A DNA stretch of 50,664 bases, from positions 138,826 to 189,489 of the IMG/VR virus record IMGVR_UViG_3300025162_000019. One strand, written 5' to 3'. Of the stretch, positions 1-50,664 are shown piece by piece. Below the pieces are notes generated by a model. It did no database searches, was not told where the DNA came from, and worked only from the letters and a program-made list of their open reading frames with translations. The translations under genes were made by a program, and so were the position numbers. Numbering within the stretch: position 1 is the first letter of the stretch; each line of letters begins with the position of its first letter. Source of the DNA: a virus.

Positions 1-6
1 TTAACA

Positions 7-300
7 TTAAAGTAGTGTCGTAACAGGATTTTCAACCTTTACAAGTTCTTCGGATTCTTTCTGAACATACCCTGTAAATCTGGCTGAAAATCTCTTCTTA
101 TCATCTATCAAATAACTTACATTATACTTCTTCTCATCATGTATAAGCAAATCGCCATAAGAAGGTAAAAGGCCATTCAAAGATTCAGCAGTAAATGAAT
201 ACTCACCCGGCTTCAAATACATTACCTTATATTGCCCTTCAACTACATCATTTAACTGAGGTAAAAATATACTTTCAACAAATCCTTTTTTATTAGACAT
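7..300 (-). CDS. hypothetical protein, 97 aa
   Basis: I do not recognise this protein. It starts with MSNKKGFVESIF, has no signal peptide or membrane segment and looks like a small soluble, mostly beta protein. Its start overlaps the last 8 bases of the upstream 102-aa gene, which suggests translational coupling in one operon. It is the most downstream gene visible in the leftward transcript, and the next gene lies outside the window. Confidence 0.6.
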   Translation of the reverse strand: MSNKKGFVESIFLPQLNDVVEGQYKVMYLKPGEYSFTAESLNGLLPSYGDLLIHDEKKYNVSYLIDDKKRFSARFTGYVQKESEELVKVENPVTTLL

Positions 301-601
301 TATTATCTCCAGACATTCCTTTTACTAATGTATCTAATAGACTATTCATATTAGATGTATTCTTTTCAATTGATTTACTATACTTCTTATAGCCCATCTC
401 ATCAATGGTTTCAGCTTCATCGGATAATCGTACAATTTCAAAGGCCATCAAAACATCTACAATACTTGACAATCTTTCATACTCATCTTTCAAATCTTCT
501 TCTTCTTTAATACCATCCCTTGTAATCTCTATTTGTGGCTTGATATTATTAAAATTACCTGTATTGATTGTCATACTCCTAGACACAGTTATTTTTAACA
601 T
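293..601 (-). CDS. hypothetical protein, 102 aa
   Basis: Small acidic protein without a recognised domain. The N-terminal third (MLKITVSRSMTINTGNF) looks like a beta hairpin, followed by a helical stretch rich in E, K and D from about residue 32. An AAGGAGT-type ribosome site precedes the ATG. It overlaps the next gene by 8 bases and follows the 137-aa gene after a gap of about 14 bases, so it belongs to the same operon. Function unknown. Confidence 0.6.
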   Translation of the reverse strand: MLKITVSRSMTINTGNFNNIKPQIEITRDGIKEEEDLKDEYERLSSIVDVLMAFEIVRLSDEAETIDEMGYKKYSKSIEKNTSNMNSLLDTLVKGMSGDNNV

Positions 602-615
602 ATTATACTCCTTTT

Positions 616-1029
616 TTAATAAAATATTTCAGCTAAAATCATTTCAGCCATTTTTAATCTATCCATTTGATTTTGAACATTTAATCCTTGTGTATTAACA
701 GCAAACTCTATCATATCAGCAATTTTAATCAGATAGATTTTCTCTAATGCACTATTTTTCAAAAAACAATCCAACATATACATTTTAGCCAAATCAAAAT
801 CTAATACAACTGCTGATGGTACTACTTGTGTAGGAACTGATGGTTGTATTTGCTGGCCAACAGTACCTGAAATCGTATGGATTTTTTTTATTGACGGGGA
901 TGAAGGCACCGCTTGTGTTTTACTACCATTATAAGGTTTAACAGTAGCGTCTTGCCCTTCACACTCACATTCAACTTTATCTATATCACTACATTTGTTT
1001 TCTTCATTCATTACCAGATCATCAAACAT
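616..1029 (-). CDS. hypothetical protein, 137 aa
   Basis: Unrecognised protein with two visible parts. Residues 1 to about 75 are low-complexity, with a C-x-C run (VECECEG) and a Pro/Ser/Gln-rich linker. Residues about 78 to 137 are predicted helical (DLAKMYMLDCFLKNSALEK). It lies about 11 bases downstream of the 288-aa gene in the same operon. No motif supports a function. Confidence 0.55.
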   Translation of the reverse strand: MFDDLVMNEENKCSDIDKVECECEGQDATVKPYNGSKTQAVPSSPSIKKIHTISGTVGQQIQPSVPTQVVPSAVVLDFDLAKMYMLDCFLKNSALEKIYLIKIADMIEFAVNTQGLNVQNQMDRLKMAEMILAEIFY

Positions 1030-1040
1030 AATTATTCTCC

Positions 1041-1907
1041 TTACATATCACTTAAATAGTTTTTTATTAGATTAGCTGTATATACAACATCCATTTCAGG
1101 GTAATAGTTCTTTATATCCACATAAATCTGATGTATAATACCAACATAACAAAGATCATAACTCTTTACATTATACCAAACACTAAAATCATTCTCAACA
1201 ATACTTTCAAATGCGTTATAGTATCTATTCTCTATCGGGATTAAAGGAATACAATTATTCTCTAATGCTTTTACAAAATCTGAATGGAGATAACCGCACA
1301 TATTTTGATTGAATGTATTGATTAAAATAGTAGCTTTCAGATCGCAAAACTCTATAGGTTTCTTTTTAACACTAAAATCTACATAGTTATTTTCATGCCT
1401 TATATCAGCATCATAGTTTACTTCTAATCCGCCATACATTTCAGATACATAATACTTATCAAAGGCTTGTATTCTATCACTTATAGAACCCTTATAACCC
1501 AATGGTGTTCGTTTCCAGTTGCAAAATTGAATGCCATTTAATGTTTTAATCTTCAACCAAAAAGGTAGATAACGAAATCCTCGCCTATGATTTAAATATG
1601 GCTCAAAAAATACAACATTAAACTTCTTCAGCCAGCTATATTCTTTCTCAGTCATTGATGCTTGACTATCAAAAATAATTATAGGCTTTTTCGTCCTTGT
1701 AAATTCTTCAACAAGTTCCGTTTGTTTTAAGATCAACTTTCCTTTATTAGAGTTCTTTTTATCATGCTCTGTTTTAATCCAGTTTAGAAAAATAGCATCA
1801 CACTCTTCATTTGAATCTGATGCTAATTCCTTCACCTTCATTACTGGGTCTTTATTCAACTCACAAATTAAACTACCATCATTAACATTAAAAATCCCAA
1901 GTATCAT
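1041..1907 (-). CDS. possible glycosyltransferase-like protein, 288 aa
   Basis: Soluble alpha/beta protein. The segment near residues 190-225 (LINTFNQNMCGYLHSDFVKA, then ENNCIPLIPIENRYYNAF) resembles the C-terminal donor-binding half of GT-B glycosyltransferases, where a helix follows a conserved loop and precedes a proline-containing strand. The N-terminal half has Rossmann-like strand patterns (KPIIIFDSQAS, NVVFFEPY). I see no nucleotide-binding signature that would settle the family, so this is a weak inference. If correct, it could modify phage DNA or surface glycans. It lies 21 bases downstream of the TROVE gene in the same direction. Confidence 0.35.
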   Translation of the reverse strand: MILGIFNVNDGSLICELNKDPVMKVKELASDSNEECDAIFLNWIKTEHDKKNSNKGKLILKQTELVEEFTRTKKPIIIFDSQASMTEKEYSWLKKFNVVFFEPYLNHRRGFRYLPFWLKIKTLNGIQFCNWKRTPLGYKGSISDRIQAFDKYYVSEMYGGLEVNYDADIRHENNYVDFSVKKKPIEFCDLKATILINTFNQNMCGYLHSDFVKALENNCIPLIPIENRYYNAFESIVENDFSVWYNVKSYDLCYVGIIHQIYVDIKNYYPEMDVVYTANLIKNYLSDM

Positions 1908-1928
1908 TATTTATTAAACCATTTCCTA

Positions 1929-3344
1929 TTATATTCTGGCCCATTTAACAATCAAATCGTTGACTTCTGTAAACCAACCATTCTTTTCCTCATGCTCATA
2001 TTCATAAATAAAATCTATAACATGATCCGAAAAGCCATTTATTAATGTCCAGTTTTTATCATATGTTAGACCTGAATCATATGTTGCAATGTTCATAATA
2101 TAACCCTTACTATTATTAGAAGGTAATGCTCTACCATCTGTTGATTGCTCATCTGTTATAACAATCACTCTATCATACTCTTCTTTACTCTTTAAATCGT
2201 TCAAAGAAGTTCTTAAAGCTGTTCCCATGTTAGGCTGATTATTAATAATAGAATCAGCTAATTCAAAACCATGATAGTTATTTCCTACAAGGGCTAATCT
2301 ATCAGAAAAGGTATATACAACACATTCATCGCACACTTCTCTTAAAAGAATAGCAAGTGCTGTTGCGGTATCAATCCTTTTTGTTTCAGACTTCCTTGCA
2401 GTAGCCCAAGTCATTGAACCAGATACATCAACAAGTAATGCAGTTTTACCAGATAACTTGTTAAATGTTCTAACACACTTTAACATCATATCTTCAAGTT
2501 CTTTCTTAATATCTACATCTGAAATATTCTTATATGCAGTATAGAATCTGAAAGGGAAAAGTTTTTCAACATTAGCCTTATGTAAAGCATCTATAATCGT
2601 ATACTTATCAAGACCAGCTTCTATCATACCTCTTATATTTTTGATCAAAGCCATAGCACCTAACTTATTATTCTTAATCAAATCCTCAAAAACATCTTTC
2701 TTATTTTCACCGGAAGATAAACGCACTTCCCAAGTATCAGGGATTTCTAATTTAGAATATTCACCATAAAATGCCTTGATTGGAAATCCTGCTTTTGTTA
2801 CTGTTGGAAAGAAATCTTTATTTACCAACTGAGCAAACATCTTTCCTTTTGTCATATTTTCAGGTTTAGCGTGGCACAAAAATGCCGCATCCCTCAACTG
2901 AACAGAGCCAGGGCCACTATCATTCTTATTCCATTTAGCTATCTGATACTCATTGAACTTATTGAAAGCCTTTGAAATACCTTTCTTTACCTGAGCAGAC
3001 AAAGAAGAATCTTTATCACTACCAGACCAATATAGTTTTAAGAACTCAATTATTTCATCAGGTCTTTGAATAATCTGATTTAAAGTATTACTTAAAATAG
3101 AAGGGGTATATGTCTTAGTATTACGAGCAAGCTCACGAATTAAAAGCAATGGTATTTTTCTTAAATGGAACTTATCTCTAGCTTCTATCGCAAGAGAGGC
3201 AACCATATAAGGATCGCATTGTTTAACCAATTCTTTTATTCTATTTGTACAAGATGCGCCTGATTCATAAAATGAATTTTCATTTAATAGGCAAGATAAT
3301 ACTGAACGTCTTAACTGAGCTTCTGAACTTAAATTTTCAAACAT
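1929..3344 (-). CDS. TROVE (Ro60/Rsr-like) RNA-binding protein with vWA domain, 471 aa
   Basis: Ro60-family proteins bind Y-type RNAs and misfolded noncoding RNAs on a ring of HEAT-like repeats and carry a C-terminal von Willebrand A domain. The helical TROVE region covers roughly the first 290 residues, and the phrase TWEVRLSSG is typical of bacterial and phage members. The vWA domain follows, with an intact metal site DVSGS about residue 306. I chose the ATG at 3344 because AAGGAG lies 8 bases upstream. An in-frame extension to a TTG at 3425 is possible (27 extra residues), and its sequence lies in the repeated leader. Bacterial homologues often sit beside Y RNA genes; here a structured, repeat-rich leader lies just upstream. 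Family confident; role in the phage inferred to be RNA binding or quality control. Confidence 0.85.
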   Translation of the reverse strand: MFENLSSEAQLRRSVLSCLLNENSFYESGASCTNRIKELVKQCDPYMVASLAIEARDKFHLRKIPLLLIRELARNTKTYTPSILSNTLNQIIQRPDEIIEFLKLYWSGSDKDSSLSAQVKKGISKAFNKFNEYQIAKWNKNDSGPGSVQLRDAAFLCHAKPENMTKGKMFAQLVNKDFFPTVTKAGFPIKAFYGEYSKLEIPDTWEVRLSSGENKKDVFEDLIKNNKLGAMALIKNIRGMIEAGLDKYTIIDALHKANVEKLFPFRFYTAYKNISDVDIKKELEDMMLKCVRTFNKLSGKTALLVDVSGSMTWATARKSETKRIDTATALAILLREVCDECVVYTFSDRLALVGNNYHGFELADSIINNQPNMGTALRTSLNDLKSKEEYDRVIVITDEQSTDGRALPSNNSKGYIMNIATYDSGLTYDKNWTLINGFSDHVIDFIYEYEHEEKNGWFTEVNDLIVKWARI

Positions 3345-3653
3345 AACATATTCTCCTTGAGTAAAGATTTGAGGAACAAATTGCATTGAGTGTTTTTTCA
3401 TTTTGTAGTTGAAGTAACTCAACACTCCGCCATCAAATTATATTAAAATAGGGAACAAACAGAATGAGCGTCTTTTCATTTCAAGTGAAGTATCTCATTC
3501 TAACACCACTATAATCTTTTTTATTAAAGAGGAACAATTAAAAAAGAGATTATCAGGAGTTTCACCCGAATCCTTTTATTGTTACATTTTTGATTATTAG
3601 TCAAATTTCAAGTGAAGTAACTCTTCTTATACACCATCTTTAACTTTGAATAT
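3345..3653 (-). ncRNA. structured repeat-containing leader of the TROVE gene (three related hairpin units)
   Basis: About 300 bases without a convincing gene. On the minus strand three related units occur with the core GAGWTACTTCA: near 3600-3625, 3470-3500 and 3400-3428. Unit 2 is enclosed by a 7-bp stem GAATGAG/CTCATTC and unit 3 by GAGTGTT/AACACTC, so pairing is kept while the stem sequence changes. A TTGTTCC element follows each unit (near 3530, 3450 and 3375). Another hairpin (AGGATTC...GAA..TCCT, about 3555-3575) and an A6/U6 stem lie between units. A consensus sigma-70 promoter stands directly upstream. This could be an untranslated leader, an autoregulatory site for the TROVE protein or a Y-RNA-like ligand. 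Confidence 0.5.
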
Positions 3654-3682
3654 ATTATAACATATTACTTTTTATTTGTCAA
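3654..3682 (-). promoter_or_regulatory. consensus sigma-70 promoter for the TROVE leader
   Basis: TTGACA at 3677-3682, a 17-base spacer and TATAAT at 3654-3659, all on the minus strand; both hexamers are exact. The -35 box is encoded within the last codons (Ile-Asp-Lys-stop) of the 88-aa gene. Transcription would start near 3647 and produce the repeat-rich leader. Confidence 0.8.
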
Positions 3683-3938
3683 TCTTTTCTTTTACTTTTT
3701 CTTCTTTTATTTTTTTCTTTCCAAGAGCATTTTCAATAATAAAATCTCTTACTGGAAATGACAAAGCATCTAAACGGCAGTGTAACCCCTGAGCTATAAT
3801 ATTTATAGGGCCAACTACTGTTGCAATATGCCTTACCGCTTCTGCCAAATCAAATGCAGCAATAAATGCTGTAAAGCTGTTGAAATTTGGAATCTTTTCG
3901 TATTCAATTCTATACACATTAACTGTTTTTCCTGCCAT
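3672..3938 (-). CDS. hypothetical protein, 88 aa
   Basis: Unrecognised small protein beginning MAGKTVNVYRIEYEKIPN, with a hydrophobic Ala/Ile-rich middle (residues about 20-50) and a very basic, charged tail (KKKIKEEKVKEKIDK). The hydrophobic stretch is broken by charged residues, so I do not call a membrane segment. Its ribosome site (AGGAGT) lies inside a remnant of a homing endonuclease. Its last codons overprint the -35 box of the TROVE promoter. Confidence 0.55.
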   Translation of the reverse strand: MAGKTVNVYRIEYEKIPNFNSFTAFIAAFDLAEAVRHIATVVGPINIIAQGLHCRLDALSFPVRDFIIENALGKKKIKEEKVKEKIDK

Positions 3939-3939
3939 C

Positions 3940-4005
3940 TTAAACTCCTATTAAACCTTTTATTTTATTCAAACAACATAACTTATCATTATACCAATCT
4001 TTGTC
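3940..4005 (-). pseudogene. C-terminal remnant of a Vsr-like homing endonuclease
   Basis: Directly after the stop of the 67-aa gene, the frame ending at 3940 reads KDWYNDKLCCLNKIKGLIGV-stop. This matches the C-terminus of the intact endonuclease at 48236-48943 (KDWYNDKLCCLNKINELIGV) almost residue for residue. The DNA match continues through the AAGATG that starts the downstream gene in both places. Nothing upstream of the lysine is preserved. What remains supplies the AGGAGT ribosome site of the 88-aa gene. Confidence 0.85.
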
Positions 4006-4007
4006 AT

Positions 4008-4211
4008 TTAGCCTTCTATTATATCTTCATAACAAGGTTCATAAACATATGAATTTTTTTCTTTATCAATTTTAGTAATCTTATAATACGATATAAAACC
4101 ACTAGTTATTGATTCTTCTATTTTATCTAACATACTTTCTGATATAAAAATTTCGCCAATCTCAACTTTTTTCGGCTCTGTTTTTAACATTCTAACTTCA
4201 GATGATTTCAT
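4008..4211 (-). CDS. hypothetical protein, 67 aa
   Basis: Small mixed-charge soluble protein beginning MKSSEVRMLKTEPKKVEIGE. Its ATG overlaps the stop codon of the 25-aa basic peptide gene (TAATG), which indicates translational coupling and supports this start over the internal methionine at residue 8. No domain recognised. Confidence 0.55.
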   Translation of the reverse strand: MKSSEVRMLKTEPKKVEIGEIFISESMLDKIEESITSGFISYYKITKIDKEKNSYVYEPCYEDIIEG

Positions 4212-4288
4212 TATTTCTTTTTTCCTTTTTTCTTTTTACTTTTAGGTGCTACTTGTTGCTCTTTATCTTGTTTCTTTTTATTTCCCAT
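4211..4288 (-). CDS. 25-aa lysine-rich peptide
   Basis: A very short gene: ATG at 4288, stop at 4211, 25 residues of which about half are lysine (begins MGNKKKQDKEQQ, ends KKKKGKKK). A strong ribosome site AGGAGG (4298-4303) lies 9 bases upstream, and its stop overlaps the start of the 67-aa gene. These two signals make it a credible translated gene although it is too short for homology. A nucleic-acid-binding role is only a guess from its charge. CATAAATA, one base off the late promoter, lies just upstream near 4318-4325. Confidence 0.6.
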   Translation of the reverse strand: MGNKKKQDKEQQVAPKSKKKKGKKK

Positions 4289-4345
4289 AATAGATTTCCT
4301 CCTGTAAATATGTTTAATCTATTTATGAGAAAATTAAAATAAATA

Positions 4346-5479
4346 TTATTTCTTTGTTTTTTTCTTTGTCGTTACAGGATTTTCAGCTAAAGCGACATCT
4401 AACTCTTCTGAAGTTTTAACATCAACATTTTCAAGTAACTTCTCTGCTGCTTCCACCATTTCATTATGCGTAGAATAACCAGTATTTTTCAACCACTCAT
4501 CAACTTCTTCTAATAATTCAGGATGATTGGCTAAATTAGCTGTTGCATTATCAAATCCTTGTCCTAAAACTTCCCCAGTTTTTGTAATCTTAAACCATGC
4601 GCCACCTTGAGTTACAATGCCAGCTTCTATCAATAGATCAACAATGCCAGCATATATATCAATACCCTTATTATAATCTATTTTAATAATTGCATCCTGA
4701 TATGGTGGATACATACGATTCTTTATTGTCGTAGCCTTGATAATACTCTCACCTTCATTACTCTTTTCCTTTTTAAGTGATAAAAGAATACTTGGAAACA
4801 TTCTCATTGCCTTACCACCGCCAATCTGATCCGGTAATGGAACCTGCCCTGGCCTACTATACATATGACCAGTTATAATACCGATAGAACCAGTTTCGAT
4901 AATAACATTCAGCATCATTTTTAGCATTGAACGAATTTTCTTCTGTAGCTGACCTTGATCTGCTTTAGGTTCACCCTTCAAAGCATCAGCCATAACTTTA
5001 TCTTGATCTAAACCACCAACAGAATCTAATCCTATTATTCCCTTTTGACCTGTTGCTAAAAGCTTTTCTTTAATCTGTGCCAAAGTTATTTTTACATTAT
5101 CAACATATGGTGTATAAAAATACTGAGATTTCTTTGTATTTAATCCCCATCTTTTAGCAAAATCATTACCACAGCCTAGTTCTGAATCCATAATAAATGG
5201 AATATAGCCTTGCTTTTGCCCTTCTAACATACATAAAACCATAAAAGATGATTTCATTGTATGTTCAGGCCCTACAATACCAACGAGATTTTTATGCGGA
5301 ATACCCTTATGTAATGAGCCAGATATAATCCTATTCAAATCCAATGCAGGTGTTTTAACCCATTCAGTGACATTACCAATAGTAGATTCTGATAATGTTG
5401 AAATGTGAATACTTGGTAATGCTTTTTGCAATCCGGCTAATATATTATCAAATACTTCCTGATCTATTTCTTCTGTCAT
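4346..5479 (-). CDS. uvsX: UvsX/RecA-like recombinase
   Basis: ATP-dependent strand-exchange protein of phage recombination and recombination-dependent replication. Visible motifs are a Walker A variant GPEHTMKSS (residues 70-78), the catalytic glutamate region MDSELGCGNDFAKRWG (about 98-113), Walker B IIGLDSVGG (about 148-156) and the DNA-binding L2 region rich in Gly/Lys (PDQIGGGKAMRMFPSILLSL, about 218-237). Its 377 aa are close to T4 UvsX (391 aa). The C-terminus is acidic and then ends in a lysine run (TTKKKTKK). An AGAGGT ribosome site precedes the ATG. It lies 15 bases downstream of gp46 in the same transcript, and both act in the same pathway. Confidence 0.9.
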   Translation of the reverse strand: MTEEIDQEVFDNILAGLQKALPSIHISTLSESTIGNVTEWVKTPALDLNRIISGSLHKGIPHKNLVGIVGPEHTMKSSFMVLCMLEGQKQGYIPFIMDSELGCGNDFAKRWGLNTKKSQYFYTPYVDNVKITLAQIKEKLLATGQKGIIGLDSVGGLDQDKVMADALKGEPKADQGQLQKKIRSMLKMMLNVIIETGSIGIITGHMYSRPGQVPLPDQIGGGKAMRMFPSILLSLKKEKSNEGESIIKATTIKNRMYPPYQDAIIKIDYNKGIDIYAGIVDLLIEAGIVTQGGAWFKITKTGEVLGQGFDNATANLANHPELLEEVDEWLKNTGYSTHNEMVEAAEKLLENVDVKTSEELDVALAENPVTTKKKTKK

Positions 5480-5494
5480 TTATATAACCTCTTT

Positions 5495-7684
5495 TTATAT
5501 TTTAGATAAAACTGAAAATCCCTGCGACTTATTTACCATATAAGCGTTATTAAATTCCAGATCATCTATTTCTTGTCTATGTGTTACTATATAAATTTTA
5601 CTACTATCATCTCTCTGTTTACCTTTAATAATCCTTAGCATTTGTTTCAAACCAGATGAATCTATTGATGAATCCAATATTTCATCTAAAACCAATATAT
5701 CAGGCCATATACCAGCCTGTAAACGAGAAATATCTAAAAAAGCTAACTGCATTGATAAATCTATGCTTCTAGCCTCACCACCACTTAAATTACCATAAGA
5801 GCAATTAAATATTCCTGGCCCTTCTATCGTTTCATTTAACCAAGCATCTAATATAAGATAAAAGTTTACACCACTTTCAGCCAGATAATAATTTACCTGT
5901 TTATTCAAATAGGGAAGAAATGATGATATAGCATATTGTTTTATATTTTCATCTTTACATATTAATTTTAAATAATTTAAATGATCGACTATAAGATTTA
6001 AACTTACATTATCCTTCTCTAACTTTTTTATTTCTTTATTATTTTTACTTCTATTATCTTCAATATCAGATAATAATTTTAGTAAATCTCTTTTTCTCTT
6101 TGTTTCTTGATCTACTTTCTCTAAAAGGATTCTCTTTTCTATCTCTAAATTATTAATGATTTTTAAAGATTCTTCAAATGATTCTATATCTATTCTAGTT
6201 TCAGTAATCGTAATCTTTATTTCTTGTAATTCCATATCAACTTTTAATCTTTCTTCTTCAACTTTTAATAGAAAAAATTGTATCTTTTCTACTTCTCTTT
6301 CAAGTCTTTCTAAATCATATGATAAGGCATCCTCTGAATAATTCTTTAACTCTAGTTCCAGCTCAATCTTTTTTATTTTAATTCTATTTAACTCTTTACT
6401 TTCAATATTTATCTTCTCTAAGCTTTCTTTATTTTCTTTCAGTAATAATTCTAACACATCTAATTTAATTTGTAAATCACTACTACATACCATTCTAATA
6501 TTGATTTTATTAAATAGTTTATCCTTACAATCATCGGTTATTGCTGTGTTACATAACGGACATTGATCAGATGCTTCTATTATACTCAAATCACTTCTAA
6601 GATTCAGTAAAACGCCTTCATTAACATTAATAGTATCTTTCAAAATAGAATATTCATCCATCACACCTTTAATCTCTGTATCTTTTAACGATATAGTATT
6701 ACTCAACTCTAAAATTAACTTGTCTATATCTGGATAAGTAGATTCGTAGGAATCATATTCTTTTTTTAAGGTAGTATACTTTTCATTGATTTTTATTCCC
6801 TCCTTGATTAAACTTATCTCTTCCTTCTTATTAGTAATCATATTTTTATATTCTTCTATTTGACTATCATATATAGAAATACTCTTACTACATTCAAATT
6901 CTTTGTCTAAATATGAAGTTCTTTCAAGTATAGCTTCTTCATATTCTCTTCTCAGTGACACCTTATCATATGTCTTTAATTTATTTTCAATCTCTTTTAA
7001 TGTATCTTCTGATGAACTAATTTTATTAATCATTTCAAGAAGTTCATTACCTTTAATACCTAAACTTACATCAACGGATTTATATTGACCCATAGATAAA
7101 TTATTCATACTTATCTTATCCAAATTTATCTGCAAATACTTATTGCCTTTCTCTACAAGTTTAGAATACATTTCAAGAGAAAATATCCGTTCAAGAAACT
7201 GCCTCTTCTTTCCCGTATCTAACTTTAGTATAGGTGTTAAATTGTTAAGATTAGTATGGATTAGATTAATAAAAGATAGAAAATCAAATCCCAATATTTC
7301 TTTTTCAAAGAACTTTTGATAATCTCTCGCATCAGACAATAATGGTATTAAAGAACCATTTTCATATATTTCTAATTTATCTGGTTTTATTGCTCTTAAT
7401 ATGGAATAATTTTTAGTATCTTTTATAAAATTTAATATGACTTCACAGTTCTTTTTATTTTTCCAGTTTATTATCTGTTCTTTTTTAACTGGCTTATTTG
7501 TTCTACCAAATAAAGCAAATGGTATTGTCTCCATAACAGAACTTTTACCTGAAGCGTTTGATCGTTTTTTATCATGGTCAAAACCAAATATGGCATTAAT
7601 ACCAGGCTCAAAAATTAAATGTTGAGGCGAATTACCATAACTGAAAAAATTCTTAAAAGTAGTATCTTGAAAATCTAATATCAT
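5495..7684 (-). CDS. 46: gp46-like SbcC/Rad50 recombination nuclease subunit
   Basis: ATPase subunit of the gp46/gp47 (Rad50/Mre11-type) complex that processes DNA ends. Order of parts: Walker A region RSNASGKSS (residues 41-49), long coiled-coil arms (about 170-370 and 385-580), a zinc-hook CPLC near residue 375, the ABC signature NLSGGEARS near 631 and Walker B DILVLDEILDSS near 661. Length 729 aa, longer than T4 gp46 (560 aa), mostly in the coiled coil. The start overlaps the stop of the 77-aa gene (TAATG). Its partner gp47 is four genes upstream rather than adjacent. Confidence 0.92.
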   Translation of the reverse strand: MILDFQDTTFKNFFSYGNSPQHLIFEPGINAIFGFDHDKKRSNASGKSSVMETIPFALFGRTNKPVKKEQIINWKNKKNCEVILNFIKDTKNYSILRAIKPDKLEIYENGSLIPLLSDARDYQKFFEKEILGFDFLSFINLIHTNLNNLTPILKLDTGKKRQFLERIFSLEMYSKLVEKGNKYLQINLDKISMNNLSMGQYKSVDVSLGIKGNELLEMINKISSSEDTLKEIENKLKTYDKVSLRREYEEAILERTSYLDKEFECSKSISIYDSQIEEYKNMITNKKEEISLIKEGIKINEKYTTLKKEYDSYESTYPDIDKLILELSNTISLKDTEIKGVMDEYSILKDTINVNEGVLLNLRSDLSIIEASDQCPLCNTAITDDCKDKLFNKINIRMVCSSDLQIKLDVLELLLKENKESLEKINIESKELNRIKIKKIELELELKNYSEDALSYDLERLEREVEKIQFFLLKVEEERLKVDMELQEIKITITETRIDIESFEESLKIINNLEIEKRILLEKVDQETKRKRDLLKLLSDIEDNRSKNNKEIKKLEKDNVSLNLIVDHLNYLKLICKDENIKQYAISSFLPYLNKQVNYYLAESGVNFYLILDAWLNETIEGPGIFNCSYGNLSGGEARSIDLSMQLAFLDISRLQAGIWPDILVLDEILDSSIDSSGLKQMLRIIKGKQRDDSSKIYIVTHRQEIDDLEFNNAYMVNKSQGFSVLSKI

Positions 7685-7917
7685 TAGATAAAATCATCAT
7701 TATCTATGTCATTATCAATATCATAGCCGAATGATTCATATGCCTCATCAAAGGCTTCATCAAGTCCGATACATTCCTGAAGAGTATCGCAATCATACTC
7801 TTCAAATCCTGTTATAAGAACCTTATACACCTTAACCCTTGTATCAAAATCCTCTATCTCAATTTTAATACCATATATCACATCTTCCATTAAATTAGAA
7901 CCAGTAGCCCATCCCAT
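7684..7917 (-). CDS. hypothetical acidic protein, 77 aa
   Basis: Unrecognised and very acidic, ending in a D/N-rich tail (DIDNDIDNDDFI). Its stop overlaps the gp46 start and it follows the metallopeptidase gene by 3 bases, so it is co-translated with the recombination genes. The strong negative charge might suit a DNA mimic or protein-binding role, but nothing in the sequence shows it. Confidence 0.55.
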   Translation of the reverse strand: MGWATGSNLMEDVIYGIKIEIEDFDTRVKVYKVLITGFEEYDCDTLQECIGLDEAFDEAYESFGYDIDNDIDNDDFI

Positions 7918-7920
7918 AGT

Positions 7921-8385
7921 TTATTCCTCCTGATCTCTTATTTGTTCATATATACTTGAAGCTAAATCAGCTACACGACTTGCCCAGCTAGGATCATCTG
8001 TATTCAATGATACTTCCTCATGGAAATCTGAAAAATCATGTGGAATTAATTTATAAGGGTTTTTAGCATCTAAATCTACATAACAATGTCTTAATTCATG
8101 CCTAAGTATTCTAACTCTATCATCCCTTGTAATATTATCCCATGCAATTTTATCAACAGTTAAAATATAATCAAAACCTTCTTCTATTCTATCATCAGCA
8201 GTTAGTGTTCTTAAAAGATCATTTGTTTTTCTTATCTGAGCTAAAATTACCAGACCTTCTTTTGTTCTCTTCTTTAAATCAAAAAGGCAACAAATCTGTG
8301 CGCTTCTAAGTTCAGGAAAAAAATCTGCTCTCACATCTGTTAATAATGCCTTTAATAAATCCGATGCATCTTCAAATCTACTCAT
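7921..8385 (-). CDS. putative phage metallopeptidase (HELRH), 154 aa
   Basis: The motif RILRHELRHCYVD (about residues 97-109) contains an HExxH zinc-protease signature, and further histidines follow in HDFSDFHEE that could supply the third ligand. This layout matches small putative metallopeptidases common in large phages. The upstream part (KTNDLLRTLTADDRIEEGF) is helical. I chose the ATG at 8385: GAGGT lies at a suitable distance and the start overlaps the upstream gene's stop by 8 bases. A longer frame reaches 8436 but would run deep into the previous gene. Substrate unknown. Confidence 0.7.
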   Translation of the reverse strand: MSRFEDASDLLKALLTDVRADFFPELRSAQICCLFDLKKRTKEGLVILAQIRKTNDLLRTLTADDRIEEGFDYILTVDKIAWDNITRDDRVRILRHELRHCYVDLDAKNPYKLIPHDFSDFHEEVSLNTDDPSWASRVADLASSIYEQIRDQEE

Positions 8386-8674
8386 TAGTCTGTACCTCAC
8401 ATTCACAATTTTCACCGCAAGTTTCACCACAATCACATTCTTTTTCTGTAAGTTCTTTATTTAACTGAATAGGATATACCCAATCAATTCTATTTGGTTT
8501 AAATGGCTCATCTACTACAATTTGAATATAAAAATAATTTTCAGATATACAAGCAGCCATAGCCTTATCTACTGTACTATAAAGACCAACTACAGCCCAA
8601 GTTACATTACCGTCTGGCGTAGAACCATATTCACCAACCAAATAAGCCTTCAACTTAAACAAATTCTTAAACAT
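8378..8674 (-). CDS. hypothetical protein with Cys-rich tail, 98 aa
   Basis: The N-terminal part (FKLKAYLVGEYG, then WAVVGLYSTVDKAMAACI) looks like a small alpha/beta fold. The last 20 residues hold six cysteines in CDCGETCGENCECE, plausibly a metal-binding or disulphide tail. The gene overlaps the metallopeptidase start, which suggests coupling. No family recognised. Confidence 0.6.
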   Translation of the reverse strand: MFKNLFKLKAYLVGEYGSTPDGNVTWAVVGLYSTVDKAMAACISENYFYIQIVVDEPFKPNRIDWVYPIQLNKELTEKECDCGETCGENCECEVQTNE

Positions 8675-8685
8675 TTTTATCTCCT

Positions 8686-9654
8686 TTATTTAATTTTGCT
8701 ATATACCTTATACCAATCTACAAATTCCTTTATACCATCTTCTATAGAGAACTTAGGTTCATACCCTAACTCTCTTTTAACCATTGTTAAATCTGATAAT
8801 GATTCAACTATCTCACCTTTAGGTAGATCAACATATTCTCTTTTTGCTTCAATACCAGTAGTTTTTTCTATTATATCAAGTAGTTCTTTTAGCTGAACCA
8901 TTTCACCACGACCCAAGTTATATAGTTTATAATCTATTGGCCTTTCAAATGCTAACATGAAACCATTAATAATGTCATCTATATAAGTAAAGTCCCTATA
9001 CATATTTCCATTATTATTTATTACCACTTTAGTACCATTATACACTGCTTTAACCCATTTGTAAACTACCATATCTGGACGGCCCCAAGGCCCATAAACT
9101 GTAAAAAACCTTAGCCCTGTTGTTTTTATACCGAAATTTTTATTAAAAGCGTATGCTTCCATTTCATTAAATTTCTTTGTTGCGGCGTATGTATTCAATG
9201 GGCGTTCCGTACTATCTGTTTCCTTATAAGGCGGCACTAAATCACCATAAACACTACTACTTGACGCATATACAAAGTTCTTTACATTATAATTTTTAGC
9301 AGCATTGATTATATTTGTAAACCCATAGCAGTTAGTTAAGATATATGGTTCAGGATTTGTTAAAGAATACTGAACCCCGGCATATGCTGCTAAGTTGCAT
9401 ACATAGTTGGGCTTTTCTTTCTTAAAAATCCAATCTACATTATCTCTTGATGCTATATCCATTTCATAGTTCTTAAATGATGGATTTTTTACAATCTGTT
9501 TAATCCTTTCTCTCTTTAGCATTGCATCATAATATGTATTAAAGTTATCAACACCAACAACTTTTACACCTAACTTTAATAGTTTCCTACATAAATGAAA
9601 CCCTATAAAACCAGCTGAACCTGTTACTAAAACTTTATCATCCTTTTCAAACAT
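8686..9654 (-). CDS. NAD-dependent nucleotide-sugar epimerase (UDP-glucuronate 4-epimerase type)
   Basis: Extended short-chain dehydrogenase that epimerises a nucleotide sugar using bound NAD. The NAD-binding GxxGxxG reads TGSAGFIG (residues 11-18). The active site is SSSSVYG (131-137) with Tyr156 and Lys160 of YAATK. The stretch TGLRFFTVYGPWGRPDM and the following RDFTYIDDI are typical of the CapI/UDP-glucuronate 4-epimerase branch. Length 322 aa is normal. It lies between gp47 and the small genes leading to gp46, and its ATG comes 2 bases after the gp47 stop with GGAGAA as ribosome site. It probably supplies a sugar for glycan modification; the possible glycosyltransferase at 1041-1907 may be a partner, which is inference. 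Confidence 0.88.
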   Translation of the reverse strand: MFEKDDKVLVTGSAGFIGFHLCRKLLKLGVKVVGVDNFNTYYDAMLKRERIKQIVKNPSFKNYEMDIASRDNVDWIFKKEKPNYVCNLAAYAGVQYSLTNPEPYILTNCYGFTNIINAAKNYNVKNFVYASSSSVYGDLVPPYKETDSTERPLNTYAATKKFNEMEAYAFNKNFGIKTTGLRFFTVYGPWGRPDMVVYKWVKAVYNGTKVVINNNGNMYRDFTYIDDIINGFMLAFERPIDYKLYNLGRGEMVQLKELLDIIEKTTGIEAKREYVDLPKGEIVESLSDLTMVKRELGYEPKFSIEDGIKEFVDWYKVYSKIK

Positions 9655-9655
9655 A

Positions 9656-10648
9656 TTATTCTCCTATAATCAACTTATCTATTAGTTTATTCATTACATT
9701 CCTTTTTAAGTTCTCAGGAAAGTCTAACTTATCTATGTACTCCAATAAAATCTCTTTATTATCTTTAACTTGTATATCTTCTAACTTTAAATCTGATGCT
9801 ATAACATTTATATTACTAAAATCTACTGTCAGTTCCATTGGATTGTGCATCTGTATCTCATCAATAAGTTTTTCATTCTCTAACTTGCCATAATCCCTAT
9901 CAAAAATTAACTTAACAACATTACCAGTTATAGTTGATGGGACTATTTTATTATCTGTAAACAACTTAACATACTTAGGTGCGTCATCATATAGTACAAA
10001 CTCTAACTTATCATTTATTAAAGTATAATAGCCTCTTACAGAACCAACATCATTAAAAGTTAAATGATATGGCGCCCCCATATATATTATATTTCCTTTT
10101 GTTGAAGGCGTATGAAAATGACCTGTCAATACAAGGTCATAATTTTCTAAATCAGTATACTCTAAATTAGCTCCCTTAAATGGTGTGCTACCAGCTATGT
10201 TAAAACCATTTATTTCAAGATGCCCAAACAGATATTTATACTCACTACTTTTTATATATGCTGGATTGTATAACCAAGGAGCTAATAGAGAATCATCCAG
10301 TTCTGTTGTTGAATCTATTATTTTAACATTATCAAACAGTTCAAAGAACATTAAACTATGAATCTTAGAACTATCTTTATAATATATATCATGATTTCCT
10401 AATACAATAATCAGCTCTAGTCCGGCATCTTCAATCATATCAAGTATTTCATATGATATAGCTAAAGTTAAAATGTTTATCTGCTTTCTTGTATCGTGCC
10501 AATCGCCTAAATGTAGGATTGTTTTTACATTCTTTCGTACACAAGTATCAATAACATTCTTAAAAAAGTTGAAGGTAACATTATGCCATATATCAGAAAA
10601 CTTATGTGACCCTAAATGAGTATCTGTGATTATTACACAATCCCTCAT
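9656..10648 (-). CDS. 47: gp47-like SbcD/Mre11 nuclease subunit
   Basis: Calcineurin-like phosphoesterase that, with gp46, forms the end-processing nuclease. All metal-binding blocks are present in order: DTHLGSHK (9-16), LGDWHDTR (about 46-53), GNHD (about 85-88) and GHFHTPS (about 176-182). Length 330 aa is close to T4 gp47 (339 aa). Its start overlaps the gp55 stop (ATGA), so the late sigma factor and the nuclease are coupled. Confidence 0.92.
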   Translation of the reverse strand: MRDCVIITDTHLGSHKFSDIWHNVTFNFFKNVIDTCVRKNVKTILHLGDWHDTRKQINILTLAISYEILDMIEDAGLELIIVLGNHDIYYKDSSKIHSLMFFELFDNVKIIDSTTELDDSLLAPWLYNPAYIKSSEYKYLFGHLEINGFNIAGSTPFKGANLEYTDLENYDLVLTGHFHTPSTKGNIIYMGAPYHLTFNDVGSVRGYYTLINDKLEFVLYDDAPKYVKLFTDNKIVPSTITGNVVKLIFDRDYGKLENEKLIDEIQMHNPMELTVDFSNINVIASDLKLEDIQVKDNKEILLEYIDKLDFPENLKRNVMNKLIDKLIIGE

Positions 10649-11160
10649 TTTTTATAATCATCCTCATCATATATATGGCTATCATGTATCTGAGTGCATA
10701 TTTCTTGAACTGTTTCAATATGATTTTCTTTTTCATCTTTATCAATATACTTTAATATATCTTCATAGTTAAATGATTTTTGAACATAAGATGCTTCATT
10801 TGTCATTATAGATTCATTATATCCCTTATAACAAAGGTCTTTTATTACACCATGTTTATTTTGTTCTTTAATATAAAGTTTGAATGAATTGTTATAGATT
10901 TGTGTTATGTATGCGAATGCATTTGTAGATTTTTCAGGATCGAAATTTTTTAGATATTTAAGGCAAGTCAATATGGCTTCAGATACCATATCTCGTCTCC
11001 AAGTATAACTAGAAAAATTGCCTTTAGATGAAAAGTTCTCAGCAACCATTAAGAGCATTGATCCTAAGTTTTCAGATGCCCTACCTGTTTCTCTATATAA
11101 TATTACCTCTTTAAGTAATTCATCATTACTTATATAATACTTACCTCTTTTACGACTCAA
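10645..11160 (-). CDS. 55: gp55-like late-transcription sigma factor
   Basis: T4 gp55 is a minimal sigma factor that directs host RNA polymerase to TATAAATA late promoters with the sliding clamp. This 171-aa protein has the matching core: N-terminal YYISNDELLKEVILY, then NFSSYTWRRDMVSEAILTCL and KNFDPEKSTNAFAYITQI (region-2-like, about residues 48-92), followed by an acidic C-terminus. The start is TTG at 11160 with GGTGGG upstream. A sigma-70-like promoter and an exact late promoter overlap in the gap upstream. The many intergenic TATAAATA boxes in this window support the assignment. Confidence 0.85.
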   Translation of the reverse strand: MSRKRGKYYISNDELLKEVILYRETGRASENLGSMLLMVAENFSSKGNFSSYTWRRDMVSEAILTCLKYLKNFDPEKSTNAFAYITQIYNNSFKLYIKEQNKHGVIKDLCYKGYNESIMTNEASYVQKSFNYEDILKYIDKDEKENHIETVQEICTQIHDSHIYDEDDYKK

Positions 11161-11181
11161 TTTAACCCACCTTTACATTTT

Positions 11182-11217
11182 TATTTATATTTTAACAGAG
11201 TATGGGGTAATTGTAAA
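11182..11217 (-). promoter_or_regulatory. overlapping early (sigma-70) and late (TATAAATA) promoters upstream of gp55
   Basis: Minus strand: TTTACA at 11212-11217, a 17-base spacer and TAAAAT at 11189-11194; the late box TATAAATA occupies 11182-11189. Both would drive the gp55 gene. The -35 box begins right after the 116-aa gene upstream. Confidence 0.65.
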
Positions 11218-11568
11218 CTAATTTTTTATATTTTTTTCAATCTCATTTTTTATTTTAGCAAACATATCATTTGCTTCAAAATAATTCATTTTAATTTTTG
11301 TTATCAATCGTTCATTAATTTTTATATCACTTAACTCACAACCTTCGCTTAAACAGAAATCAAACTTATACTTACCGCCATATATAGTTTTTAACTCTTT
11401 ATTTAAGTCATCTATAATGATTTGAGAATCAATATTATACTTTTCATTAATATAAGATATAATTTCATCATACCTAGTTTTAGTATCAACTAGCTTGATA
11501 CTTAATGCTCTAAAAATATTTGTGTTCTCATCAAAACCGGAGTATGATAAATAGTTTAGTAATCTCAT
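11218..11568 (-). CDS. hypothetical protein, 116 aa
   Basis: Unrecognised, mostly helical, lysine- and isoleucine-rich protein starting MRLLNYLSYSGFDENTNIF. It lies 4 bases downstream of the structural gene at 11573-12244 and is the last gene before the promoter region of gp55. It may be the last member of the late tail transcript; nothing shows its function. Confidence 0.55.
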   Translation of the reverse strand: MRLLNYLSYSGFDENTNIFRALSIKLVDTKTRYDEIISYINEKYNIDSQIIIDDLNKELKTIYGGKYKFDFCLSEGCELSDIKINERLITKIKMNYFEANDMFAKIKNEIEKNIKN

Positions 11569-11572
11569 TTTA

Positions 11573-12244
11573 TTATCCTATAAGAGTAATATGCGTATCG
11601 TCATCGCTTATCCTGCAATAAATTAAATTATTTCCATCAAGGGATTGTAAATATGTAGTGCAACCACCAGATAAAACATCTGTTTCTGTTGTCCAGCTAC
11701 CATCAATACTAACATATGACGTATATACTGGATAATTGTTATTCAAATTATGCTGAAGTGTGCATTTATATATACCATCTTCGTCCAATGTAAGTTTCAA
11801 TGTTTCAGTTGATATAGTTGAGCCCACTAAAGCCTTATATACACCGGCCTTAGATTCCCACCTATATGCCAACTCATTACTAATCATTTTATTTTTTGCT
11901 AAATCAGTACCAGAGTTATCTGTTTCATCCACTTCAGCTGATGGAACTATAATATCAACATAATCAACCGTTCCTTCATCTATAACACCAGCTTTAGACC
12001 ATTTTATCTTAAACTTTCCACTTGCATATCCATTTGTTTCAGATGAATCAGCTATCCAAAATTCAAAATAACCATTCTCATCTGTTGAAATTTGCGGTAA
12101 TGTATTTGTTGCCGAACCGCCATTTTCTGATGTATATACATATGCGGCAGTTGAAGAATTTGCAACATATACTGATATATCAACTCCATTTATAGGTTGC
12201 CCTTCTTCATTACTGATATATTCCCAATGATGCGCACGAGCCAT
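11573..12244 (-). CDS. putative baseplate or tail-fibre associated structural protein, 223 aa
   Basis: The N-terminal domain (residues about 1-95) has an Ig-like or carboxypeptidase-regulatory pattern seen in phage tail proteins: QPINGVDISVYVA, then GGSATNTLPQISTDENGYFE. The C-terminal part (about 150-223) contains one weak copy of the W-x-x-x-H-type repeat found six times in the neighbouring 973-aa protein (CTLQHNLNNNYPV). It follows that gene by 14 bases and has a clear AGGAG ribosome site. An in-gene TATAAATA at 12354-12361 could give extra late transcription. Probably a fibre or wedge-periphery component. Confidence 0.5.
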   Translation of the reverse strand: MARAHHWEYISNEEGQPINGVDISVYVANSSTAAYVYTSENGGSATNTLPQISTDENGYFEFWIADSSETNGYASGKFKIKWSKAGVIDEGTVDYVDIIVPSAEVDETDNSGTDLAKNKMISNELAYRWESKAGVYKALVGSTISTETLKLTLDEDGIYKCTLQHNLNNNYPVYTSYVSIDGSWTTETDVLSGGCTTYLQSLDGNNLIYCRISDDDTHITLIG

Positions 12245-12258
12245 AATGTAATCTCCTT

Positions 12259-15180
12259 TTATCTCATATCTTTCTTAACACGATACCATATTGTAAATGT
12301 AACATTATCAGGTTTAAATATTAAATCGCAATAAGTGTAAAATACTATATTATTATTTATATCAAACAGACCAATTTCATAAATGTTCATATCTCTATCA
12401 TCATCGACATTTATTTCAAAATAGAAAAATTCATTATCACTCTTTCTTCTTACTATAGGATACTGCCCATATGATTTTTCCATACCATGATTACTTTCTG
12501 GATTCCATTTTCTACCAGATGTACCATATCCAACTTCAGCATAAGTCACATTATTAATAATACCTGTCATATCTGTTGGAGAAATACCTATCTTTCGTAT
12601 AATAGCCGTTCCTGTTATTGAAGAGCCAAAAACAACAGTACATGAATTTGCATTATCAATAGTAAAAGTTTTTGGATAAACTATATAACCATCTTCATCA
12701 TAAAACTGTGCTTGTATAGCATTAGCATTCAGTCCATGATATATATTCCATGTAGTTGAAGCACTATCTCTTACATATCGTGACAAATCGGTATCAAATC
12801 TTGTTGCTGTATATGCAAAACCAGAATCGGAATATGCTAAATTTACTAAATATTCGGTTTGACTATCAGCAACTATTGATAAGGGTAAGAACTTGAATCT
12901 ATCAACATCATCTGTCTGAACAATATTCCATTTCTCAGCATCGCCATCAAAATTTAATCCATGTGTAACTGTCCATTGAATAGCATCAGATGCTTGTTCT
13001 AATGTAAATTCCGATACAGTTAAATAAGCAAATCCAGCAGTAGGTGTCGCAAATGTTATTTTAATTCTGTTTGCATCAATATTCTCAATAGATTTAGGTT
13101 CAAACATAACTTGCCCTAAAGTAAAACATTGTGTAATAATATTAGTTGAATTTAAATCATGTTTTATAATCCATGCTAACGAATTTGAGAATGACGCATA
13201 TACTAAGTTACCTTCTATACTACTCAATATAGGCTGATAACATTTAGAATACATTGCAGCTGCATAGTTTCCTGTATATAGAGGTATATTTTTTCCTGTA
13301 AAGTCTGTAATAGGTGCAATCAATTCATAATAATGTGAAAATCTACTAACTGGCCTAAACTTTTCAAAGTTACTTATAAGAATAGTTATTAAATCTTCAT
13401 TGATAATAAAATTTGTACCTAATGGCTCTCGGCTCAAATCCATTTCAACTTTATAATGAGGTGATAAGCACAAACCGCCACTTACTTCTTTTGAATATGT
13501 GGGATACTCAATAATCTCAGTATTATCAAAAACTATAGCATTACCAGATGCTTCATAACTAAATGTAATTAATAAACTATTTTTATCTAAGAATGTAATC
13601 TCATCTGGTACTTCAACCATATCATCAACTACAACTTGAACAATGGGATATTTTGTATTTAAATCATGTTCAACAATCCAAGACGATGAGGCTGCTGAGG
13701 TCGAATATGTATATAATTGATTATCAATACCTATTACAGCTGAGCCATCAATAGGATTATCAAAATAAACAGATAAATTATTTATATCATCAAAAATTAT
13801 CCTATTAGGTACGATAGAATAATCAGTACTCGAAACTTGCGCCATAGGATATTTGACACCTAAATTATGATTTATATGCCAAGTTGCTAAAGGTGTTCTC
13901 TGATCGAATTGATACCTATATGCGTTATTATCAGTTGTCATTGTAACTACTTTACCTGTTACAGCAGTATCAAAAGTTGCGACTAAATTATTTGAATCTG
14001 TAAAATATATCGAATCAGGTATAATAACCTGTTCATCATTATTTATAAACTGTGTAAAAATAAACTGCTCATTATATCCGTGAGTTACTTTCCATTCGGT
14101 AGAAACATCTTCAAAATATGTTAAAGATACACCAGCATCATAATAATAACCAGCACCAGCGCCTAGTGATGGTGGCAATGTATTATAACTTGGATATGAT
14201 ATATATAAATAATCATCAAAATAATTCAGTGGGGAGCCAGAAACTTCCCAATCATGCCATCTTTCATAAATATTAAGATAATTTAATGTATTATAAGTTA
14301 AAATTTTCCATATAATAAACAAAGAAGTATAAGTTCCCTTTCTCTTTAAGAAGTCAGGCAACTTACTCACATATTCTCTTTGTTCCTTTTCTGTAATTCG
14401 TTCTAATAAATTAACATCATACATATTAGAAATATAATATAGATAATCAAAATCAACTTCTGCTGGATCGGATAATGTCCATATATTCTTTAATAAGTTA
14501 TAGTTCTTACTGAAAACCCTATCAAAATATAGCTCTAAAAATCTAGCCATTAACATATTATACACATCATACTTATAACCATTTGCTGTGTCTATTACCA
14601 CTTTGGACTTATCACTACCTCTATTATTATAAGGCAAGGCATTAACGACAAAATCCTTAAAAGTATCTATAATAATATCAATTCTATTAGTTGCTGATAT
14701 ATATAACTTGCCAATATAATAGTATAACTTATTTGTATTTAAGTAATCAGTATAATCTGTATTGCTATCAATATAATCATTAAACTGGCGGTCTTTCTTA
14801 AAATAAACTTCACAACCATTATTGTCTATCAAATCTTCAATAGTTAGTTCGCAAAATCTATATGCATCACTCTCGTAGTTGAAACTAAATATATTACCTA
14901 TTGGTGTTCCACTTATAGGTGTTGCTTTTATTCTATAATATGTTCCTTCCACTTTAACATACAACTCAACACCAAAACCATATTTTGCAATGATGCCCGA
15001 CTTAGCACCTCTAAGTGAAACAGAAGAAGGATAATGATAGTTATGAGGTACTATTCTATTTCTTATTATAGTTGATGGTATATTAGTATCTAAACTAGTA
15101 AGATTTTTATGTATATCATTATCTTCATCTGTAAAATAGTTACTTAATATAAAATAAGGTGTATCAGAAAATTTTGCCAT
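12259..15180 (-). CDS. gp7/gpI-like baseplate wedge protein with six W-x-x-x-H repeats, 973 aa
   Basis: The N-terminal third resembles P2 gpI/T4 gp7-type wedge proteins: a core reading LTEKEQ-like ITEKEQREYVSKLPDFLKRK (about residues 260-280) within a helical segment. Position directly after two gp6-like genes fits (gp6)2-gp7 or (gpJ)2-gpI. From about residue 360 to 870 six imperfect repeats of about 65 residues each begin W-x-(I/V)-x-H-x-(L/Y) (WKVTHGY, WHINHNL, WIVEHDL, WIIKHDL, WTVTHGL, WNIYHGL) and end in a small beta motif (F...G.A). The C-terminal approx. 90 residues are a separate beta domain. Repeats likely project outward as fibre attachment or adhesin modules, which is inference. 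Confidence 0.65.
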   Translation of the reverse strand: MAKFSDTPYFILSNYFTDEDNDIHKNLTSLDTNIPSTIIRNRIVPHNYHYPSSVSLRGAKSGIIAKYGFGVELYVKVEGTYYRIKATPISGTPIGNIFSFNYESDAYRFCELTIEDLIDNNGCEVYFKKDRQFNDYIDSNTDYTDYLNTNKLYYYIGKLYISATNRIDIIIDTFKDFVVNALPYNNRGSDKSKVVIDTANGYKYDVYNMLMARFLELYFDRVFSKNYNLLKNIWTLSDPAEVDFDYLYYISNMYDVNLLERITEKEQREYVSKLPDFLKRKGTYTSLFIIWKILTYNTLNYLNIYERWHDWEVSGSPLNYFDDYLYISYPSYNTLPPSLGAGAGYYYDAGVSLTYFEDVSTEWKVTHGYNEQFIFTQFINNDEQVIIPDSIYFTDSNNLVATFDTAVTGKVVTMTTDNNAYRYQFDQRTPLATWHINHNLGVKYPMAQVSSTDYSIVPNRIIFDDINNLSVYFDNPIDGSAVIGIDNQLYTYSTSAASSSWIVEHDLNTKYPIVQVVVDDMVEVPDEITFLDKNSLLITFSYEASGNAIVFDNTEIIEYPTYSKEVSGGLCLSPHYKVEMDLSREPLGTNFIINEDLITILISNFEKFRPVSRFSHYYELIAPITDFTGKNIPLYTGNYAAAMYSKCYQPILSSIEGNLVYASFSNSLAWIIKHDLNSTNIITQCFTLGQVMFEPKSIENIDANRIKITFATPTAGFAYLTVSEFTLEQASDAIQWTVTHGLNFDGDAEKWNIVQTDDVDRFKFLPLSIVADSQTEYLVNLAYSDSGFAYTATRFDTDLSRYVRDSASTTWNIYHGLNANAIQAQFYDEDGYIVYPKTFTIDNANSCTVVFGSSITGTAIIRKIGISPTDMTGIINNVTYAEVGYGTSGRKWNPESNHGMEKSYGQYPIVRRKSDNEFFYFEINVDDDRDMNIYEIGLFDINNNIVFYTYCDLIFKPDNVTFTIWYRVKKDMR

Positions 15181-17936
15181 TATCCTTCCTCTGTAAATGT
15201 GCAGTTATCTATTAGAACTTGCGGAAATTGATTATTACCCAACTCTATATCTCTAAGTTTATTATATCCATTATGAGTTATCTTATCTACAGTATATTTA
15301 GGAAAACCAATAAAGTTTCTTAAAACCATACCAAAACAATCACCTGCCTGAACATCAGTCACACCGTAATCTATGATTTTTACGGGATCAAATATATCAT
15401 CATTACTATTATTACCTAGTTGCCCGTAAGCATTCCAACCCCATGACCAAACAGCACCTTCAGTATCAAGGCCAAAAAAACTAACACTATTACTACAAAC
15501 TGCAACATTTGTAAAACTAACATCCATAACTGTTGCAACCGGACTTAATGTTGGTGGAGCCATAATATCAATATCCATACCCCAAGTATATACATTATCT
15601 TCCGATATACCAATAGAACATCCCAATCCGCAAGCTACATCCTTAAAACTTAAAGTTGATAGAACAGCAACTGGACTTGAACGACTATTTGTAGTACCAT
15701 CGCCTAACTGACCTTTATCATTATAACCCCACGCCCAAAGTGAACCATCTGAACTACGAATACCTATAATATGATCCATGCCAACAGATATTTTACTGAA
15801 TTGTATTCCGCCTAAAATCAAAGATGGTATTGAAGTATCAATATTTGTAAAATTAGCTAGCTGACCATAATTATTAGCACCCCATGCCCAAACTTCTCCA
15901 TTATTATCAAGTCCATATGAAGATGTATAACCAGCTATGACCTGAACCAAACTTGCACTACATGATACTAATACAGGGCTTGAACAACTATTACCACTTG
16001 TATTATTTCCAAACTGTCCATATGTATTATCACCCCACGCCCATAGCGAACTATCTGAACCATTAATACCTAAACTATGCATACCGCCAACAGAAATATC
16101 ACTAAAACTAATATTACCTTTTACAAAAACAGGACTTATTCTATCAATTACAGTACCATCTCCTAATTGGCCAAACATATTGTTACCCCAAGCCCATGCT
16201 GTACCATCCTCTTTTAAACCGATGGAATATACACCGAATGTTGATATTTTAGAAAAATTATCGGTATCAGCTAACAATACTGGTATAGACCTATCAGCCC
16301 AGTTTATATCATTATTGCCTAACTGCTTAGTATTATTCATACCCCATGCCCAAACAGCACCAGTAGTATTAGGTTCATATATAATATTTGCATTTACATC
16401 TCTAAACATTATATACTGAACTCCTTTTATATATGTAAAGTTATCAGTAGGCGAAACTTTACTTGTATCCATTAAATAGTCTATTATATCTGTCAACTTA
16501 ATTGTTTCATTAAAACTTCTATTAACATAGTTAAAATAGTATTCTAACTTATTCTTCACTGCTTCTTCTACTAAAGCAAAAGAATATGTACGTTTAGGCT
16601 TTATACCAATATCAAAAGAAAAATATACAAGATCAGGTACTTCATATTGTTCATAGATACATATAACCTTTCTAGGTTCAAGATACTTAGCTAAATCCGT
16701 TTTATATTCATCAGCATATAAGGTTGGAGTCAAAGAGCCATCAGCATTTGTAGTCTTATTAATCGTAGTAGTTCCCCATGTATCAGGTATAACAGAAATA
16801 TAAACTTTATTATACTCTAAAATTGAGCCAGATGGTGTCACACTTTGCTGGCCCCATGCATTTGCAGCAATAACATTATCCTTCTCTTCAAGAAACTTTA
16901 CATAATCATAAGATGTGACATCTCTAAACTGGTCATACATACTGCCAACAGAGTTTATTTTAATATCAGCAATACTTTCAGGACTTAGGCCACCTGTTGC
17001 GGAACTATGAGTAGTAATAACATAATTAGCATTATTTCCAGAGCCAGTTTCAAGATATGAAGTTTTTGTAGTGTTATAAATAAAATTAATAGGTAACTTA
17101 GTTACCACATTATTAGATACATTACCATTTTCACCCAAAGATTCTAATAAAGTTATAGAAATTGTACTATATGTTTCAGGTAAATTATTAGAACTTGAAA
17201 ACTCTACAACATAGTTTTGATACTTATTATACTTGAACATATAAATATTATCTCTGATACTTAAACCAGATATAGTATCATAGAAATTTTCAACTCTTGC
17301 CCAAGTTACGTCATCTACTTTTACTTCCATACAAGGATATACATTAGTTAAGTCATCATCATAGTCAAACTGTAAATAAGGTAAGTATATTTTATTGTCT
17401 ATCAAATCAATACCTGTAAACGTATATGTATGAACTTTACCTTGCCTTACTGGAACAGAAAAACTAAAAGGTACGGCTGTAACTTGTACTGTAGTTGTTT
17501 CAATAGTAGAAAATCGTATATTATTACCTTCAGAATCTTTAACATTCAAACCAGTATCGGGATTACATTCTATTTCAACCCAAGCAGGAATGGTAAGTGC
17601 ATCATATAAACTAATCCCTGTTGATGCGCCAAGAGTAAATGTTAAATAAGTACTTGAAGATATATAACCTTTTGGATTATAACCCCTAAGTCTTGATAAC
17701 ATATGTGTTGTTTCATATATATCAGATGAACTAAGATATTGGTTTTTTGCAACTTTATTAATATGATACATTGTAAGCATATTAATATAAGAAACCAGTT
17801 CACTTAAAATTGTTATATTGTTTCCTTCTATGTTATAATCCTTATATATTGGATTAGAACTCAATAAATCAAACAATCTCGTTCTCATTGTTTTATAATC
17901 AATATTTAAATAATCAGGTACTAATGTATTTGACAT
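15180..17936 (-). CDS. gp6/gpJ-like baseplate wedge protein A with 7-repeat RCC1 propeller, 918 aa
   Basis: Baseplate J-like protein: N-terminus SNTLVPDYLNIDYKTMRTRL, then DIYETTHMLSRLRGYNPKGY (about 85-104) and a central wedge core to about residue 520. From about 530 to 835 there are seven WAWG-type RCC1 repeats (WAWGMN, WAWGNN, WAWGDN, WAWGAN, WAWGYN, a degenerate YTWGMD, WSWGWN), each followed by G-Q-L-G and a SPV strand. A C-terminal segment (FPKYTVDKITHNGYNKLRDI, then FPQVLIDNCTF) resumes the wedge protein and matches the paralog downstream in coordinates, so the propeller is an insertion. It is a paralog of the 974-aa protein at 17958-20882; T4 has a single gp6. Confidence 0.8.
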   Translation of the reverse strand: MSNTLVPDYLNIDYKTMRTRLFDLLSSNPIYKDYNIEGNNITILSELVSYINMLTMYHINKVAKNQYLSSSDIYETTHMLSRLRGYNPKGYISSSTYLTFTLGASTGISLYDALTIPAWVEIECNPDTGLNVKDSEGNNIRFSTIETTTVQVTAVPFSFSVPVRQGKVHTYTFTGIDLIDNKIYLPYLQFDYDDDLTNVYPCMEVKVDDVTWARVENFYDTISGLSIRDNIYMFKYNKYQNYVVEFSSSNNLPETYSTISITLLESLGENGNVSNNVVTKLPINFIYNTTKTSYLETGSGNNANYVITTHSSATGGLSPESIADIKINSVGSMYDQFRDVTSYDYVKFLEEKDNVIAANAWGQQSVTPSGSILEYNKVYISVIPDTWGTTTINKTTNADGSLTPTLYADEYKTDLAKYLEPRKVICIYEQYEVPDLVYFSFDIGIKPKRTYSFALVEEAVKNKLEYYFNYVNRSFNETIKLTDIIDYLMDTSKVSPTDNFTYIKGVQYIMFRDVNANIIYEPNTTGAVWAWGMNNTKQLGNNDINWADRSIPVLLADTDNFSKISTFGVYSIGLKEDGTAWAWGNNMFGQLGDGTVIDRISPVFVKGNISFSDISVGGMHSLGINGSDSSLWAWGDNTYGQFGNNTSGNSCSSPVLVSCSASLVQVIAGYTSSYGLDNNGEVWAWGANNYGQLANFTNIDTSIPSLILGGIQFSKISVGMDHIIGIRSSDGSLWAWGYNDKGQLGDGTTNSRSSPVAVLSTLSFKDVACGLGCSIGISEDNVYTWGMDIDIMAPPTLSPVATVMDVSFTNVAVCSNSVSFFGLDTEGAVWSWGWNAYGQLGNNSNDDIFDPVKIIDYGVTDVQAGDCFGMVLRNFIGFPKYTVDKITHNGYNKLRDIELGNNQFPQVLIDNCTFTEEG

Positions 17937-17957
17937 AGTTATCTTATTTCCTCTATA

Positions 17958-20882
17958 TTATTCTTCTTCTATAAATGTGCAATAATCAATTAAAATATTT
18001 GGAAACTGACTTTTATCTAAAGCTATATCTCTAAGCTTGTTGTTTCCGGTATAAGTAGATTCATTAACAGTATATTTGGGAAACTCGGTTACGGTATCCT
18101 TTAGAGCTGCTACAAAATTAAATCCTATAGTAAGATTATTAACACCAGTAAAACCAGCTATACCTACCGGACTTTGATATGATATAATACTATTATTACC
18201 TAACTGGCCATTTGTATTATTACCCCATGCCCACAAAGAAGTATCAGAACCCCGAATACCCATTGTTGTATAAAAGTTATTCATTTTTATATCCTTAAAA
18301 CTTATACCACCTTGAACAGAAACAGGGCTTGAATAATTCGTAGCATTACCAGTACCTAAGTTGCCTTGAGGATTATAGCCCCATGACCAAGCAGAGCCAT
18401 CTAAACCATTTATAGCAAAACAACTTGCACCATCAGTTATAAACTTTGTATAACTACGATTTCCTATTACTGAAACAGGATTTGATTGACTGCCTATAGT
18501 CCCATTACCTAACTGGCCATAATTATTAGCACCCCAAGTCCATAAATTCCCTGTTTCATTTTCAATACCGCCAATAGAATTCAACTGACTAAATTGTATT
18601 CCTCCAGCTACAGAAATAGGGCTTGAATAGTTATCAGTAGTATTATTTCCTAACTGGCCAAATGTATTATCGCCCCATGCCCAAGCAGTTAAAGTGAGAA
18701 GATTCAAACCATATACATAGTTATTATCTACAACTATCTGCTTATAACTTATGCCGCCAAGAACTGAAACTGGCCTTGATTTATCTATTGTTGTGCCATC
18801 ACCTAATTGCCCATAAGTATTCAATCCCCATGACCATGCTTGATTACTCTTAGACAAACCAATAACAAAATTATTACCATTAATATATAATTTTTTATAT
18901 TTATTACCGCCAAGAACTGAGGTAGGACTTGACCTATCATTATAATCACCAACACCTAATTGTCCATTTGTATTATATCCCCACGCCCAAGCAGTATCAT
19001 CAGACATACGAATGCCTATGGCAGTTTTACCATCACAAAAAATATCACTAAAAATAATATTCCCTATGACAGAAACAGGGCTTACTTTGTTAGTAATAGT
19101 CCCATCACCTAGCTGCCCTTTATCATTTTGGCCCCATGACCATAATGTACCATCTTCTTTTAATCCATAAATGGAATTACTGTTTGATACAATCTTTGTA
19201 AAGCTCAAATTATTATGTATAACAACTGGCGAATGAACTTCTGCCCAATTAGAATCATTATTACCTAACTGCCCATATGTATTATCACCCCAAGTCCAAG
19301 CCATATTATTTGAATCAGGCTCAGATATTGTAACACTATCTATATCTATATCTCTAACTAAAAGATATTGTATTCCCTTTACATTAGAAAATGTTTCAGT
19401 TAAAGATATATTATTTGTATTCAATATATACTCAATTATATCAGTAATCTTTATCGTTTCTTGAAAACTACGATTATACTTTGAAAAATAATAATTCAAC
19501 TTACTTTTAACATCAGCCTCAACTAAACTGAAAGAATATGATGGCTTTACCTTTATGCCTATTTTGATTATAAAATTTAATATATCAGGTAAAACATAAG
19601 TATCATATGTTGAAATTATTTTTCTTGTTGCTAAATATTCTGTTAGTTTTCTCTTGTAATCTTCTGAATATATAATAGGTATAACTTCATGACCTGATTC
19701 ATCTTGTGAAATACTTATAGTTCCTGTACCCCATTCATCAGGTATAACAGTAATAAAAATTTTGTTATAATCTCCAGTATTACCTAATGGCGATTCTTCC
19801 ATCTCACCCCAAACACTTGCAGCAACAACATCAGTTCTTTGCTCAAGATGCTTAATATAATCAATAGAAGTAACATTTCTAAACTGTGAATGAAATGTGC
19901 CACTTGAATTATCTTTCATATCCTTTATAAGTTCAGGGTCAACACCACCAGTTGCGGCGGTATGGGTAATAGTTACATAATCAGAATCAATAGTATTGCC
20001 ATTAGTAAGATATGCTAATGTTGTTATATTATAAATAAACTCCGTATTTACAGGATTTATTATAGTATTTTCTTCAACATTTCCTTTCTTACCATATGAT
20101 TCTAATACCTTTACAATAATTTTATCTGTGGGTTTAGGAACACCACTTGATACTAAAAATTCAATAGAATATGTTTGATACTTGTCAAACTTAAACATAT
20201 AAATATTACTTTCATTTAATAGACCTGTAACTTCATTATAAAAATTATTCACTCTAACCCAAATATCATTTCCAACTTGAACTTCAATAGATGGCAGATC
20301 ATCATTCAAATCATTATCATAATCAAAGTTTAATGAAGGTAAATATAACTTATTATCTGATAGGTCTAATCCTGTATAGCTATATGTTTTAACTTCACCT
20401 TGCTTTACTGGAACTTGAAATGCGAATGGAAAAGAATCTTCTGTAATTGAAACAGTTGTAGTAGTTGTAGTGGTAAACTTTACTAGGTTCCCATCTTCGT
20501 TTTTCTCTGTAGATTCAATTTCTGTCCAAGCAGGAATAGTAAGTGTATCATATACAACTGCACCCGCTGATGGCCCAACACTTATTGTTAATGTTGTATT
20601 AGAAGATACATAACCTTTTGGCTCATATCCTTTAAGACTTGATAACATATGTGTTGTTTCATATATATCAGACGTATCAATATAATGATTTTTTACAACC
20701 TTATTAATATAAAAAGATGATATAGAACCAGCATATGAAACTAGTTCATCCAAAATAGCTAAATTATTACCATCTTTCAAATAATCCTTAAACACCATAT
20801 CATTACTAAGAACATTTAAAAAATCACTTTTAATTATATCAAAAGTCTTATCAAAATATTCAGGTACTAAATCATTTGACAT
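17958..20882 (-). CDS. gp6/gpJ-like baseplate wedge protein B with 8-repeat RCC1 propeller, 974 aa
   Basis: Paralog of the 918-aa protein with the same order of parts. The N-terminal wedge region starts SNDLVPEYFDKTFD and holds DIYETTHMLSSLKGYEPKGY. The core extends to about residue 525. Eight RCC1 repeats follow (WTWGDN, WSWGQN, WAWGYN, WSWGLN, WAWGDN, WTWGAN, WSWGYN, WAWGNN) between about 529 and 890. The C-terminal block FPKYTVNESTYTGNNKLRDI and ILIDYCTF is shared. It follows the gp25-like gene by 3 bases, as in T4-type gene orders. RCC1 propellers usually bind proteins or nucleic acids; here a structural or receptor-facing role at the baseplate rim is inferred. Confidence 0.8.
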   Translation of the reverse strand: MSNDLVPEYFDKTFDIIKSDFLNVLSNDMVFKDYLKDGNNLAILDELVSYAGSISSFYINKVVKNHYIDTSDIYETTHMLSSLKGYEPKGYVSSNTTLTISVGPSAGAVVYDTLTIPAWTEIESTEKNEDGNLVKFTTTTTTTVSITEDSFPFAFQVPVKQGEVKTYSYTGLDLSDNKLYLPSLNFDYDNDLNDDLPSIEVQVGNDIWVRVNNFYNEVTGLLNESNIYMFKFDKYQTYSIEFLVSSGVPKPTDKIIVKVLESYGKKGNVEENTIINPVNTEFIYNITTLAYLTNGNTIDSDYVTITHTAATGGVDPELIKDMKDNSSGTFHSQFRNVTSIDYIKHLEQRTDVVAASVWGEMEESPLGNTGDYNKIFITVIPDEWGTGTISISQDESGHEVIPIIYSEDYKRKLTEYLATRKIISTYDTYVLPDILNFIIKIGIKVKPSYSFSLVEADVKSKLNYYFSKYNRSFQETIKITDIIEYILNTNNISLTETFSNVKGIQYLLVRDIDIDSVTISEPDSNNMAWTWGDNTYGQLGNNDSNWAEVHSPVVIHNNLSFTKIVSNSNSIYGLKEDGTLWSWGQNDKGQLGDGTITNKVSPVSVIGNIIFSDIFCDGKTAIGIRMSDDTAWAWGYNTNGQLGVGDYNDRSSPTSVLGGNKYKKLYINGNNFVIGLSKSNQAWSWGLNTYGQLGDGTTIDKSRPVSVLGGISYKQIVVDNNYVYGLNLLTLTAWAWGDNTFGQLGNNTTDNYSSPISVAGGIQFSQLNSIGGIENETGNLWTWGANNYGQLGNGTIGSQSNPVSVIGNRSYTKFITDGASCFAINGLDGSAWSWGYNPQGNLGTGNATNYSSPVSVQGGISFKDIKMNNFYTTMGIRGSDTSLWAWGNNTNGQLGNNSIISYQSPVGIAGFTGVNNLTIGFNFVAALKDTVTEFPKYTVNESTYTGNNKLRDIALDKSQFPNILIDYCTFIEEE

Positions 20883-20885
20883 ATA

Positions 20886-21281
20886 TTATCCTCTTTTAAG
20901 AATTGTGGTAACAGAATATATATTACTGGAACTTATAGAACCTACGATAGAAAAATTAACGGTTACTTCATATTGGTTATTATCATAATTTGATTGAACA
21001 TTCAAATTTTCTATTTTAATTCTTTTTTCCCATGTTTGAATTGATGATAAAAATTCAGAACCAATTCTTCTAGCTGTTATATCGTCCATTGGCTCAAATA
21101 ATAACTTATAAAAATTACTACCAAACTCAGGTAACATTCTTCTGCTACCCATCATTGTTGTCATTATATTTTTTAATGAGTTTCTAATGGAATCTATATC
21201 AGTATTTAACTCAACATCACCATCGTTTTGTCTGAATAGATCGCCATTAAAATCTGAATACATATAATCTTTAGTTGCCAT
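20886..21281 (-). CDS. 25: gp25-like baseplate wedge protein
   Basis: Short wedge protein that helps polymerise the sheath from the baseplate. It has the family's SRRMLPEFGSNFYKLLFEP block (about residues 46-64), the EPR-like core appearing as FEPMDD, and the following GSEFLSSIQTWEKRI helix. Length 131 aa matches T4 gp25 (132 aa). It stands directly before the two gp6-like genes in transcription order. A late promoter box lies 18 bases upstream of its ATG. Confidence 0.85.
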   Translation of the reverse strand: MATKDYMYSDFNGDLFRQNDGDVELNTDIDSIRNSLKNIMTTMMGSRRMLPEFGSNFYKLLFEPMDDITARRIGSEFLSSIQTWEKRIKIENLNVQSNYDNNQYEVTVNFSIVGSISSSNIYSVTTILKRG

Positions 21282-21298
21282 TTTTATTTCCTCTTATG

Positions 21299-21306
21299 TA
21301 TTTATA
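21299..21306 (-). promoter_or_regulatory. late promoter TATAAATA upstream of gp25
   Basis: Exact T4-type late box on the minus strand in the gap before the gp25-like gene. Initiation about 6 bases downstream would leave a very short leader, with the AGAGGA ribosome site near the 5' end. Confidence 0.6.
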
Positions 21307-21327
21307 CAATAAACTATTTAATCAATT

Positions 21328-21987
21328 TTAAGGTATTACATCTTCAATAATTTCATGTAATGATGGAACTTCTGGTATTGTTGGTAAAGTAACATTTGGT
21401 AAAGTCACATCTCCAATACCACCACCTAAAGATGATATTTTTGCTTGTATTTGCGGCACAATTGTAGGTATTTTTGTAGCTAATATAACTTGATTTTCTA
21501 TAATTGCTATATATGGTTGAGTAAATTGATTGATTACTTTCTTTATCCATGTTAATAATGAAGTTGGATTGATTGAAGGTACAATCATTAATGGCGCTAA
21601 AAATGATAACTCAGCTTGCATATTACTCACAAGATTGTTAAGTTCTTGATCAATTTTTAATGAATAACTTTGTAGTTCTCTCAAATCATTTATCATTTCT
21701 ATTTTTGAAGTAATACCATCGAGATATGATGAAACATCCATAGTTGGTAATTTTGGTATGGATGCTGTATAATCAAATTTTGGAAACTCAAGGTTTGATA
21801 ATGTATCCAATTTAAATTTTACATTCGGCAACTCTGGCATAGCAGGCAATTTAGGCAAAACTGTTGCTCTTTTATTCAAATCTATTTTACTAAATGCTGC
21901 TTTTTTTGCTGTTTCTATAGCAGAAAAATCAACTTTTGGTACAGATATTTCTGGTGGTACTAAATTAGGTAAAAGTGTGAATGGCAT
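21328..21987 (-). CDS. proline-rich structural protein of the baseplate region, 219 aa
   Basis: Not recognised. The first 80 residues and the last 30 are rich in Pro-Leu-Pro patterns (LPKLPAMPELPNVKFKL; LPNVTLPTIPEVPS), flanking a helical middle (about 85-180). Such extended Pro-rich ends around a coiled segment occur in phage linker proteins. It lies between the spike and gp25-like genes, suggesting a baseplate or hub-wedge connector. This is inference from position only. Confidence 0.5.
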   Translation of the reverse strand: MPFTLLPNLVPPEISVPKVDFSAIETAKKAAFSKIDLNKRATVLPKLPAMPELPNVKFKLDTLSNLEFPKFDYTASIPKLPTMDVSSYLDGITSKIEMINDLRELQSYSLKIDQELNNLVSNMQAELSFLAPLMIVPSINPTSLLTWIKKVINQFTQPYIAIIENQVILATKIPTIVPQIQAKISSLGGGIGDVTLPNVTLPTIPEVPSLHEIIEDVIP

Positions 21988-21999
21988 ATAAACCTCCTA

Positions 22000-22827
22000 T
22001 TAAATTATTGATACAACTATACCATCTTTTACAGTAACATTTTTATTCCCAGCATCAAAACTACCATTAGCACCATTTCCAACTGAAACACTTTTAGTAG
22101 TCGTTACATCACCAACACATATTATATTCTGCGAAGTTAAAGTAATATTACCAATAGCTTTTATTGATACATCACCACCTGTTGTAATATCCCAATCACC
22201 ACCAATTTGAGCTGTTTTATTACCAGCAATACCGTCTGTACTATTTGCAATACAACTAAGTAAAACATCACCATCTTTATCTATTTCTATATAAGTTCCT
22301 GAACAATGAAATAATGTTATTTTTTCATTACCGGGAGTTGAATCAAATTCTATATAATGCCCACTATGAACAGATAAAATAACACTATGAGGATATACAC
22401 CATATCCAGCATTCCAATCTGGTTGACCTACTTTATCAGGATATACACCATCTGGATCACTAAATCCTTTACTTGTGTCTGGTGATTCAGTTGGTATGGC
22501 TGGAGCGGATGCAAAATATCTAGGTTGCATTATATTACCAGCCTCAAAGAACACAAATACATGAGAACCCTGTAATGGTACACCAAACCAACCATACTTA
22601 GAAATAGAACCCTCAATCAAACTTAATGCTGGTTGAGCCCAAGGCAATTCAGCTGTTGGTATACCTTCAGTTGCTGATTTAGTTTTCATTTCAGTATGTA
22701 TACCAAAAATACGAACTTTACATCGTCCTGCTTTTAAGGGATCAACATTATCTTCAACTACACCACGATATATTGAATTTAATTTATCCTGTGGTAACTT
22801 AACATCTTTAAATGTATTTTTATCCAT
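22000..22827 (-). CDS. gp5/gpV-like baseplate spike protein (OB fold plus beta-helix, no lysozyme)
   Basis: Central spike protein. Residues about 15-115 form the OB-type domain: YRGVVEDNVDPLKAGRCKVR, then ELPWAQPALS and WFGVPLQGSHVFVFFEAGN. The following GVYPHSVILSVHSGHYIEFD and repeated short beta motifs (IGGDWDIT, DVSIKAIGNITLTS) form the beta-helical needle of VgrG/gpV proteins. Unlike T4 gp5 there is no lysozyme domain between them; the cell-wall hydrolase domain is instead on the 828-aa protein at 27493-29979. Overlaps the hub gene stop by one base. Confidence 0.85.
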   Translation of the reverse strand: MDKNTFKDVKLPQDKLNSIYRGVVEDNVDPLKAGRCKVRIFGIHTEMKTKSATEGIPTAELPWAQPALSLIEGSISKYGWFGVPLQGSHVFVFFEAGNIMQPRYFASAPAIPTESPDTSKGFSDPDGVYPDKVGQPDWNAGYGVYPHSVILSVHSGHYIEFDSTPGNEKITLFHCSGTYIEIDKDGDVLLSCIANSTDGIAGNKTAQIGGDWDITTGGDVSIKAIGNITLTSQNIICVGDVTTTKSVSVGNGANGSFDAGNKNVTVKDGIVVSII

Positions 22828-24116
22828 TATCTTTTTCCTAATATAGAATCAACTTTAATATTTGTATTTGTAGATTTTGACAATGTTTTATCATTGCTTT
22901 CCGTATAAGCATTTTTCAATAGAACTATTTTTTGCTTAAATACAGGGTCTTGTTTTCCACTAAAATGATTTGTAACTGATTTTATTAAAAATTTACCATC
23001 TAATGTGCTATTAAGAACTTGATCCCTCATTTCAGTACTTGGCCATTTTATATTCGTAAGTAAGCCAGGGTATCTTCTTTCATGTCCTTTAACTGTTATT
23101 GTTGCTGATAATTGTTTAGAGTATCTTTTTATAAAATCACATTCATGAATATTTCTAATTACATCAGCATCATCTTCACCTGACATAACAAAATTATCAT
23201 TTGGTGAACTTATTGTATCAGGAAATAAAGTATTTTTACCTAGCATAGTAAATTTAGAAATAACATCTGTATAAGTAAATGATTCATCTATTAATTTTTT
23301 CTTTAAAAAATCATAACCTAAAACTCTTGATCCTTTTAATTGCTTTATTGCTGAATTATCTATACTATCCATCTTCCAATCTAAAATTGTATTATATGTT
23401 TTTGTTTTATCGCCATCTTTATTAAAAAATTCATAATAAATTATTTTATTATTTTCATCCTTTTCAACATCGGTACTTTGAAATAATTTATTTATTGTAA
23501 CTAAATTCAGTCCTCTTGTATTAAAATAATATAAATATCCAGCCGTTTTGGATTCTGAGCCTGATCCTCTTTCAACTAACCAACGTATTGCTTCAGATGG
23601 CGTCCAATAGGGCATAAAAAAATATGATAATTTTTCTCTCGTATTCTCAAATATTTTAAAAGTTTCAATACTTAACATATTTTTAGTTATATCTTTAATA
23701 ATATCCGATATTCTTTTATCTGTCCATGATATATTATATCTTTTATCCATTAGATTAGAATAATTAGTATCGACAAGAAATAAATCTATTTGACTCATTG
23801 AATTAGACTTTATTTTATCCATAGGATTCATGCTATCGACATTAAAAATATTAAATATAATAGTTACTACTTCTAACTCACCATATTGAATAACAATATT
23901 TTCATGCCCTGTAAATGGTAAAAATTCTGCTAACCCTCCTTTATCATAAAAAGATATTTTACCAACTAAACAAAATGAAAATATATCTTCTATAAAGTAT
24001 ATTTCAGATATATCTTCAAGATTTATATGGAAAACTCTTCCGTTTGAAAGAAGCTTAACATTAAATACTCCTTTATCTTCTTTTATATTTGCATTTACAT
24101 CATCAGTATTACTCAT
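22827..24116 (-). CDS. gp27/gpD-like baseplate hub protein, 429 aa
   Basis: Hub protein that forms the ring on which the spike sits. The evidence is position (directly upstream of the spike and downstream of the gp53-like gene), length and fold pattern: an N-terminal tube-like beta barrel (residues about 15-110), then TPSEAIRWLVERGSGSESKTAGYLYYFNTRG (in two blocks about 170-200), which is typical of hub proteins, and a second barrel with GHERRYPGLLTNIKWP near residue 345. The family call is moderately secure. Confidence 0.75.
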   Translation of the reverse strand: MSNTDDVNANIKEDKGVFNVKLLSNGRVFHINLEDISEIYFIEDIFSFCLVGKISFYDKGGLAEFLPFTGHENIVIQYGELEVVTIIFNIFNVDSMNPMDKIKSNSMSQIDLFLVDTNYSNLMDKRYNISWTDKRISDIIKDITKNMLSIETFKIFENTREKLSYFFMPYWTPSEAIRWLVERGSGSESKTAGYLYYFNTRGLNLVTINKLFQSTDVEKDENNKIIYYEFFNKDGDKTKTYNTILDWKMDSIDNSAIKQLKGSRVLGYDFLKKKLIDESFTYTDVISKFTMLGKNTLFPDTISSPNDNFVMSGEDDADVIRNIHECDFIKRYSKQLSATITVKGHERRYPGLLTNIKWPSTEMRDQVLNSTLDGKFLIKSVTNHFSGKQDPVFKQKIVLLKNAYTESNDKTLSKSTNTNIKVDSILGKR

Positions 24117-24493
24117 TATAAATCCGCCATATCCCTCATTTCTCTCATTAAATAAGATATATAATAATTTCTCAATATTTTTATATTTTGACCATCTTCT
24201 AATTCTTCAAATGGATTAATAACATTATTGATCAAGCATACTACCCACCACAAATTTATATTATCGTGTACTTTATCAGCTATATTTTCCCAAAAATCTT
24301 TATTATCAATTTCATAGGTGTCATAAAAAACAATATCATTTTTTACAGAATCATTAATAGAATATGATCTAAAAATATTTAAAAATTTTGTACCATCATC
24401 ATCTAAAATATTAAACATTCTTAAAAACGATGAATTTAATAATGTATGATCTGTTAAATCAAAAAAATTATCAGTTGCTTTATTTGTTGACAT
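24116..24493 (-). CDS. 53: gp53-like baseplate wedge protein, 125 aa
   Basis: The central phrase HDNINLWWVVCLINNVINPF (about residues 74-93), followed by a gap and GQNIKILRNYY, is the signature of the T4 gp53 family, whose members read similarly around a Trp-rich core and then carry a LysM-like tail. The 125 aa are shorter than T4 gp53 (196 aa), so the C-terminal extension is absent. Start and stop overlap or abut neighbours in the baseplate operon, with AGGAGA before the ATG. Confidence 0.7.
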   Translation of the reverse strand: MSTNKATDNFFDLTDHTLLNSSFLRMFNILDDDGTKFLNIFRSYSINDSVKNDIVFYDTYEIDNKDFWENIADKVHDNINLWWVVCLINNVINPFEELEDGQNIKILRNYYISYLMREMRDMADL

Positions 24494-24596
24494 TTTATTC
24501 TCCTGTTAAATAATTACATTAATGCTTGCCCAGAATCTGCGATATTAAAGAAATTATTATATACTTTATCCTTAAAACTTTCAGTTGCTACACCAT
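24494..24596 (-). other. 103-base gap with a start-less open frame after the gp48/54-like gene
   Basis: Directly after the stop at 24597 the -1 frame reads through 27 codons to a stop at about 24510 (NGVATESFKDKVYNNFFNIA, then DSGQALM). It has no start codon but looks protein-like. A run of six adenines (Lys-Lys codons) precedes the zero-frame stop. It may be a frameshift extension or a decayed segment. The gp53-like gene's AGGAGA ribosome site occupies the end of the gap. Confidence 0.3.
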
Positions 24597-25382
24597 TTAT
24601 TTTTTACTTGTAGTTAATAAAGTACCATTAAATGATGTATTAAAAACGGGTAAAAGTCCTTGAAATGATAATGTAAGTTCGCAAGATGTAGGTAAATTAA
24701 ATATAAAAGGCGCTTTATATGTATATTGAACACCTGTTAAAACAGCGTAATCTAAATTTATAAGATCGCCACCATTAGATGATTTTATAAAAAAAACATG
24801 AGGTGGTAAAATAACTTCCATATCCCCTTTCCTTTGTGGGGATGAGAATGATTGTAGAGCACGGACTGTATTAATTATATTTTGTTTTGGCGAGCCGCAG
24901 TCATATAAAGTAAATGTAAATTCCATTGCTCTTCTACCTGTATTTTTATACACCATAGAAACATCAGGTCTTGAATAATTTACAGGTGTTTTATTTAAAG
25001 CACCTACTGCATTACTTGACATTTCTCCCGTTTCCCCGCCACCAAAAGCACCTTTTGTACCTTCTACTAATGCATTTTTTAAACCACTCAATTCTTTTCC
25101 GGCTTTTCCAAGTGTCTGACCCAATTCAGCACCTCTCGATGCAATACTATCATAATCAGCATATTCATGTGTTAAAGTTTCTGTTATATCATTTGGCGCT
25201 AAAAATTTAAATGTATGAAATTTTGATTCTAATTCAATAGTCATTCTAGCACCTGTTGGCTGACTTTTTAAAGGATATACATCTATTTCAATCCAAACCA
25301 AAGAATCAAAATTTGCAATATTTAACCATCCCTGTACTGGATTCTGTGTAATAGAACCTACTAATTCTATTTTATTATCCAT
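24597..25382 (-). CDS. gp48/gp54-like tube-initiation baseplate protein, 261 aa
   Basis: The C-terminal half has the pattern of T4 gp48/gp54-type proteins that cap the hub and start tube growth: YKNTGRRAMEFTFTLYDCGS (about 143-162), a helix INTVRALQSFSSPQ, then LPPHVFFIK and a closing beta region with LSFQGLLPVF. A Gly/Ala-rich insert occupies about residues 85-130. Located between the tape-measure-like genes and the gp53-like gene, which suits a tube initiator. The exact T4 equivalent is uncertain. Confidence 0.6.
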   Translation of the reverse strand: MDNKIELVGSITQNPVQGWLNIANFDSLVWIEIDVYPLKSQPTGARMTIELESKFHTFKFLAPNDITETLTHEYADYDSIASRGAELGQTLGKAGKELSGLKNALVEGTKGAFGGGETGEMSSNAVGALNKTPVNYSRPDVSMVYKNTGRRAMEFTFTLYDCGSPKQNIINTVRALQSFSSPQRKGDMEVILPPHVFFIKSSNGGDLINLDYAVLTGVQYTYKAPFIFNLPTSCELTLSFQGLLPVFNTSFNGTLLTTSKK

Positions 25383-25392
25383 CGTATTCTCC

Positions 25393-27480
25393 TTAGCTAT
25401 TAATCAATGCAAAAGGCATTGGCATTGAAATAGGTATATCATGCTGTGGTTGAGAACTTTCATCTATAGTTGTAGATGCTTGTAAAACTGCATTACTTGT
25501 ATTTATATTATTATTTGTATTTTCCGAAACCATTTTTCCAAACTCATCTACACTCTTTTTATCCTTTTCATTTTCAACTTTAGCCTTTTCATCTTCAGCT
25601 TTAATAATATTATTTGATGACTCCTTTATCGGAGAATTTAGCATTTCATTTTTTGTTACTGCTAAACCACCGACACTAATATCAGCCGTTTGTAAAGTCT
25701 GTGATAATTTATTTGATATATTGTTTGCTGATGGTAATATTGATTGAGTACTAGCAGGTGTAGATGTAGATGCTGACTTTCCTATTGATGATGTACTAGC
25801 AGATGCAGATGTAGATGCTGACTTTCCTATTGATGATGTACTAGCAGGTGTAGATGTAGATGCTGACTTTCCTATTGATGATGTACTAGCAGGTGTAGAT
25901 GTAGATGCCGTAAATCCCCTAGATGCTCCGCCACCACCAGACATCCCACTACCTACTACTGGTGCAGTTACTGTACCGGATACTTTAGCTTTTTGTTCAT
26001 CCTTAACTTTTTGCTCATCTTGCTGTTTTTTTGTTGGTAAGCCAAACCATCCCCTAGCCCAATCAGGAATAAATCCAATCATTTTTTCAAAAAGCCAATT
26101 AAAACCATCACCTATCATATTACTAAGACCTGTAAATGGCTTCATCCAATTTATATTAGTAGCCCAGTTAGTTAAATCCATCCAGCTTTCAGAAACCATT
26201 TGTCCAAACATCATCATAGCTGTAGCGACATCTTTAGTACTCACCATTCCAAATGTAATACCACTAATAGCACCAGCAATAGCACTACCAATTTTTGATA
26301 ATATACCATCACCACCAAAAATATTATTTACTTCTTTATCATTCCATCCACTAAAAGCCTTATAAAGTATAAAACCTAAATATAGAAATGCTAAAACAGT
26401 AGGATTTTTCATAAGACTAAAAATAAGTTTTATTCCAGAACCTAACATACTAAAAATAGGGCCTATTAAACCACCTATAAATGAAAATAGTCCAGAACTC
26501 ATACCTTTTAATTTACTCAAAAGACCTTTCTTTTCGCCACCTTCTCTTTCATCTGCTAATTTATTTACTTTTACATATGCTAAAAATGCCGTAGCAATAC
26601 TCTTTATCTTTCCCGCTAAATTATCTTTTGTTTTTTCTATATCAATTGTTGGTTCTATAGTTTTTGCACTCCACCAACCTTGCTGTCCAGAAATATTAGG
26701 AAGTAAACTTTTTGTTGCTCCGCCACTTAAATGATCATATAAATCCTTAAATATTTCAGTTTCAATATTAACTGCTTTTGTTGTTGCAGATTCTTCTATT
26801 TTAGGTTCTTTTAATTTGTCTCTTTTAAACATACTACCAAAAGTTCTAAATCCATTCCATAATGATTTGAATGAACTTTTAGCTAAAGTATAAATTTTCA
26901 TTATTTCAGGGCCCATTAAATTTTCAAATTCTGATTGTATTATAGTTTTAGCATCATTAAAAGCATCTTTAAAAGATTCTACAGCTTCACCTTCTTTATC
27001 TGCAAATTTTTTCCACATATTAGACCATACACTATTTTGTTTAATTGTAATATCTTTTATACTAGAAGATAGTCCCCTTTTAGTTTTATCTGTAATATAT
27101 TTTTTCCATCCGCCACTTGCAGAATCGGCAATAGTTTTATTATAGCCAGTTAAATAATTTCCAATAACTTTTGCTGTTTTTAATGTATGTTCATTTATAC
27201 TTTTAGAAATTGTATCTTTCCTAAATAATGAAAATATTTTAGAACCAAAACTTCTAAAAGTACCAATATATGATTTTTCTATATAATCATTTGTTTGCTT
27301 TCCAACATCTTCACCAATTTTATCATCAGTCTTTTTAACAGCATCGGCTAATGATTGATTAAAATGTTTAGCAAGAGAATCAACACCTCTTTCAATACTA
27401 TTTAATACTTTAGTCTGATCACCTAAATGCTTATTAATTCTTTTACTTATATCAGCTACATTAGAAAATTCATCTGCCAT
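25393..27480 (-). CDS. tape-measure-like tail protein, 695 aa
   Basis: Long protein with alternating helical and hydrophobic stretches: N-terminal coiled-coil-like region (residues about 1-110), a Gly-rich hydrophobic part (LFSFIGGLIGPIFSMLGSGI and NPTVLAFLYLGFILYKAF, about 330-380; GSAIAGAISGITFGMV about 405-420), then a Ser/Thr/Ala-rich tail with tandem repeats (about 520-580). This layout fits tape-measure proteins (T4 gp29 role), which run inside the tube and cross the host membrane. The neighbouring 828-aa protein has a similar layout plus a lysozyme domain, so which of the two sets tail length is unclear. Confidence 0.6.
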   Translation of the reverse strand: MADEFSNVADISKRINKHLGDQTKVLNSIERGVDSLAKHFNQSLADAVKKTDDKIGEDVGKQTNDYIEKSYIGTFRSFGSKIFSLFRKDTISKSINEHTLKTAKVIGNYLTGYNKTIADSASGGWKKYITDKTKRGLSSSIKDITIKQNSVWSNMWKKFADKEGEAVESFKDAFNDAKTIIQSEFENLMGPEIMKIYTLAKSSFKSLWNGFRTFGSMFKRDKLKEPKIEESATTKAVNIETEIFKDLYDHLSGGATKSLLPNISGQQGWWSAKTIEPTIDIEKTKDNLAGKIKSIATAFLAYVKVNKLADEREGGEKKGLLSKLKGMSSGLFSFIGGLIGPIFSMLGSGIKLIFSLMKNPTVLAFLYLGFILYKAFSGWNDKEVNNIFGGDGILSKIGSAIAGAISGITFGMVSTKDVATAMMMFGQMVSESWMDLTNWATNINWMKPFTGLSNMIGDGFNWLFEKMIGFIPDWARGWFGLPTKKQQDEQKVKDEQKAKVSGTVTAPVVGSGMSGGGGASRGFTASTSTPASTSSIGKSASTSTPASTSSIGKSASTSASASTSSIGKSASTSTPASTQSILPSANNISNKLSQTLQTADISVGGLAVTKNEMLNSPIKESSNNIIKAEDEKAKVENEKDKKSVDEFGKMVSENTNNNINTSNAVLQASTTIDESSQPQHDIPISMPMPFALINS
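25750..25909 (-). repeat. 45-bp tandem repeat, about 3.5 copies, in the 695-aa tail protein
   Basis: Units start at 25750, 25795, 25840 and 25885 (partial). Each encodes TSSIGKSASTSTPAS-like residues with one or two substitutions. Such repeats expand or contract by slippage and here form a flexible Ser/Thr/Ala linker. Confidence 0.9.
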
Positions 27481-27492
27481 ATCTCTATCCTA

Positions 27493-29979
27493 TTAAACTC
27501 TATTATTAATCCCTATCATTTGTCCGCCACCTAATTTATTATCAGACTTAGGTATATTATCTTGTGGTTTTGATACTTTTGTAGTATTAGAAGCAACTTG
27601 TGAATAAGCGTTTGTTTTTACCAATGGTGTTGCCACCTTTGCCATAGCTTTATTTTTATCATCTTTCTTTTGTTGTTCTGTTTTTGTTACATCACCTTCA
27701 GCAGAATAAACTCTCGAAGCCCCACTGCCGCCAGATTTCCCACCTTCACCAATAGCCGATACTGAAGCTGACGTTCCCTGACCTTTTGAAATTTCTTGAA
27801 CATCTTTATTTTGAGAATACAATTCAGCTTTAGTTAAATCATCTTTACCTTTACCACTACTTAATGATAATGAACCATTTACAGTTTTTTGCATTATAGC
27901 ATTTTGTGTTTCCAAATCTGCTGAATTTACATCAACACCTAATTTTTTAGCAGCTCTTTTTCTTCCTTCCGCCAAAAACCAAGCAACAACTTTTGCAGCA
28001 ACAACAGGATCATCATTAACTAAATCTGGATTATCTATTAAAGCATTACCCATACCAATAGCTTTACTAGCTTTAGCATAATTAGCTTTACCAGTTAATT
28101 GTATATATCCACGACCTCTATATTTATAAGCATCCCCTTCAGTTGTATTACCTAGTTCTTTACCTTTAGATGAGCCTGTACCATATAAAAGTTCAGCAAG
28201 TTGTCTAGGGTCTTTTCTAATAGAATCCAATTGAGCATCCGAATAACCACTAAGTTTTGTACCAAAAGTTTTCCTTAATCCTTGAACTGAATAATTAAGA
28301 TTTTCTTCTTGCCTTTTCCCTTTAGATTCTTTCATTACCTGGCCAAGACTTGCAGCAACAGCTTCATCATTTAAACCCTGAGCTTTTAATTCTTTTGCTA
28401 TCTGAGATAAATTTTGTTTTGTATTCTGCCCACTTAAACCTACAGCAGTTCCGGCAGCCATACCACCTCTAAAAATTGCAGTACCTGTACTTATCACAGC
28501 ATTACCAACATTTTTTCCAACATTTTCTCCAACAGTTCCTTTAGTAGATTGTGTAACAAATTTACCAAACCGATCTAACGATGATGATGCTTTAACAGCA
28601 GACCACTTAAAAATTTTAGAGATAACATCTAAAATACTAAAATTTCTTAATTCCTCTAAAAATCCTTCCCATGCATTACTTAAACCCGTTTTTATTATAC
28701 CTATTGGATCACTTATTAAATTAGAAAAAAATGTTGATATAGTTGTAAAAACATTCTTAATCTGTTTACCTGTTTCTACTAACCAATCAATAGCTTTTGT
28801 AACCGGCTTAAAAAAATCTGTCATTGATTTCCAACAATCCGACATAATTTTTAATGTTTCACTAATTATATTATGTGTACCAAGCCATTGTTTAAGTTTA
28901 GAATTATCCCATATTGAAATCATGTTTTTAAACAACATAAATACAGCAACACCACCACCAATAACTAAAAGTGGTATTATCATTTTTTTCATATATCCTA
29001 AAATAAAAACATTCACACCCTTAAAAAATCCTAACATATTAGACCAAAATTGTTTTTTAAATACATTTCCAATTCTTGCTTTCCATAATATACCAACTGC
29101 TAAAGAATCCTTTATAACTGTTCCAACCATACCAGCAGCTTTTACAGCAGATTCATATGCTTTAACTTTTAAATTTTTCTTTTTTTCTTTTGGACTTTCT
29201 TCCTGTTCATCTACATCCGATCCTTCTCTATTATTCTCTTTTTTAATAACTGAAACTATCTTTTTTACTACAGATTTTCTTCCTTTTATCGGCTCAGCAG
29301 TTTCTTTATCTCTATCATCAAGATTATCATCCACATCTTGCTCATCTTTTGAAAATAAATACTTTATACCTCTACTAACTTTTTTTAAAATAGAAGCGCT
29401 AGTTATTATATAATCCCATAAAGGGCCCATAAGAAATTCTAATTTTTCCATAAAATAATTCCCAATTTCTTTAAAGCCATTTGCAAAAAAATCGCCCATA
29501 GAAGTTGACGCAGTTTTCCAACCATCTTTAAAAAATACAAATGTTTTACTAATTGCACGAGTTAAAAAATTACTCTTTGTATGCTTCCATATTTTGGATA
29601 AAGCATTTTTTATAGACTCTGATACCTTTTTGGTATTTGTTAATTTTAACCCTTTAAATGGTGAACCGATGATATTAAAAAGTCTTTTAATTCCGTCTCC
29701 AAAATCAGTAAAAGATGTTTTAAATATATCTAATACATTTGTAAATATTGAAGATATTTCAGGACTTTGTTTAGGAAAAGCTTTACCTAAAATATTTCTA
29801 CGACTATCAATTTTTAAATCAATACCTTTAGCAGTATTCTTTATACCTTCATCAATATTTTCTAATTGTTCTGTTACTATACTATAATTTTCAGCAACAG
29901 AGCCGATATGACCTTGTTTAATCTTCTTAGTATGTGAAGCTCTTATTAACTTTTGAAATTTCTGTTCTTTTGTACTCAT
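27493..29979 (-). CDS. tape-measure/hub-like tail protein with GH19 lysozyme domain, 828 aa
   Basis: The N-terminal 500 residues resemble the neighbouring tape-measure-like protein: charged helical start, amphipathic segments, a charged linker and a membrane-like stretch MIIPLLVIGGGVAVFMLF (about 332-349). Residues about 520-740 form a GH19 chitinase/lysozyme domain with the catalytic-glutamate region GQVMKESKGK (Glu about 548), then EENLNYS and YRGRGYIQLTGKANYAKA. GH19 enzymes cut peptidoglycan or chitin, so this is the likely tail-borne hydrolase for local wall digestion, compensating for the lysozyme-free spike. A 14-bp-stem hairpin lies immediately upstream. Confidence 0.75.
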   Translation of the reverse strand: MSTKEQKFQKLIRASHTKKIKQGHIGSVAENYSIVTEQLENIDEGIKNTAKGIDLKIDSRRNILGKAFPKQSPEISSIFTNVLDIFKTSFTDFGDGIKRLFNIIGSPFKGLKLTNTKKVSESIKNALSKIWKHTKSNFLTRAISKTFVFFKDGWKTASTSMGDFFANGFKEIGNYFMEKLEFLMGPLWDYIITSASILKKVSRGIKYLFSKDEQDVDDNLDDRDKETAEPIKGRKSVVKKIVSVIKKENNREGSDVDEQEESPKEKKKNLKVKAYESAVKAAGMVGTVIKDSLAVGILWKARIGNVFKKQFWSNMLGFFKGVNVFILGYMKKMIIPLLVIGGGVAVFMLFKNMISIWDNSKLKQWLGTHNIISETLKIMSDCWKSMTDFFKPVTKAIDWLVETGKQIKNVFTTISTFFSNLISDPIGIIKTGLSNAWEGFLEELRNFSILDVISKIFKWSAVKASSSLDRFGKFVTQSTKGTVGENVGKNVGNAVISTGTAIFRGGMAAGTAVGLSGQNTKQNLSQIAKELKAQGLNDEAVAASLGQVMKESKGKRQEENLNYSVQGLRKTFGTKLSGYSDAQLDSIRKDPRQLAELLYGTGSSKGKELGNTTEGDAYKYRGRGYIQLTGKANYAKASKAIGMGNALIDNPDLVNDDPVVAAKVVAWFLAEGRKRAAKKLGVDVNSADLETQNAIMQKTVNGSLSLSSGKGKDDLTKAELYSQNKDVQEISKGQGTSASVSAIGEGGKSGGSGASRVYSAEGDVTKTEQQKKDDKNKAMAKVATPLVKTNAYSQVASNTTKVSKPQDNIPKSDNKLGGGQMIGINNRV

Positions 29980-29989
29980 TTTTCCTTAA

Positions 29990-30027
29990 AATAAGGGTCT
30001 AAAAGACTTGCTCTTTAGACCCTTATT
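29990..30027 (-). terminator. strong hairpin upstream of the 828-aa tail protein gene
   Basis: A perfect 14-bp stem (arms AATAAGGGTCTAAA and TTTAGACCCTTATT) with a 10-base loop, followed on the minus strand by only four U residues. It may be a weak terminator or an RNA-stabilising or processing hairpin between the tail-chaperone region and the next gene. The AAGGA ribosome site lies just outside it. Confidence 0.6.
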
Positions 30028-30058
30028 AGTCCTTTAGATTTTTTTATCTAAGTGAGCC

Positions 30059-30253
30059 TTATTTTTCTAATAGTTGTTCCTTCTTTCTATTAATATCTTT
30101 AATAATTAAATTAATATAAGCCTCTCTTTCAAAAATCGGTAACATATTACTTTCGGTCAAACTTATGTTAGCTCTACTAGATAACATATATTGTTCCTCA
30201 GTTAGCGAATATATACTATCGCCAGAACATACAAGATGGTTTAGAAGAAAAAA
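30059..30253 (-). CDS. -1 frameshift extension of the tail chaperone (gp51-like part)
   Basis: The chaperone gene ends GAT TTT TTC TTC TAA. The heptamer T TTT TTC (30247-30253) is in the exact X XXY YYZ phase for -1 slippage. After slipping, the frame stays open for 62 further residues (LLNHLVCSGDSIYSLTEEQY, then a helical part FEREAYINLIIKDINRKKEQ) to a stop at 30059. The extension fills the otherwise empty gap and has no ribosome site or start codon of its own. Two-product chaperones made this way precede the tape-measure gene in many tailed phages, which is the position here. The fusion would be about 333 aa. Confidence 0.75.
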   Translation of the reverse strand, partial: FFLLNHLVCSGDSIYSLTEEQYMLSSRANISLTESNMLPIFEREAYINLIIKDINRKKEQLLEK

Positions 30254-31059
30254 TCTTCTAAAGGTATCTCCCTCTTAGCTTCAATACCACAATGAGGACA
30301 TTTTTGTTTAAATGAAAACTCCAAACCAAAATCATTATCATTAAACCAAGTAGTAATTTTTTCTTGATCCATTTGACGAATATTATTCAATAAAAATAAC
30401 GCATCATCAAAATTATTATTAACATCGCCATCAGGAGTTATTATAGATTTTACACTCAATGCCTGGACATATGTAATCATTTCAACATTCTTCTGTGTTT
30501 CGGTTAAATCCTTATTATCATTGAACAAACTGAATACTTTTTGCTGCATACCTCTTGTTGGAAATGTAAGTTCAAGTTTTAATTTATTTTCTAATTCTAT
30601 AACGGGATTTAAATATACAATTTCACTATCTGTTTTAATGTTATTTTTAACCCTTTTAACAGTTATAACACTTGGTTTATCATCATCAACAAAGATAGGT
30701 TTTAATTTATTCACTATCAAATTATTCAAGGTTATATTTATCATTGTTTGAGAATCACATGATCCGCACTTAGCTTGAAATGAATAAACATTTCCTTTAG
30801 AGCATTTTCTTATTTCAACTAAAAGAAAAAATCTATCCTGTAAATATAAATCATTAATATCAAAATCTTCTGACACAACACACTCTGTAATCAATTGATC
30901 TAATGCTAGTTCAATTTTACCAGCATCTTCGACATCCTGATACAACAACATATTTTTTAACTGACCTGTTGTTATAGGTTTGAATTTAATTGTTTTACCT
31001 GATCCCGGCAATACAGTATCAAACACAAAAGTATTTAAATAATTTTTAAAATCTGACAT
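30241..31059 (-). CDS. 26: gp26-like tail assembly chaperone / baseplate hub assembly protein, 272 aa
   Basis: T4 gp26-family protein. Two CxxC pairs, C98/C101 (KCGSCDSQ) and C254/C257 (KCPHCGIE), would form a split zinc site, and the end REIPLEDFFF is typical of the family. The N-terminal region (KTIKFKPITTGQLKNMLLYQ) is also characteristic. It lies between the tube genes and the tape-measure-like genes. Its last codons contain a -1 slippery heptamer, so two products are expected. Confidence 0.75.
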   Translation of the reverse strand: MSDFKNYLNTFVFDTVLPGSGKTIKFKPITTGQLKNMLLYQDVEDAGKIELALDQLITECVVSEDFDINDLYLQDRFFLLVEIRKCSKGNVYSFQAKCGSCDSQTMINITLNNLIVNKLKPIFVDDDKPSVITVKRVKNNIKTDSEIVYLNPVIELENKLKLELTFPTRGMQQKVFSLFNDNKDLTETQKNVEMITYVQALSVKSIITPDGDVNNNFDDALFLLNNIRQMDQEKITTWFNDNDFGLEFSFKQKCPHCGIEAKREIPLEDFFF

Positions 31060-31079
31060 ATTTACACATCCTCCAATTT

Positions 31080-31805
31080 TTATAATCCACCGGCTATACC
31101 TATACCAGCTTTACGAATTGTTTCTCTAACAGCACCTTGAGGTTGATCATATACATTAAAAAATTGATATGAAAAGGTTACATCGACTGTTGATACCTCA
31201 TTACTTCCATAATCTAATGAAACTTGCCCTATTGATTTTGGCCATGCATAATACAATTTATATACTGAAATAGTATTTCCTGTACTATTTAATAGATATG
31301 CTTCTTGATTTACCATAAGTGAACTAGGTTTTGATTGCATATTTGATATAGGATCACGCATCATTTTCTGCCAATCATGAAACTTTTTAAGTATATAACC
31401 CTCAGAATCCAAATTAAATGTAACAGTCCAATCTTCATATGTTTTATTTCCTGGCACTTTAAATGTATTTCCCATCCAAGTTGAAGTCATATCTTCAAAT
31501 GATGAAGATGGTAAACTAGATGATTTTACATAGAATGGTATATCAGCCATTGACATTTTTTTAGACATTGTACCTATTTGCATACCAGCAACATCTACTC
31601 CTGCTAATGCGCCCGCTTCAGCCCCTTTTATAATAGCATCTGTTGGATTTGTAAAAATACTTCCGCCGCCAGATAATCCAGCCTCTAAACCTGTTAATAA
31701 TGCATTACCAACGCCTGGAAATTGAATATTCATCCAAAACAAATATTGTCTTGAAACATCAGTAAATTTACTCTTATAAGTATTAATATCTATTTGTATA
31801 TTCAT
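31080..31805 (-). CDS. tube-fold protein paralog C, 241 aa
   Basis: T4 gp19-like tube-fold protein: N-terminal IDINTYKSKFTDVSRQYLFW, central WTVTFNLDSEGYILKKFHDW (about 125-144) and C-terminal AWPKSIGQVSLDYGSNEVST followed by VTFSYQFF. Compared with the 177-aa tube protein it has a Gly/Ala-rich insertion (residues about 35-75: LTGLEAGLSGGGSIF). Its start overlaps the stop of paralog B (TAATG). Specialised tube-like proteins often form caps or the tube-baseplate junction. Confidence 0.7.
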   Translation of the reverse strand: MNIQIDINTYKSKFTDVSRQYLFWMNIQFPGVGNALLTGLEAGLSGGGSIFTNPTDAIIKGAEAGALAGVDVAGMQIGTMSKKMSMADIPFYVKSSSLPSSSFEDMTSTWMGNTFKVPGNKTYEDWTVTFNLDSEGYILKKFHDWQKMMRDPISNMQSKPSSLMVNQEAYLLNSTGNTISVYKLYYAWPKSIGQVSLDYGSNEVSTVDVTFSYQFFNVYDQPQGAVRETIRKAGIGIAGGL

Positions 31806-32458
31806 TATATCAATCCTGTAATTTTTCCGACTACACTTTTAATAATTTGATCTTTAAATGACTTTGTTATGCTACTAGTCTTTATAGGTTCAAAATAAGA
31901 ATAACTAAATGTAATTTGAACTGTTGCATGCTCATTTGAAGAATAATCTAAAGCAACTTCACCAATTGATTTAGGCCATGCATTAATTAATGTATAGCCA
32001 ACTACTGTATTACCTCGACCATCCAGCAAAAAGATTTGCTGATCCTCTACAATATCAGAAAATGTATTTCTATTAAACTCGCCATCTTGAATTAAATTAT
32101 TCCATTCATAAAATTTAGTTAATATTTCAGCATCCCCATCAATATTAAATGTTACAACCCAATCACTATATGTTTTAAATCCTGGCATTTTAAGAGTTAT
32201 AAACTGTATTTCATGCGATCTTTCTTCAAATTCTACTGCTGGTATATTAGCAGACTTAACCAAATATGGATATTTATCTCTTGCAGAACCAAATCCAAAT
32301 GGTGTAAGTGCTGAACTTACAGATTTTATTATACCTGTTAAAGCTGAATCACTAGAAGAAATCTCTGACGGAAAACTAAATAAACAATAAAATAAATTAG
32401 CTTTTTGAGCTTCTACAAATCTAGTTTTATATGTTTCTATATCTAACTGTACATTCAT
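31805..32458 (-). CDS. tube-fold protein paralog B, 217 aa
   Basis: Second gp19-like paralog: LDIETYKTRFVEAQKANLFY, WVVTFNIDGDAEILTKFYEW (about 108-127), AWPKSIGEVALDYSSNEHAT and VQITFSYSYF. It has a shorter insertion near residues 35-60. A strong terminator separates it from the main tube gene upstream, so it is probably made in smaller amounts. The ribosome site is TTGGAG, 7 bases before the ATG. Confidence 0.7.
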   Translation of the reverse strand: MNVQLDIETYKTRFVEAQKANLFYCLFSFPSEISSSDSALTGIIKSVSSALTPFGFGSARDKYPYLVKSANIPAVEFEERSHEIQFITLKMPGFKTYSDWVVTFNIDGDAEILTKFYEWNNLIQDGEFNRNTFSDIVEDQQIFLLDGRGNTVVGYTLINAWPKSIGEVALDYSSNEHATVQITFSYSYFEPIKTSSITKSFKDQIIKSVVGKITGLI

Positions 32459-32472
32459 TTTTTCTCCAAAAT

Positions 32473-32518
32473 AAAAAAGTCCAAAAGGTATATTTTTTTA
32501 ATATACCCTTTAGACTTT
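32473..32518 (-). terminator. intrinsic terminator after the tail tube gene
   Basis: Arms 32500-32518 and 32476-32494 form a 19-bp stem on the minus-strand RNA with two G-U pairs (on the plus strand these are C-A mismatches, so the structure is minus-specific), a 5-A loop and a U6 run. It would limit transcription from the tube gene into the paralogs downstream. Confidence 0.9.
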
Positions 32519-32520
32519 AA

Positions 32521-32587
32521 ATCCGTTGAGTTAAGTATCTCAAGTGGGTAACAACATATATTTATGTTATTCTATGTAAACTGTCAA
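32521..32587 (-). promoter_or_regulatory. possible promoter and short RNA before the terminator
   Basis: TTGACA at 32582-32587 with a weak -10 (TAAATA, 32559-32564, 17-base spacer) or the near-late box CATAAATA (32559-32566). Downstream a hairpin TTGAG/CTCAA encloses ATACTTAA and the terminator follows. A transcript of about 75 bases would result. GAGATACTT is shared with the TROVE leader units. Tentative. Confidence 0.35.
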
Positions 32588-32597
32588 TCTCTATTTA

Positions 32598-33131
32598 TTA
32601 AAATGTAACTCCTATCTCATATGAAGTCTTATCAATAACATGATAAATATATGAAAATGTAACCTGAACCTGTGCAACTTCACTTGCTGAATAATCTAAA
32701 TCAATAGTGCCAATAGACTTAGGCCATGCGCCAACTAATTTATATTTTATAGTTGTATTACCTTCATGGTCAAGTAGTTCTAATACCTGATCTGCCATAT
32801 AAGTGCTTGGTTTATTAGCCTTATTACTTGTTGGATCATGAATTAATCTAGCCCAATCATGAAGCGATTTAATAACATCAGATTCAGCATCAACATTAAA
32901 TGTAACTGTAAAATCAGAATAAGTATATTTTCCAGCAAACTTGAAATCAAATCCTTGCCAATTTGTTGTTATTTCTTCGGTAGTAGTTTCAGGTAAAGTA
33001 GTTGTTCTTACAAGATAAGTAAGTTTATCAACATTTGTAGTAATAGGAAAATTAGGCTTATAATAAAACAAATATTGTTTTGCTCCACCTTGAAATGACG
33101 CTCTATATGAATCTATGTTAAAATTAGGCAT
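32598..33131 (-). CDS. 19: tail tube protein (gp19-like), 177 aa
   Basis: Main tube protein candidate: short and compact like T4 gp19 (163 aa), with FNIDSYRASFQGGAKQYLFY at the start, FTVTFNVDAESDVIKSLHDW (about 85-104), AWPKSIGTIDLDYSASEVAQ and VQVTFSYIYH at the end. It follows the sheath gene as in T4, separated only by a homing endonuclease. Its ribosome site GGAGGG is inside the endonuclease's 3' end, and its ATG overlaps that gene by 8 bases. A strong terminator follows, as expected for a highly expressed gene. Confidence 0.85.
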   Translation of the reverse strand: MPNFNIDSYRASFQGGAKQYLFYYKPNFPITTNVDKLTYLVRTTTLPETTTEEITTNWQGFDFKFAGKYTYSDFTVTFNVDAESDVIKSLHDWARLIHDPTSNKANKPSTYMADQVLELLDHEGNTTIKYKLVGAWPKSIGTIDLDYSASEVAQVQVTFSYIYHVIDKTSYEIGVTF

Positions 33132-34008
33132 TCTTTATACCCTCCAAAATAAAATTGTCTATCTTATTAAAAATATTATATCTATCATTTATTAACTCTT
33201 GCTCTTTAATAACAAGTATATTTATACCTTTCTTAAAACATTGTTTCTTTTTCATTTCATCATGCCATTTTACTTTATCGTTATTATGCCAGTATTCACC
33301 ATTATATTCTATAGCTTTTTTCATTTCAGGTAGCCAAATATCAAGTTCTAAATTTTTACCTGTCCAGTAATTTTTAACTTGCATTCTATCATTTTCTAAA
33401 ATAATACCTGAATATATTGTTTTAACGTATTCAACTATTTTCTTTTCTGGCTTAGAACCACCACTTATATTTTTACACAATGGGCATCTTTGACCCTGTT
33501 GAAAATCATTATATCTCATTAAAAATTGGTGCCCTTTAATACATTGTAATCTTAATTTAGATTTATTAGCTATGTATTCATTAGATAATAATTTATAATC
33601 AAAACTTTCTATGTACTCTTTAATTTCATTTAATATTTTCTTAGGCGTACCAAAACATTCAGGGCACCTTTGACCCGTATAAAAATTACCATATCTCATT
33701 TTAAATAAATGACCTTCAGGGCATTGTAATTTTAATTTAGAAAGAGCATTAATATATTCAGTAGATAATAATTTATAGTCAAAACTTTCAATATATTCTT
33801 TAACCTTTTCTATTGTAAGTTTTTTATTGCCAGCACATTCTGGGCATCTATGACCTTGTTGAAAATCACCATATTTTATATTAAATATATGATTTTCAGA
33901 ACACTGCAATTTTAATTTAGCCCTGCTATCTATATAAACACTATTTAATAACTTATACCCATTATCTTCAACATATTTTTTTACATCGACATAATCCAAC
34001 TTTTTCAT
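33124..34008 (-). CDS. Vsr-like (EDxHD) homing endonuclease with three zinc-ribbon modules, 294 aa
   Basis: Free-standing homing endonuclease between sheath and tube genes. Three modules of about 58 residues (about 1-60, 60-118, 118-178) each have a YxLLS-x-EY helix part, a C-P-E-G-H-like pair and RCPEC closing pair, a zinc-ribbon presumably reading DNA. The catalytic domain (about 180-294) has KPEKKIVEYVKT, NLELDIWLPE, AIEYNGEYWH and KQCFKKGINILVIKE, matching Vsr-type phage endonucleases. It has its own promoter inside a long inverted repeat. Its 3' end carries the tube gene's ribosome site. Confidence 0.85.
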   Translation of the reverse strand: MKKLDYVDVKKYVEDNGYKLLNSVYIDSRAKLKLQCSENHIFNIKYGDFQQGHRCPECAGNKKLTIEKVKEYIESFDYKLLSTEYINALSKLKLQCPEGHLFKMRYGNFYTGQRCPECFGTPKKILNEIKEYIESFDYKLLSNEYIANKSKLRLQCIKGHQFLMRYNDFQQGQRCPLCKNISGGSKPEKKIVEYVKTIYSGIILENDRMQVKNYWTGKNLELDIWLPEMKKAIEYNGEYWHNNDKVKWHDEMKKKQCFKKGINILVIKEQELINDRYNIFNKIDNFILEGIKNA

Positions 34009-34027
34009 AAAACTTCCTTTATTCTTA

Positions 34028-34080
34028 ATACCATATTATATAGTTTATCAACATAAATGTAAACTATATAATATTGGTAT
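34028..34080 (-). promoter_or_regulatory. long inverted repeat containing a sigma-70 promoter
   Basis: Arms 34028-34047 and 34060-34080 are reverse complements over 20 bases with one extra base, loop 12 bases. Within it on the minus strand lie TTTACA (34058-34063), a 17-base spacer and TATAAT (34035-34040). It lies between the sheath stop and the endonuclease start, so it may process or slow sheath read-through RNA and drive the endonuclease separately. No U-run follows, so it is not a standard terminator. Confidence 0.7.
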
Positions 34081-34089
34081 AATGTCTAA

Positions 34090-35844
34090 TTACACTGCTG
34101 CTAACTCAGAGAACGATGCCCCTGTTTTAGTTGCAATAAAGTTAAGAACAATAAATTCTGCGGCCCTTGTTGGCTTAATATATATGTCGCACCACAGCTC
34201 ATTTCTATCAATTCTTTCAGGTGTATTATTTGTTGCATCGCAAACAATCATGTAATCATACACACCTCTACGACTTCTAACATCTCTCAAAAACGGATCA
34301 ATCATGTTAATCAATTGCAATCTTGTTAAATCATCATTAGGTTCAAACAAGAAATACTTTGCTGCTGTACTAATTGCCTTTTCAAGAATAATGAATAGTC
34401 TACGAACATTAATTCTATTAAATGCTGATTCCTTCTGTAACAATGTTTTCTGTCCCCAAATAACTTTACCCTGACCAGAAAAACTTACAATAGGATTCAA
34501 GCCATTCTTATAAAGAAGGTCACGATCACCCAATGTAGGATTCCATGCTAATCTTCTAATATTTGTAATAAGTGCTCTATTCAAACCAGCTGGCGCAAAC
34601 CAAGGATCAGAAACATTATCTGTATTAGCTACAATTCCAGCTACATGACCAGATGCTGGGCACCAACGATATTTACCATTCCATTTATCATATACCTCAA
34701 TCCAGTTAGAATAAATAGATGCGTAACTTGTATTTTCATTTAATGTACCGTTTCTATATTCCATTAAATCAACTGTTTCATTTCCTTTATTAAATACGAC
34801 ATCGCCATACATACAATCAAGAATTGCAATACAATCCTTTCTTGCTTCGCATATAGTTATCAACTCTTGCTTTACGCCTGTTGATTTATCAGAATCAATG
34901 AAAATATTAACATCAATCTCTTCTGGATTTGCATAAAGATCAAAACCTGCAATAATTATAGGATCGGTAATTTCAGTCCCTAATGAAGTTATAGTTCCAC
35001 CATCAGAATCAATACCACCACCAAACTGTTGCCATGCTGATGTTGAAATAGTGATTGTTGCATTAGAAATCAATTCATTTCCTGATATTCTAATATAATT
35101 TGATTGCGCATTTATTACTGTTTCAACAAATTTCTTTCTACCCTGATCATCAACACGATTCTCATCTGTTGAAACATTCCATACTTCCTTTGTTTCCCAT
35201 TCAGCAGATGATGCTGATGTATTTACAGCATTTTGGGGAAGAACTTGAACAATAATAAGAAAATCCTTATTATCTGTTAGTTGGCTATCTATTCCTCTAA
35301 TAACGCTAAATGTTTCCCAAGATGCATTTGTAGATGTTCTTGCAATAGTATTATAAGTTGCATAATCTACTACTGCTACTCTAATATTATTTCCCCATGA
35401 ACCCCTAGATGAAGCAATAAGCCAGAAAGGATCGGAACCAGTAACAGTCTCTGACCCAAATTCATCAGGATCATCGCCATCCATATCCATTAATATAAAT
35501 GCCGAACCAGATGCGTATGCTGTAAATGTTGTTGCCGCACCACTAGCAGCCTTTGTACCAGCAAAAGTTGCTGATGTTGGCATTGTTCTTGTACAATAAA
35601 GTGCAGAACCATATTTTAAATAACCAGAAGCTGATAAAATATCCTCATAACATCCTGAATATGATGTTGGTCGCCCAAATGTATCAATGAGTTCATTTAC
35701 ATTTGTTATAAGTGTTGTTTTATTCTCCGGGCCTTTATATGTTCCTCTTAAAACAGTTGCTGCTATTGAAGTCGCAACAGCTGGAATTGTTGTTGTAAGA
35801 TCAATCTCATTAACATCTACAACAGGACTTAGATAAAATGCCAT
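34090..35844 (-). CDS. 18: tail sheath protein (gp18-like), 584 aa
   Basis: Contractile sheath subunit. The N-terminus AFYLSPVVDVNEIDLTTTIP and the following ATVLRGTYKGPENKTTLITN are typical of T4-type sheath proteins, as is the C-terminal region GVYDYMIVCDATNNTPERID, LWCDIYIKPTRAAEFIVLNF. The middle holds SWGNNIRVAV and WFAPAGLNRALI. Length is less than T4 gp18 (659 aa). An AGGAGG ribosome site and two late-promoter boxes precede it. Order gp15 - tube-like - sheath - tube follows T4. Confidence 0.92.
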   Translation of the reverse strand: MAFYLSPVVDVNEIDLTTTIPAVATSIAATVLRGTYKGPENKTTLITNVNELIDTFGRPTSYSGCYEDILSASGYLKYGSALYCTRTMPTSATFAGTKAASGAATTFTAYASGSAFILMDMDGDDPDEFGSETVTGSDPFWLIASSRGSWGNNIRVAVVDYATYNTIARTSTNASWETFSVIRGIDSQLTDNKDFLIIVQVLPQNAVNTSASSAEWETKEVWNVSTDENRVDDQGRKKFVETVINAQSNYIRISGNELISNATITISTSAWQQFGGGIDSDGGTITSLGTEITDPIIIAGFDLYANPEEIDVNIFIDSDKSTGVKQELITICEARKDCIAILDCMYGDVVFNKGNETVDLMEYRNGTLNENTSYASIYSNWIEVYDKWNGKYRWCPASGHVAGIVANTDNVSDPWFAPAGLNRALITNIRRLAWNPTLGDRDLLYKNGLNPIVSFSGQGKVIWGQKTLLQKESAFNRINVRRLFIILEKAISTAAKYFLFEPNDDLTRLQLINMIDPFLRDVRSRRGVYDYMIVCDATNNTPERIDRNELWCDIYIKPTRAAEFIVLNFIATKTGASFSELAAV

Positions 35845-35878
35845 TTGTTATATCCTCCTACCAAATAAGGTTTGTATA

Positions 35879-35916
35879 TATTTATAAAACTTTTGTATTT
35901 CACATTATTATTTATA
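35879..35916 (-). promoter_or_regulatory. two late promoters (TATAAATA) upstream of the sheath gene
   Basis: Exact boxes at 35879-35886 and 35909-35916 on the minus strand, 30 bases apart, in the only sizeable gap before the sheath gene. Doubling suits a very highly expressed late gene. Confidence 0.75.
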
Positions 35917-35939
35917 TTTATTTATGAAAAACATCTTTT

Positions 35940-36437
35940 TTATACAACTTCATATCTATCATAGGAAAATGTTACATCACCTTCTAACTGAGCTTCACCT
36001 TCCCTGTTAGATAATGTTATTTCTCCTAAAGATATTGGCCATATATTCTTAAACATAACCTTTTGTATAGTTTCGTGATAATTATTTGTTATAAGTAAAG
36101 AGGCATCAACCATATACTCATTTACTGGTCTTGTTGGCTTAATAGAATTATCAGTTATATACATTAACCAATCAAATAACAGTTTCCAGTTCTTTAGCTC
36201 TGAGTCCACAATATAATTTATAGTCCATTCACTAAAAGTAATACCGCCTACATGGAAATGCATCTTTTTTCCTTGCCAATCAGAATCAGTTGGCTCCAAT
36301 GCTACAGAAGGAATAATAGTACCATGAACATTCAATATAAATTCTTTATTTTCTCCTATAATTAATTTATGAGGTAATAAAGGAAATATCAATTCATAAT
36401 TACAAGCTGTACCTTTATTTAGATTTATATTATTCAT
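35940..36437 (-). CDS. tube-fold protein paralog A upstream of sheath, 165 aa
   Basis: Aligns along its length with the tube proteins: WTINYIVDSELKNWKLLFDW (about 77-96) corresponds to the tube FTVTFNVD block, and NIWPISLGEITLSNREGEAQ with VTFSYDRYEVV corresponds to the AWPKSIG block. Located between the gp15-like terminator and the sheath, so a tail-completion or tube-terminus role is plausible. The ATG overlaps the gp15 stop region by 8 bases. T4 has no obvious counterpart at this position that I can name. Confidence 0.6.
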   Translation of the reverse strand: MNNINLNKGTACNYELIFPLLPHKLIIGENKEFILNVHGTIIPSVALEPTDSDWQGKKMHFHVGGITFSEWTINYIVDSELKNWKLLFDWLMYITDNSIKPTRPVNEYMVDASLLITNNYHETIQKVMFKNIWPISLGEITLSNREGEAQLEGDVTFSYDRYEVV

Positions 36438-37245
36438 CTAAATTAAACACCTCATATCGAGATAAAATAGCGGCATCCTCATCATATCCTAATCCTATTA
36501 TAGCTGTTGATTCTGCTGGAATGCCTTCTGGTTTAGGTACTGTTTCTAAACCACCCTTTAATTCACCACTAGATACTACTGTTGAACTTGTATTTCTACT
36601 ACTCCATGTTTCAGTATCTATATAATAATTGGTATAAATTTTATCAATAAGTTTAGAATCATCAATAGGTTTAAATAACCATGTTTGTGCAGTAAAAGTA
36701 CTAGACCATTTCAATACTCTTGCCTCTTCTTCATCAGCATCTTCTGTCATTTCAGGTGTACATGATTCTAAAATAACCTTAACTTCTACTTTTGTATCCA
36801 ACTCTGGTATATCAATTCTCATAAAAACATGAGGCGCAAAATAAGGTAATATCTGTTCATACATTTGATCAATATCAACCATGTGTAAGGCCCACATCGT
36901 CATATTAAATTCTAAATTATATGGTACGGCATTTTTATAATAATCAACTGACAATTCTGGTATTGATTTAGAAATCGTAATATTTTCATGCCTTGCACCC
37001 ATTCTATTAGGATCATATGAGATACCTTGAAGTTCAACTGTTATCATTGGTAACATTTCTTCAGTCTTTTGTTGATTTCTTATAAACATATATGCTTTAG
37101 ACTTTGGGCCAAACTTTATAGGAACATTAACTTGCCTTAATACATTTCCGTCAATATCATATCTAGCAATATAAATATCATTAAATATATCAAGAAATTG
37201 AATGATAGTTTTTCTAAATGTTTTATAAAAGAAATATTGTTTCAT
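36430..37245 (-). CDS. 15: gp15-like tail sheath stabiliser/terminator, 271 aa
   Basis: T4 gp15 caps the sheath at the neck. Family features seen: MKQYFFYKTFRKTIIQFLDI at the start, VPIKFGPKSKAYMFIRNQQK (about 41-60), MLPMITVELQGISYDPNR, VPYNLEFNMTMWALHMVDID and QILPYFAPHVFMRIDIP, then the EEARVLKWSSTFTAQTWLF block. Length equals T4 gp15 (272 aa). It follows gp14 by 13 bases. Confidence 0.85.
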   Translation of the reverse strand: MKQYFFYKTFRKTIIQFLDIFNDIYIARYDIDGNVLRQVNVPIKFGPKSKAYMFIRNQQKTEEMLPMITVELQGISYDPNRMGARHENITISKSIPELSVDYYKNAVPYNLEFNMTMWALHMVDIDQMYEQILPYFAPHVFMRIDIPELDTKVEVKVILESCTPEMTEDADEEEARVLKWSSTFTAQTWLFKPIDDSKLIDKIYTNYYIDTETWSSRNTSSTVVSSGELKGGLETVPKPEGIPAESTAIIGLGYDEDAAILSRYEVFNLDE

Positions 37246-37258
37246 TTATCTCCTAATT

Positions 37259-37906
37259 TTAATAGCCATAAATTTTAGTATCTACATCACTATATGTATC
37301 TATCGCCACACTTTGTTCTTCAATATATTCATTATCACCAAATGCTGTAATAGATGGCGTTTCTGTTGTAATATTTGATGAAACACCAGCAGCGGATTCT
37401 GATTCTTCTGAATATCTGAAAGGCTTTAAATTTAATACCCAAATCAAACTTTTTAGCATAAAAATTTTATCATCTTGAGCCACATGAAGAACTTCAAAAC
37501 TTCTACTAAAATATGGTATATAAATAGCATCTCCAACTAAAGGAATGGTAGAACTATTAGCAGAATCGGGGTCTGTAGGATCAACATCACGCCTATAAAC
37601 TGACTGTGGAATGTGTGCTATAATAGAATCTGTTGCTAACATACCAAACATAGAATATACAGTAGGAACATCGCCTACATCATAGATAATCTTTGTTTCT
37701 TTTCCTTCAAGGTACTCAGCATTCTGTGTTTCACCATATAGCTGATCAGGTGGTACAGATGGATCACGCCTATAATATGTGCATGCAATCCCAGTTATAT
37801 CAGTAAATTCAGCAACAAGAGATTCAGCTAACTGATGGTCTGGATTATCAGTTAGATCATATAGATTCCAAGTAGGCTTGTTTAGTGAATCCTGTGGCAA
37901 TCTCAT
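37259..37906 (-). CDS. 14: gp14-like neck protein, 215 aa
   Basis: Head-completion/neck protein. The features AESLVAEFTDITGIACTYYR (about 29-48), DQLYGETQNAEY, SMFGMLATDSIIA, PLVGDAIYIPYFSRSFEVLH and the closing KPFRYSEE follow the T4 gp14 pattern. The first 50 bases are overlapped by the 3' end of the GIY-YIG endonuclease gene, so that gene ends inside gp14. The neck gene appears intact. Confidence 0.8.
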   Translation of the reverse strand: MRLPQDSLNKPTWNLYDLTDNPDHQLAESLVAEFTDITGIACTYYRRDPSVPPDQLYGETQNAEYLEGKETKIIYDVGDVPTVYSMFGMLATDSIIAHIPQSVYRRDVDPTDPDSANSSTIPLVGDAIYIPYFSRSFEVLHVAQDDKIFMLKSLIWVLNLKPFRYSEESESAAGVSSNITTETPSITAFGDNEYIEEQSVAIDTYSDVDTKIYGY

Positions 37907-38759
37907 TTATTATCTCTATACTCCAACCATTATATTTTTTATTTCTCTTTAAATTATACGAAACAGTACTTCTATTAAGATTATTATCAACACAAAATTT
38001 TCTTAAACTATTTGTTATGTATTCAGTTCCTTCTGGTGATATAAACTTATACATATTCTTAACCATTTTTTCTCTTTGCTTTTCTTTTTGTTCATCGGTA
38101 ACAGGAACAGACTTTTTAACACCTATATGATTTTTGGACATTTTTTCTTTTATACTATCAGCCCGTTCTTTACCAAATCTATCTTCAAATGATTTATCTT
38201 TATTAGATTTATTATATTCACTAAAATTATAATTTACAACACCCTTTCTTTTTTCGCTGATTTTTTTTCTTACATCCAATCGTTTTGCTGGATTTTTATC
38301 ACCTAGCATATCAACCCTAATCTTACCATACATGGGGTTATTTTCACCAGAATTTAAAACACTTATTCTTTTACCCCATTCTTCTCTATATTCATCACTT
38401 ACATTAAGCCAATAGTTTTTATTACTTTCACTTATATTTTTTCGTGTATCTTCAGTAGGACACCAACCTAAGTTACCTTCGCCACCTAAAGTTAAATTAT
38501 AACCATTTGGCCTTTGTGTATTCAACTCTTTTATATAATATATTTCTCTTTCATTTAAATCATCTTTACTTAAACATTCACAAAGTATAGACCATTTAAA
38601 ATTCTCATTACCATATTTTCTTATTGCTCTATGTAAATAATAACTGCTATCATTTCTTACATCACATAAATGCTGTAATTTTCTTTTTTCTAAACTTTTT
38701 ACTGTTTGTCCAATATAACAACTACCATTTATTAGATTTTCAACTTTGTATATTAACAT
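37857..38759 (-). CDS. GIY-YIG homing endonuclease, 300 aa
   Basis: Catalytic GIY-YIG domain in residues 1-95: LIYKVENLINGSCYIGQT, the conserved arginine in LEKRKLQH and the metal-binding glutamate region LNEREIYYIKELNT. The C-terminal part has NUMOD-type helices (EDTRKNISESNKNYW, DVRKKISEKRKG, ADSIKEKMSKNHIG) and a final helix-turn-helix-like block (NSLRKFCVDNNLNRSTVSYN), as in I-TevI/Seg-type enzymes. It is inserted between gp13 and gp14 and overlaps gp14 by 50 bases. The start has GGGAGG and a late promoter close upstream. Confidence 0.9.
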   Translation of the reverse strand: MLIYKVENLINGSCYIGQTVKSLEKRKLQHLCDVRNDSSYYLHRAIRKYGNENFKWSILCECLSKDDLNEREIYYIKELNTQRPNGYNLTLGGEGNLGWCPTEDTRKNISESNKNYWLNVSDEYREEWGKRISVLNSGENNPMYGKIRVDMLGDKNPAKRLDVRKKISEKRKGVVNYNFSEYNKSNKDKSFEDRFGKERADSIKEKMSKNHIGVKKSVPVTDEQKEKQREKMVKNMYKFISPEGTEYITNSLRKFCVDNNLNRSTVSYNLKRNKKYNGWSIEIINEIATGFTKQAYLESI

Positions 38760-38792
38760 ATAAAACCTCCCATGTGTTTTTATATATTTATA
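38758..38792 (-). promoter_or_regulatory. late promoter and AU-rich hairpin at the GIY-YIG start
   Basis: TATAAATA at 38785-38792 (minus). An 8-bp A/U stem (38778-38785 with 38758-38765) puts the GGGAGG ribosome site in its loop and part of the ATG in the stem. Initiation from the late box would remove the 5' arm. The stem is weak, so this is less convincing than the HNH case at 45743-45782. Confidence 0.5.
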
Positions 38793-38817
38793 TCAAAGTT
38801 TAACCAATGTAAATGTC

Positions 38818-39594
38818 CTACCCTATGAGAAACCCAAGGCCCTCTGTCACCTCTTCCAATCGCAATTGTTCTTCTAATTTTTCCATTTCTGCCTGCCCTT
38901 CACTTATTAAAGAATCACCATCCATTGCCAATCCAGTATTACTACCTATTGCTGTAAAATTAGCAAACTTTGTTCTTATTCGTCCTAATGTCATTTTACA
39001 CATTGCTGTTGCATAATCTGTAAGCCACATATTATTATATAGATCATCAGGTTCGCCTTCTGCCATATACGCTCTAACTAAAATAAAGCCAGGTGTTTCA
39101 TATGTAATATCATTAATTGTTAATTGACCACCATAAGGCGGTGTAGGTTTTATTTCTAGTTGATTAGTATATTGATGGTATATAAAACTATAAGCATCAA
39201 CTACATATCTTTTTATTGTTTCTAAAAATCCTCTTGCTATATGATAAGAAACCATATCATAACCAGAACCAGCACTTCTCATCAACAACTGATCATACAT
39301 ACCCTGATTGTATAAATAATTTTCTATTGTAAATAATGTATGAATAGAACCAGCTGATTGAGTACTATACCCTATGACTTCAGTTATATTCGCTGGCATA
39401 TCATAAAAGGCTTCACCAGCTGACAGCATTAGAGTAAAAAACACTTCCTGCGTTGCTTGACCCACAGCCCATTTTATATACTTTGTTCTTGCATAGTCTA
39501 TAGCATCATTAATTTGCATTGGATCAAGTTCTATCTTTACAACAGGGGCGCCCAATCTGCGTTTAATCTTTTCGACCATATCAGATTTTTTCAT
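38818..39594 (-). CDS. 13: gp13-like neck protein, 258 aa
   Basis: Neck protein that joins head and tail. The N-terminus MVEKIKRRLGAPVVKIELDP, with ALDYAR-like INDAIDYARTKYIKWAVGQA, and the C-terminal LTDYATAMCKMTLGRIRTKF followed by SLISEGQAEMEKLEEQLR are typical of the gp13 family. Length is below T4 gp13 (309 aa). It follows TerL by 50 bases and has a late promoter in that gap. The GIY-YIG gene follows. Confidence 0.75.
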   Translation of the reverse strand: MKKSDMVEKIKRRLGAPVVKIELDPMQINDAIDYARTKYIKWAVGQATQEVFFTLMLSAGEAFYDMPANITEVIGYSTQSAGSIHTLFTIENYLYNQGMYDQLLMRSAGSGYDMVSYHIARGFLETIKRYVVDAYSFIYHQYTNQLEIKPTPPYGGQLTINDITYETPGFILVRAYMAEGEPDDLYNNMWLTDYATAMCKMTLGRIRTKFANFTAIGSNTGLAMDGDSLISEGQAEMEKLEEQLRLEEVTEGLGFLIG

Positions 39595-39628
39595 ATTTAC
39601 ATCCTCGATAAAATATATTCAATACTAT

Positions 39629-39636
39629 TATTTATA
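39629..39636 (-). promoter_or_regulatory. late promoter TATAAATA upstream of gp13
   Basis: Exact late box on the minus strand 35 bases before the gp13 ATG, in the gap after TerL. It would let neck genes be transcribed independently of the hairpin-controlled TerL. Confidence 0.65.
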
Positions 39637-39643
39637 TATTATT

Positions 39644-41200
39644 TTAATTGATGTTATAATCCTGCAGCCAACTGAAGTCATCATCAGTTTCAGTAGATAC
39701 ATCACTCAAAAATCCCCATACTTCTTCTTCACTATTGTTATTGACAGGTTTAGAATCCATTAGATCATAATCATCTATAATGTTCATCTCTACAAAATAA
39801 CAAGCCCAATACAATGCAGAAACTAAATCATCTGGTAAATCCTTCCCCATAAAACGACCATTTGATTCAATAAAAGAACCTAACTGATATACTGTATCCT
39901 TATCATATATATCTACGCACTTATCTTCTATCAGTTTTTTCATTAATAGAACAGCTCTAGGTTTTGTATTTTTACTAGCTCTAATACCTAAGTCTGCATT
40001 TTTACTTCCAGTATTTACTAAGTTAGAGTTCTCAAATTCCCACCATAGTCTATTCACAACAGCAGAACCTTCTGAGTTATTTTCACACATAATATAAGCA
40101 TTGTTATAATAGTATGATAATCTATTTATAATCTCTGCGAACAAATAAACATCTGTCTGATTATCATTATATACGGCAACTTGTTGATACTTCAATGGTG
40201 TTAAACTTATAATCTTCATGATCTGTAATGTAGAAGCATTTTCACCAGTTCCTTTAGCAGTATCAGCACCAATAATATACTGTGCACCAGCTTCAGGTTC
40301 TTCATAAACAGAATACTTATTACCCATTTCTGTTTTTATAGGTTCTCTAACATTATCAAATAGGTATTCAAGTGTAACAGGGTCTATAACTGTATTTGTA
40401 GAACCTAAAAACTCACAGGCATATTCCTGAGTAAACTTTACCTTACCTAAGTTCTTTAATTGCTCTTGCGCCCAAGCCTCATCACGGCCAGGCACTTCTC
40501 TCCAAGTAACACGAATATGTTTAAATGTATTCTCTCCACGCTCTGCTTGACTGTATATCCTATGAAATAGATTGAACACTCCATTAGGTGTTGAAATAAG
40601 AATAATCTTTGCATCCTCAGAAGCTGAAATGGTCGGATAGTTGGCTGCCCAAAAATCTTCACATATACCTTTAGGAACGAATGCTATTTCATCACATATA
40701 AGTAAGTTGATTGTTCTACCACGGAAAGCATCAGGAGAAGTTGCGGATACTATTATTCTTGTACCATTATCAAATAAAATAAAAGTCTTAGAATATTCAC
40801 GGACACCCGGCTTTAACCATATTGGTAGCTCTTCATACATCAATTTAATTCTACTCATAATATCTATAGCTGATGTCTGCTTATTAGATACTATACCGAT
40901 TGTTTTATCAGAATTAAAGATTGAAAACCACAAAGCATAGACTGAAACAACAGTAGTTTTTCCAGCTTGTCTTGCGCATAGAGCACAAACAAATCTATTG
41001 TCTGCCATTTTTTTAAGAATTGTTTTTTGAAAGGAATAGGGTTCAAATTCAATTCGGCCCCTATCAGGATGGACAATCTTTATATATTGTAAAAAATTGT
41101 TTATATTTGTCGAACAATTTAATAAGGCTCTTACATCTTCAGGCTTATATTCAAACTGCTCCTCTGGCCTCTTCACATAATCATTATACTTAATACCCAT
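39644..41200 (-). CDS. 17: terminase large subunit (gp17-like), 518 aa
   Basis: DNA-packaging motor ATPase and nuclease. Walker A is CARQAGKTT (75-83), Walker B LLICDEIAF (167-174) and the coupling motif STPNG (about 203). The RNase-H-like nuclease contains GADTAKGTGENAS with Asp313, and later CENNSEGSAV and LPDDLVSALYWA. Slightly shorter than T4 gp17 (610 aa). Its ribosome site AGGAGG (41209-41214) is buried in a perfect 12-bp hairpin directly before the ATG. SpoVR lies just upstream rather than TerS. Confidence 0.95.
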   Translation of the reverse strand: MGIKYNDYVKRPEEQFEYKPEDVRALLNCSTNINNFLQYIKIVHPDRGRIEFEPYSFQKTILKKMADNRFVCALCARQAGKTTVVSVYALWFSIFNSDKTIGIVSNKQTSAIDIMSRIKLMYEELPIWLKPGVREYSKTFILFDNGTRIIVSATSPDAFRGRTINLLICDEIAFVPKGICEDFWAANYPTISASEDAKIILISTPNGVFNLFHRIYSQAERGENTFKHIRVTWREVPGRDEAWAQEQLKNLGKVKFTQEYACEFLGSTNTVIDPVTLEYLFDNVREPIKTEMGNKYSVYEEPEAGAQYIIGADTAKGTGENASTLQIMKIISLTPLKYQQVAVYNDNQTDVYLFAEIINRLSYYYNNAYIMCENNSEGSAVVNRLWWEFENSNLVNTGSKNADLGIRASKNTKPRAVLLMKKLIEDKCVDIYDKDTVYQLGSFIESNGRFMGKDLPDDLVSALYWACYFVEMNIIDDYDLMDSKPVNNNSEEEVWGFLSDVSTETDDDFSWLQDYNIN

Positions 41201-41205
41201 AAAAA

Positions 41206-41240
41206 AATCCTCCTAAACTATTTAGTTATTTAGGAGGATT
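41206..41240 (-). promoter_or_regulatory. 12-bp hairpin hiding the TerL ribosome site, followed by a U-run
   Basis: Arms 41229-41240 (AATCCTCCTAAA on the minus strand) and 41206-41217 (TTTAGGAGGATT), loop 11 bases, no mismatch. The 3' arm contains the AGGAGG of TerL. Five further U residues separate it from the ATG, so it also has the form of an intrinsic terminator after SpoVR. A near-late box TATAAATC lies at 41259-41266. Confidence 0.85.
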
Positions 41241-41267
41241 ATGTATATTTTATAAATTGATTTATAG

Positions 41268-42800
41268 TTAACTCTTTTTTGGCGGCCTTATAGTTGGGTT
41301 TGTGTCTATTTTTACTTCATATCTTTTATCGCCTATTGTAGTAGAAAGAACTACTGGTCTACCCCAAAGAGTATAAATATGCTCTAAAGTTTTTACTGTA
41401 TTTAACTTATCCAACTCAATACCAGAAAAATCATGAGATAAATATAATGAGCCATCAAAATGATGATTTCCATCTATTATATTTATTTTGGGAATACCAC
41501 TATTAGAAAAACTATTTACAATCAGTTCCCTAATCTGAGCTGCTGTATGATCTGTTCTAACATAGTCTACAGTATTTGCATAATCTGCACTTGGGACTTC
41601 AGTATAAATATACATATCCAACTTATCAATGACATCTTCTGTAAGAAAATCCTGCATAAAGAACCAATCTGTATATGTTCTCATTACATCCTTACACTTT
41701 TCAAAGCCACCCATTTCCTTTGTATCCCACTCTTCTTTTAACTTGTAATCACTACATTCCATATATTCTTTACCATGACGACCTTTATCCCATCTTTCCT
41801 CAATATGCTCCCACATACCAGAGCCAATAAGATACGGATTCATACTATATCTACTCATAGCTTTTACAAGTGAGTTGGAATAGTTATACTGCCCATGCTC
41901 TTCTGCTGTTAATAGTTCTTCATCAAATAGTTTATTCATAATCTTCTGATGAATGAATGTAGCCCAACCCTCATTCATATACCTTGACCTCATAATAGGC
42001 CAATAATACTGACCCTCAATTCTCAAGATTTCAAGAATGTCCTTCTGCCAATCTTCTAAAATGCGTGAGTTATCAATAATAAATCTAAGCAAATCTTCAG
42101 TAGGCTCAACAGGAATCTGCTGTTTCAGTTCTCTCCATAAACGATTATTCATTAAATCAATAGACGCATCGTCAACAAAAGCATCAACAGATTTATGGGT
42201 ATCTGTTAAATCACCAAAAGAAGATAGATTAGTAATCTTCCTTTTTTCTTTCATCTGATCAAATACACGCAACCTTTTTTCTTCTTCTGTTTCATTATCA
42301 AAAGGACTTGAATGAAACTGAATAGAATGCGCTGCATCTACAATCTTTTCAACCTCACCAATACCATACATTCTTTCGTATTCATTAAATCGTTTAGAAC
42401 CTTCCCTCATAACACTCATTATATCATTACGATTATTGATAAACCATTTACTTTCCGTAAAGAAATTTGTATGGCCATAAACATGGGCAATAACCAATGC
42501 CTGTACTGCCAATGTATTACTATCCATTAAGTATGCTCTTGCAGGATTATCATGTATTACAACTTCATATGGTAGACTATCACCATATAAATCATAAAGT
42601 GTTTTATTCTTCTCATAATCTCGCCCATACTTCCAGTTAGATATATTTGTAGGAAGTCTATATGCCATAATCTCAAGCATCCTCTGAGGTGGGATAACAT
42701 CAAACTCTACATCAACACTTTTCAACTTCATATCATCAAAAAGTATTTGTTTAATCCTGTCCTCAATTTTAATAAGTCTTTGTAAATTACCCTTTTCCAT
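41268..42800 (-). CDS. SpoVR family protein, 510 aa
   Basis: Homologue of Bacillus SpoVR and E. coli YcgB. Recognised blocks: YEVVIHDNPARAYLMDSNTL and VIAHVYGHTNFFTESKWF (about 98-140), YYWPIMRSRYMNEGWATFIH, EEHGQYNYSNSLVKAMSRYS, NPYLIGSGMWEHIEERWDKG and HFDGSLYLSHDFSG. Its length equals bacterial SpoVR (about 470-510 aa). In bacteria it is co-regulated with YeaG/PrkA and YeaH; its biochemical activity is not settled. Here it follows YeaH with a homing endonuclease between them, whose 3' end (AAAGGATG) provides its ribosome site, and its ATG overlaps the endonuclease stop. Confidence 0.93.
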   Translation of the reverse strand: MEKGNLQRLIKIEDRIKQILFDDMKLKSVDVEFDVIPPQRMLEIMAYRLPTNISNWKYGRDYEKNKTLYDLYGDSLPYEVVIHDNPARAYLMDSNTLAVQALVIAHVYGHTNFFTESKWFINNRNDIMSVMREGSKRFNEYERMYGIGEVEKIVDAAHSIQFHSSPFDNETEEEKRLRVFDQMKEKRKITNLSSFGDLTDTHKSVDAFVDDASIDLMNNRLWRELKQQIPVEPTEDLLRFIIDNSRILEDWQKDILEILRIEGQYYWPIMRSRYMNEGWATFIHQKIMNKLFDEELLTAEEHGQYNYSNSLVKAMSRYSMNPYLIGSGMWEHIEERWDKGRHGKEYMECSDYKLKEEWDTKEMGGFEKCKDVMRTYTDWFFMQDFLTEDVIDKLDMYIYTEVPSADYANTVDYVRTDHTAAQIRELIVNSFSNSGIPKINIIDGNHHFDGSLYLSHDFSGIELDKLNTVKTLEHIYTLWGRPVVLSTTIGDKRYEVKIDTNPTIRPPKKS

Positions 42801-43711
42801 TATGACATCCTTTCTATTAAATCGTTTATTTTATTTAAATAACATACCTTATCATCATACCAATCTTGCTCTTTGATAACTAATAAATCTATATTTTTCT
42901 TTATACATTGTTTCTTCTTCATTTCGTCATACCATTTTGACTTATCACTAGAATGCCAATATTCACCATTAAACTCTATTGCTTTTCTTACATCAGGTAA
43001 AAATATATCCAATTCAAGATTTTTACCCGTCCAATAGTTTTTTACTTGTGTTCTATCATTTTCTAAAATAGTACCCGAATAAATAGTTTTGACATATTCA
43101 GCAATTTCTTTTTCTGGTTTAGACCATCCTTTAACTAGAGCACATTCAGGGCATCCGCAATTTTGATTTTTAAAACGTCTAAAATACATTTTAAAAATAT
43201 GTCCTTCAGGGCATTTCAACTCTAATATAGATGAATTGTTTTTATACTTGCCTGACAGCCACACATAATTTCTATCTTTAATATATTGCATAACATCTAT
43301 TAATGATGCTCTTTGTATGATGCTTCTTCTTTTATTAAAACATTCCAAACATCTATGTCCTTGCTGAAAGTCATTAAATCTTTTTTTAAATATATGACCT
43401 TCAGGACATTGTAGTTCTAATATAGAAAAGGCATTTATATATTCACCAGATAACCATTTAAAGCTAAAATCTTCTATACGATTTTTAACATTAATATATT
43501 CTAATCTTTGACTATTACCTCTCATTTTATTATTACATTCAGGGCATCTATAACCTCTTTGAAAAACATTATATATTACTTTATAAATATGACCTTTTGG
43601 GCATTGTAGTTCTAATTTTTCTTTACTATTTTTGTATTCAGTAGATAGAAGTTTATAGTTGAAACTTTCTATATAACTTTTAACTTCTTCTAATGTATAC
43701 TTCCTATTCAT
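42800..43711 (-). CDS. Vsr-like homing endonuclease with three zinc-ribbon modules, 303 aa
   Basis: Paralog of the endonuclease at 33124-34008, inserted between YeaH and SpoVR. Three modules (about 1-58, 65-125, 130-190) carry the YKLLSTEY or WLSGEY helix and the CPEGH...CPEC pairs. The catalytic part has KPEKEIAEYVKT, NLELDIFLPD, AIEFNGEYWH and KQCIKKNIDLLVIKE. It overlaps YeaH's stop at its start (TAATG) and SpoVR's start at its end. Part of it is nearly identical in DNA to the fragment at the right window edge. Confidence 0.88.
   Translation of the reverse strand: MNRKYTLEEVKSYIESFNYKLLSTEYKNSKEKLELQCPKGHIYKVIYNVFQRGYRCPECNNKMRGNSQRLEYINVKNRIEDFSFKWLSGEYINAFSILELQCPEGHIFKKRFNDFQQGHRCLECFNKRRSIIQRASLIDVMQYIKDRNYVWLSGKYKNNSSILELKCPEGHIFKMYFRRFKNQNCGCPECALVKGWSKPEKEIAEYVKTIYSGTILENDRTQVKNYWTGKNLELDIFLPDVRKAIEFNGEYWHSSDKSKWYDEMKKKQCIKKNIDLLVIKEQDWYDDKVCYLNKINDLIERMS
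42901..43020 (-). repeat. 120-bp segment nearly identical to 50503-50622 (endonuclease catalytic region)
   Basis: Direct comparison shows one difference in 120 bases between the two endonuclease catalytic regions. The other copies (33124-34008, 48236-48943) are clearly more diverged. This points to recent duplication or gene conversion. Confidence 0.9.
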
Positions 43712-45054
43712 TATGCCTTCCTTTCAAACAAAATATGCTTAATTGCACTATAAATATGGGATTTATTTCTAATCTCACACATCACAAAATGATTAGCGTC
43801 ATCCTTATAGAAGTTCGTGCCATTTTCCGTAGTCATAGCAAATTTAAATGTCTTAATATATTCCTTTAACAATGTATTTGGCGACCATCCGGCTCCATAA
43901 ACAGGACTAAATGAATTATCCTCATCTTCAACACCATTTACTTCGCAATAAGCTAACATATTCACACTCTTATTTAACATTTCCTTTGTTGATTTCATTG
44001 TTCTATCAAAGTTAAAATCTTCACCATCAGATGCGTAGATTACATATCTATTCCATGCTTCTTCAGGGTATTCAGTATCTAATGCGTAGTTAGCCAAATC
44101 AAATGCTGTATGGCAGTTAGTTCCGCCAGATTCACCCTTCTTAAAAAATTCGTCCTCAGAGACAAACTGAGCCTCTGTAGTATGAGTAATAAACCTAATC
44201 ACAACATTATCATATGACTTCTTCAAAAACTCATTTATCCAAAACAATAATGACCTTACAAGATACTTCTTATTACTATCCATAGAACCTGATGTATCAA
44301 TCATTGCGATAATAACGCAGTTAGATAGTGGTGTCATCTGTTCTTCTGGTACTCTAAACCTTAAATCATCATCTTCGATATACAACTGCTCTGGATCAAT
44401 AGAACGATCCAATATATTATTCTTTATGATTAAAATAGCTTCTTCCAAATCGCCAAAAGATTGAACCAATGCCTGTGAAGCCTCTGTTTCAGTACAACCA
44501 GTATCTTCCATTATTTCTTTAATGAAAAGGCTAGTTCGTAACATTGTTTCTTTTAAAGTCTTTTTCTTATGTAGTCTAGGCTGAATACCTATCTTAGATG
44601 TAGTTTCAAACTTCCAGCCAGTAGGAACTAGCATACTTTTATCAGATGTTTTTTCTTCAATGTATGGTAGACCCAAGTCCTCAAACATTAACTGAATGAT
44701 TTGTTCAATATCAATTTCAGTTTCCATATAATCTTCACCCATCTGATCACCTGGCTCATCACTACCACCGTCACTCTTTACTTTCCTTCTACCGATTACA
44801 TCACCTGGCTTTCCTTCACCTTGTCCCACACCGCCAGAACCTTCGTCATTTCTACCATAGACAAAACGATAGTCCTTAAGACCCTTAATAGGAACCTTTA
44901 CTTTACCATTCTTTCCTTTAGTAATAATGGATTCTTCACCAATAATGTCCTTAACTTGGCCTCTAATAACAGCATCAACTTTTTGTCTATGCCTTTCAGC
45001 ATCCTTTTTTCCTTTCTCAGAAAACTGCCAATCACCATCAGCTACTATTGTCAT
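43711..45054 (-). CDS. yeaH: YeaH-like DUF444 protein with vWA domain, 447 aa
   Basis: Homologue of E. coli YeaH, partner of the PrkA/YeaG kinase. The N-terminus FSEKGKKDAERHRQKVDAVI and the Gly-rich segment (about 70-105) are typical. IDIEQIIQLMFEDLGLPYIE (about 114-133) matches the DUF444 core. The vWA domain holds a metal site DTSGS (Asp253), ITHTTEAQFVSEDEFFKKGE and GGTNCHTAFD. A UBA-like helical stretch (about 183-212) lies between core and vWA domain. It has its own perfect sigma-70 promoter, spanning the end of the HNH gene, and GAGG before the ATG. Confidence 0.9.
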   Translation of the reverse strand: MTIVADGDWQFSEKGKKDAERHRQKVDAVIRGQVKDIIGEESIITKGKNGKVKVPIKGLKDYRFVYGRNDEGSGGVGQGEGKPGDVIGRRKVKSDGGSDEPGDQMGEDYMETEIDIEQIIQLMFEDLGLPYIEEKTSDKSMLVPTGWKFETTSKIGIQPRLHKKKTLKETMLRTSLFIKEIMEDTGCTETEASQALVQSFGDLEEAILIIKNNILDRSIDPEQLYIEDDDLRFRVPEEQMTPLSNCVIIAMIDTSGSMDSNKKYLVRSLLFWINEFLKKSYDNVVIRFITHTTEAQFVSEDEFFKKGESGGTNCHTAFDLANYALDTEYPEEAWNRYVIYASDGEDFNFDRTMKSTKEMLNKSVNMLAYCEVNGVEDEDNSFSPVYGAGWSPNTLLKEYIKTFKFAMTTENGTNFYKDDANHFVMCEIRNKSHIYSAIKHILFERKA

Positions 45055-45082
45055 ATGAATCCTCTTTTCTATATTTTAAGTT

Positions 45083-45111
45083 ATTATATCATATAACTTG
45101 TTATTTGTCAA
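45083..45111 (-). promoter_or_regulatory. consensus sigma-70 promoter for the YeaH gene
   Basis: TTGACA at 45106-45111, a 17-base spacer and TATAAT at 45083-45088, minus strand, both exact. The -35 box lies over the last codons (Ile-Asp-Lys-stop) of the HNH gene. It restores independent transcription of YeaH-endonuclease-SpoVR downstream of the HNH insertion. Confidence 0.85.
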
Positions 45112-45736
45112 TAACCAATTTTTCCAAATATTCGTTAAACATACTCTCATAATCTTCTTCATGCTTTTTTATAGAATAATGGCAGTTTTCACATAAAGTC
45201 ACACCATTATTTTTATTATATATTAAATCTCTATATAATGCAAATCTTTTAATATGGTGTGCTTGTAACTTATATCCTCTTTCATTACACATAACACAAG
45301 TATAGTTATCCCTTTCAAATACAGATGTTCTCCATTCCTTATATTCTTTAGAACAATATATCTTAGTATTTTCTGAAGTTATACCACCCTTCCAATTACC
45401 ATTTAATTCACCTATTCTTTTTGAACTATTTAATGCACATTTTGCTTTGAAATCATCATTCATTTTTTTACCTAAATTTGCTTGACTGATTTTCTTAGCA
45501 GTTTCTTCCGATATACCATACATTGCATTTCTTTTTTTAGCATTACACGAAAAAGAACAACAACAACCTTTATTACCACTACAATAAAAAAACTTTTCAC
45601 CACATACTTCACAAGGAGCATCACTTAAAATATATACAGTCATTCTCCAAGGATTTTCAGCTGTCGGATTATCTTTATACCATTTACCTGTTTTTTCATT
45701 AAATCTTAATACTTTTAATCCTTCTTCATACTTCAT
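45101..45736 (-). CDS. HNH homing endonuclease, 211 aa
   Basis: Free-standing HNH endonuclease between PrkA and YeaH. N-terminal Cys-rich finger (CEVCGEKFFYCSGNKGCCCS, about 39-58), NUMOD-like helix (SEETAKKISQANLGKK), then the HNH site CVMCNERGYKLQAHHIKRFA and NNGVTLCENCHYSIKKHEED near the C-terminus, with zinc-binding CxxC pairs. I chose ATG 45736, which has GGAGGT 10 bases upstream; the longer frame would begin at a TTG inside that ribosome site. The site is in a hairpin with a late promoter (see next feature). Confidence 0.9.
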   Translation of the reverse strand: MKYEEGLKVLRFNEKTGKWYKDNPTAENPWRMTVYILSDAPCEVCGEKFFYCSGNKGCCCSFSCNAKKRNAMYGISEETAKKISQANLGKKMNDDFKAKCALNSSKRIGELNGNWKGGITSENTKIYCSKEYKEWRTSVFERDNYTCVMCNERGYKLQAHHIKRFALYRDLIYNKNNGVTLCENCHYSIKKHEEDYESMFNEYLEKLVIDK

Positions 45737-45742
45737 AAATAA

Positions 45743-45782
45743 AAATACCTCCAATAAAATTTCCTTACTGAAGGTATTTATA
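45743..45782 (-). promoter_or_regulatory. ribosome-site hairpin with embedded late promoter before the HNH gene
   Basis: On the minus strand AAATACCTTC (45770-45779) pairs with GGAGGTATTT (45743-45752): 10 bp with one G-U, 17-base loop. The entire GGAGGT site is in the 3' arm. TATAAATA at 45775-45782 overlaps the 5' arm, so late transcripts starting near 45769 would lack that arm and be translatable, while early read-through RNA would be silenced. T4 I-TevI is regulated in this way. Confidence 0.8.
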
Positions 45783-45826
45783 TATTTCCTTTGTTGGGGA
45801 AACTATGTTGATTTTTCCGTACTATA

Positions 45827-47782
45827 TCACTCCTTGCGCAAAATTTCTCCAACGAAACTTAACAGGATTTTGGCACATTCCTCACAATAGCCATTCTTCT
45901 TCAATCGTTCAATAACAGTAGTCCTACGAGCTTTAGACTTCAAATCTGTACTAGACTTGTCTGCGATTGTCAAACTTACAACATTCTTCAAATCGGACAT
46001 AAGTTTCTTCTCAATAGCTGTTCTCAACGGGTCATAGTCTTTGAAAGTAAACTCCTTACCTCTTTCAAGCTGAGAAGATTTATACACGAAAATACCCTGT
46101 CTAAACTCTGTCTTAGCATTTACTGGAACACTGATAAACTCTTCAATCTGCCTCATCAACTTTTCATCAGGGTCGGAATACTCGCCGGTAATAGAATCCA
46201 TTACCTTCTCTTTCTTACAATAAGCCGAAGCGTTTAACAAATAGTTATCAAACAAAGATTGTGCCTGCTCTTCATATGCCGACATAAAAGACATATTTAC
46301 TTCTTTCTTTGCAATCTCTTTATACTCAGAGCTTACAGACTCTTTTTCAGAAAGTAAAAGATTAATAAAACGCTTCCTATCTTCTTCAGAAATACCAATG
46401 TGATGATCAAAGTTGGACTTCAAACCTCTAATAATATCAATAGGATTAATACATTTCTTATCCTCTTTCATACCAAGAGAAATGTTAATGGCGTTAATAA
46501 TAAATCTCGGAGAAATACCACTCATGCCTTCACCCTTCTCACGGCCTTCCTGTAGAAGTTGTTTAACATCAAGATTCTGCTTCCTCATTTCTTCAGTAAT
46601 CTCACCATTATAAATCTTCATCTTATCCAATAGAGAGTTTACCTTAGCTGTGGGAATAAGGCGAGAAAGAATAGCAAACTGTGCCGCAACCCTTAATGTA
46701 TTAGGTGCGATATGAATACCTCTAAAAGAAGATTCACCAATCATCTTTTCATAAATCTTAACCTCATCATCAATTTTAAGATTCCAAGGAACCATTACAG
46801 GATACATTCTATCATGTAGTGCTTCATTCTTCTTATCAGACTTAAATGTATCAAACTCTGTCTGGTTAGTATGACTCAAAACCAAAGTATCAATATACAT
46901 CTGAGGAAAGCCTGGTGTTTTAATAAGTTGTTCCTGTGCTACTGTAATAAATACATACAGAAGTTTAGTATCAACTTTAATCATTTCAATCATTTCAATC
47001 ATACCACCATTAGCTACCTGCAACTCACCATTAAACTGATATGCTCTTGGGTCTGTTTCACCATAACGAGTAATCTTAGAAAGATTTACTCTACCAATAA
47101 GTTCGGAAATATCCTGACTCTTAGGATCGGAAGGTGAAAATGTTGCAATACCAACACGGTCATGCTCAGATAATGCAATCTTCTCTACCAAAACATTTTC
47201 CCATTGTACATTGCCATCTTCAGACATATAGTTTGCTTCAATATTCTGTTTGCATACAGGACATAATGTTCCTTCAATCTGAACACCTAGTTCCTTTTCC
47301 CAATATGGCCTATCAACTTCAGGAATCAAATGTAATGGTTCCTCATGAATTGGGCAATCCTTAATTGCGTACTTAGGTGTCTTATCTCTTTCCAAACCCT
47401 TTTTAATCAAGGAAGCGATTGTTGATTTACCAGAACTAACTGGGCCAACCATGATCAAAATACGTTTTCCTGTTTCTGTTCTATGAGAGGCTGCTTTCAA
47501 GAAACGCATCAAATCATGAATAGGCTCAAGAGTACCATAAATCTTCTTATCAAAAAACTTATAACGAACCAAATCTTCATAACTTCTTGTCTTGAATGCA
47601 TCATCAACAGGTTCTGTGCCATAAGACATGATCATATTATAAATACGACCCGGCGCAAATTGTGCGATATAAGGATTTTCTTTTACAAAATTAAAGTAAT
47701 CAAGACAAGTGCCTTCCCATTTATTGTTTTCCTTTTTACTTCTCTGCTCAAGAATCACATTCCTAAAATCAACATTATTCAT
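45827..47782 (-). CDS. prkA: PrkA family serine protein kinase (AAA+), 651 aa
   Basis: Homologue of bacterial PrkA/YeaG (E. coli 644 aa). The AAA+ region contains RILIMVGPVSSGKSTIASLI with Walker A GPVSSGKST (113-121). Also seen are CPIHEEPLHLIPEV, CPVC, and DRVGIATFSPSDPKSQDISE followed by LIGRVNLSKITRYGETDPRA, all strongly conserved in the family. The C-terminal PrkA domain carries the kinase-like region (GISPRFIINAINISL, then FIS-like helices). ATG 47782 was chosen for its GAAGGAGAGAAAG ribosome site; an upstream TTG would overlap that site. The start overlaps the gp16-like gene's end. HNH and YeaH follow. Confidence 0.95.
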   Translation of the reverse strand: MNNVDFRNVILEQRSKKENNKWEGTCLDYFNFVKENPYIAQFAPGRIYNMIMSYGTEPVDDAFKTRSYEDLVRYKFFDKKIYGTLEPIHDLMRFLKAASHRTETGKRILIMVGPVSSGKSTIASLIKKGLERDKTPKYAIKDCPIHEEPLHLIPEVDRPYWEKELGVQIEGTLCPVCKQNIEANYMSEDGNVQWENVLVEKIALSEHDRVGIATFSPSDPKSQDISELIGRVNLSKITRYGETDPRAYQFNGELQVANGGMIEMIEMIKVDTKLLYVFITVAQEQLIKTPGFPQMYIDTLVLSHTNQTEFDTFKSDKKNEALHDRMYPVMVPWNLKIDDEVKIYEKMIGESSFRGIHIAPNTLRVAAQFAILSRLIPTAKVNSLLDKMKIYNGEITEEMRKQNLDVKQLLQEGREKGEGMSGISPRFIINAINISLGMKEDKKCINPIDIIRGLKSNFDHHIGISEEDRKRFINLLLSEKESVSSEYKEIAKKEVNMSFMSAYEEQAQSLFDNYLLNASAYCKKEKVMDSITGEYSDPDEKLMRQIEEFISVPVNAKTEFRQGIFVYKSSQLERGKEFTFKDYDPLRTAIEKKLMSDLKNVVSLTIADKSSTDLKSKARRTTVIERLKKNGYCEECAKILLSFVGEILRKE

Positions 47783-48248
47783 CTTTCTCTCCTTCAATTA
47801 GTTTAGCATCTATTAATTTTTTATCAACTTTTAACATTCTTAATATTGTTTCTCTATCTGTTACAATAATATTTTGATTTCTCACACCAGTATTCTTATC
47901 TAAGATTTTTAATTTCACTAGTGTTTCTTTTTCTTTTAATTCTAACATTTTTTCTTTCAAAAGTAAATCACAATTTTGCGTATTTTTTTTATTTATAATT
48001 TCAACCGCCGAATTAATATTTGCTACCATATAACTGGCAACTTCTACTAATCGTGCAGAGAACCCGCCTGAACCCATTTCAGATAATATTTGATCTAATA
48101 TCTGATTAGCCTTTGATATATTTTTTTCCATTATATCATTTGGATTATTCACATCTACATCATTTGTTTGTGGTATACTATCATCAGGATTAAGTCTAAA
48201 ATCCATACCAAACTCATCTGCTAAATTCTCTCTATCTAAATCAGGCAT
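47775..48248 (-). CDS. 16: probable terminase small subunit (gp16-like), 157 aa
   Basis: The layout fits T4 gp16: acidic, disordered N-terminus (ENLADEFGMDFRLNPDDSIP), a helical core (MEKNISKANQILDQILSEMG, then SARLVEVASYMVANINSAVE, LLLKEKMLELKEKETLVKLK) and a short tail with NIIVTDRETILRMLKVD. The 157 aa match T4 gp16 (164 aa). Its start overlaps the endonuclease upstream, which supplies AGGTGT as ribosome site, and its end overlaps PrkA. The call rests on helical pattern and presence of TerL downstream, so it is moderately certain. If right, PrkA, YeaH and SpoVR lie between TerS and TerL. Confidence 0.6.
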   Translation of the reverse strand: MPDLDRENLADEFGMDFRLNPDDSIPQTNDVDVNNPNDIMEKNISKANQILDQILSEMGSGGFSARLVEVASYMVANINSAVEIINKKNTQNCDLLLKEKMLELKEKETLVKLKILDKNTGVRNQNIIVTDRETILRMLKVDKKLIDAKLIEGEKDE

Positions 48249-48943
48249 CTTACACCTATTAACTCATTTATTTTGTTTAAACAACATAACTTATCATTAT
48301 ACCAATCTTTATCTTCTATAACTAATAAATTAATACCCTTTTGTATGCATTGCTTTTGTTTCATTTCATCATACCATTTAGTTGTATCGTTTGAATGCCA
48401 CCATGTTCCATTAAACTCTATTGCTTTAGAAAGTTCAGGTAAAAATATATCTAATTCAAGATTTTTACCAGTCCAAAAGTTCTTAATTTGTGTTCTGTCA
48501 TTTTCTACAACATCACCAGAATAATTCTCTTTAACATATTCAGCAATTTCCTTTTCTGGCTTAGACCATTTTAATACTGACGAACATTCAGGGCATCTTC
48601 TCCCTTGTTGAAAATGATTATATGATGCTTTATATATATGGTTTTCTGAACATTGCAATTCTAATTTATCTTTACTACTTTTATAAATAGTTGATAATAA
48701 TTTATATCCATTACATTCTATATATTCTTTAACACTTTTATATTCTAAATATTTACTATTACTATAACATTCAGGGCATCTATTTCCTCTTTGAAAATTA
48801 TTATATCTCATTTCAAATACATGACCGACAGAACATAATATTCTTAATTTAGTCAAAGCATTTTTATATTCTGTTGATAAAAGTTTATACTTATAACTTT
48901 CAATATCTTTTTTAACATAATCTATTAAATGCTTTCTATTCAC
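48236..48943 (-). CDS. Vsr-like homing endonuclease with two zinc-ribbon modules, 235 aa
   Basis: Shorter paralog of the endonucleases at 33124 and 42800: two modules (about 1-60 and 62-122) instead of three, then KPEKEIAEYVKE, NLELDIFLPE, AIEFNGTWWH and KQCIQKGINLLVIEDKDWYN. GTG start at 48943 with AGAGGT upstream; a consensus sigma-70 promoter precedes it. Its 3' end (LNKINELIGVRCLI) overlaps the gp16-like start and is the sequence preserved in the scar at 3940-4005. Confidence 0.88.
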   Translation of the reverse strand: MNRKHLIDYVKKDIESYKYKLLSTEYKNALTKLRILCSVGHVFEMRYNNFQRGNRCPECYSNSKYLEYKSVKEYIECNGYKLLSTIYKSSKDKLELQCSENHIYKASYNHFQQGRRCPECSSVLKWSKPEKEIAEYVKENYSGDVVENDRTQIKNFWTGKNLELDIFLPELSKAIEFNGTWWHSNDTTKWYDEMKQKQCIQKGINLLVIEDKDWYNDKLCCLNKINELIGVRCLI

Positions 48944-48968
48944 TTTATTACCTCTTTATTATGTTTGT

Positions 48969-48997
48969 ATTATACCTTATATTTATACAAATGTCAA
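48969..48997 (-). promoter_or_regulatory. consensus sigma-70 promoter, with a TATAAATA in the spacer
   Basis: TTGACA at 48992-48997, a 17-base spacer and TATAAT at 48969-48974, all exact, minus strand. A late box TATAAATA at 48980-48987 lies inside the spacer. It drives the endonuclease and probably TerS and PrkA downstream, giving both early and late transcription. Confidence 0.85.
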
Positions 48998-49001
48998 GTA
49001 T

Positions 49002-50417
49002 TTATTTCATTACAAATTTTATATTACCACAATCATAGATTCTATCCCAACCTTGTTCTTGCATTATATCCCATTCAGTTTGAGTATCTTGTGTAGCTAA
49101 ATGCCTTATCTTATCTTTCCTAAAATTAAAACGATGTATTCTCTTTAGCACATCATACTTAAAATACCAATAATTAGGTTCAGTTAAACTCACTTGTGTA
49201 AATCCAATTTTAGAATACACATTACCTTCCGACCACCGCCTATCAGCATATGAATAAATTTCAACCCAACAATAATTTCTCTTAAAAAATTCTAATAACT
49301 TACCAGCAATGCCTATTATACTTTTAGATGTACAAAATCTACTTAATTCCCATACACCATCGACATTTTTAGACCCTTTTGATATATTACCTCTAGCAAA
49401 AGTCATTACAGAAACAAGTTCATCATTATAGTATGCACCTAATTTTATAGATGATGGTGTATAACCCTGTATATGGTATAATTCAATAAAAGACTTTGCT
49501 ATAGTTGTTTCTATTTCTCTTATAATGCACTTCCTTGCGTAAAGTTTTTCATCTGATAAACCTATTATATGCTTTAATCTGTCCTTTACAATATCATTTT
49601 TAAATAACCATTCATCTTCAAAAATAGTTATTAATCTATATCCCTGTTCATTACATAGTTCCAATTTTTTAAGATGATATTTTTTATCTGGCTTCTTTAA
49701 ATTACCATGCCAATATAAACCACAATATTCTATAGCGATTTTTTTATCTGGTATTACTATATCTAGTTCTAAAGGTCTTATTATTTTTCTATCATTACAT
49801 ATAATACTTAAATTAAAAGTTTGTATATATTCTAATATTTCTTTTTCAGCATTAGAAATTGACATAGAGCATTCATAACATCTATGCCCCTGCTTAAAAT
49901 CATTCCAAATCTGCCATCTATCATGCCCATTATTACAAATATATCTAACTTTAAAATTTTCACCTTTTATATTTCCACTTTTTTCTATATATTCATAATC
50001 AGCATCTTTTAAAGCATTTATAATATCATTTTCTTTTGTAGATGAACTAATGGACTTTTTTAATCTCGTATCTTCATTTTTCATGGGGTTATTAATACTT
50101 AAATTTAATTTTCTTTCTATATTACCAGACCATGATTTTTTTGTAGCGGACGAAATTTTTTCACTCATACTTTCTCTATATTCATTATCAGCCCATCGCA
50201 ACTTAGATGAGATAGATTGTTTTTCTTTTACATCTTCTCTATTAGCTGTATGTCTGTTTCTACATGGCCTGCAAAAATGGCCATCATTCTGTTTTAAATA
50301 TATTCTATACTGCTGTTGAACTTCAATACCACAAATATCGCAGTTAAAAATAATTTCCTTATGACTCCCACTCTTTAATAAAGATACATCACCATTGTCT
50401 ACTCTTCTTATTAGCAT
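49002..50417 (-). CDS. chimeric homing endonuclease: zinc finger, NUMOD, Vsr-like nuclease and GNAT-like domain, 471 aa
   Basis: Order of parts: N-terminal zinc finger (CDICGIEVQQQYRIYLKQND...CRPC, about 26-57), NUMOD3-like helices (EKQSISSKLRWADNEYRES, MSEKISSATKKSW, about 68-125), a zinc-ribbon (CNNGHDRWQIWNDFKQGHRC), the Vsr-like nuclease (PLELDIVIPDKKIAIEYCGL YWHG split around residues 215-240, and GYRLITIFEDEW), then a C-terminal domain (about 310-440) with IKLGAYYNDELVSVMTFARG, WELSRFCTS and YSYADRRWSEGNVYSKIGF. The last part resembles GNAT/Mom-type folds found fused to phage endonucleases; its role is unknown. The start overlaps the previous endonuclease's stop. Confidence 0.75.
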   Translation of the reverse strand: MLIRRVDNGDVSLLKSGSHKEIIFNCDICGIEVQQQYRIYLKQNDGHFCRPCRNRHTANREDVKEKQSISSKLRWADNEYRESMSEKISSATKKSWSGNIERKLNLSINNPMKNEDTRLKKSISSSTKENDIINALKDADYEYIEKSGNIKGENFKVRYICNNGHDRWQIWNDFKQGHRCYECSMSISNAEKEILEYIQTFNLSIICNDRKIIRPLELDIVIPDKKIAIEYCGLYWHGNLKKPDKKYHLKKLELCNEQGYRLITIFEDEWLFKNDIVKDRLKHIIGLSDEKLYARKCIIREIETTIAKSFIELYHIQGYTPSSIKLGAYYNDELVSVMTFARGNISKGSKNVDGVWELSRFCTSKSIIGIAGKLLEFFKRNYCWVEIYSYADRRWSEGNVYSKIGFTQVSLTEPNYWYFKYDVLKRIHRFNFRKDKIRHLATQDTQTEWDIMQEQGWDRIYDCGNIKFVMK

Positions 50418-50664
50418 ATAAATTTTTTAATCTCCTCTAAACAGTTTTCTTTATTATTAATCCAATCTCGTTCATTTATTATAAATAAATCAATTTTCTT
50501 TTTTATACATTGTTTCTTCTTCATTTCGTCATACCATTTTGACTTATCACTAGAATGCCAATATTCACCATTAAATTCTATTGCTTTTCTTACATCAGGT
50601 AAAAATATATCCAATTCAAGATGTCTACCAGACCAATAATTTTTACATATGGTTCTGTTATTTT
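50411..50664 (-). CDS. Vsr-like homing endonuclease, C-terminal part (cut by window edge)
   Basis: The frame runs open to the right edge and reads the catalytic core: KNYWSGRHLELDIFLPDVRK, AIEFNGEYWHSSDKSKWYDE and KQCIKKKIDLFIINERDW. The N-terminal zinc-ribbon modules must lie outside the window. In 120 bases it differs by a single base from the endonuclease at 42800-43711. Its 3' end provides the AGAGGAG ribosome site of the next gene and overlaps its ATG by 7 bases. Confidence 0.85.
   Translation of the reverse strand, partial: NNRTICKNYWSGRHLELDIFLPDVRKAIEFNGEYWHSSDKSKWYDEMKKKQCIKKKIDLFIINERDWINNKENCLEEIKKFIC

Follow-up and report, generated by a model that had tools for sequence, protein, structure and literature searches.

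The TROVE gene and its leader

The stretch of DNA analyzed here (the window; 50,664 nucleotides, positions 138,826 to 189,489 of the virus record IMGVR_UViG_3300025162_000019) encodes a TROVE (Ro60-like) protein on its minus strand, preceded by a leader (3644-3367) in which three RNA units, A, B and C, lie between a promoter and the TROVE start codon at 3344 (Table 1). The protein matched the profiles PF05731 (E = 9e-23) and phrog_850 (E = 2e-39) as well as PF25045 vWA_Ro60, the last slightly below its cut-off (E = 2e-5), and the Ro60 structures 9nen (E = 2e-9) and 1yvp (E = 7e-6) in the PDB. The TROVE protein has the invariant DxSGS, GT and TDEQS, and H158, within FLCHAKP, aligns with H187 of Ro60, a residue important for Y RNA binding. 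A second record (L001, IMGVR_UViG_3300022555_000017; 127.5 kb) carries a TROVE protein that is 100% identical, preceded by the same leader.

Table 1. Features of the TROVE locus in the window
Feature	Position	Strand	Details
Promoter, sigma-70	3682-3654	-	TTGACA-17-TATAAT, extended -10 TG; 12/12 match
Unit A	3644-3523	-	R1 match 3637-3531, 27.3 bits, E 1e-4; structure finder
Unit A, outer helix	3644-3637/3530-3523	-	GUUAAAGA/UCUUUAAU, 8 bp; structure finder
Unit A, bulged U	3636	-	
Unit A, UACUUC	3619-3614	-	
Unit A, payload	3613-3549	-	65 nt; two predicted hairpins, each 5-bp stem/7-nt loop
Unit A, UUGUUCC tail	3537-3531	-	conserved
Unit B	3512-3448	-	minimal, 18-nt loop; R1 match 3509-3452, 52.2 bits, E 8e-11
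Unit B, helices		-	outer AUAG/CUAU; inner UAGAAUGAG/CUCAUUCUG
Unit B, bulged U	3508	-	
Unit C	3438-3367	-	minimal, 19-nt loop; R1 match 3433-3373, 32.2 bits, E 7e-6
Unit C, helices		-	outer AUUUGA/UCAAAU; inner GUGUUGAGU/ACUCAAUGC
Unit C, bulged U	3432	-	
GAGWTACTTCA cores	3623-3613; 3496-3486; 3420-3410	-	one in each unit
TTGTTCC	3537-3531; 3458-3452; 3379-3373	-	one after each core
Shine-Dalgarno AAGGAG	3358-3353	-	8 nt 5' of ATG 3344; from sequence
TROVE gene	1929-3344	-	471 aa; TROVE ring region, vWA domain with DVSGSM

An earlier interpretation made from these letters alone (the sequence-only reading) had placed a consensus promoter at the start of the region, three copies of GAGWTACTTCA upstream of the TROVE gene and TTGTTCC behind each. 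All three observations were correct: the promoter matches sigma-70 at every position and has the TG before its -10, the core occurs exactly three times in the window, always on the minus strand, and TTGTTCC stands at each of the three places. From the position of the promoter, transcription is predicted to start near 3647, a few bases 5' of unit A. Similar promoters were seen in other phages (e.g. loci L057, L086, L074 and L020), where 6-9 nt separate the end of the -10 from the first unit; a match of at least 9/12 preceded 11% of first units, compared with 1% of later units and 2% of shuffles. AU-rich linkers of about 10 nt separate the window units. A tRNA search of the window returned none; the phage record has 18 tRNA genes above the cut-off (47141-61029), with about 80 kb between them and the TROVE operon.

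Structure of the units

Each unit consists of an outer helix, a single bulged U, a GG/CC pairing, an internal loop (YGWA//..UUGUU), an inner helix of 7-9 bp, the motif UUACUUC and a payload. A structure finder run over both strands of the whole window returned exactly these three, and among 2000 dinucleotide shuffles of the leader none contained two or more units and five contained one. The sequence-only reading had enclosed two of the cores in 7-bp stems. Pairing around both was upheld; for unit C, the proposed GAGTGTT/AACACTC gave way to the pairing listed in Table 1, which is in register with the relatives and with the predicted fold. The third, upstream copy is stem-enclosed as well; it belongs to a full unit, whose insert measures 65 nt and whose outer helix has 8 bp. 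The outer helix, present in all three units, had been missed.

Unit A scored lowest of the three. Two weak hairpins, UUUGA(CUAAUAA)UCAAA and UCGGG(UGAAACU)CCUGA, are predicted in its payload, which is no more stable when folded than shuffled sequence (z = -0.09), has no recognizable T-loop or D-loop signature and gave no match to the YrlA family of Rfam (RF02553). It may derive from a tRNA-like module by decay or be a payload of another sort. Fold energy was unremarkable both for the whole leader (z = -0.66) and for single units (z = -1.4 to -1.7), so the case for the units rests on comparison.

Covariation and linkage to TROVE genes

We collected 14 viral TROVE loci at first and later 80 viral and 50 bacterial ones, and these relatives had the same upstream pattern as the window. 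A covariance model (R1) was trained on 42 minimal units of other phages and bacteria, with the window excluded. Applied to the window, R1 found exactly B, C and A, the next match having an E-value of 1.7; over the 189-kb record, B and C were the only matches above chance, and unit A was missed at that search's first look.

An improved finder demanded an outer helix of at least 4 bp, T[AG]GYG, TACnnC, an inner helix and TTC[CT]. In 136 non-redundant TROVE loci (804 kb) it detected 306 units, spread over 104 loci and all on the TROVE strand; the opposite strand had none, nor did mononucleotide-shuffled loci contain any. The 32 loci lacking a unit by this finder may have a divergent Y RNA, a Y RNA elsewhere or a contig end that cuts the array.

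The inner helix was paired in 91% of cells in our first sets, a value that is partly circular because the finders used for those sets demanded a helix. This circularity does not affect the R1 matches in the window, the sequence-only pattern search described below or the outer helix in 161 units, the three of the window included, that were picked without the outer helix as a criterion. The inner four positions of the outer helix were paired in 99, 99, 97 and 93% of these units (42-64% expected), with all four Watson-Crick types at those positions; the R2-e1 pair was formed in 99% (G-C 129, A-U 30), and a helix of at least 4 bp was present in 90%, compared with 16% when partners were swapped. 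An earlier lower-stem pairing (alignment A2, columns 3-5 with 55-57) was dropped for the outer helix and R2-e1 after the covariation analysis. The sequence-only reading had suggested a covariance-model search of related phages and had named loss of the stems in relatives as a result that would speak against it; the model built from relatives recovers all three window units, and the stems are kept, the outer helix covarying across the 161 units.

A search with a sequence-only pattern yielded 70 distinct matches in 2.9 million viral contigs, of which 74% had an outer helix of at least 4 bp (4% with swapped flanks) and 79% an inner helix (24% when swapped). TROVE was nearby in 40 of 52 structured loci, and all 42 units there lay on the TROVE strand; among the other 12 records, three had TROVE elsewhere and nine had no TROVE match, several of these being short fragments, yet two were 82 and 142 kb long. 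The elements common to the family, here called the handle, are the outer helix, an invariant bulged U, [GA]G facing C[CU], a loop of YGWA versus about GYUUGUU, the inner helix of 7-9 bp and UUACUUC, followed by the payload.

Short repeated motifs that precede a gene and have inverted-repeat arms could also be DNA-level operators or duplicated coding sequence, the latter having been named in the sequence-only reading as its own refutation. Both are highly improbable: orientation relative to TROVE is strict (306 to 0), the helices covary around a fixed bulge and enclose variable payloads, and the units lie downstream of the promoter. Moreover, the open TROVE frame extends no farther upstream than 3425 and so cannot encode A or B. 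We rejected the coding alternative altogether, since AAGGAG stands 8 nt before ATG 3344 and the protein starts of relatives do not include the 27-residue extension.

Payloads and the relation to YrlA

The handle carries payloads of several classes. In viral loci, 72 were minimal (up to 26 nt), 69 were at least 60 nt long with a T-arm motif, 43 measured 27-60 nt and 21 were long without a T motif; the corresponding numbers for bacterial loci, mostly of Acidobacteriota, were 14, 57, 12 and 15. A further class of about 105-175 nt with the same handle and no T-arm motif was seen in seven loci of Acidobacteriota (L098, L099, L101, L103, L110, L114 and L140) and in the viral loci L064, L068 and L078. 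In several relatives a clear T-arm followed by a D-arm lies inside the inner helix, that is, the permuted tRNA-like module of YrlA. The consensus of this class has 30 pairs, 27 of which show compensatory changes, and in many relatives the tRNA-like payloads differ within one array.

RF02553 scored the tRNA-like units of relatives at about 25-56 bits, below its cut-off of 69. Sub-threshold matches also occurred in control genomes, probably at tRNAs, and are weak alone; their weight lies in positional agreement with the finder. In Xanthomonas phage 10KY502B three RF02553 matches (E down to 9.5e-14) coincide with its three finder-called tRNA-like units; its minimal unit is invisible to RF02553. 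In a Gordonia phage the match (E = 4e-10) carries UUACUUC and GUUCC. Relatives with a permuted tRNA-like payload are, as judged by sequence, YrlA-type Y RNAs. Two deposited tRNAs overlap finder units, tRNA-Gln of Caulobacter phage CcrColossus (L165:1583-1650; unit L165:1585-1737) and tRNA-Thr of 10KY502B (L164:2271-2338; unit L164:2273-2392); in both cases all or part of a Y RNA has probably been annotated as a tRNA. One viral contig has a permuted tmRNA match (RF04321, L005:6593-6955, E = 1e-19) near TROVE in a dense tRNA cluster.

The window units share with YrlA the position beside a Ro/TROVE gene and the succession of outer helix, internal loop and inner helix; the long stem that YrlA forms by pairing its 5' and 3' ends, its Ro-binding module, is matched by the two helices of all three. 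YrlA also resembles the units of relatives in its permuted T-arm, acceptor-like stem and D-arm. In contrast, this tRNA-like domain (T, acceptor and D arms) is absent from B and C and unrecognizable in A, and Rfam gave nothing relevant in the window at gathering or permissive thresholds, RF02553 included. Since the units keep the handle and lack the tRNA-like domain, they would be a variant of the YrlA kind rather than YrlA proper. The sequence-only reading had set them apart from YrlA as not tRNA-like. As a description this holds for the minimal B and C and for A, which has no T-loop; as a contrast it misleads, because many relatives have, on this same handle, a permuted tRNA-like payload of the YrlA type.

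We therefore read the leader as an operon-encoded array of three YrlA-type phage Y RNAs followed by the gene of their Ro60/Rsr-like TROVE partner, with a probability of about 0.87 on the sequence comparisons. The earlier suggestion of a Y-RNA-like ligand is thereby strongly supported, by the covariation, the same-strand linkage to TROVE and the relatives that match YrlA in Rfam.

The tRNA-like payloads of many relatives, differing within one array, and the location of several arrays inside tRNA gene clusters would also suit decoys, that is, tRNA mimics that absorb tRNA-cleaving defence nucleases or tRNA enzymes of the host, with TROVE as carrier; the tRNA-like domain of YrlA has been proposed as a competitive inhibitor in Salmonella (PMC7790460). 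We regard this as unlikely, since the minimal units do not mimic tRNA, payload A lacks the signature of a T- or D-loop and the 18 tRNA genes of this phage lie some 80 kb away.

Other Ro-associated RNAs offer further comparisons with the proposed Y RNA array. In vertebrate Y RNAs the Ro60 site is a lower-stem helix in which one strand has a single bulged nucleotide and the opposite strand a bulge (PMC4726728). The handle likewise combines one bulged nucleotide with an internal loop, but the bulged base is U here and C there and the conserved sequence differs; we claim no sequence homology. The Salmonella rsr-yrlBA-rtcBA operon (PMC7790460, PMC9879122) also joins more than one Y RNA gene, namely two, to a Ro gene; there, however, the Y RNAs follow rsr, and we found no RtcB in this phage record. 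The Ro-like gene of Streptomyces phage JustBecause is directly preceded by a gene for an RNA ligase, an arrangement (L250:1070-1822) consistent with a link to RNA repair. Listeria phage CKA15 (P100-like) has putative Y RNAs, ncRNAs that are abundant and lie close to a distant homologue of Rsr (PMC12282133), much as the window units lie near TROVE. Listeria phage P100, considered as an experimental anchor, gave no R1 match above chance and no PF05731 match, so a common origin does not follow. Phage Y RNAs have already been reported in mycobacteriophages, according to a citation in PMC12282133.

Position of the units relative to TROVE

Units in relatives stand in tandem, up to eight per locus, and none starts inside a TROVE match. 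Similar mixed arrays accompany TROVE genes in soil bacteria and in dozens of other phages. In Bacteroides phage crAss001 three units lie downstream of the TROVE gene (L168:3933-4637).

In most loci with upstream units, one of them lies no more than about 100 nt from where the TROVE match begins (median 105); in the window, about 8 nt separate the end of unit C from the Shine-Dalgarno sequence. Such spacing would be expected of a cis-acting leader whose units stay in the TROVE mRNA, so that bound TROVE, especially at C, represses its own translation or stability. This proposal, raised in the sequence-only reading, is compatible with the Y RNA reading and possible for unit C. As the general role of the units it does not stand, since in many loci they lie far upstream (acidobacterial arrays extend 700-1700 nt upstream) or only downstream of TROVE (four loci, crAss001 among them; 20 more have units on both sides). 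Nor would a leader have an obvious use for tRNA-like payloads, and overall we doubt autoregulation.

A model for the Y RNA array

In the model that follows from the Y RNA reading, the array would be driven by its promoter and co-transcribed with the Ro protein gene, and the Y RNAs would act in trans as gates and tethers. Host endonucleases would probably cut the linkers, giving RNAs of about 120, 65 and 72 nt. Each RNA may use its conserved handle to bind the outer surface of the TROVE ring, as suggested by the biology of Ro60/Rsr and their Y RNAs. In YrlA the basal stem binds Rsr and the tRNA-like domain binds PNPase, which results in tethering (PMC8394870); Y RNAs with a payload would tether a partner in the same manner. 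Payload-free units can do no more than fill the binding surface and so would gate the access of other RNAs to the ring. During infection, the system would probably control RNA decay or serve in quality control.

More tentatively, and at somewhat less than even odds, phages and some bacteria may build their Y RNA arrays on a single Ro-docking handle with swappable payloads: permuted tRNA mimics, hairpins of 27-175 nt, or none. Payload-free members would then be plugs that set the state of the ring, their siblings would bring partners or baits, and the present array would comprise two plugs and one unusual payload.

Implications

Ro60 proteins and Y RNAs occur in many bacterial lineages, few of these Y RNAs have been studied and their role is poorly understood. 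The literature searched holds no account of tandem arrays with payload-free Y RNAs; key primary papers lay outside that search, so that priority can be checked only in part. The handle (bulged U, GG/CC, YGWA//UUGUU and UUACUUC) provides a search model for Y RNAs overlooked by Rfam, among them payload-free Y RNAs and some that were deposited as tRNAs. In phages and Acidobacteriota, TROVE genes are commonly accompanied by arrays of several Y RNAs whose payloads differ. The natural minimal Y RNAs would allow a direct test of gate versus tether, which the cultured phages CcrColossus, 10KY502B and crAss001 make feasible.

Follow-up and report, generated by a model that had tools for sequence, protein, structure and literature searches.

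Two adjacent open reading frames of an uncultured virus encode proteins confirmed at the sequence level as gp6-type baseplate wedge proteins with an RCC1 domain inserted near the C-terminus. They were found in a 50,664-nucleotide stretch of an IMG/VR virus record (IMGVR_UViG_3300025162_000019, positions 138,826 to 189,489), referred to here as the window. ORF A and ORF B lie side by side in a T4-type tail module, both on the minus strand (Table 1), and each is one continuous reading frame through core, RCC1 insert and C-terminal block, with no sign of cleavage into a separate RCC1 protein. The cores match the PHROG family phrog_219 'baseplate wedge subunit' (residues 11-521 of A, E 1.8e-37; residues 13-499 of B, E 2.3e-33), while the match of both proteins to PF21379 is below the Pfam curated cut-off. 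Above the curated cut-offs are the matches to the Pfam families WD40_RLD (PF25390; E 5e-61 for A, 1.8e-71 for B) and RCC1 repeat (PF00415; E 4.9e-57 for A, 3.2e-57 for B). The first-pass annotation had described two gp6/gpJ-like proteins with a run of RCC1 repeats between core and C-terminal block, which Pfam, PHROG and the alignment of relatives bear out. With small corrections, the insert stands and covers residues 525-876 in A and 525-932 in B.

Table 1. ORF A, ORF B and neighbouring tail genes in the window (positions count from the first nucleotide of the window).
Feature	Position	Strand	Length	Basis
ORF A, gp6-type wedge protein with 7-unit RCC1 insertion	15180..17936	-	918 aa	
A gp6 core, residues 1-524	16365..17936	-		phrog_219; 49 % identity to B core
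A RCC1 insert, residues 525-876, seven units, unit 6 degenerate	15309..16364	-		Pfam, motif count
A C-terminal gp6 block and stop	15180..15308	-		62 % identity to B block
ORF B, gp6-type baseplate wedge protein with 8-unit RCC1 insertion	17958..20882	-	974 aa	
B gp6 core, residues 1-524	19311..20882	-		phrog_219; family profile that finds Klebsiella-phage and T4 gp6
B RCC1 insert, predicted propeller, residues 525-932, eight units	18087..19310	-		motifs, predicted structure
B C-terminal gp6 block (FPKYTVN...NKLRDIALDKSQFPNILID) and stop	17958..18086	-		aligns with C-terminus of RCC1-less relatives
gp25-type wedge protein / sheath initiator, directly upstream of B	20886..21281	-		PF04965 5.2e-17, phrog_261
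Wedge-position gene after gp6	12259..15180	-	973 aa	homologous N-terminal region follows gp6 in relatives
Baseplate hub (gp5-like) gene, in A/B tail module	22000..22827	-		phrog_430 3.8e-60
Baseplate wedge subunit	24116..24493	-		phrog_232 8.6e-14

The motif positions agree with the seven units, one of them degenerate, and the eight units that had been counted beforehand. WxWG unit starts are located at residues 529, 581, 632, 683, 734, 783 and 830 of A and at residues 529, 581, 632, 683, 734, 781, 832 and 884 of B, and the degenerate unit 6 of A (residue 783) reads YTWG and lacks GQLG. The motif [WY]xWG occurs seven times in A and eight times in B, compared to maxima of 3 and 4 in 20,000 shuffles of the respective domain, and is absent from both proteins outside the RCC1 domain. 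Since the units are uniformly spaced at 47-52 aa, with unit 5 of B cut to 47 aa, and contain no large insertion, the sequences suggest that the Ran-binding beta-wedge and the DNA-binding N-terminal tail of RCC1 proper are absent from A and B. The G+C content of the inserts is 35-36 % versus 28-29 % in the cores, a difference that may reflect only the W/G-rich repeats.

A structure model of B was built from a 34-row alignment and has a mean pLDDT of 80 and a pTM of 0.52. Its RCC1 region (pLDDT 90-97) comprises 32 strands in eight groups of four and is predicted to be a propeller of eight four-stranded blades. Structure prediction had been proposed as a check on the initial reading, and for B it yielded this propeller fold rather than a non-propeller one. 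The best PDB matches of the model are UVR8, the HERC2 RLDs and RCC1, with Z 33-36, about 350 residues aligned and an rmsd of 3.6-4.0; this rmsd and the roughly 50 residues left unaligned would be compatible with a ring of eight blades superposed on rings of seven. Using Foldseek, the gp6 structures 9f4a, 5hx2 and 5iv5 were also matched (E 1e-17 to 8e-16), ranking below the propellers, and the rmsd to gp6 of ~30 A over the full chain goes together with a poorly fixed domain orientation. The VIA listing for the model is filled by propellers, and the missing gp6 rows carry no meaning there. Due to the low pTM, the orientation of the propeller on the core is not fixed by the model.

Seven blades are usual in RCC1-like domains, though not obligatory. 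In two sets of viral RCC1 runs, 7 units dominate (33 and 107 runs), followed by 14, whereas 8-unit runs number only 4, B among them, and 2, in line with the earlier remark that eight would be unusual. Amplification is a known route by which propellers alter their number of blades (PMC9218822), so that eight blades are notable without being unprecedented for this fold. The fusion itself has no counterpart in any relative examined. No second gp6-RCC1 fusion was found in the best-matching loci, comprising ~140 viral and 59 bacterial RCC1 loci, nor among the INPHARED matches from annotated phages, although the scans took best-matching loci and may have overlooked such fusions in more remote lineages of gp6. 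A scan of bacterial genomes with the gp6 core gave no match. The search for RCC1 insertions in other gp6 proteins, suggested together with the statement that no T4-type wedge protein with this domain was known, therefore found none among the loci, relatives and annotated phages covered.

The insertion point can be read from relatives without the domain. With the cores of A and B as queries, IMG/VR scans retrieved relatives of 32-40 % identity on about twenty contigs, and the ~15 closest are RCC1-less gp6 proteins. In the RCC1-less gp6 proteins of L020-L022, L026-L036, L039, L040 and L047, the core is 34-40 % identical. Complete relatives are about 560-585 aa long, with a longer one in L044, and are encoded by a single gp6 per locus. 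These uncultured relatives are like A and B in their core, C-terminal block and MAKFSD-type following gene, but are single-copy and lack RCC1. A family profile built from them hits A and B as two pieces flanking the insert, and also finds the gp6 proteins of a Klebsiella phage (9f4a, E 1.5e-12) and of T4 (E 6.8e-10). At the insertion point, the relatives read 'IYEPNTxGNYPYW...NxLRxIQLGxNQFP' or similar, whereas A reads 'IYEPNTTG[insert]FPKY...NKLRDIELGNNQFP', with an insert of about 350 residues. Since the relatives read straight through this point, the insertion is a whole extra domain, an RCC1 propeller added to a single loop close to the C-terminal end of an otherwise ordinary gp6 of ~570 aa. 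In the RCC1 fold, one blade is assembled from both ends of the array, from its first two and its last two strands. Judging from this fold and from the order of the strands in the model, the propeller ends would lie side by side, allowing insertion into a loop without disrupting the host domain.

Added domains are tolerated by gp6 proteins, as indicated by the relative in L044 (L044:3995-6421). Its 816-aa frame contains a different insertion of 235 aa (residues 400-634) in another loop, for which no significant family or structure match was found. This unrelated insertion and the degenerate unit 6 of A could be expected if one of the RCC1 genes of the phage itself had supplied a propeller by recombination into a tolerant loop, where it was kept without a strong function. 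However, both frames are intact and the propeller sequence is recognisable after the cores have diverged to 49 % identity, which is unlikely without selection, and such a neutral origin is considered very improbable. In another relative (L023:8001-9584, on the same contig as L042), the gp6 gene is split across several frames, due to damage or sequencing error.

The gp6 gene normally occurs once, and A and B are its tandem paralogues, a relationship that the first-pass annotation had not noted. In a tree with fifteen relatives and three reference gp6 proteins, they form one clade with a support of 99/100; the exact placement of this clade is less sure than the sisterhood, since both rows deviate in composition and the branch of B is long. 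Insertion before duplication is the simplest order because A and B share the insertion site. The fused gene would then have duplicated in tandem, after which the two copies would have come to differ in their cores, in the sequence of their blades and in the number of units (7 and 8). Between A and B, identity is 49 % in the core, 62 % at the C-terminus and about 40 % in the RCC1 part. Among the best matches between units, A1-B1 and A2-B2 pair but the middle units do not, which is consistent with blades having been gained or lost afterwards.

In the 189-kb record and an overlapping contig, which may represent an incomplete genome, A and B are the only gp6 matches of the family profile. A third, RCC1-less gp6 gene was considered and is present in neither the record nor the overlapping contig. 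Therefore, at least one of the two proteins should build the wedge. In contractile wedges, each gp7-type subunit is accompanied by two of gp6 type (PMC10457771; PMC3004832), which makes a paired role of A and B plausible. A more specific possibility, which we regard as unlikely, is a gp6 ring of alternating A/B heterodimers, in which six propellers with seven blades and six with eight, differing in specificity, form a crown around the baseplate that recognises the host. If true, this alternation would make the wedge ring itself a host-recognition device. The paired paralogues are also a natural test of a gp6 dimer becoming a heterodimer.

The neighbourhood of A and B contains further features of its own. 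The 973-aa ORF following A is probably the gp7/gpI equivalent; this assignment relies on its position because no database match names the ORF. When the PDB was searched with a profile of this gene, no relative was found. Its repeated segments of ~60 aa match phrog_21918 and are fibre-like. The tail tube family phrog_45 is matched by three separate ORFs (31080-31805, 32598-33131 and 35940-36437). HNH/homing endonuclease genes are located in the tail module (33124-34008) and the head module (49002-50417), with related sequences elsewhere in the genome. Short direct repeats with a 45-base period (25738-25908) lie within a 695-aa ORF (25393-27480) for which no PHROG match was found, and a nucleotide-sugar epimerase-like gene (8686-9654, phrog_540) is located amid recombination and sigma-factor genes.

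Judging from their sequences, at least four proteins of this phage carry RCC1; the separate fibre-like ones among them were likewise not part of the first-pass annotation. The overlapping contig L012 is 100 % identical to the window over the overlap, belongs to the same population and is thus not independent evidence; it reaches 23.5 kb beyond the record end and adds more ORFs of head-module and fibre-like type. On this overlapping contig (IMGVR_UViG_3300022555_000017), a 1013-aa protein (L051:1036-4077) near fibre-like ORFs combines a collagen-like stalk with fourteen RCC1 units, counted from fifteen hits of which one is double. It is adjoined by an ORF of at least 346 aa that consists of near-identical RCC1 units and is cut off by the end of the contig (L051:3-1043). 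The insert of B has its best match in these RCC1 fibre-like proteins of its own phage (313 versus 263 bits for the next phage). For A, the margin is negligible (226 versus 220 bits), and an origin of the propeller within the genome is therefore only a lead.

RCC1 domains are protein-binding scaffolds in many systems, such as RCC1-Ran and BLIP-II. Together with the RCC1 fibre-like proteins beyond the record end and their match to the insert of B, this could mean that the propellers dock other tail proteins of the same phage, such as the RCC1 fibre or other fibres, and not the host. Homology to fibre propellers is, however, not evidence of contact, the margin for A is too small to add to it, and the relatives presumably attach their fibres without RCC1 on gp6, so that docking as the sole function appears distinctly unlikely.

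Elsewhere, RCC1 also occurs in tail contexts. A viral ORF (L107:3992-6463) joins seven RCC1 units to an Mtd_N (major tropism determinant N-terminal) domain, RCC1 is present in proteins annotated as tail fibres in the phages PollyC and Littlefix, and the stand-alone RCC1 genes of S-SRM01 adjoin wedge and fibre genes. RCC1 proteins were detected in virions of W70 and GAP32 by mass spectrometry (PMC11370258, PMC5259590). In phAPEC6 and W70, such proteins were proposed to act in DNA packaging or in ordering DNA in the capsid (PMC7247149, PMC11370258), and PHROG assigns phage RCC1 to 'DNA, RNA and nucleotide metabolism'. For A and B, a domain that condenses or orders phage DNA is hardly credible, since here the domain is fused to a baseplate wedge protein that is encoded among tail genes, which argues against the published DNA-condensing idea for phage RCC1 proteins, and elsewhere the domain is joined to a collagen-like stalk, Mtd_N or tail-fibre modules. 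Based on the wedge fusion and the occurrence of RCC1 with Mtd_N, in tail-fibre proteins and in virion proteins, an exterior tail role is the best reading for RCC1 in this phage.

The conserved gp6 ring holds the contractile baseplate together. The explanation we favour, with about even chances of being right, is that the propellers are an exposed ligand-binding or docking module on the gp6 wedge, acquired by loop insertion and followed by tandem duplication. From the two gp6 copies per wedge and the six wedges of T4, we infer that up to 12 propellers per baseplate could be placed on the wedge, where their surface would bind a host-surface glycan or protein, or dock tail proteins such as the phage's own RCC1 fibre. 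Virion location, A-B pairing and ligand binding are all parts of this explanation that we infer. Exposure to the host is not assured, since the gp6 ring of T4 sits around the hub and not at the fibre rim (PMC3004832).

The insertion in the C-terminal part of gp6 raises the question of whether the propellers instead lie in wedge-wedge contacts, as a clamp. The crystal structure of the C-terminal part of T4 gp6 (residues 334-660) shows a dimer, and this part provides one of the two contacts of the ring (PMC3004832). Here, the RCC1-less relatives fall short of T4 gp6 in length, as do A and B when the insert is disregarded. However, the relatives manage without any added domain, and a ring contact should keep its shape, yet A and B differ in unit number and their RCC1 parts diverge faster than their cores. 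A role in these contacts is therefore rather unlikely. Overall, the initial interpretation is partly supported: the inserted RCC1 domains, the propeller predicted for B, the rarity of eight units and the lack of another such gp6 among the loci covered are borne out, and a receptor- or glycan-binding surface or a reinforced wedge would be putative roles. A propeller on every gp6 copy would be a new way to elaborate a contractile baseplate. RCC1 proteins are common in phages: in one IMG/VR scan, 584 of 600 pattern matches encoded relatives. By its covalent link to a wedge protein, the domain is placed on the tail, and its function becomes directly testable.

The cores of A and B are homologous by profile, and that of B also by predicted fold, to gp6 of T4 (PDB 5IV5, 5HX2) and of the Klebsiella phage (PDB 9F4A), which lack RCC1 and are encoded by one gp6 gene, T4 gp6 having a C-terminal extension of its own. 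The gp25-type neighbour is shared with the gp6 loci of cyanophages and rhizobiophages. With the RLD propellers (UVR8, HERC2 RLDs, RCC1 and the bacterial BLIP-II), A and B have the repeat sequence and, in the model of B, the predicted fold in common, but their units are uniform at about 51 aa and inserted in a phage wedge protein, and B has eight units instead of the usual seven found in A. Stand-alone phage RCC1 proteins (phrog_4219; W70_237-239, GAP32 gp1, phAPEC6 and S-SRM01) belong to the same repeat family, but are separate proteins without a gp6 fusion. A functional parallel is GP075 of Pseudomonas phage K8, a putative wedge protein whose likeness to gp6 comes from remote prediction only. 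Its change is a point mutation and not an added domain, but the resulting variant binds core oligosaccharide (PMC9887876), showing that a baseplate wedge protein can gain receptor binding.

Follow-up and report, generated by a model that had tools for sequence, protein, structure and literature searches.

A PrkA-YeaH-SpoVR gene triad between the terminase subunits of T4-like phages is a candidate early-expressed, host-directed module

The window, the whole 50,664-nucleotide stretch of viral DNA that was analyzed, carries genes for PrkA, YeaH, and SpoVR between those for the putative small (TerS) and the large (TerL) terminase subunits, and all features described here lie on its minus strand. 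A homing endonuclease gene with a DUF4379/CapR zinc finger and of the MTES_1575 type (48236..48943; phrog_559, E 3e-45) is upstream of TerS (157 aa; 47775..48248), which is followed by PrkA, an AAA+ ATPase with a PrkA C-terminal domain (651 aa from ATG; 45827..47782). For PrkA the most likely start is the ATG at 47782, which lies within TerS and gives an 8-bp overlap, rather than the TTG at 47797. An HNH homing endonuclease gene (45101..45736) occupies the PrkA/YeaH junction, and a CapR/DUF4379 and MTES_1575-type homing endonuclease gene (42800..43711), whose stop and start overlap both neighbors, separates the vWA/MIDAS protein YeaH (DUF444; 447 aa; 43711..45054) from SpoVR (510 aa; 41268..42800). 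TerL (518 aa; 39644..41200) and an adjoining head-tail adaptor gene (38818..39594; phrog_211) complete the run. The three genes had been described as lying in a row; their order stands, while strict contiguity does not, with two homing endonuclease genes interleaved. No introns were detected at threshold in an Rfam scan.

The 157-aa gene alone had no Pfam or PHROG match. A profile built from nine family members had its best PDB matches to T4-type TerS (3txq/3txs; weak, E 0.11), and seven of the nine match the PHROG terminase small subunit family phrog_445 (best E 4e-5); because of these two results, its identity as a gp16-like TerS is well supported from sequence comparison. The predicted structure is a helical hairpin of low confidence, for which a PDB fold search gave long-helix matches only. 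TerL is of the T4 type and carries Terminase_6N/6C domains (Pfam; PF03237/PF17289). TerL relatives were gathered by alignment scans. The flanking of the triad by a gp16-like gene and TerL, as in the original prediction, is thus borne out by the TerS profile and PHROG matches and the TerL domains.

Full-length Pfam matches and invariant residues also confirm that PrkA, YeaH, and SpoVR are complete with key motifs intact. PrkA matches PF08298 (E 2.5e-107) and PF06798 (6.9e-70), as well as a solved PrkA (9xip, E 9e-127) for which a literature search found no associated paper, and its Walker A motif (GPxxxGKS) is invariant across phage homologs in alignment. YeaH matches DUF444 (1e-82), and its MIDAS (D253xS255xS257/T312/D343) is complete and likewise invariant. 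Residues ~178–214 of YeaH (44413..44523) form a UBA/TS-N-like insert, with profile matches to the solved domains 1wj7 (6e-8), 1tr8 (1.6e-6), and EF-Ts 1efu (1.7e-6). SpoVR matches PF04293 (6.2e-93) and a C-terminal SpoVR_C domain, and H106xxG109H110 and E277G278xA280 are invariant across phage homologs. The SpoVR model (AF2 pLDDT 84) had no credible fold match in a PDB search and its HxxGH lacks the Glu of HExxH, so a zincin-type metalloprotease assignment was not supported. Inteins are inserted exactly in the PrkA, YeaH-MIDAS, and SpoVR-NEGxA motifs, which points to PrkA, the MIDAS of YeaH, and the EGxA site of SpoVR as positions that are likely to be critical.

We surveyed 52 dereplicated viral loci for the position of the triad. 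TerS is immediately upstream of PrkA in 48 of 51 evaluable loci, and the order PrkA-YeaH-SpoVR-TerL is found in every contig of sufficient length (42/42). In three clade members (L018, L201, and L225) neither TerS nor TerL is found within 10 kb of the triad, sister phages have a TerS-TerL interval without the triad, and three loci (L100, L101, and L121) hold other cargo in that interval. In most distant phages the triad is tens to hundreds of kilobases from TerL; it adjoins TerL and portal, independently, in the Lalka phages and lies ~4 kb from TerL in YS40. A constant place between TerS and TerL therefore holds for nearly all of the large clade but not for its three exceptions or for distant phages. 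The link to packaging had been made to depend on the small gene being TerS and on related phages not holding the triad at random positions: the first part stands, whereas the three clade members and most distant phages place the triad away from terminase. Enterobacter phage LAU1 was considered as an independent phage triad and set aside because its YeaG/YeaH genes lie at the very end of the record, where they look like host flank. No phage paper on the triad/terminase locus came up in literature searches; phage PrkA and SpoVR have been annotated before, and what appears to be new is the conserved locus, the way it is controlled, and the insert in YeaH.

The same three families form the bacterial prkA-yeaH(DUF444)-spoVR operon, as in E. 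coli yeaG-yeaH and ycgB, the Rhizobium etli prkA operon, and a haloarchaeal cluster. That the bacterial triad is a starvation and stationary-phase operon, as originally stated, agrees with its induction by (p)ppGpp (PMC3188799) and the need for YeaG in nitrogen starvation (PMC4664914). Bacterial relatives fetched for comparison have the gene order of the phage triad. In the PrkA tree the phage clade is sister to UBA-type PrkA of Thermodesulfobacteriota, Spirochaetota, and Fibrobacterota, proteins to which phage PrkA is 56–59% identical, and the UBA/TS-N-like YeaH insert is common to the phage clade and these relatives. The phage triad differs from the bacterial operon in its place between terminase subunits, interposed homing endonucleases, phage-type early promoters, and UBA-insert YeaH. 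Thermus phages phiYS40, TMA, phiLo, MN1, and Lalka and the Ralstonia jumbo phage RsoM2USA (SpoVR ORF28, PrkA ORF30; PMC8504454) also have PrkA, SpoVR, and a vWA/DUF444 gene. The gene order of this group differs and its YeaH is without the UBA-like insert; Thermus phage PrkA shows ~30–37% identity and has a separate place in the tree.

All three triad genes are under purifying selection (dN/dS mostly 0.02–0.18; 0.24 in one deep pair). Mantel correlations are 0.78–0.81 within the triad and 0.82 between TerS and TerL versus 0.48–0.75 between triad and terminase; the two gene sets have evolved in part separately.

The window has three perfect sigma70 sites versus 0.15 expected. Two are at the triad locus, both early-type promoters (TTGACA-17-TATAAT): one (48969..48997) upstream of the endonuclease-TerS-PrkA run and one (45083..45111) 28 nt before the YeaH start. 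Another region of the genome (40–80 kb) is also rich in early-type promoters. The T4-late motif TATAAATA is found at 48980..48987, 37 nt before the endonuclease gene preceding TerS, and at 45775..45782, before the HNH endonuclease gene; a T4-late promoter motif (39629..39636) precedes the adaptor gene, and TerL of the window has a hairpin and near-matches only to late motifs. Across loci, consensus matches to host-type sigma70 promoters of at least 11/12 occur before TerS (10/46), PrkA (9/52), and YeaH (4/50), versus 0.1–0.3 expected, and none occurs before SpoVR, TerL, or the adaptor; a strict match is absent from most loci. TATAAATA is found before TerS in 21 of 46 and before TerL in 27 of 44 loci (~1.1 expected each) and never directly before PrkA, YeaH, or SpoVR (0/150). 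Endonuclease insertion as the sole source of the early promoters was rejected because, where TerS and PrkA are separated by 55 bp or more, 14 of 17 loci have a sigma70 site there that matches at 10/12 or better, and gaps of up to 154 bp are too short for an endonuclease gene.

RNA folding placed the TerL Shine-Dalgarno sequence in the 3' arm of a hairpin (AATCCTCCTAAA/TTTAGGAGGATT; 41206..41240). Its mean unpaired probability is 0.24 versus 0.42 with shuffled upstream sequence (P = 3.6e-6) and rises from 0.16 to 0.51 on a switch to the late RNA (P = 1.7e-5). Accessibility at other genes is at the shuffled level, leaving TerL alone hidden. The hairpin is not specific to the triad, since triad-free L100 has one. 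In T4, late genes have TATAAATA promoters, and hairpins cover the ribosome sites of genes e and soc. The clade resembles this at TerL, where enriched TATAAATA, also seen before TerS and the adaptor, is combined with a ribosome-site hairpin predicted to be opened by a late start; unlike in T4 genes e and soc, the hairpin control is at TerL. The hairpin would keep early read-through RNA from yielding TerL, and late RNA would free the ribosome site. These signals suggest that triad expression begins early in infection and is uncoupled from packaging. Because TerS also has late motifs, late synthesis of PrkA is to be expected as well.

The explanation we favor, as somewhat more probable than even, is that the triad is a host-derived protein-remodeling module, expressed early and acting on the host cell, that a large clade of uncultured T4-like phages keeps as one inherited unit between TerS and TerL, an interval that would serve as a cargo slot. 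A role in packaging or morphogenesis, with PrkA/YeaH remodeling proteins of the terminase, portal, or prohead and SpoVR processing one of them, would explain a lock between TerS and TerL, and we regard it as unlikely. The deeply kept position, a TerS-PrkA overlap in many phages, the independent arrangements in Lalka and YS40, and the late motifs upstream of TerS are in its favor, but the three clade triads away from terminase, sister phages with both subunits and no triad, the distance to TerL in most distant phages, the partly separate evolution, and the predicted separation of triad and TerL expression by early promoters and hairpin argue against it. That the triad itself packs DNA is unlikely. 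Its linkage to TerS and TerL is tight and old, a hint of a packaging role.

Phosphorylation of host or virion proteins, raised as a possibility in the original prediction, would make PrkA a serine/threonine kinase modulated by YeaH and SpoVR; this seems very doubtful. The historical serine protein kinase annotation in bacteria and Thermus phages and an intact PF06798 C-terminal domain are consistent with it; however, the AAA+ core is what phage PrkA conserves, and for purified Bacillus anthracis PrkA negligible kinase activity was reported, explained by a missing P-loop in the "kinase" domain, along with no protease activity (PMC13001217). We give equally little credence to the first proposal, a stress-state controller whose late expression would coincide with that of the packaging genes. 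Collinearity of the triad with TerS and TerL is in its favor, as are the late motifs upstream of TerS and of the HNH endonuclease gene, but the distribution of sigma70 sites and TATAAATA and the hairpin confined to TerL argue against shared timing. The idea that a mobile-element-rich hot spot caught a host operon of little benefit fits the endonucleases, inteins, and other cargo of the interval and is highly improbable: dN/dS well below 1 in all three genes, with their retention across deep divergence, largely refutes it.

The favored host-directed module would be made from early in infection and again later via the TerS late promoter. PrkA would form an ATP-driven ring for remodeling or unfolding a target, YeaH would be the MIDAS/vWA adaptor of that ring and offer its UBA/TS-N-like domain for docking, and SpoVR would be an effector working through its HxxGH...EGxAxxxH site, possibly metal-binding. 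Remodeling pairs of the MoxR type, such as RavA-ViaA, likewise encode an AAA+ ATPase with a MIDAS vWA protein; PrkA belongs to a different AAA+ family, and SpoVR is a third partner. If the bacterial starvation/(p)ppGpp operon is a guide, the most likely job would be management of the growth state or proteostasis of the host, keeping slow or starved cells productive. A more specific version, an early anti-dormancy machine, is speculative and rather improbable as stated: the EF-Ts-like UBA domain of YeaH would dock on a translation factor (EF-Tu, for example) or on a different hibernation target, which the PrkA ring and SpoVR would remodel, reactivating or holding a starved host for phage production. 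If true, the same mechanism would hold for sediment bacteria with UBA-type triads. The phage triads are compact, testable systems, and the UBA-like insert of YeaH offers a specific handle to find the target. Purifying selection has maintained the complete unit across a large phage clade, and its control signals appear to set the triad apart from the neighboring packaging gene.

The window covers the final 50.7 kb of a virus record 189,489 bp long and carries T4-type structural and DNA-metabolism genes, including tail sheath, tail tube, UvsX-like, and SbcC-like proteins. Gene order on the minus strand is homing endonuclease, TerS (48248-47775), PrkA (47782-45827), HNH endonuclease, YeaH (45054-43711), a second endonuclease, SpoVR (42800-41268), TerL (41200-39644), and head-tail adaptor. 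PrkA starts inside the TerS gene (8 bp overlap). The three triad proteins have full-length domains with intact motifs, and PrkA matches the solved PrkA structure 9xip over 22-649 (E 9e-127). Queried singly, the window TerS protein produced zero family matches. A nine-member TerS profile had T4-type TerS structures as its best PDB hits (3txq and 3txs), weakly at E 0.11; phrog_445 was matched by seven of the nine members and phrog_735 by four, both "terminase small subunit" families (best E 4e-5). The AF2 model is a low-confidence helical hairpin. Homing-type endonuclease genes crowd the structural region, with at least five identified by family hits of GIY-YIG, HNH, and DUF4379/MTES_1575 types (37857-38759, 42800-43711, 45101-45736, 48236-48943, and 33124-34008) and a related zinc-finger/nuclease-like ORF at 49002-50417; two lie exactly at triad gene junctions. 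A 973-aa protein of odd composition (12259-15180) matches virion-structural PHROGs repeatedly and contains an HNH-like stretch.

Alignment-based scans of IMG/VR yielded 78 window-type PrkA loci, reduced to 52 by clustering at 90%. The placement of the triad between the terminase genes held across nearly all of this clade: TerS is directly 5' of PrkA in 48 of 51 loci with enough sequence (gaps of -14 to 154 bp), and the order PrkA-YeaH-SpoVR-TerL is preserved in every one of the 42 that extend far enough downstream. Searching from the TerL side found triad genes upstream in 62 loci. In three members of the clade (L018, L201, and L225, all partial records), there is no TerS or TerL within 10 kb of the triad, and a search of these records for TerL found none. 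Their relocated triads sit amid nucleotide-metabolism genes, or have Hsp20/Map/PAS genes on one side and Rad52/Clp on the other. A small conserved protein (~105 aa; e.g., L201:9690-10007) overlaps the PrkA start in L201 and L225, preceded by Hsp20, methionine aminopeptidase, and PAS genes. SpoVR is absent nearby in the L218 group.

Four loci have TerS and TerL but are free of the triad (L100, L101, L121, and L123). PrkA was not found in their records, which are fragments, so its absence is not proof. Because three of these intervals hold other cargo, a lytic transglycosylase in L100 and L121 and a lipoprotein with a dNMP kinase in L101, the TerS-TerL interval is a variable cargo slot that the window clade fills with the triad. 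Alongside this lytic transglycosylase-like protein, the L100 interval (5494-9933) encodes a P-loop kinase-like protein, a nucleotidyltransferase-like fragment, and three repeated proteins of ~200 aa that may be ADP-ribosyltransferase-like. In unrelated phages, a dNMP kinase(-like) gene is found repeatedly next to the triad or in the triad-free slot (L101:9432-9929, L018:9211-9744, and L001:11825-12403).

Thermus phages and four ~600 kb phages also have the triad, with PrkA identities of 27-37%. Among records in which a terminase domain was identified or already annotated, TerL and the triad are tens to hundreds of kb apart in the huge phages, MN1, two IMG/VR records from the 37% group, and one from the 28% group; TerL is ~4 kb away in YS40 and adjoins the triad in Lalka. 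The packaging-gene position is therefore a trait of the window clade and not of phage triads generally. Placement between TerS and TerL holds for nearly all window-clade loci and fails for L018, L201, L225, and most distant phages.

Values of dN/dS for the triad in close pairs were mostly 0.02-0.18 (0.24 in one deep pair), and those for TerL were similar. Distance matrices correlated at 0.78-0.81 within the triad and 0.82 between TerS and TerL; correlations of triad with terminase were lower (0.48-0.75), so the two are partly separate units, side by side.

Control signals differ along the locus. Perfect TTGACA-N17-TATAAT sites occur three times in the window (0.15 expected), two of them on the coding strand at the triad locus, including one 28 nt 5' of YeaH; the 40-80 kb part of the genome is rich in early-type sites of this kind. 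The T4-late promoter motif TATAAATA is enriched in the whole window (34 versus 19.4 expected; none of 100 shuffles reached 34), consistent with T4-type late promoters, and along the genome it is commonest before genes in the window. Across the clade, sigma70 sites matching at least 11 of 12 consensus positions precede TerS (10/46), PrkA (9/52), and YeaH (4/50), with 0.1-0.3 expected, and none precedes SpoVR, TerL, or the adaptor. A sigma70 site of at least 10/12 is present in 14 of the 17 loci in which TerS and PrkA are separated by at least 55 bp. TATAAATA precedes TerS (21/46), TerL (27/44), and the adaptor (7/29), with ~1 expected, and never directly precedes PrkA, YeaH, or SpoVR. This pattern does not support the proposal that the triad is timed with the packaging genes. 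A role for it in packaging is rather unlikely.

A hairpin whose 3' arm covers the TerL Shine-Dalgarno was found in 15 of 44 loci (2.4 expected), many with TATAAATA in the 5' arm or loop; at other genes such hairpins were near or below chance. Predicted accessibility of this site on read-through RNA is 0.24, versus 0.42 with shuffled upstream sequence (p 3.6e-6); a switch to the predicted late RNA raises it from 0.16 to 0.51 (p 1.7e-5). Accessibility for TerS, PrkA, YeaH, SpoVR, and the adaptor was at the shuffled level. T4 genes e and soc follow the same logic, with the ribosome site predicted here to be hidden on read-through RNA and freed on late RNA. The hairpin is present at the window's own TerL, where upstream sequence matches the late motif only approximately. 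Since L100, with other cargo, also has it, the hairpin would guard TerL against early read-through generally and not against the triad specifically.

In a quick PrkA tree with some long branches, window phages form a single clade (support 100) neighbouring PrkA from Thermodesulfobacteriota, Spirochaetota, and Fibrobacterota (support 98). Thermus phages and the remaining groups fall elsewhere, indicating that phages probably acquired PrkA several separate times. The nearest bacterial loci share the PrkA-YeaH-SpoVR order. The bacterial sister placement is backed by a shared character, a YeaH insert bearing a UBA/TS-N-like motif, present in 112/112 window-type phage loci (not dereplicated) and 18/18 testable sister bacteria, and in 0/13 other phages tested. 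Its profile matches solved UBA-type domains (1wj7, 6e-8; archaeal NAC-like 1tr8, 1.6e-6; E. coli EF-Ts, 1.7e-6).

In-frame inteins interrupt related phage copies of PrkA (SDPK|SQD and AHS/TNQTE), the YeaH MIDAS (GE|SGGT), SpoVR (NEGxA|TYxH, four phages), and the TerL Walker A. Carriers for the triad proteins include L019:7991-11293, L201:12444-15080, L230, L242, L243, L231, L145, and L181. Conserved active sites are favoured places for intein insertion, so the inteins independently point to a probable function for the SpoVR EGxAxxxH motif.

Earlier work had already described PrkA/SpoVR genes in phages and the triad in cells (PMC8504454, PMC3102087, PMC3188799); in the open-access literature we found neither the conserved TerS-triad-TerL arrangement, nor its early/late split, nor a UBA-like insert in DUF444 proteins described. 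Growth arrest and (p)ppGpp induce the bacterial operon (PMC3188799), YeaG is needed during nitrogen starvation (PMC4664914), and PrkA kinase activity is doubtful (PMC13001217). Sequence-level support covers the parts, order, selection, and control signals; for the mechanism, we infer that PrkA would act as an ATP-driven ring, YeaH as its adaptor through the MIDAS and UBA-like domain, and SpoVR as the effector. The triad would be made early and may act on host growth state or proteostasis.
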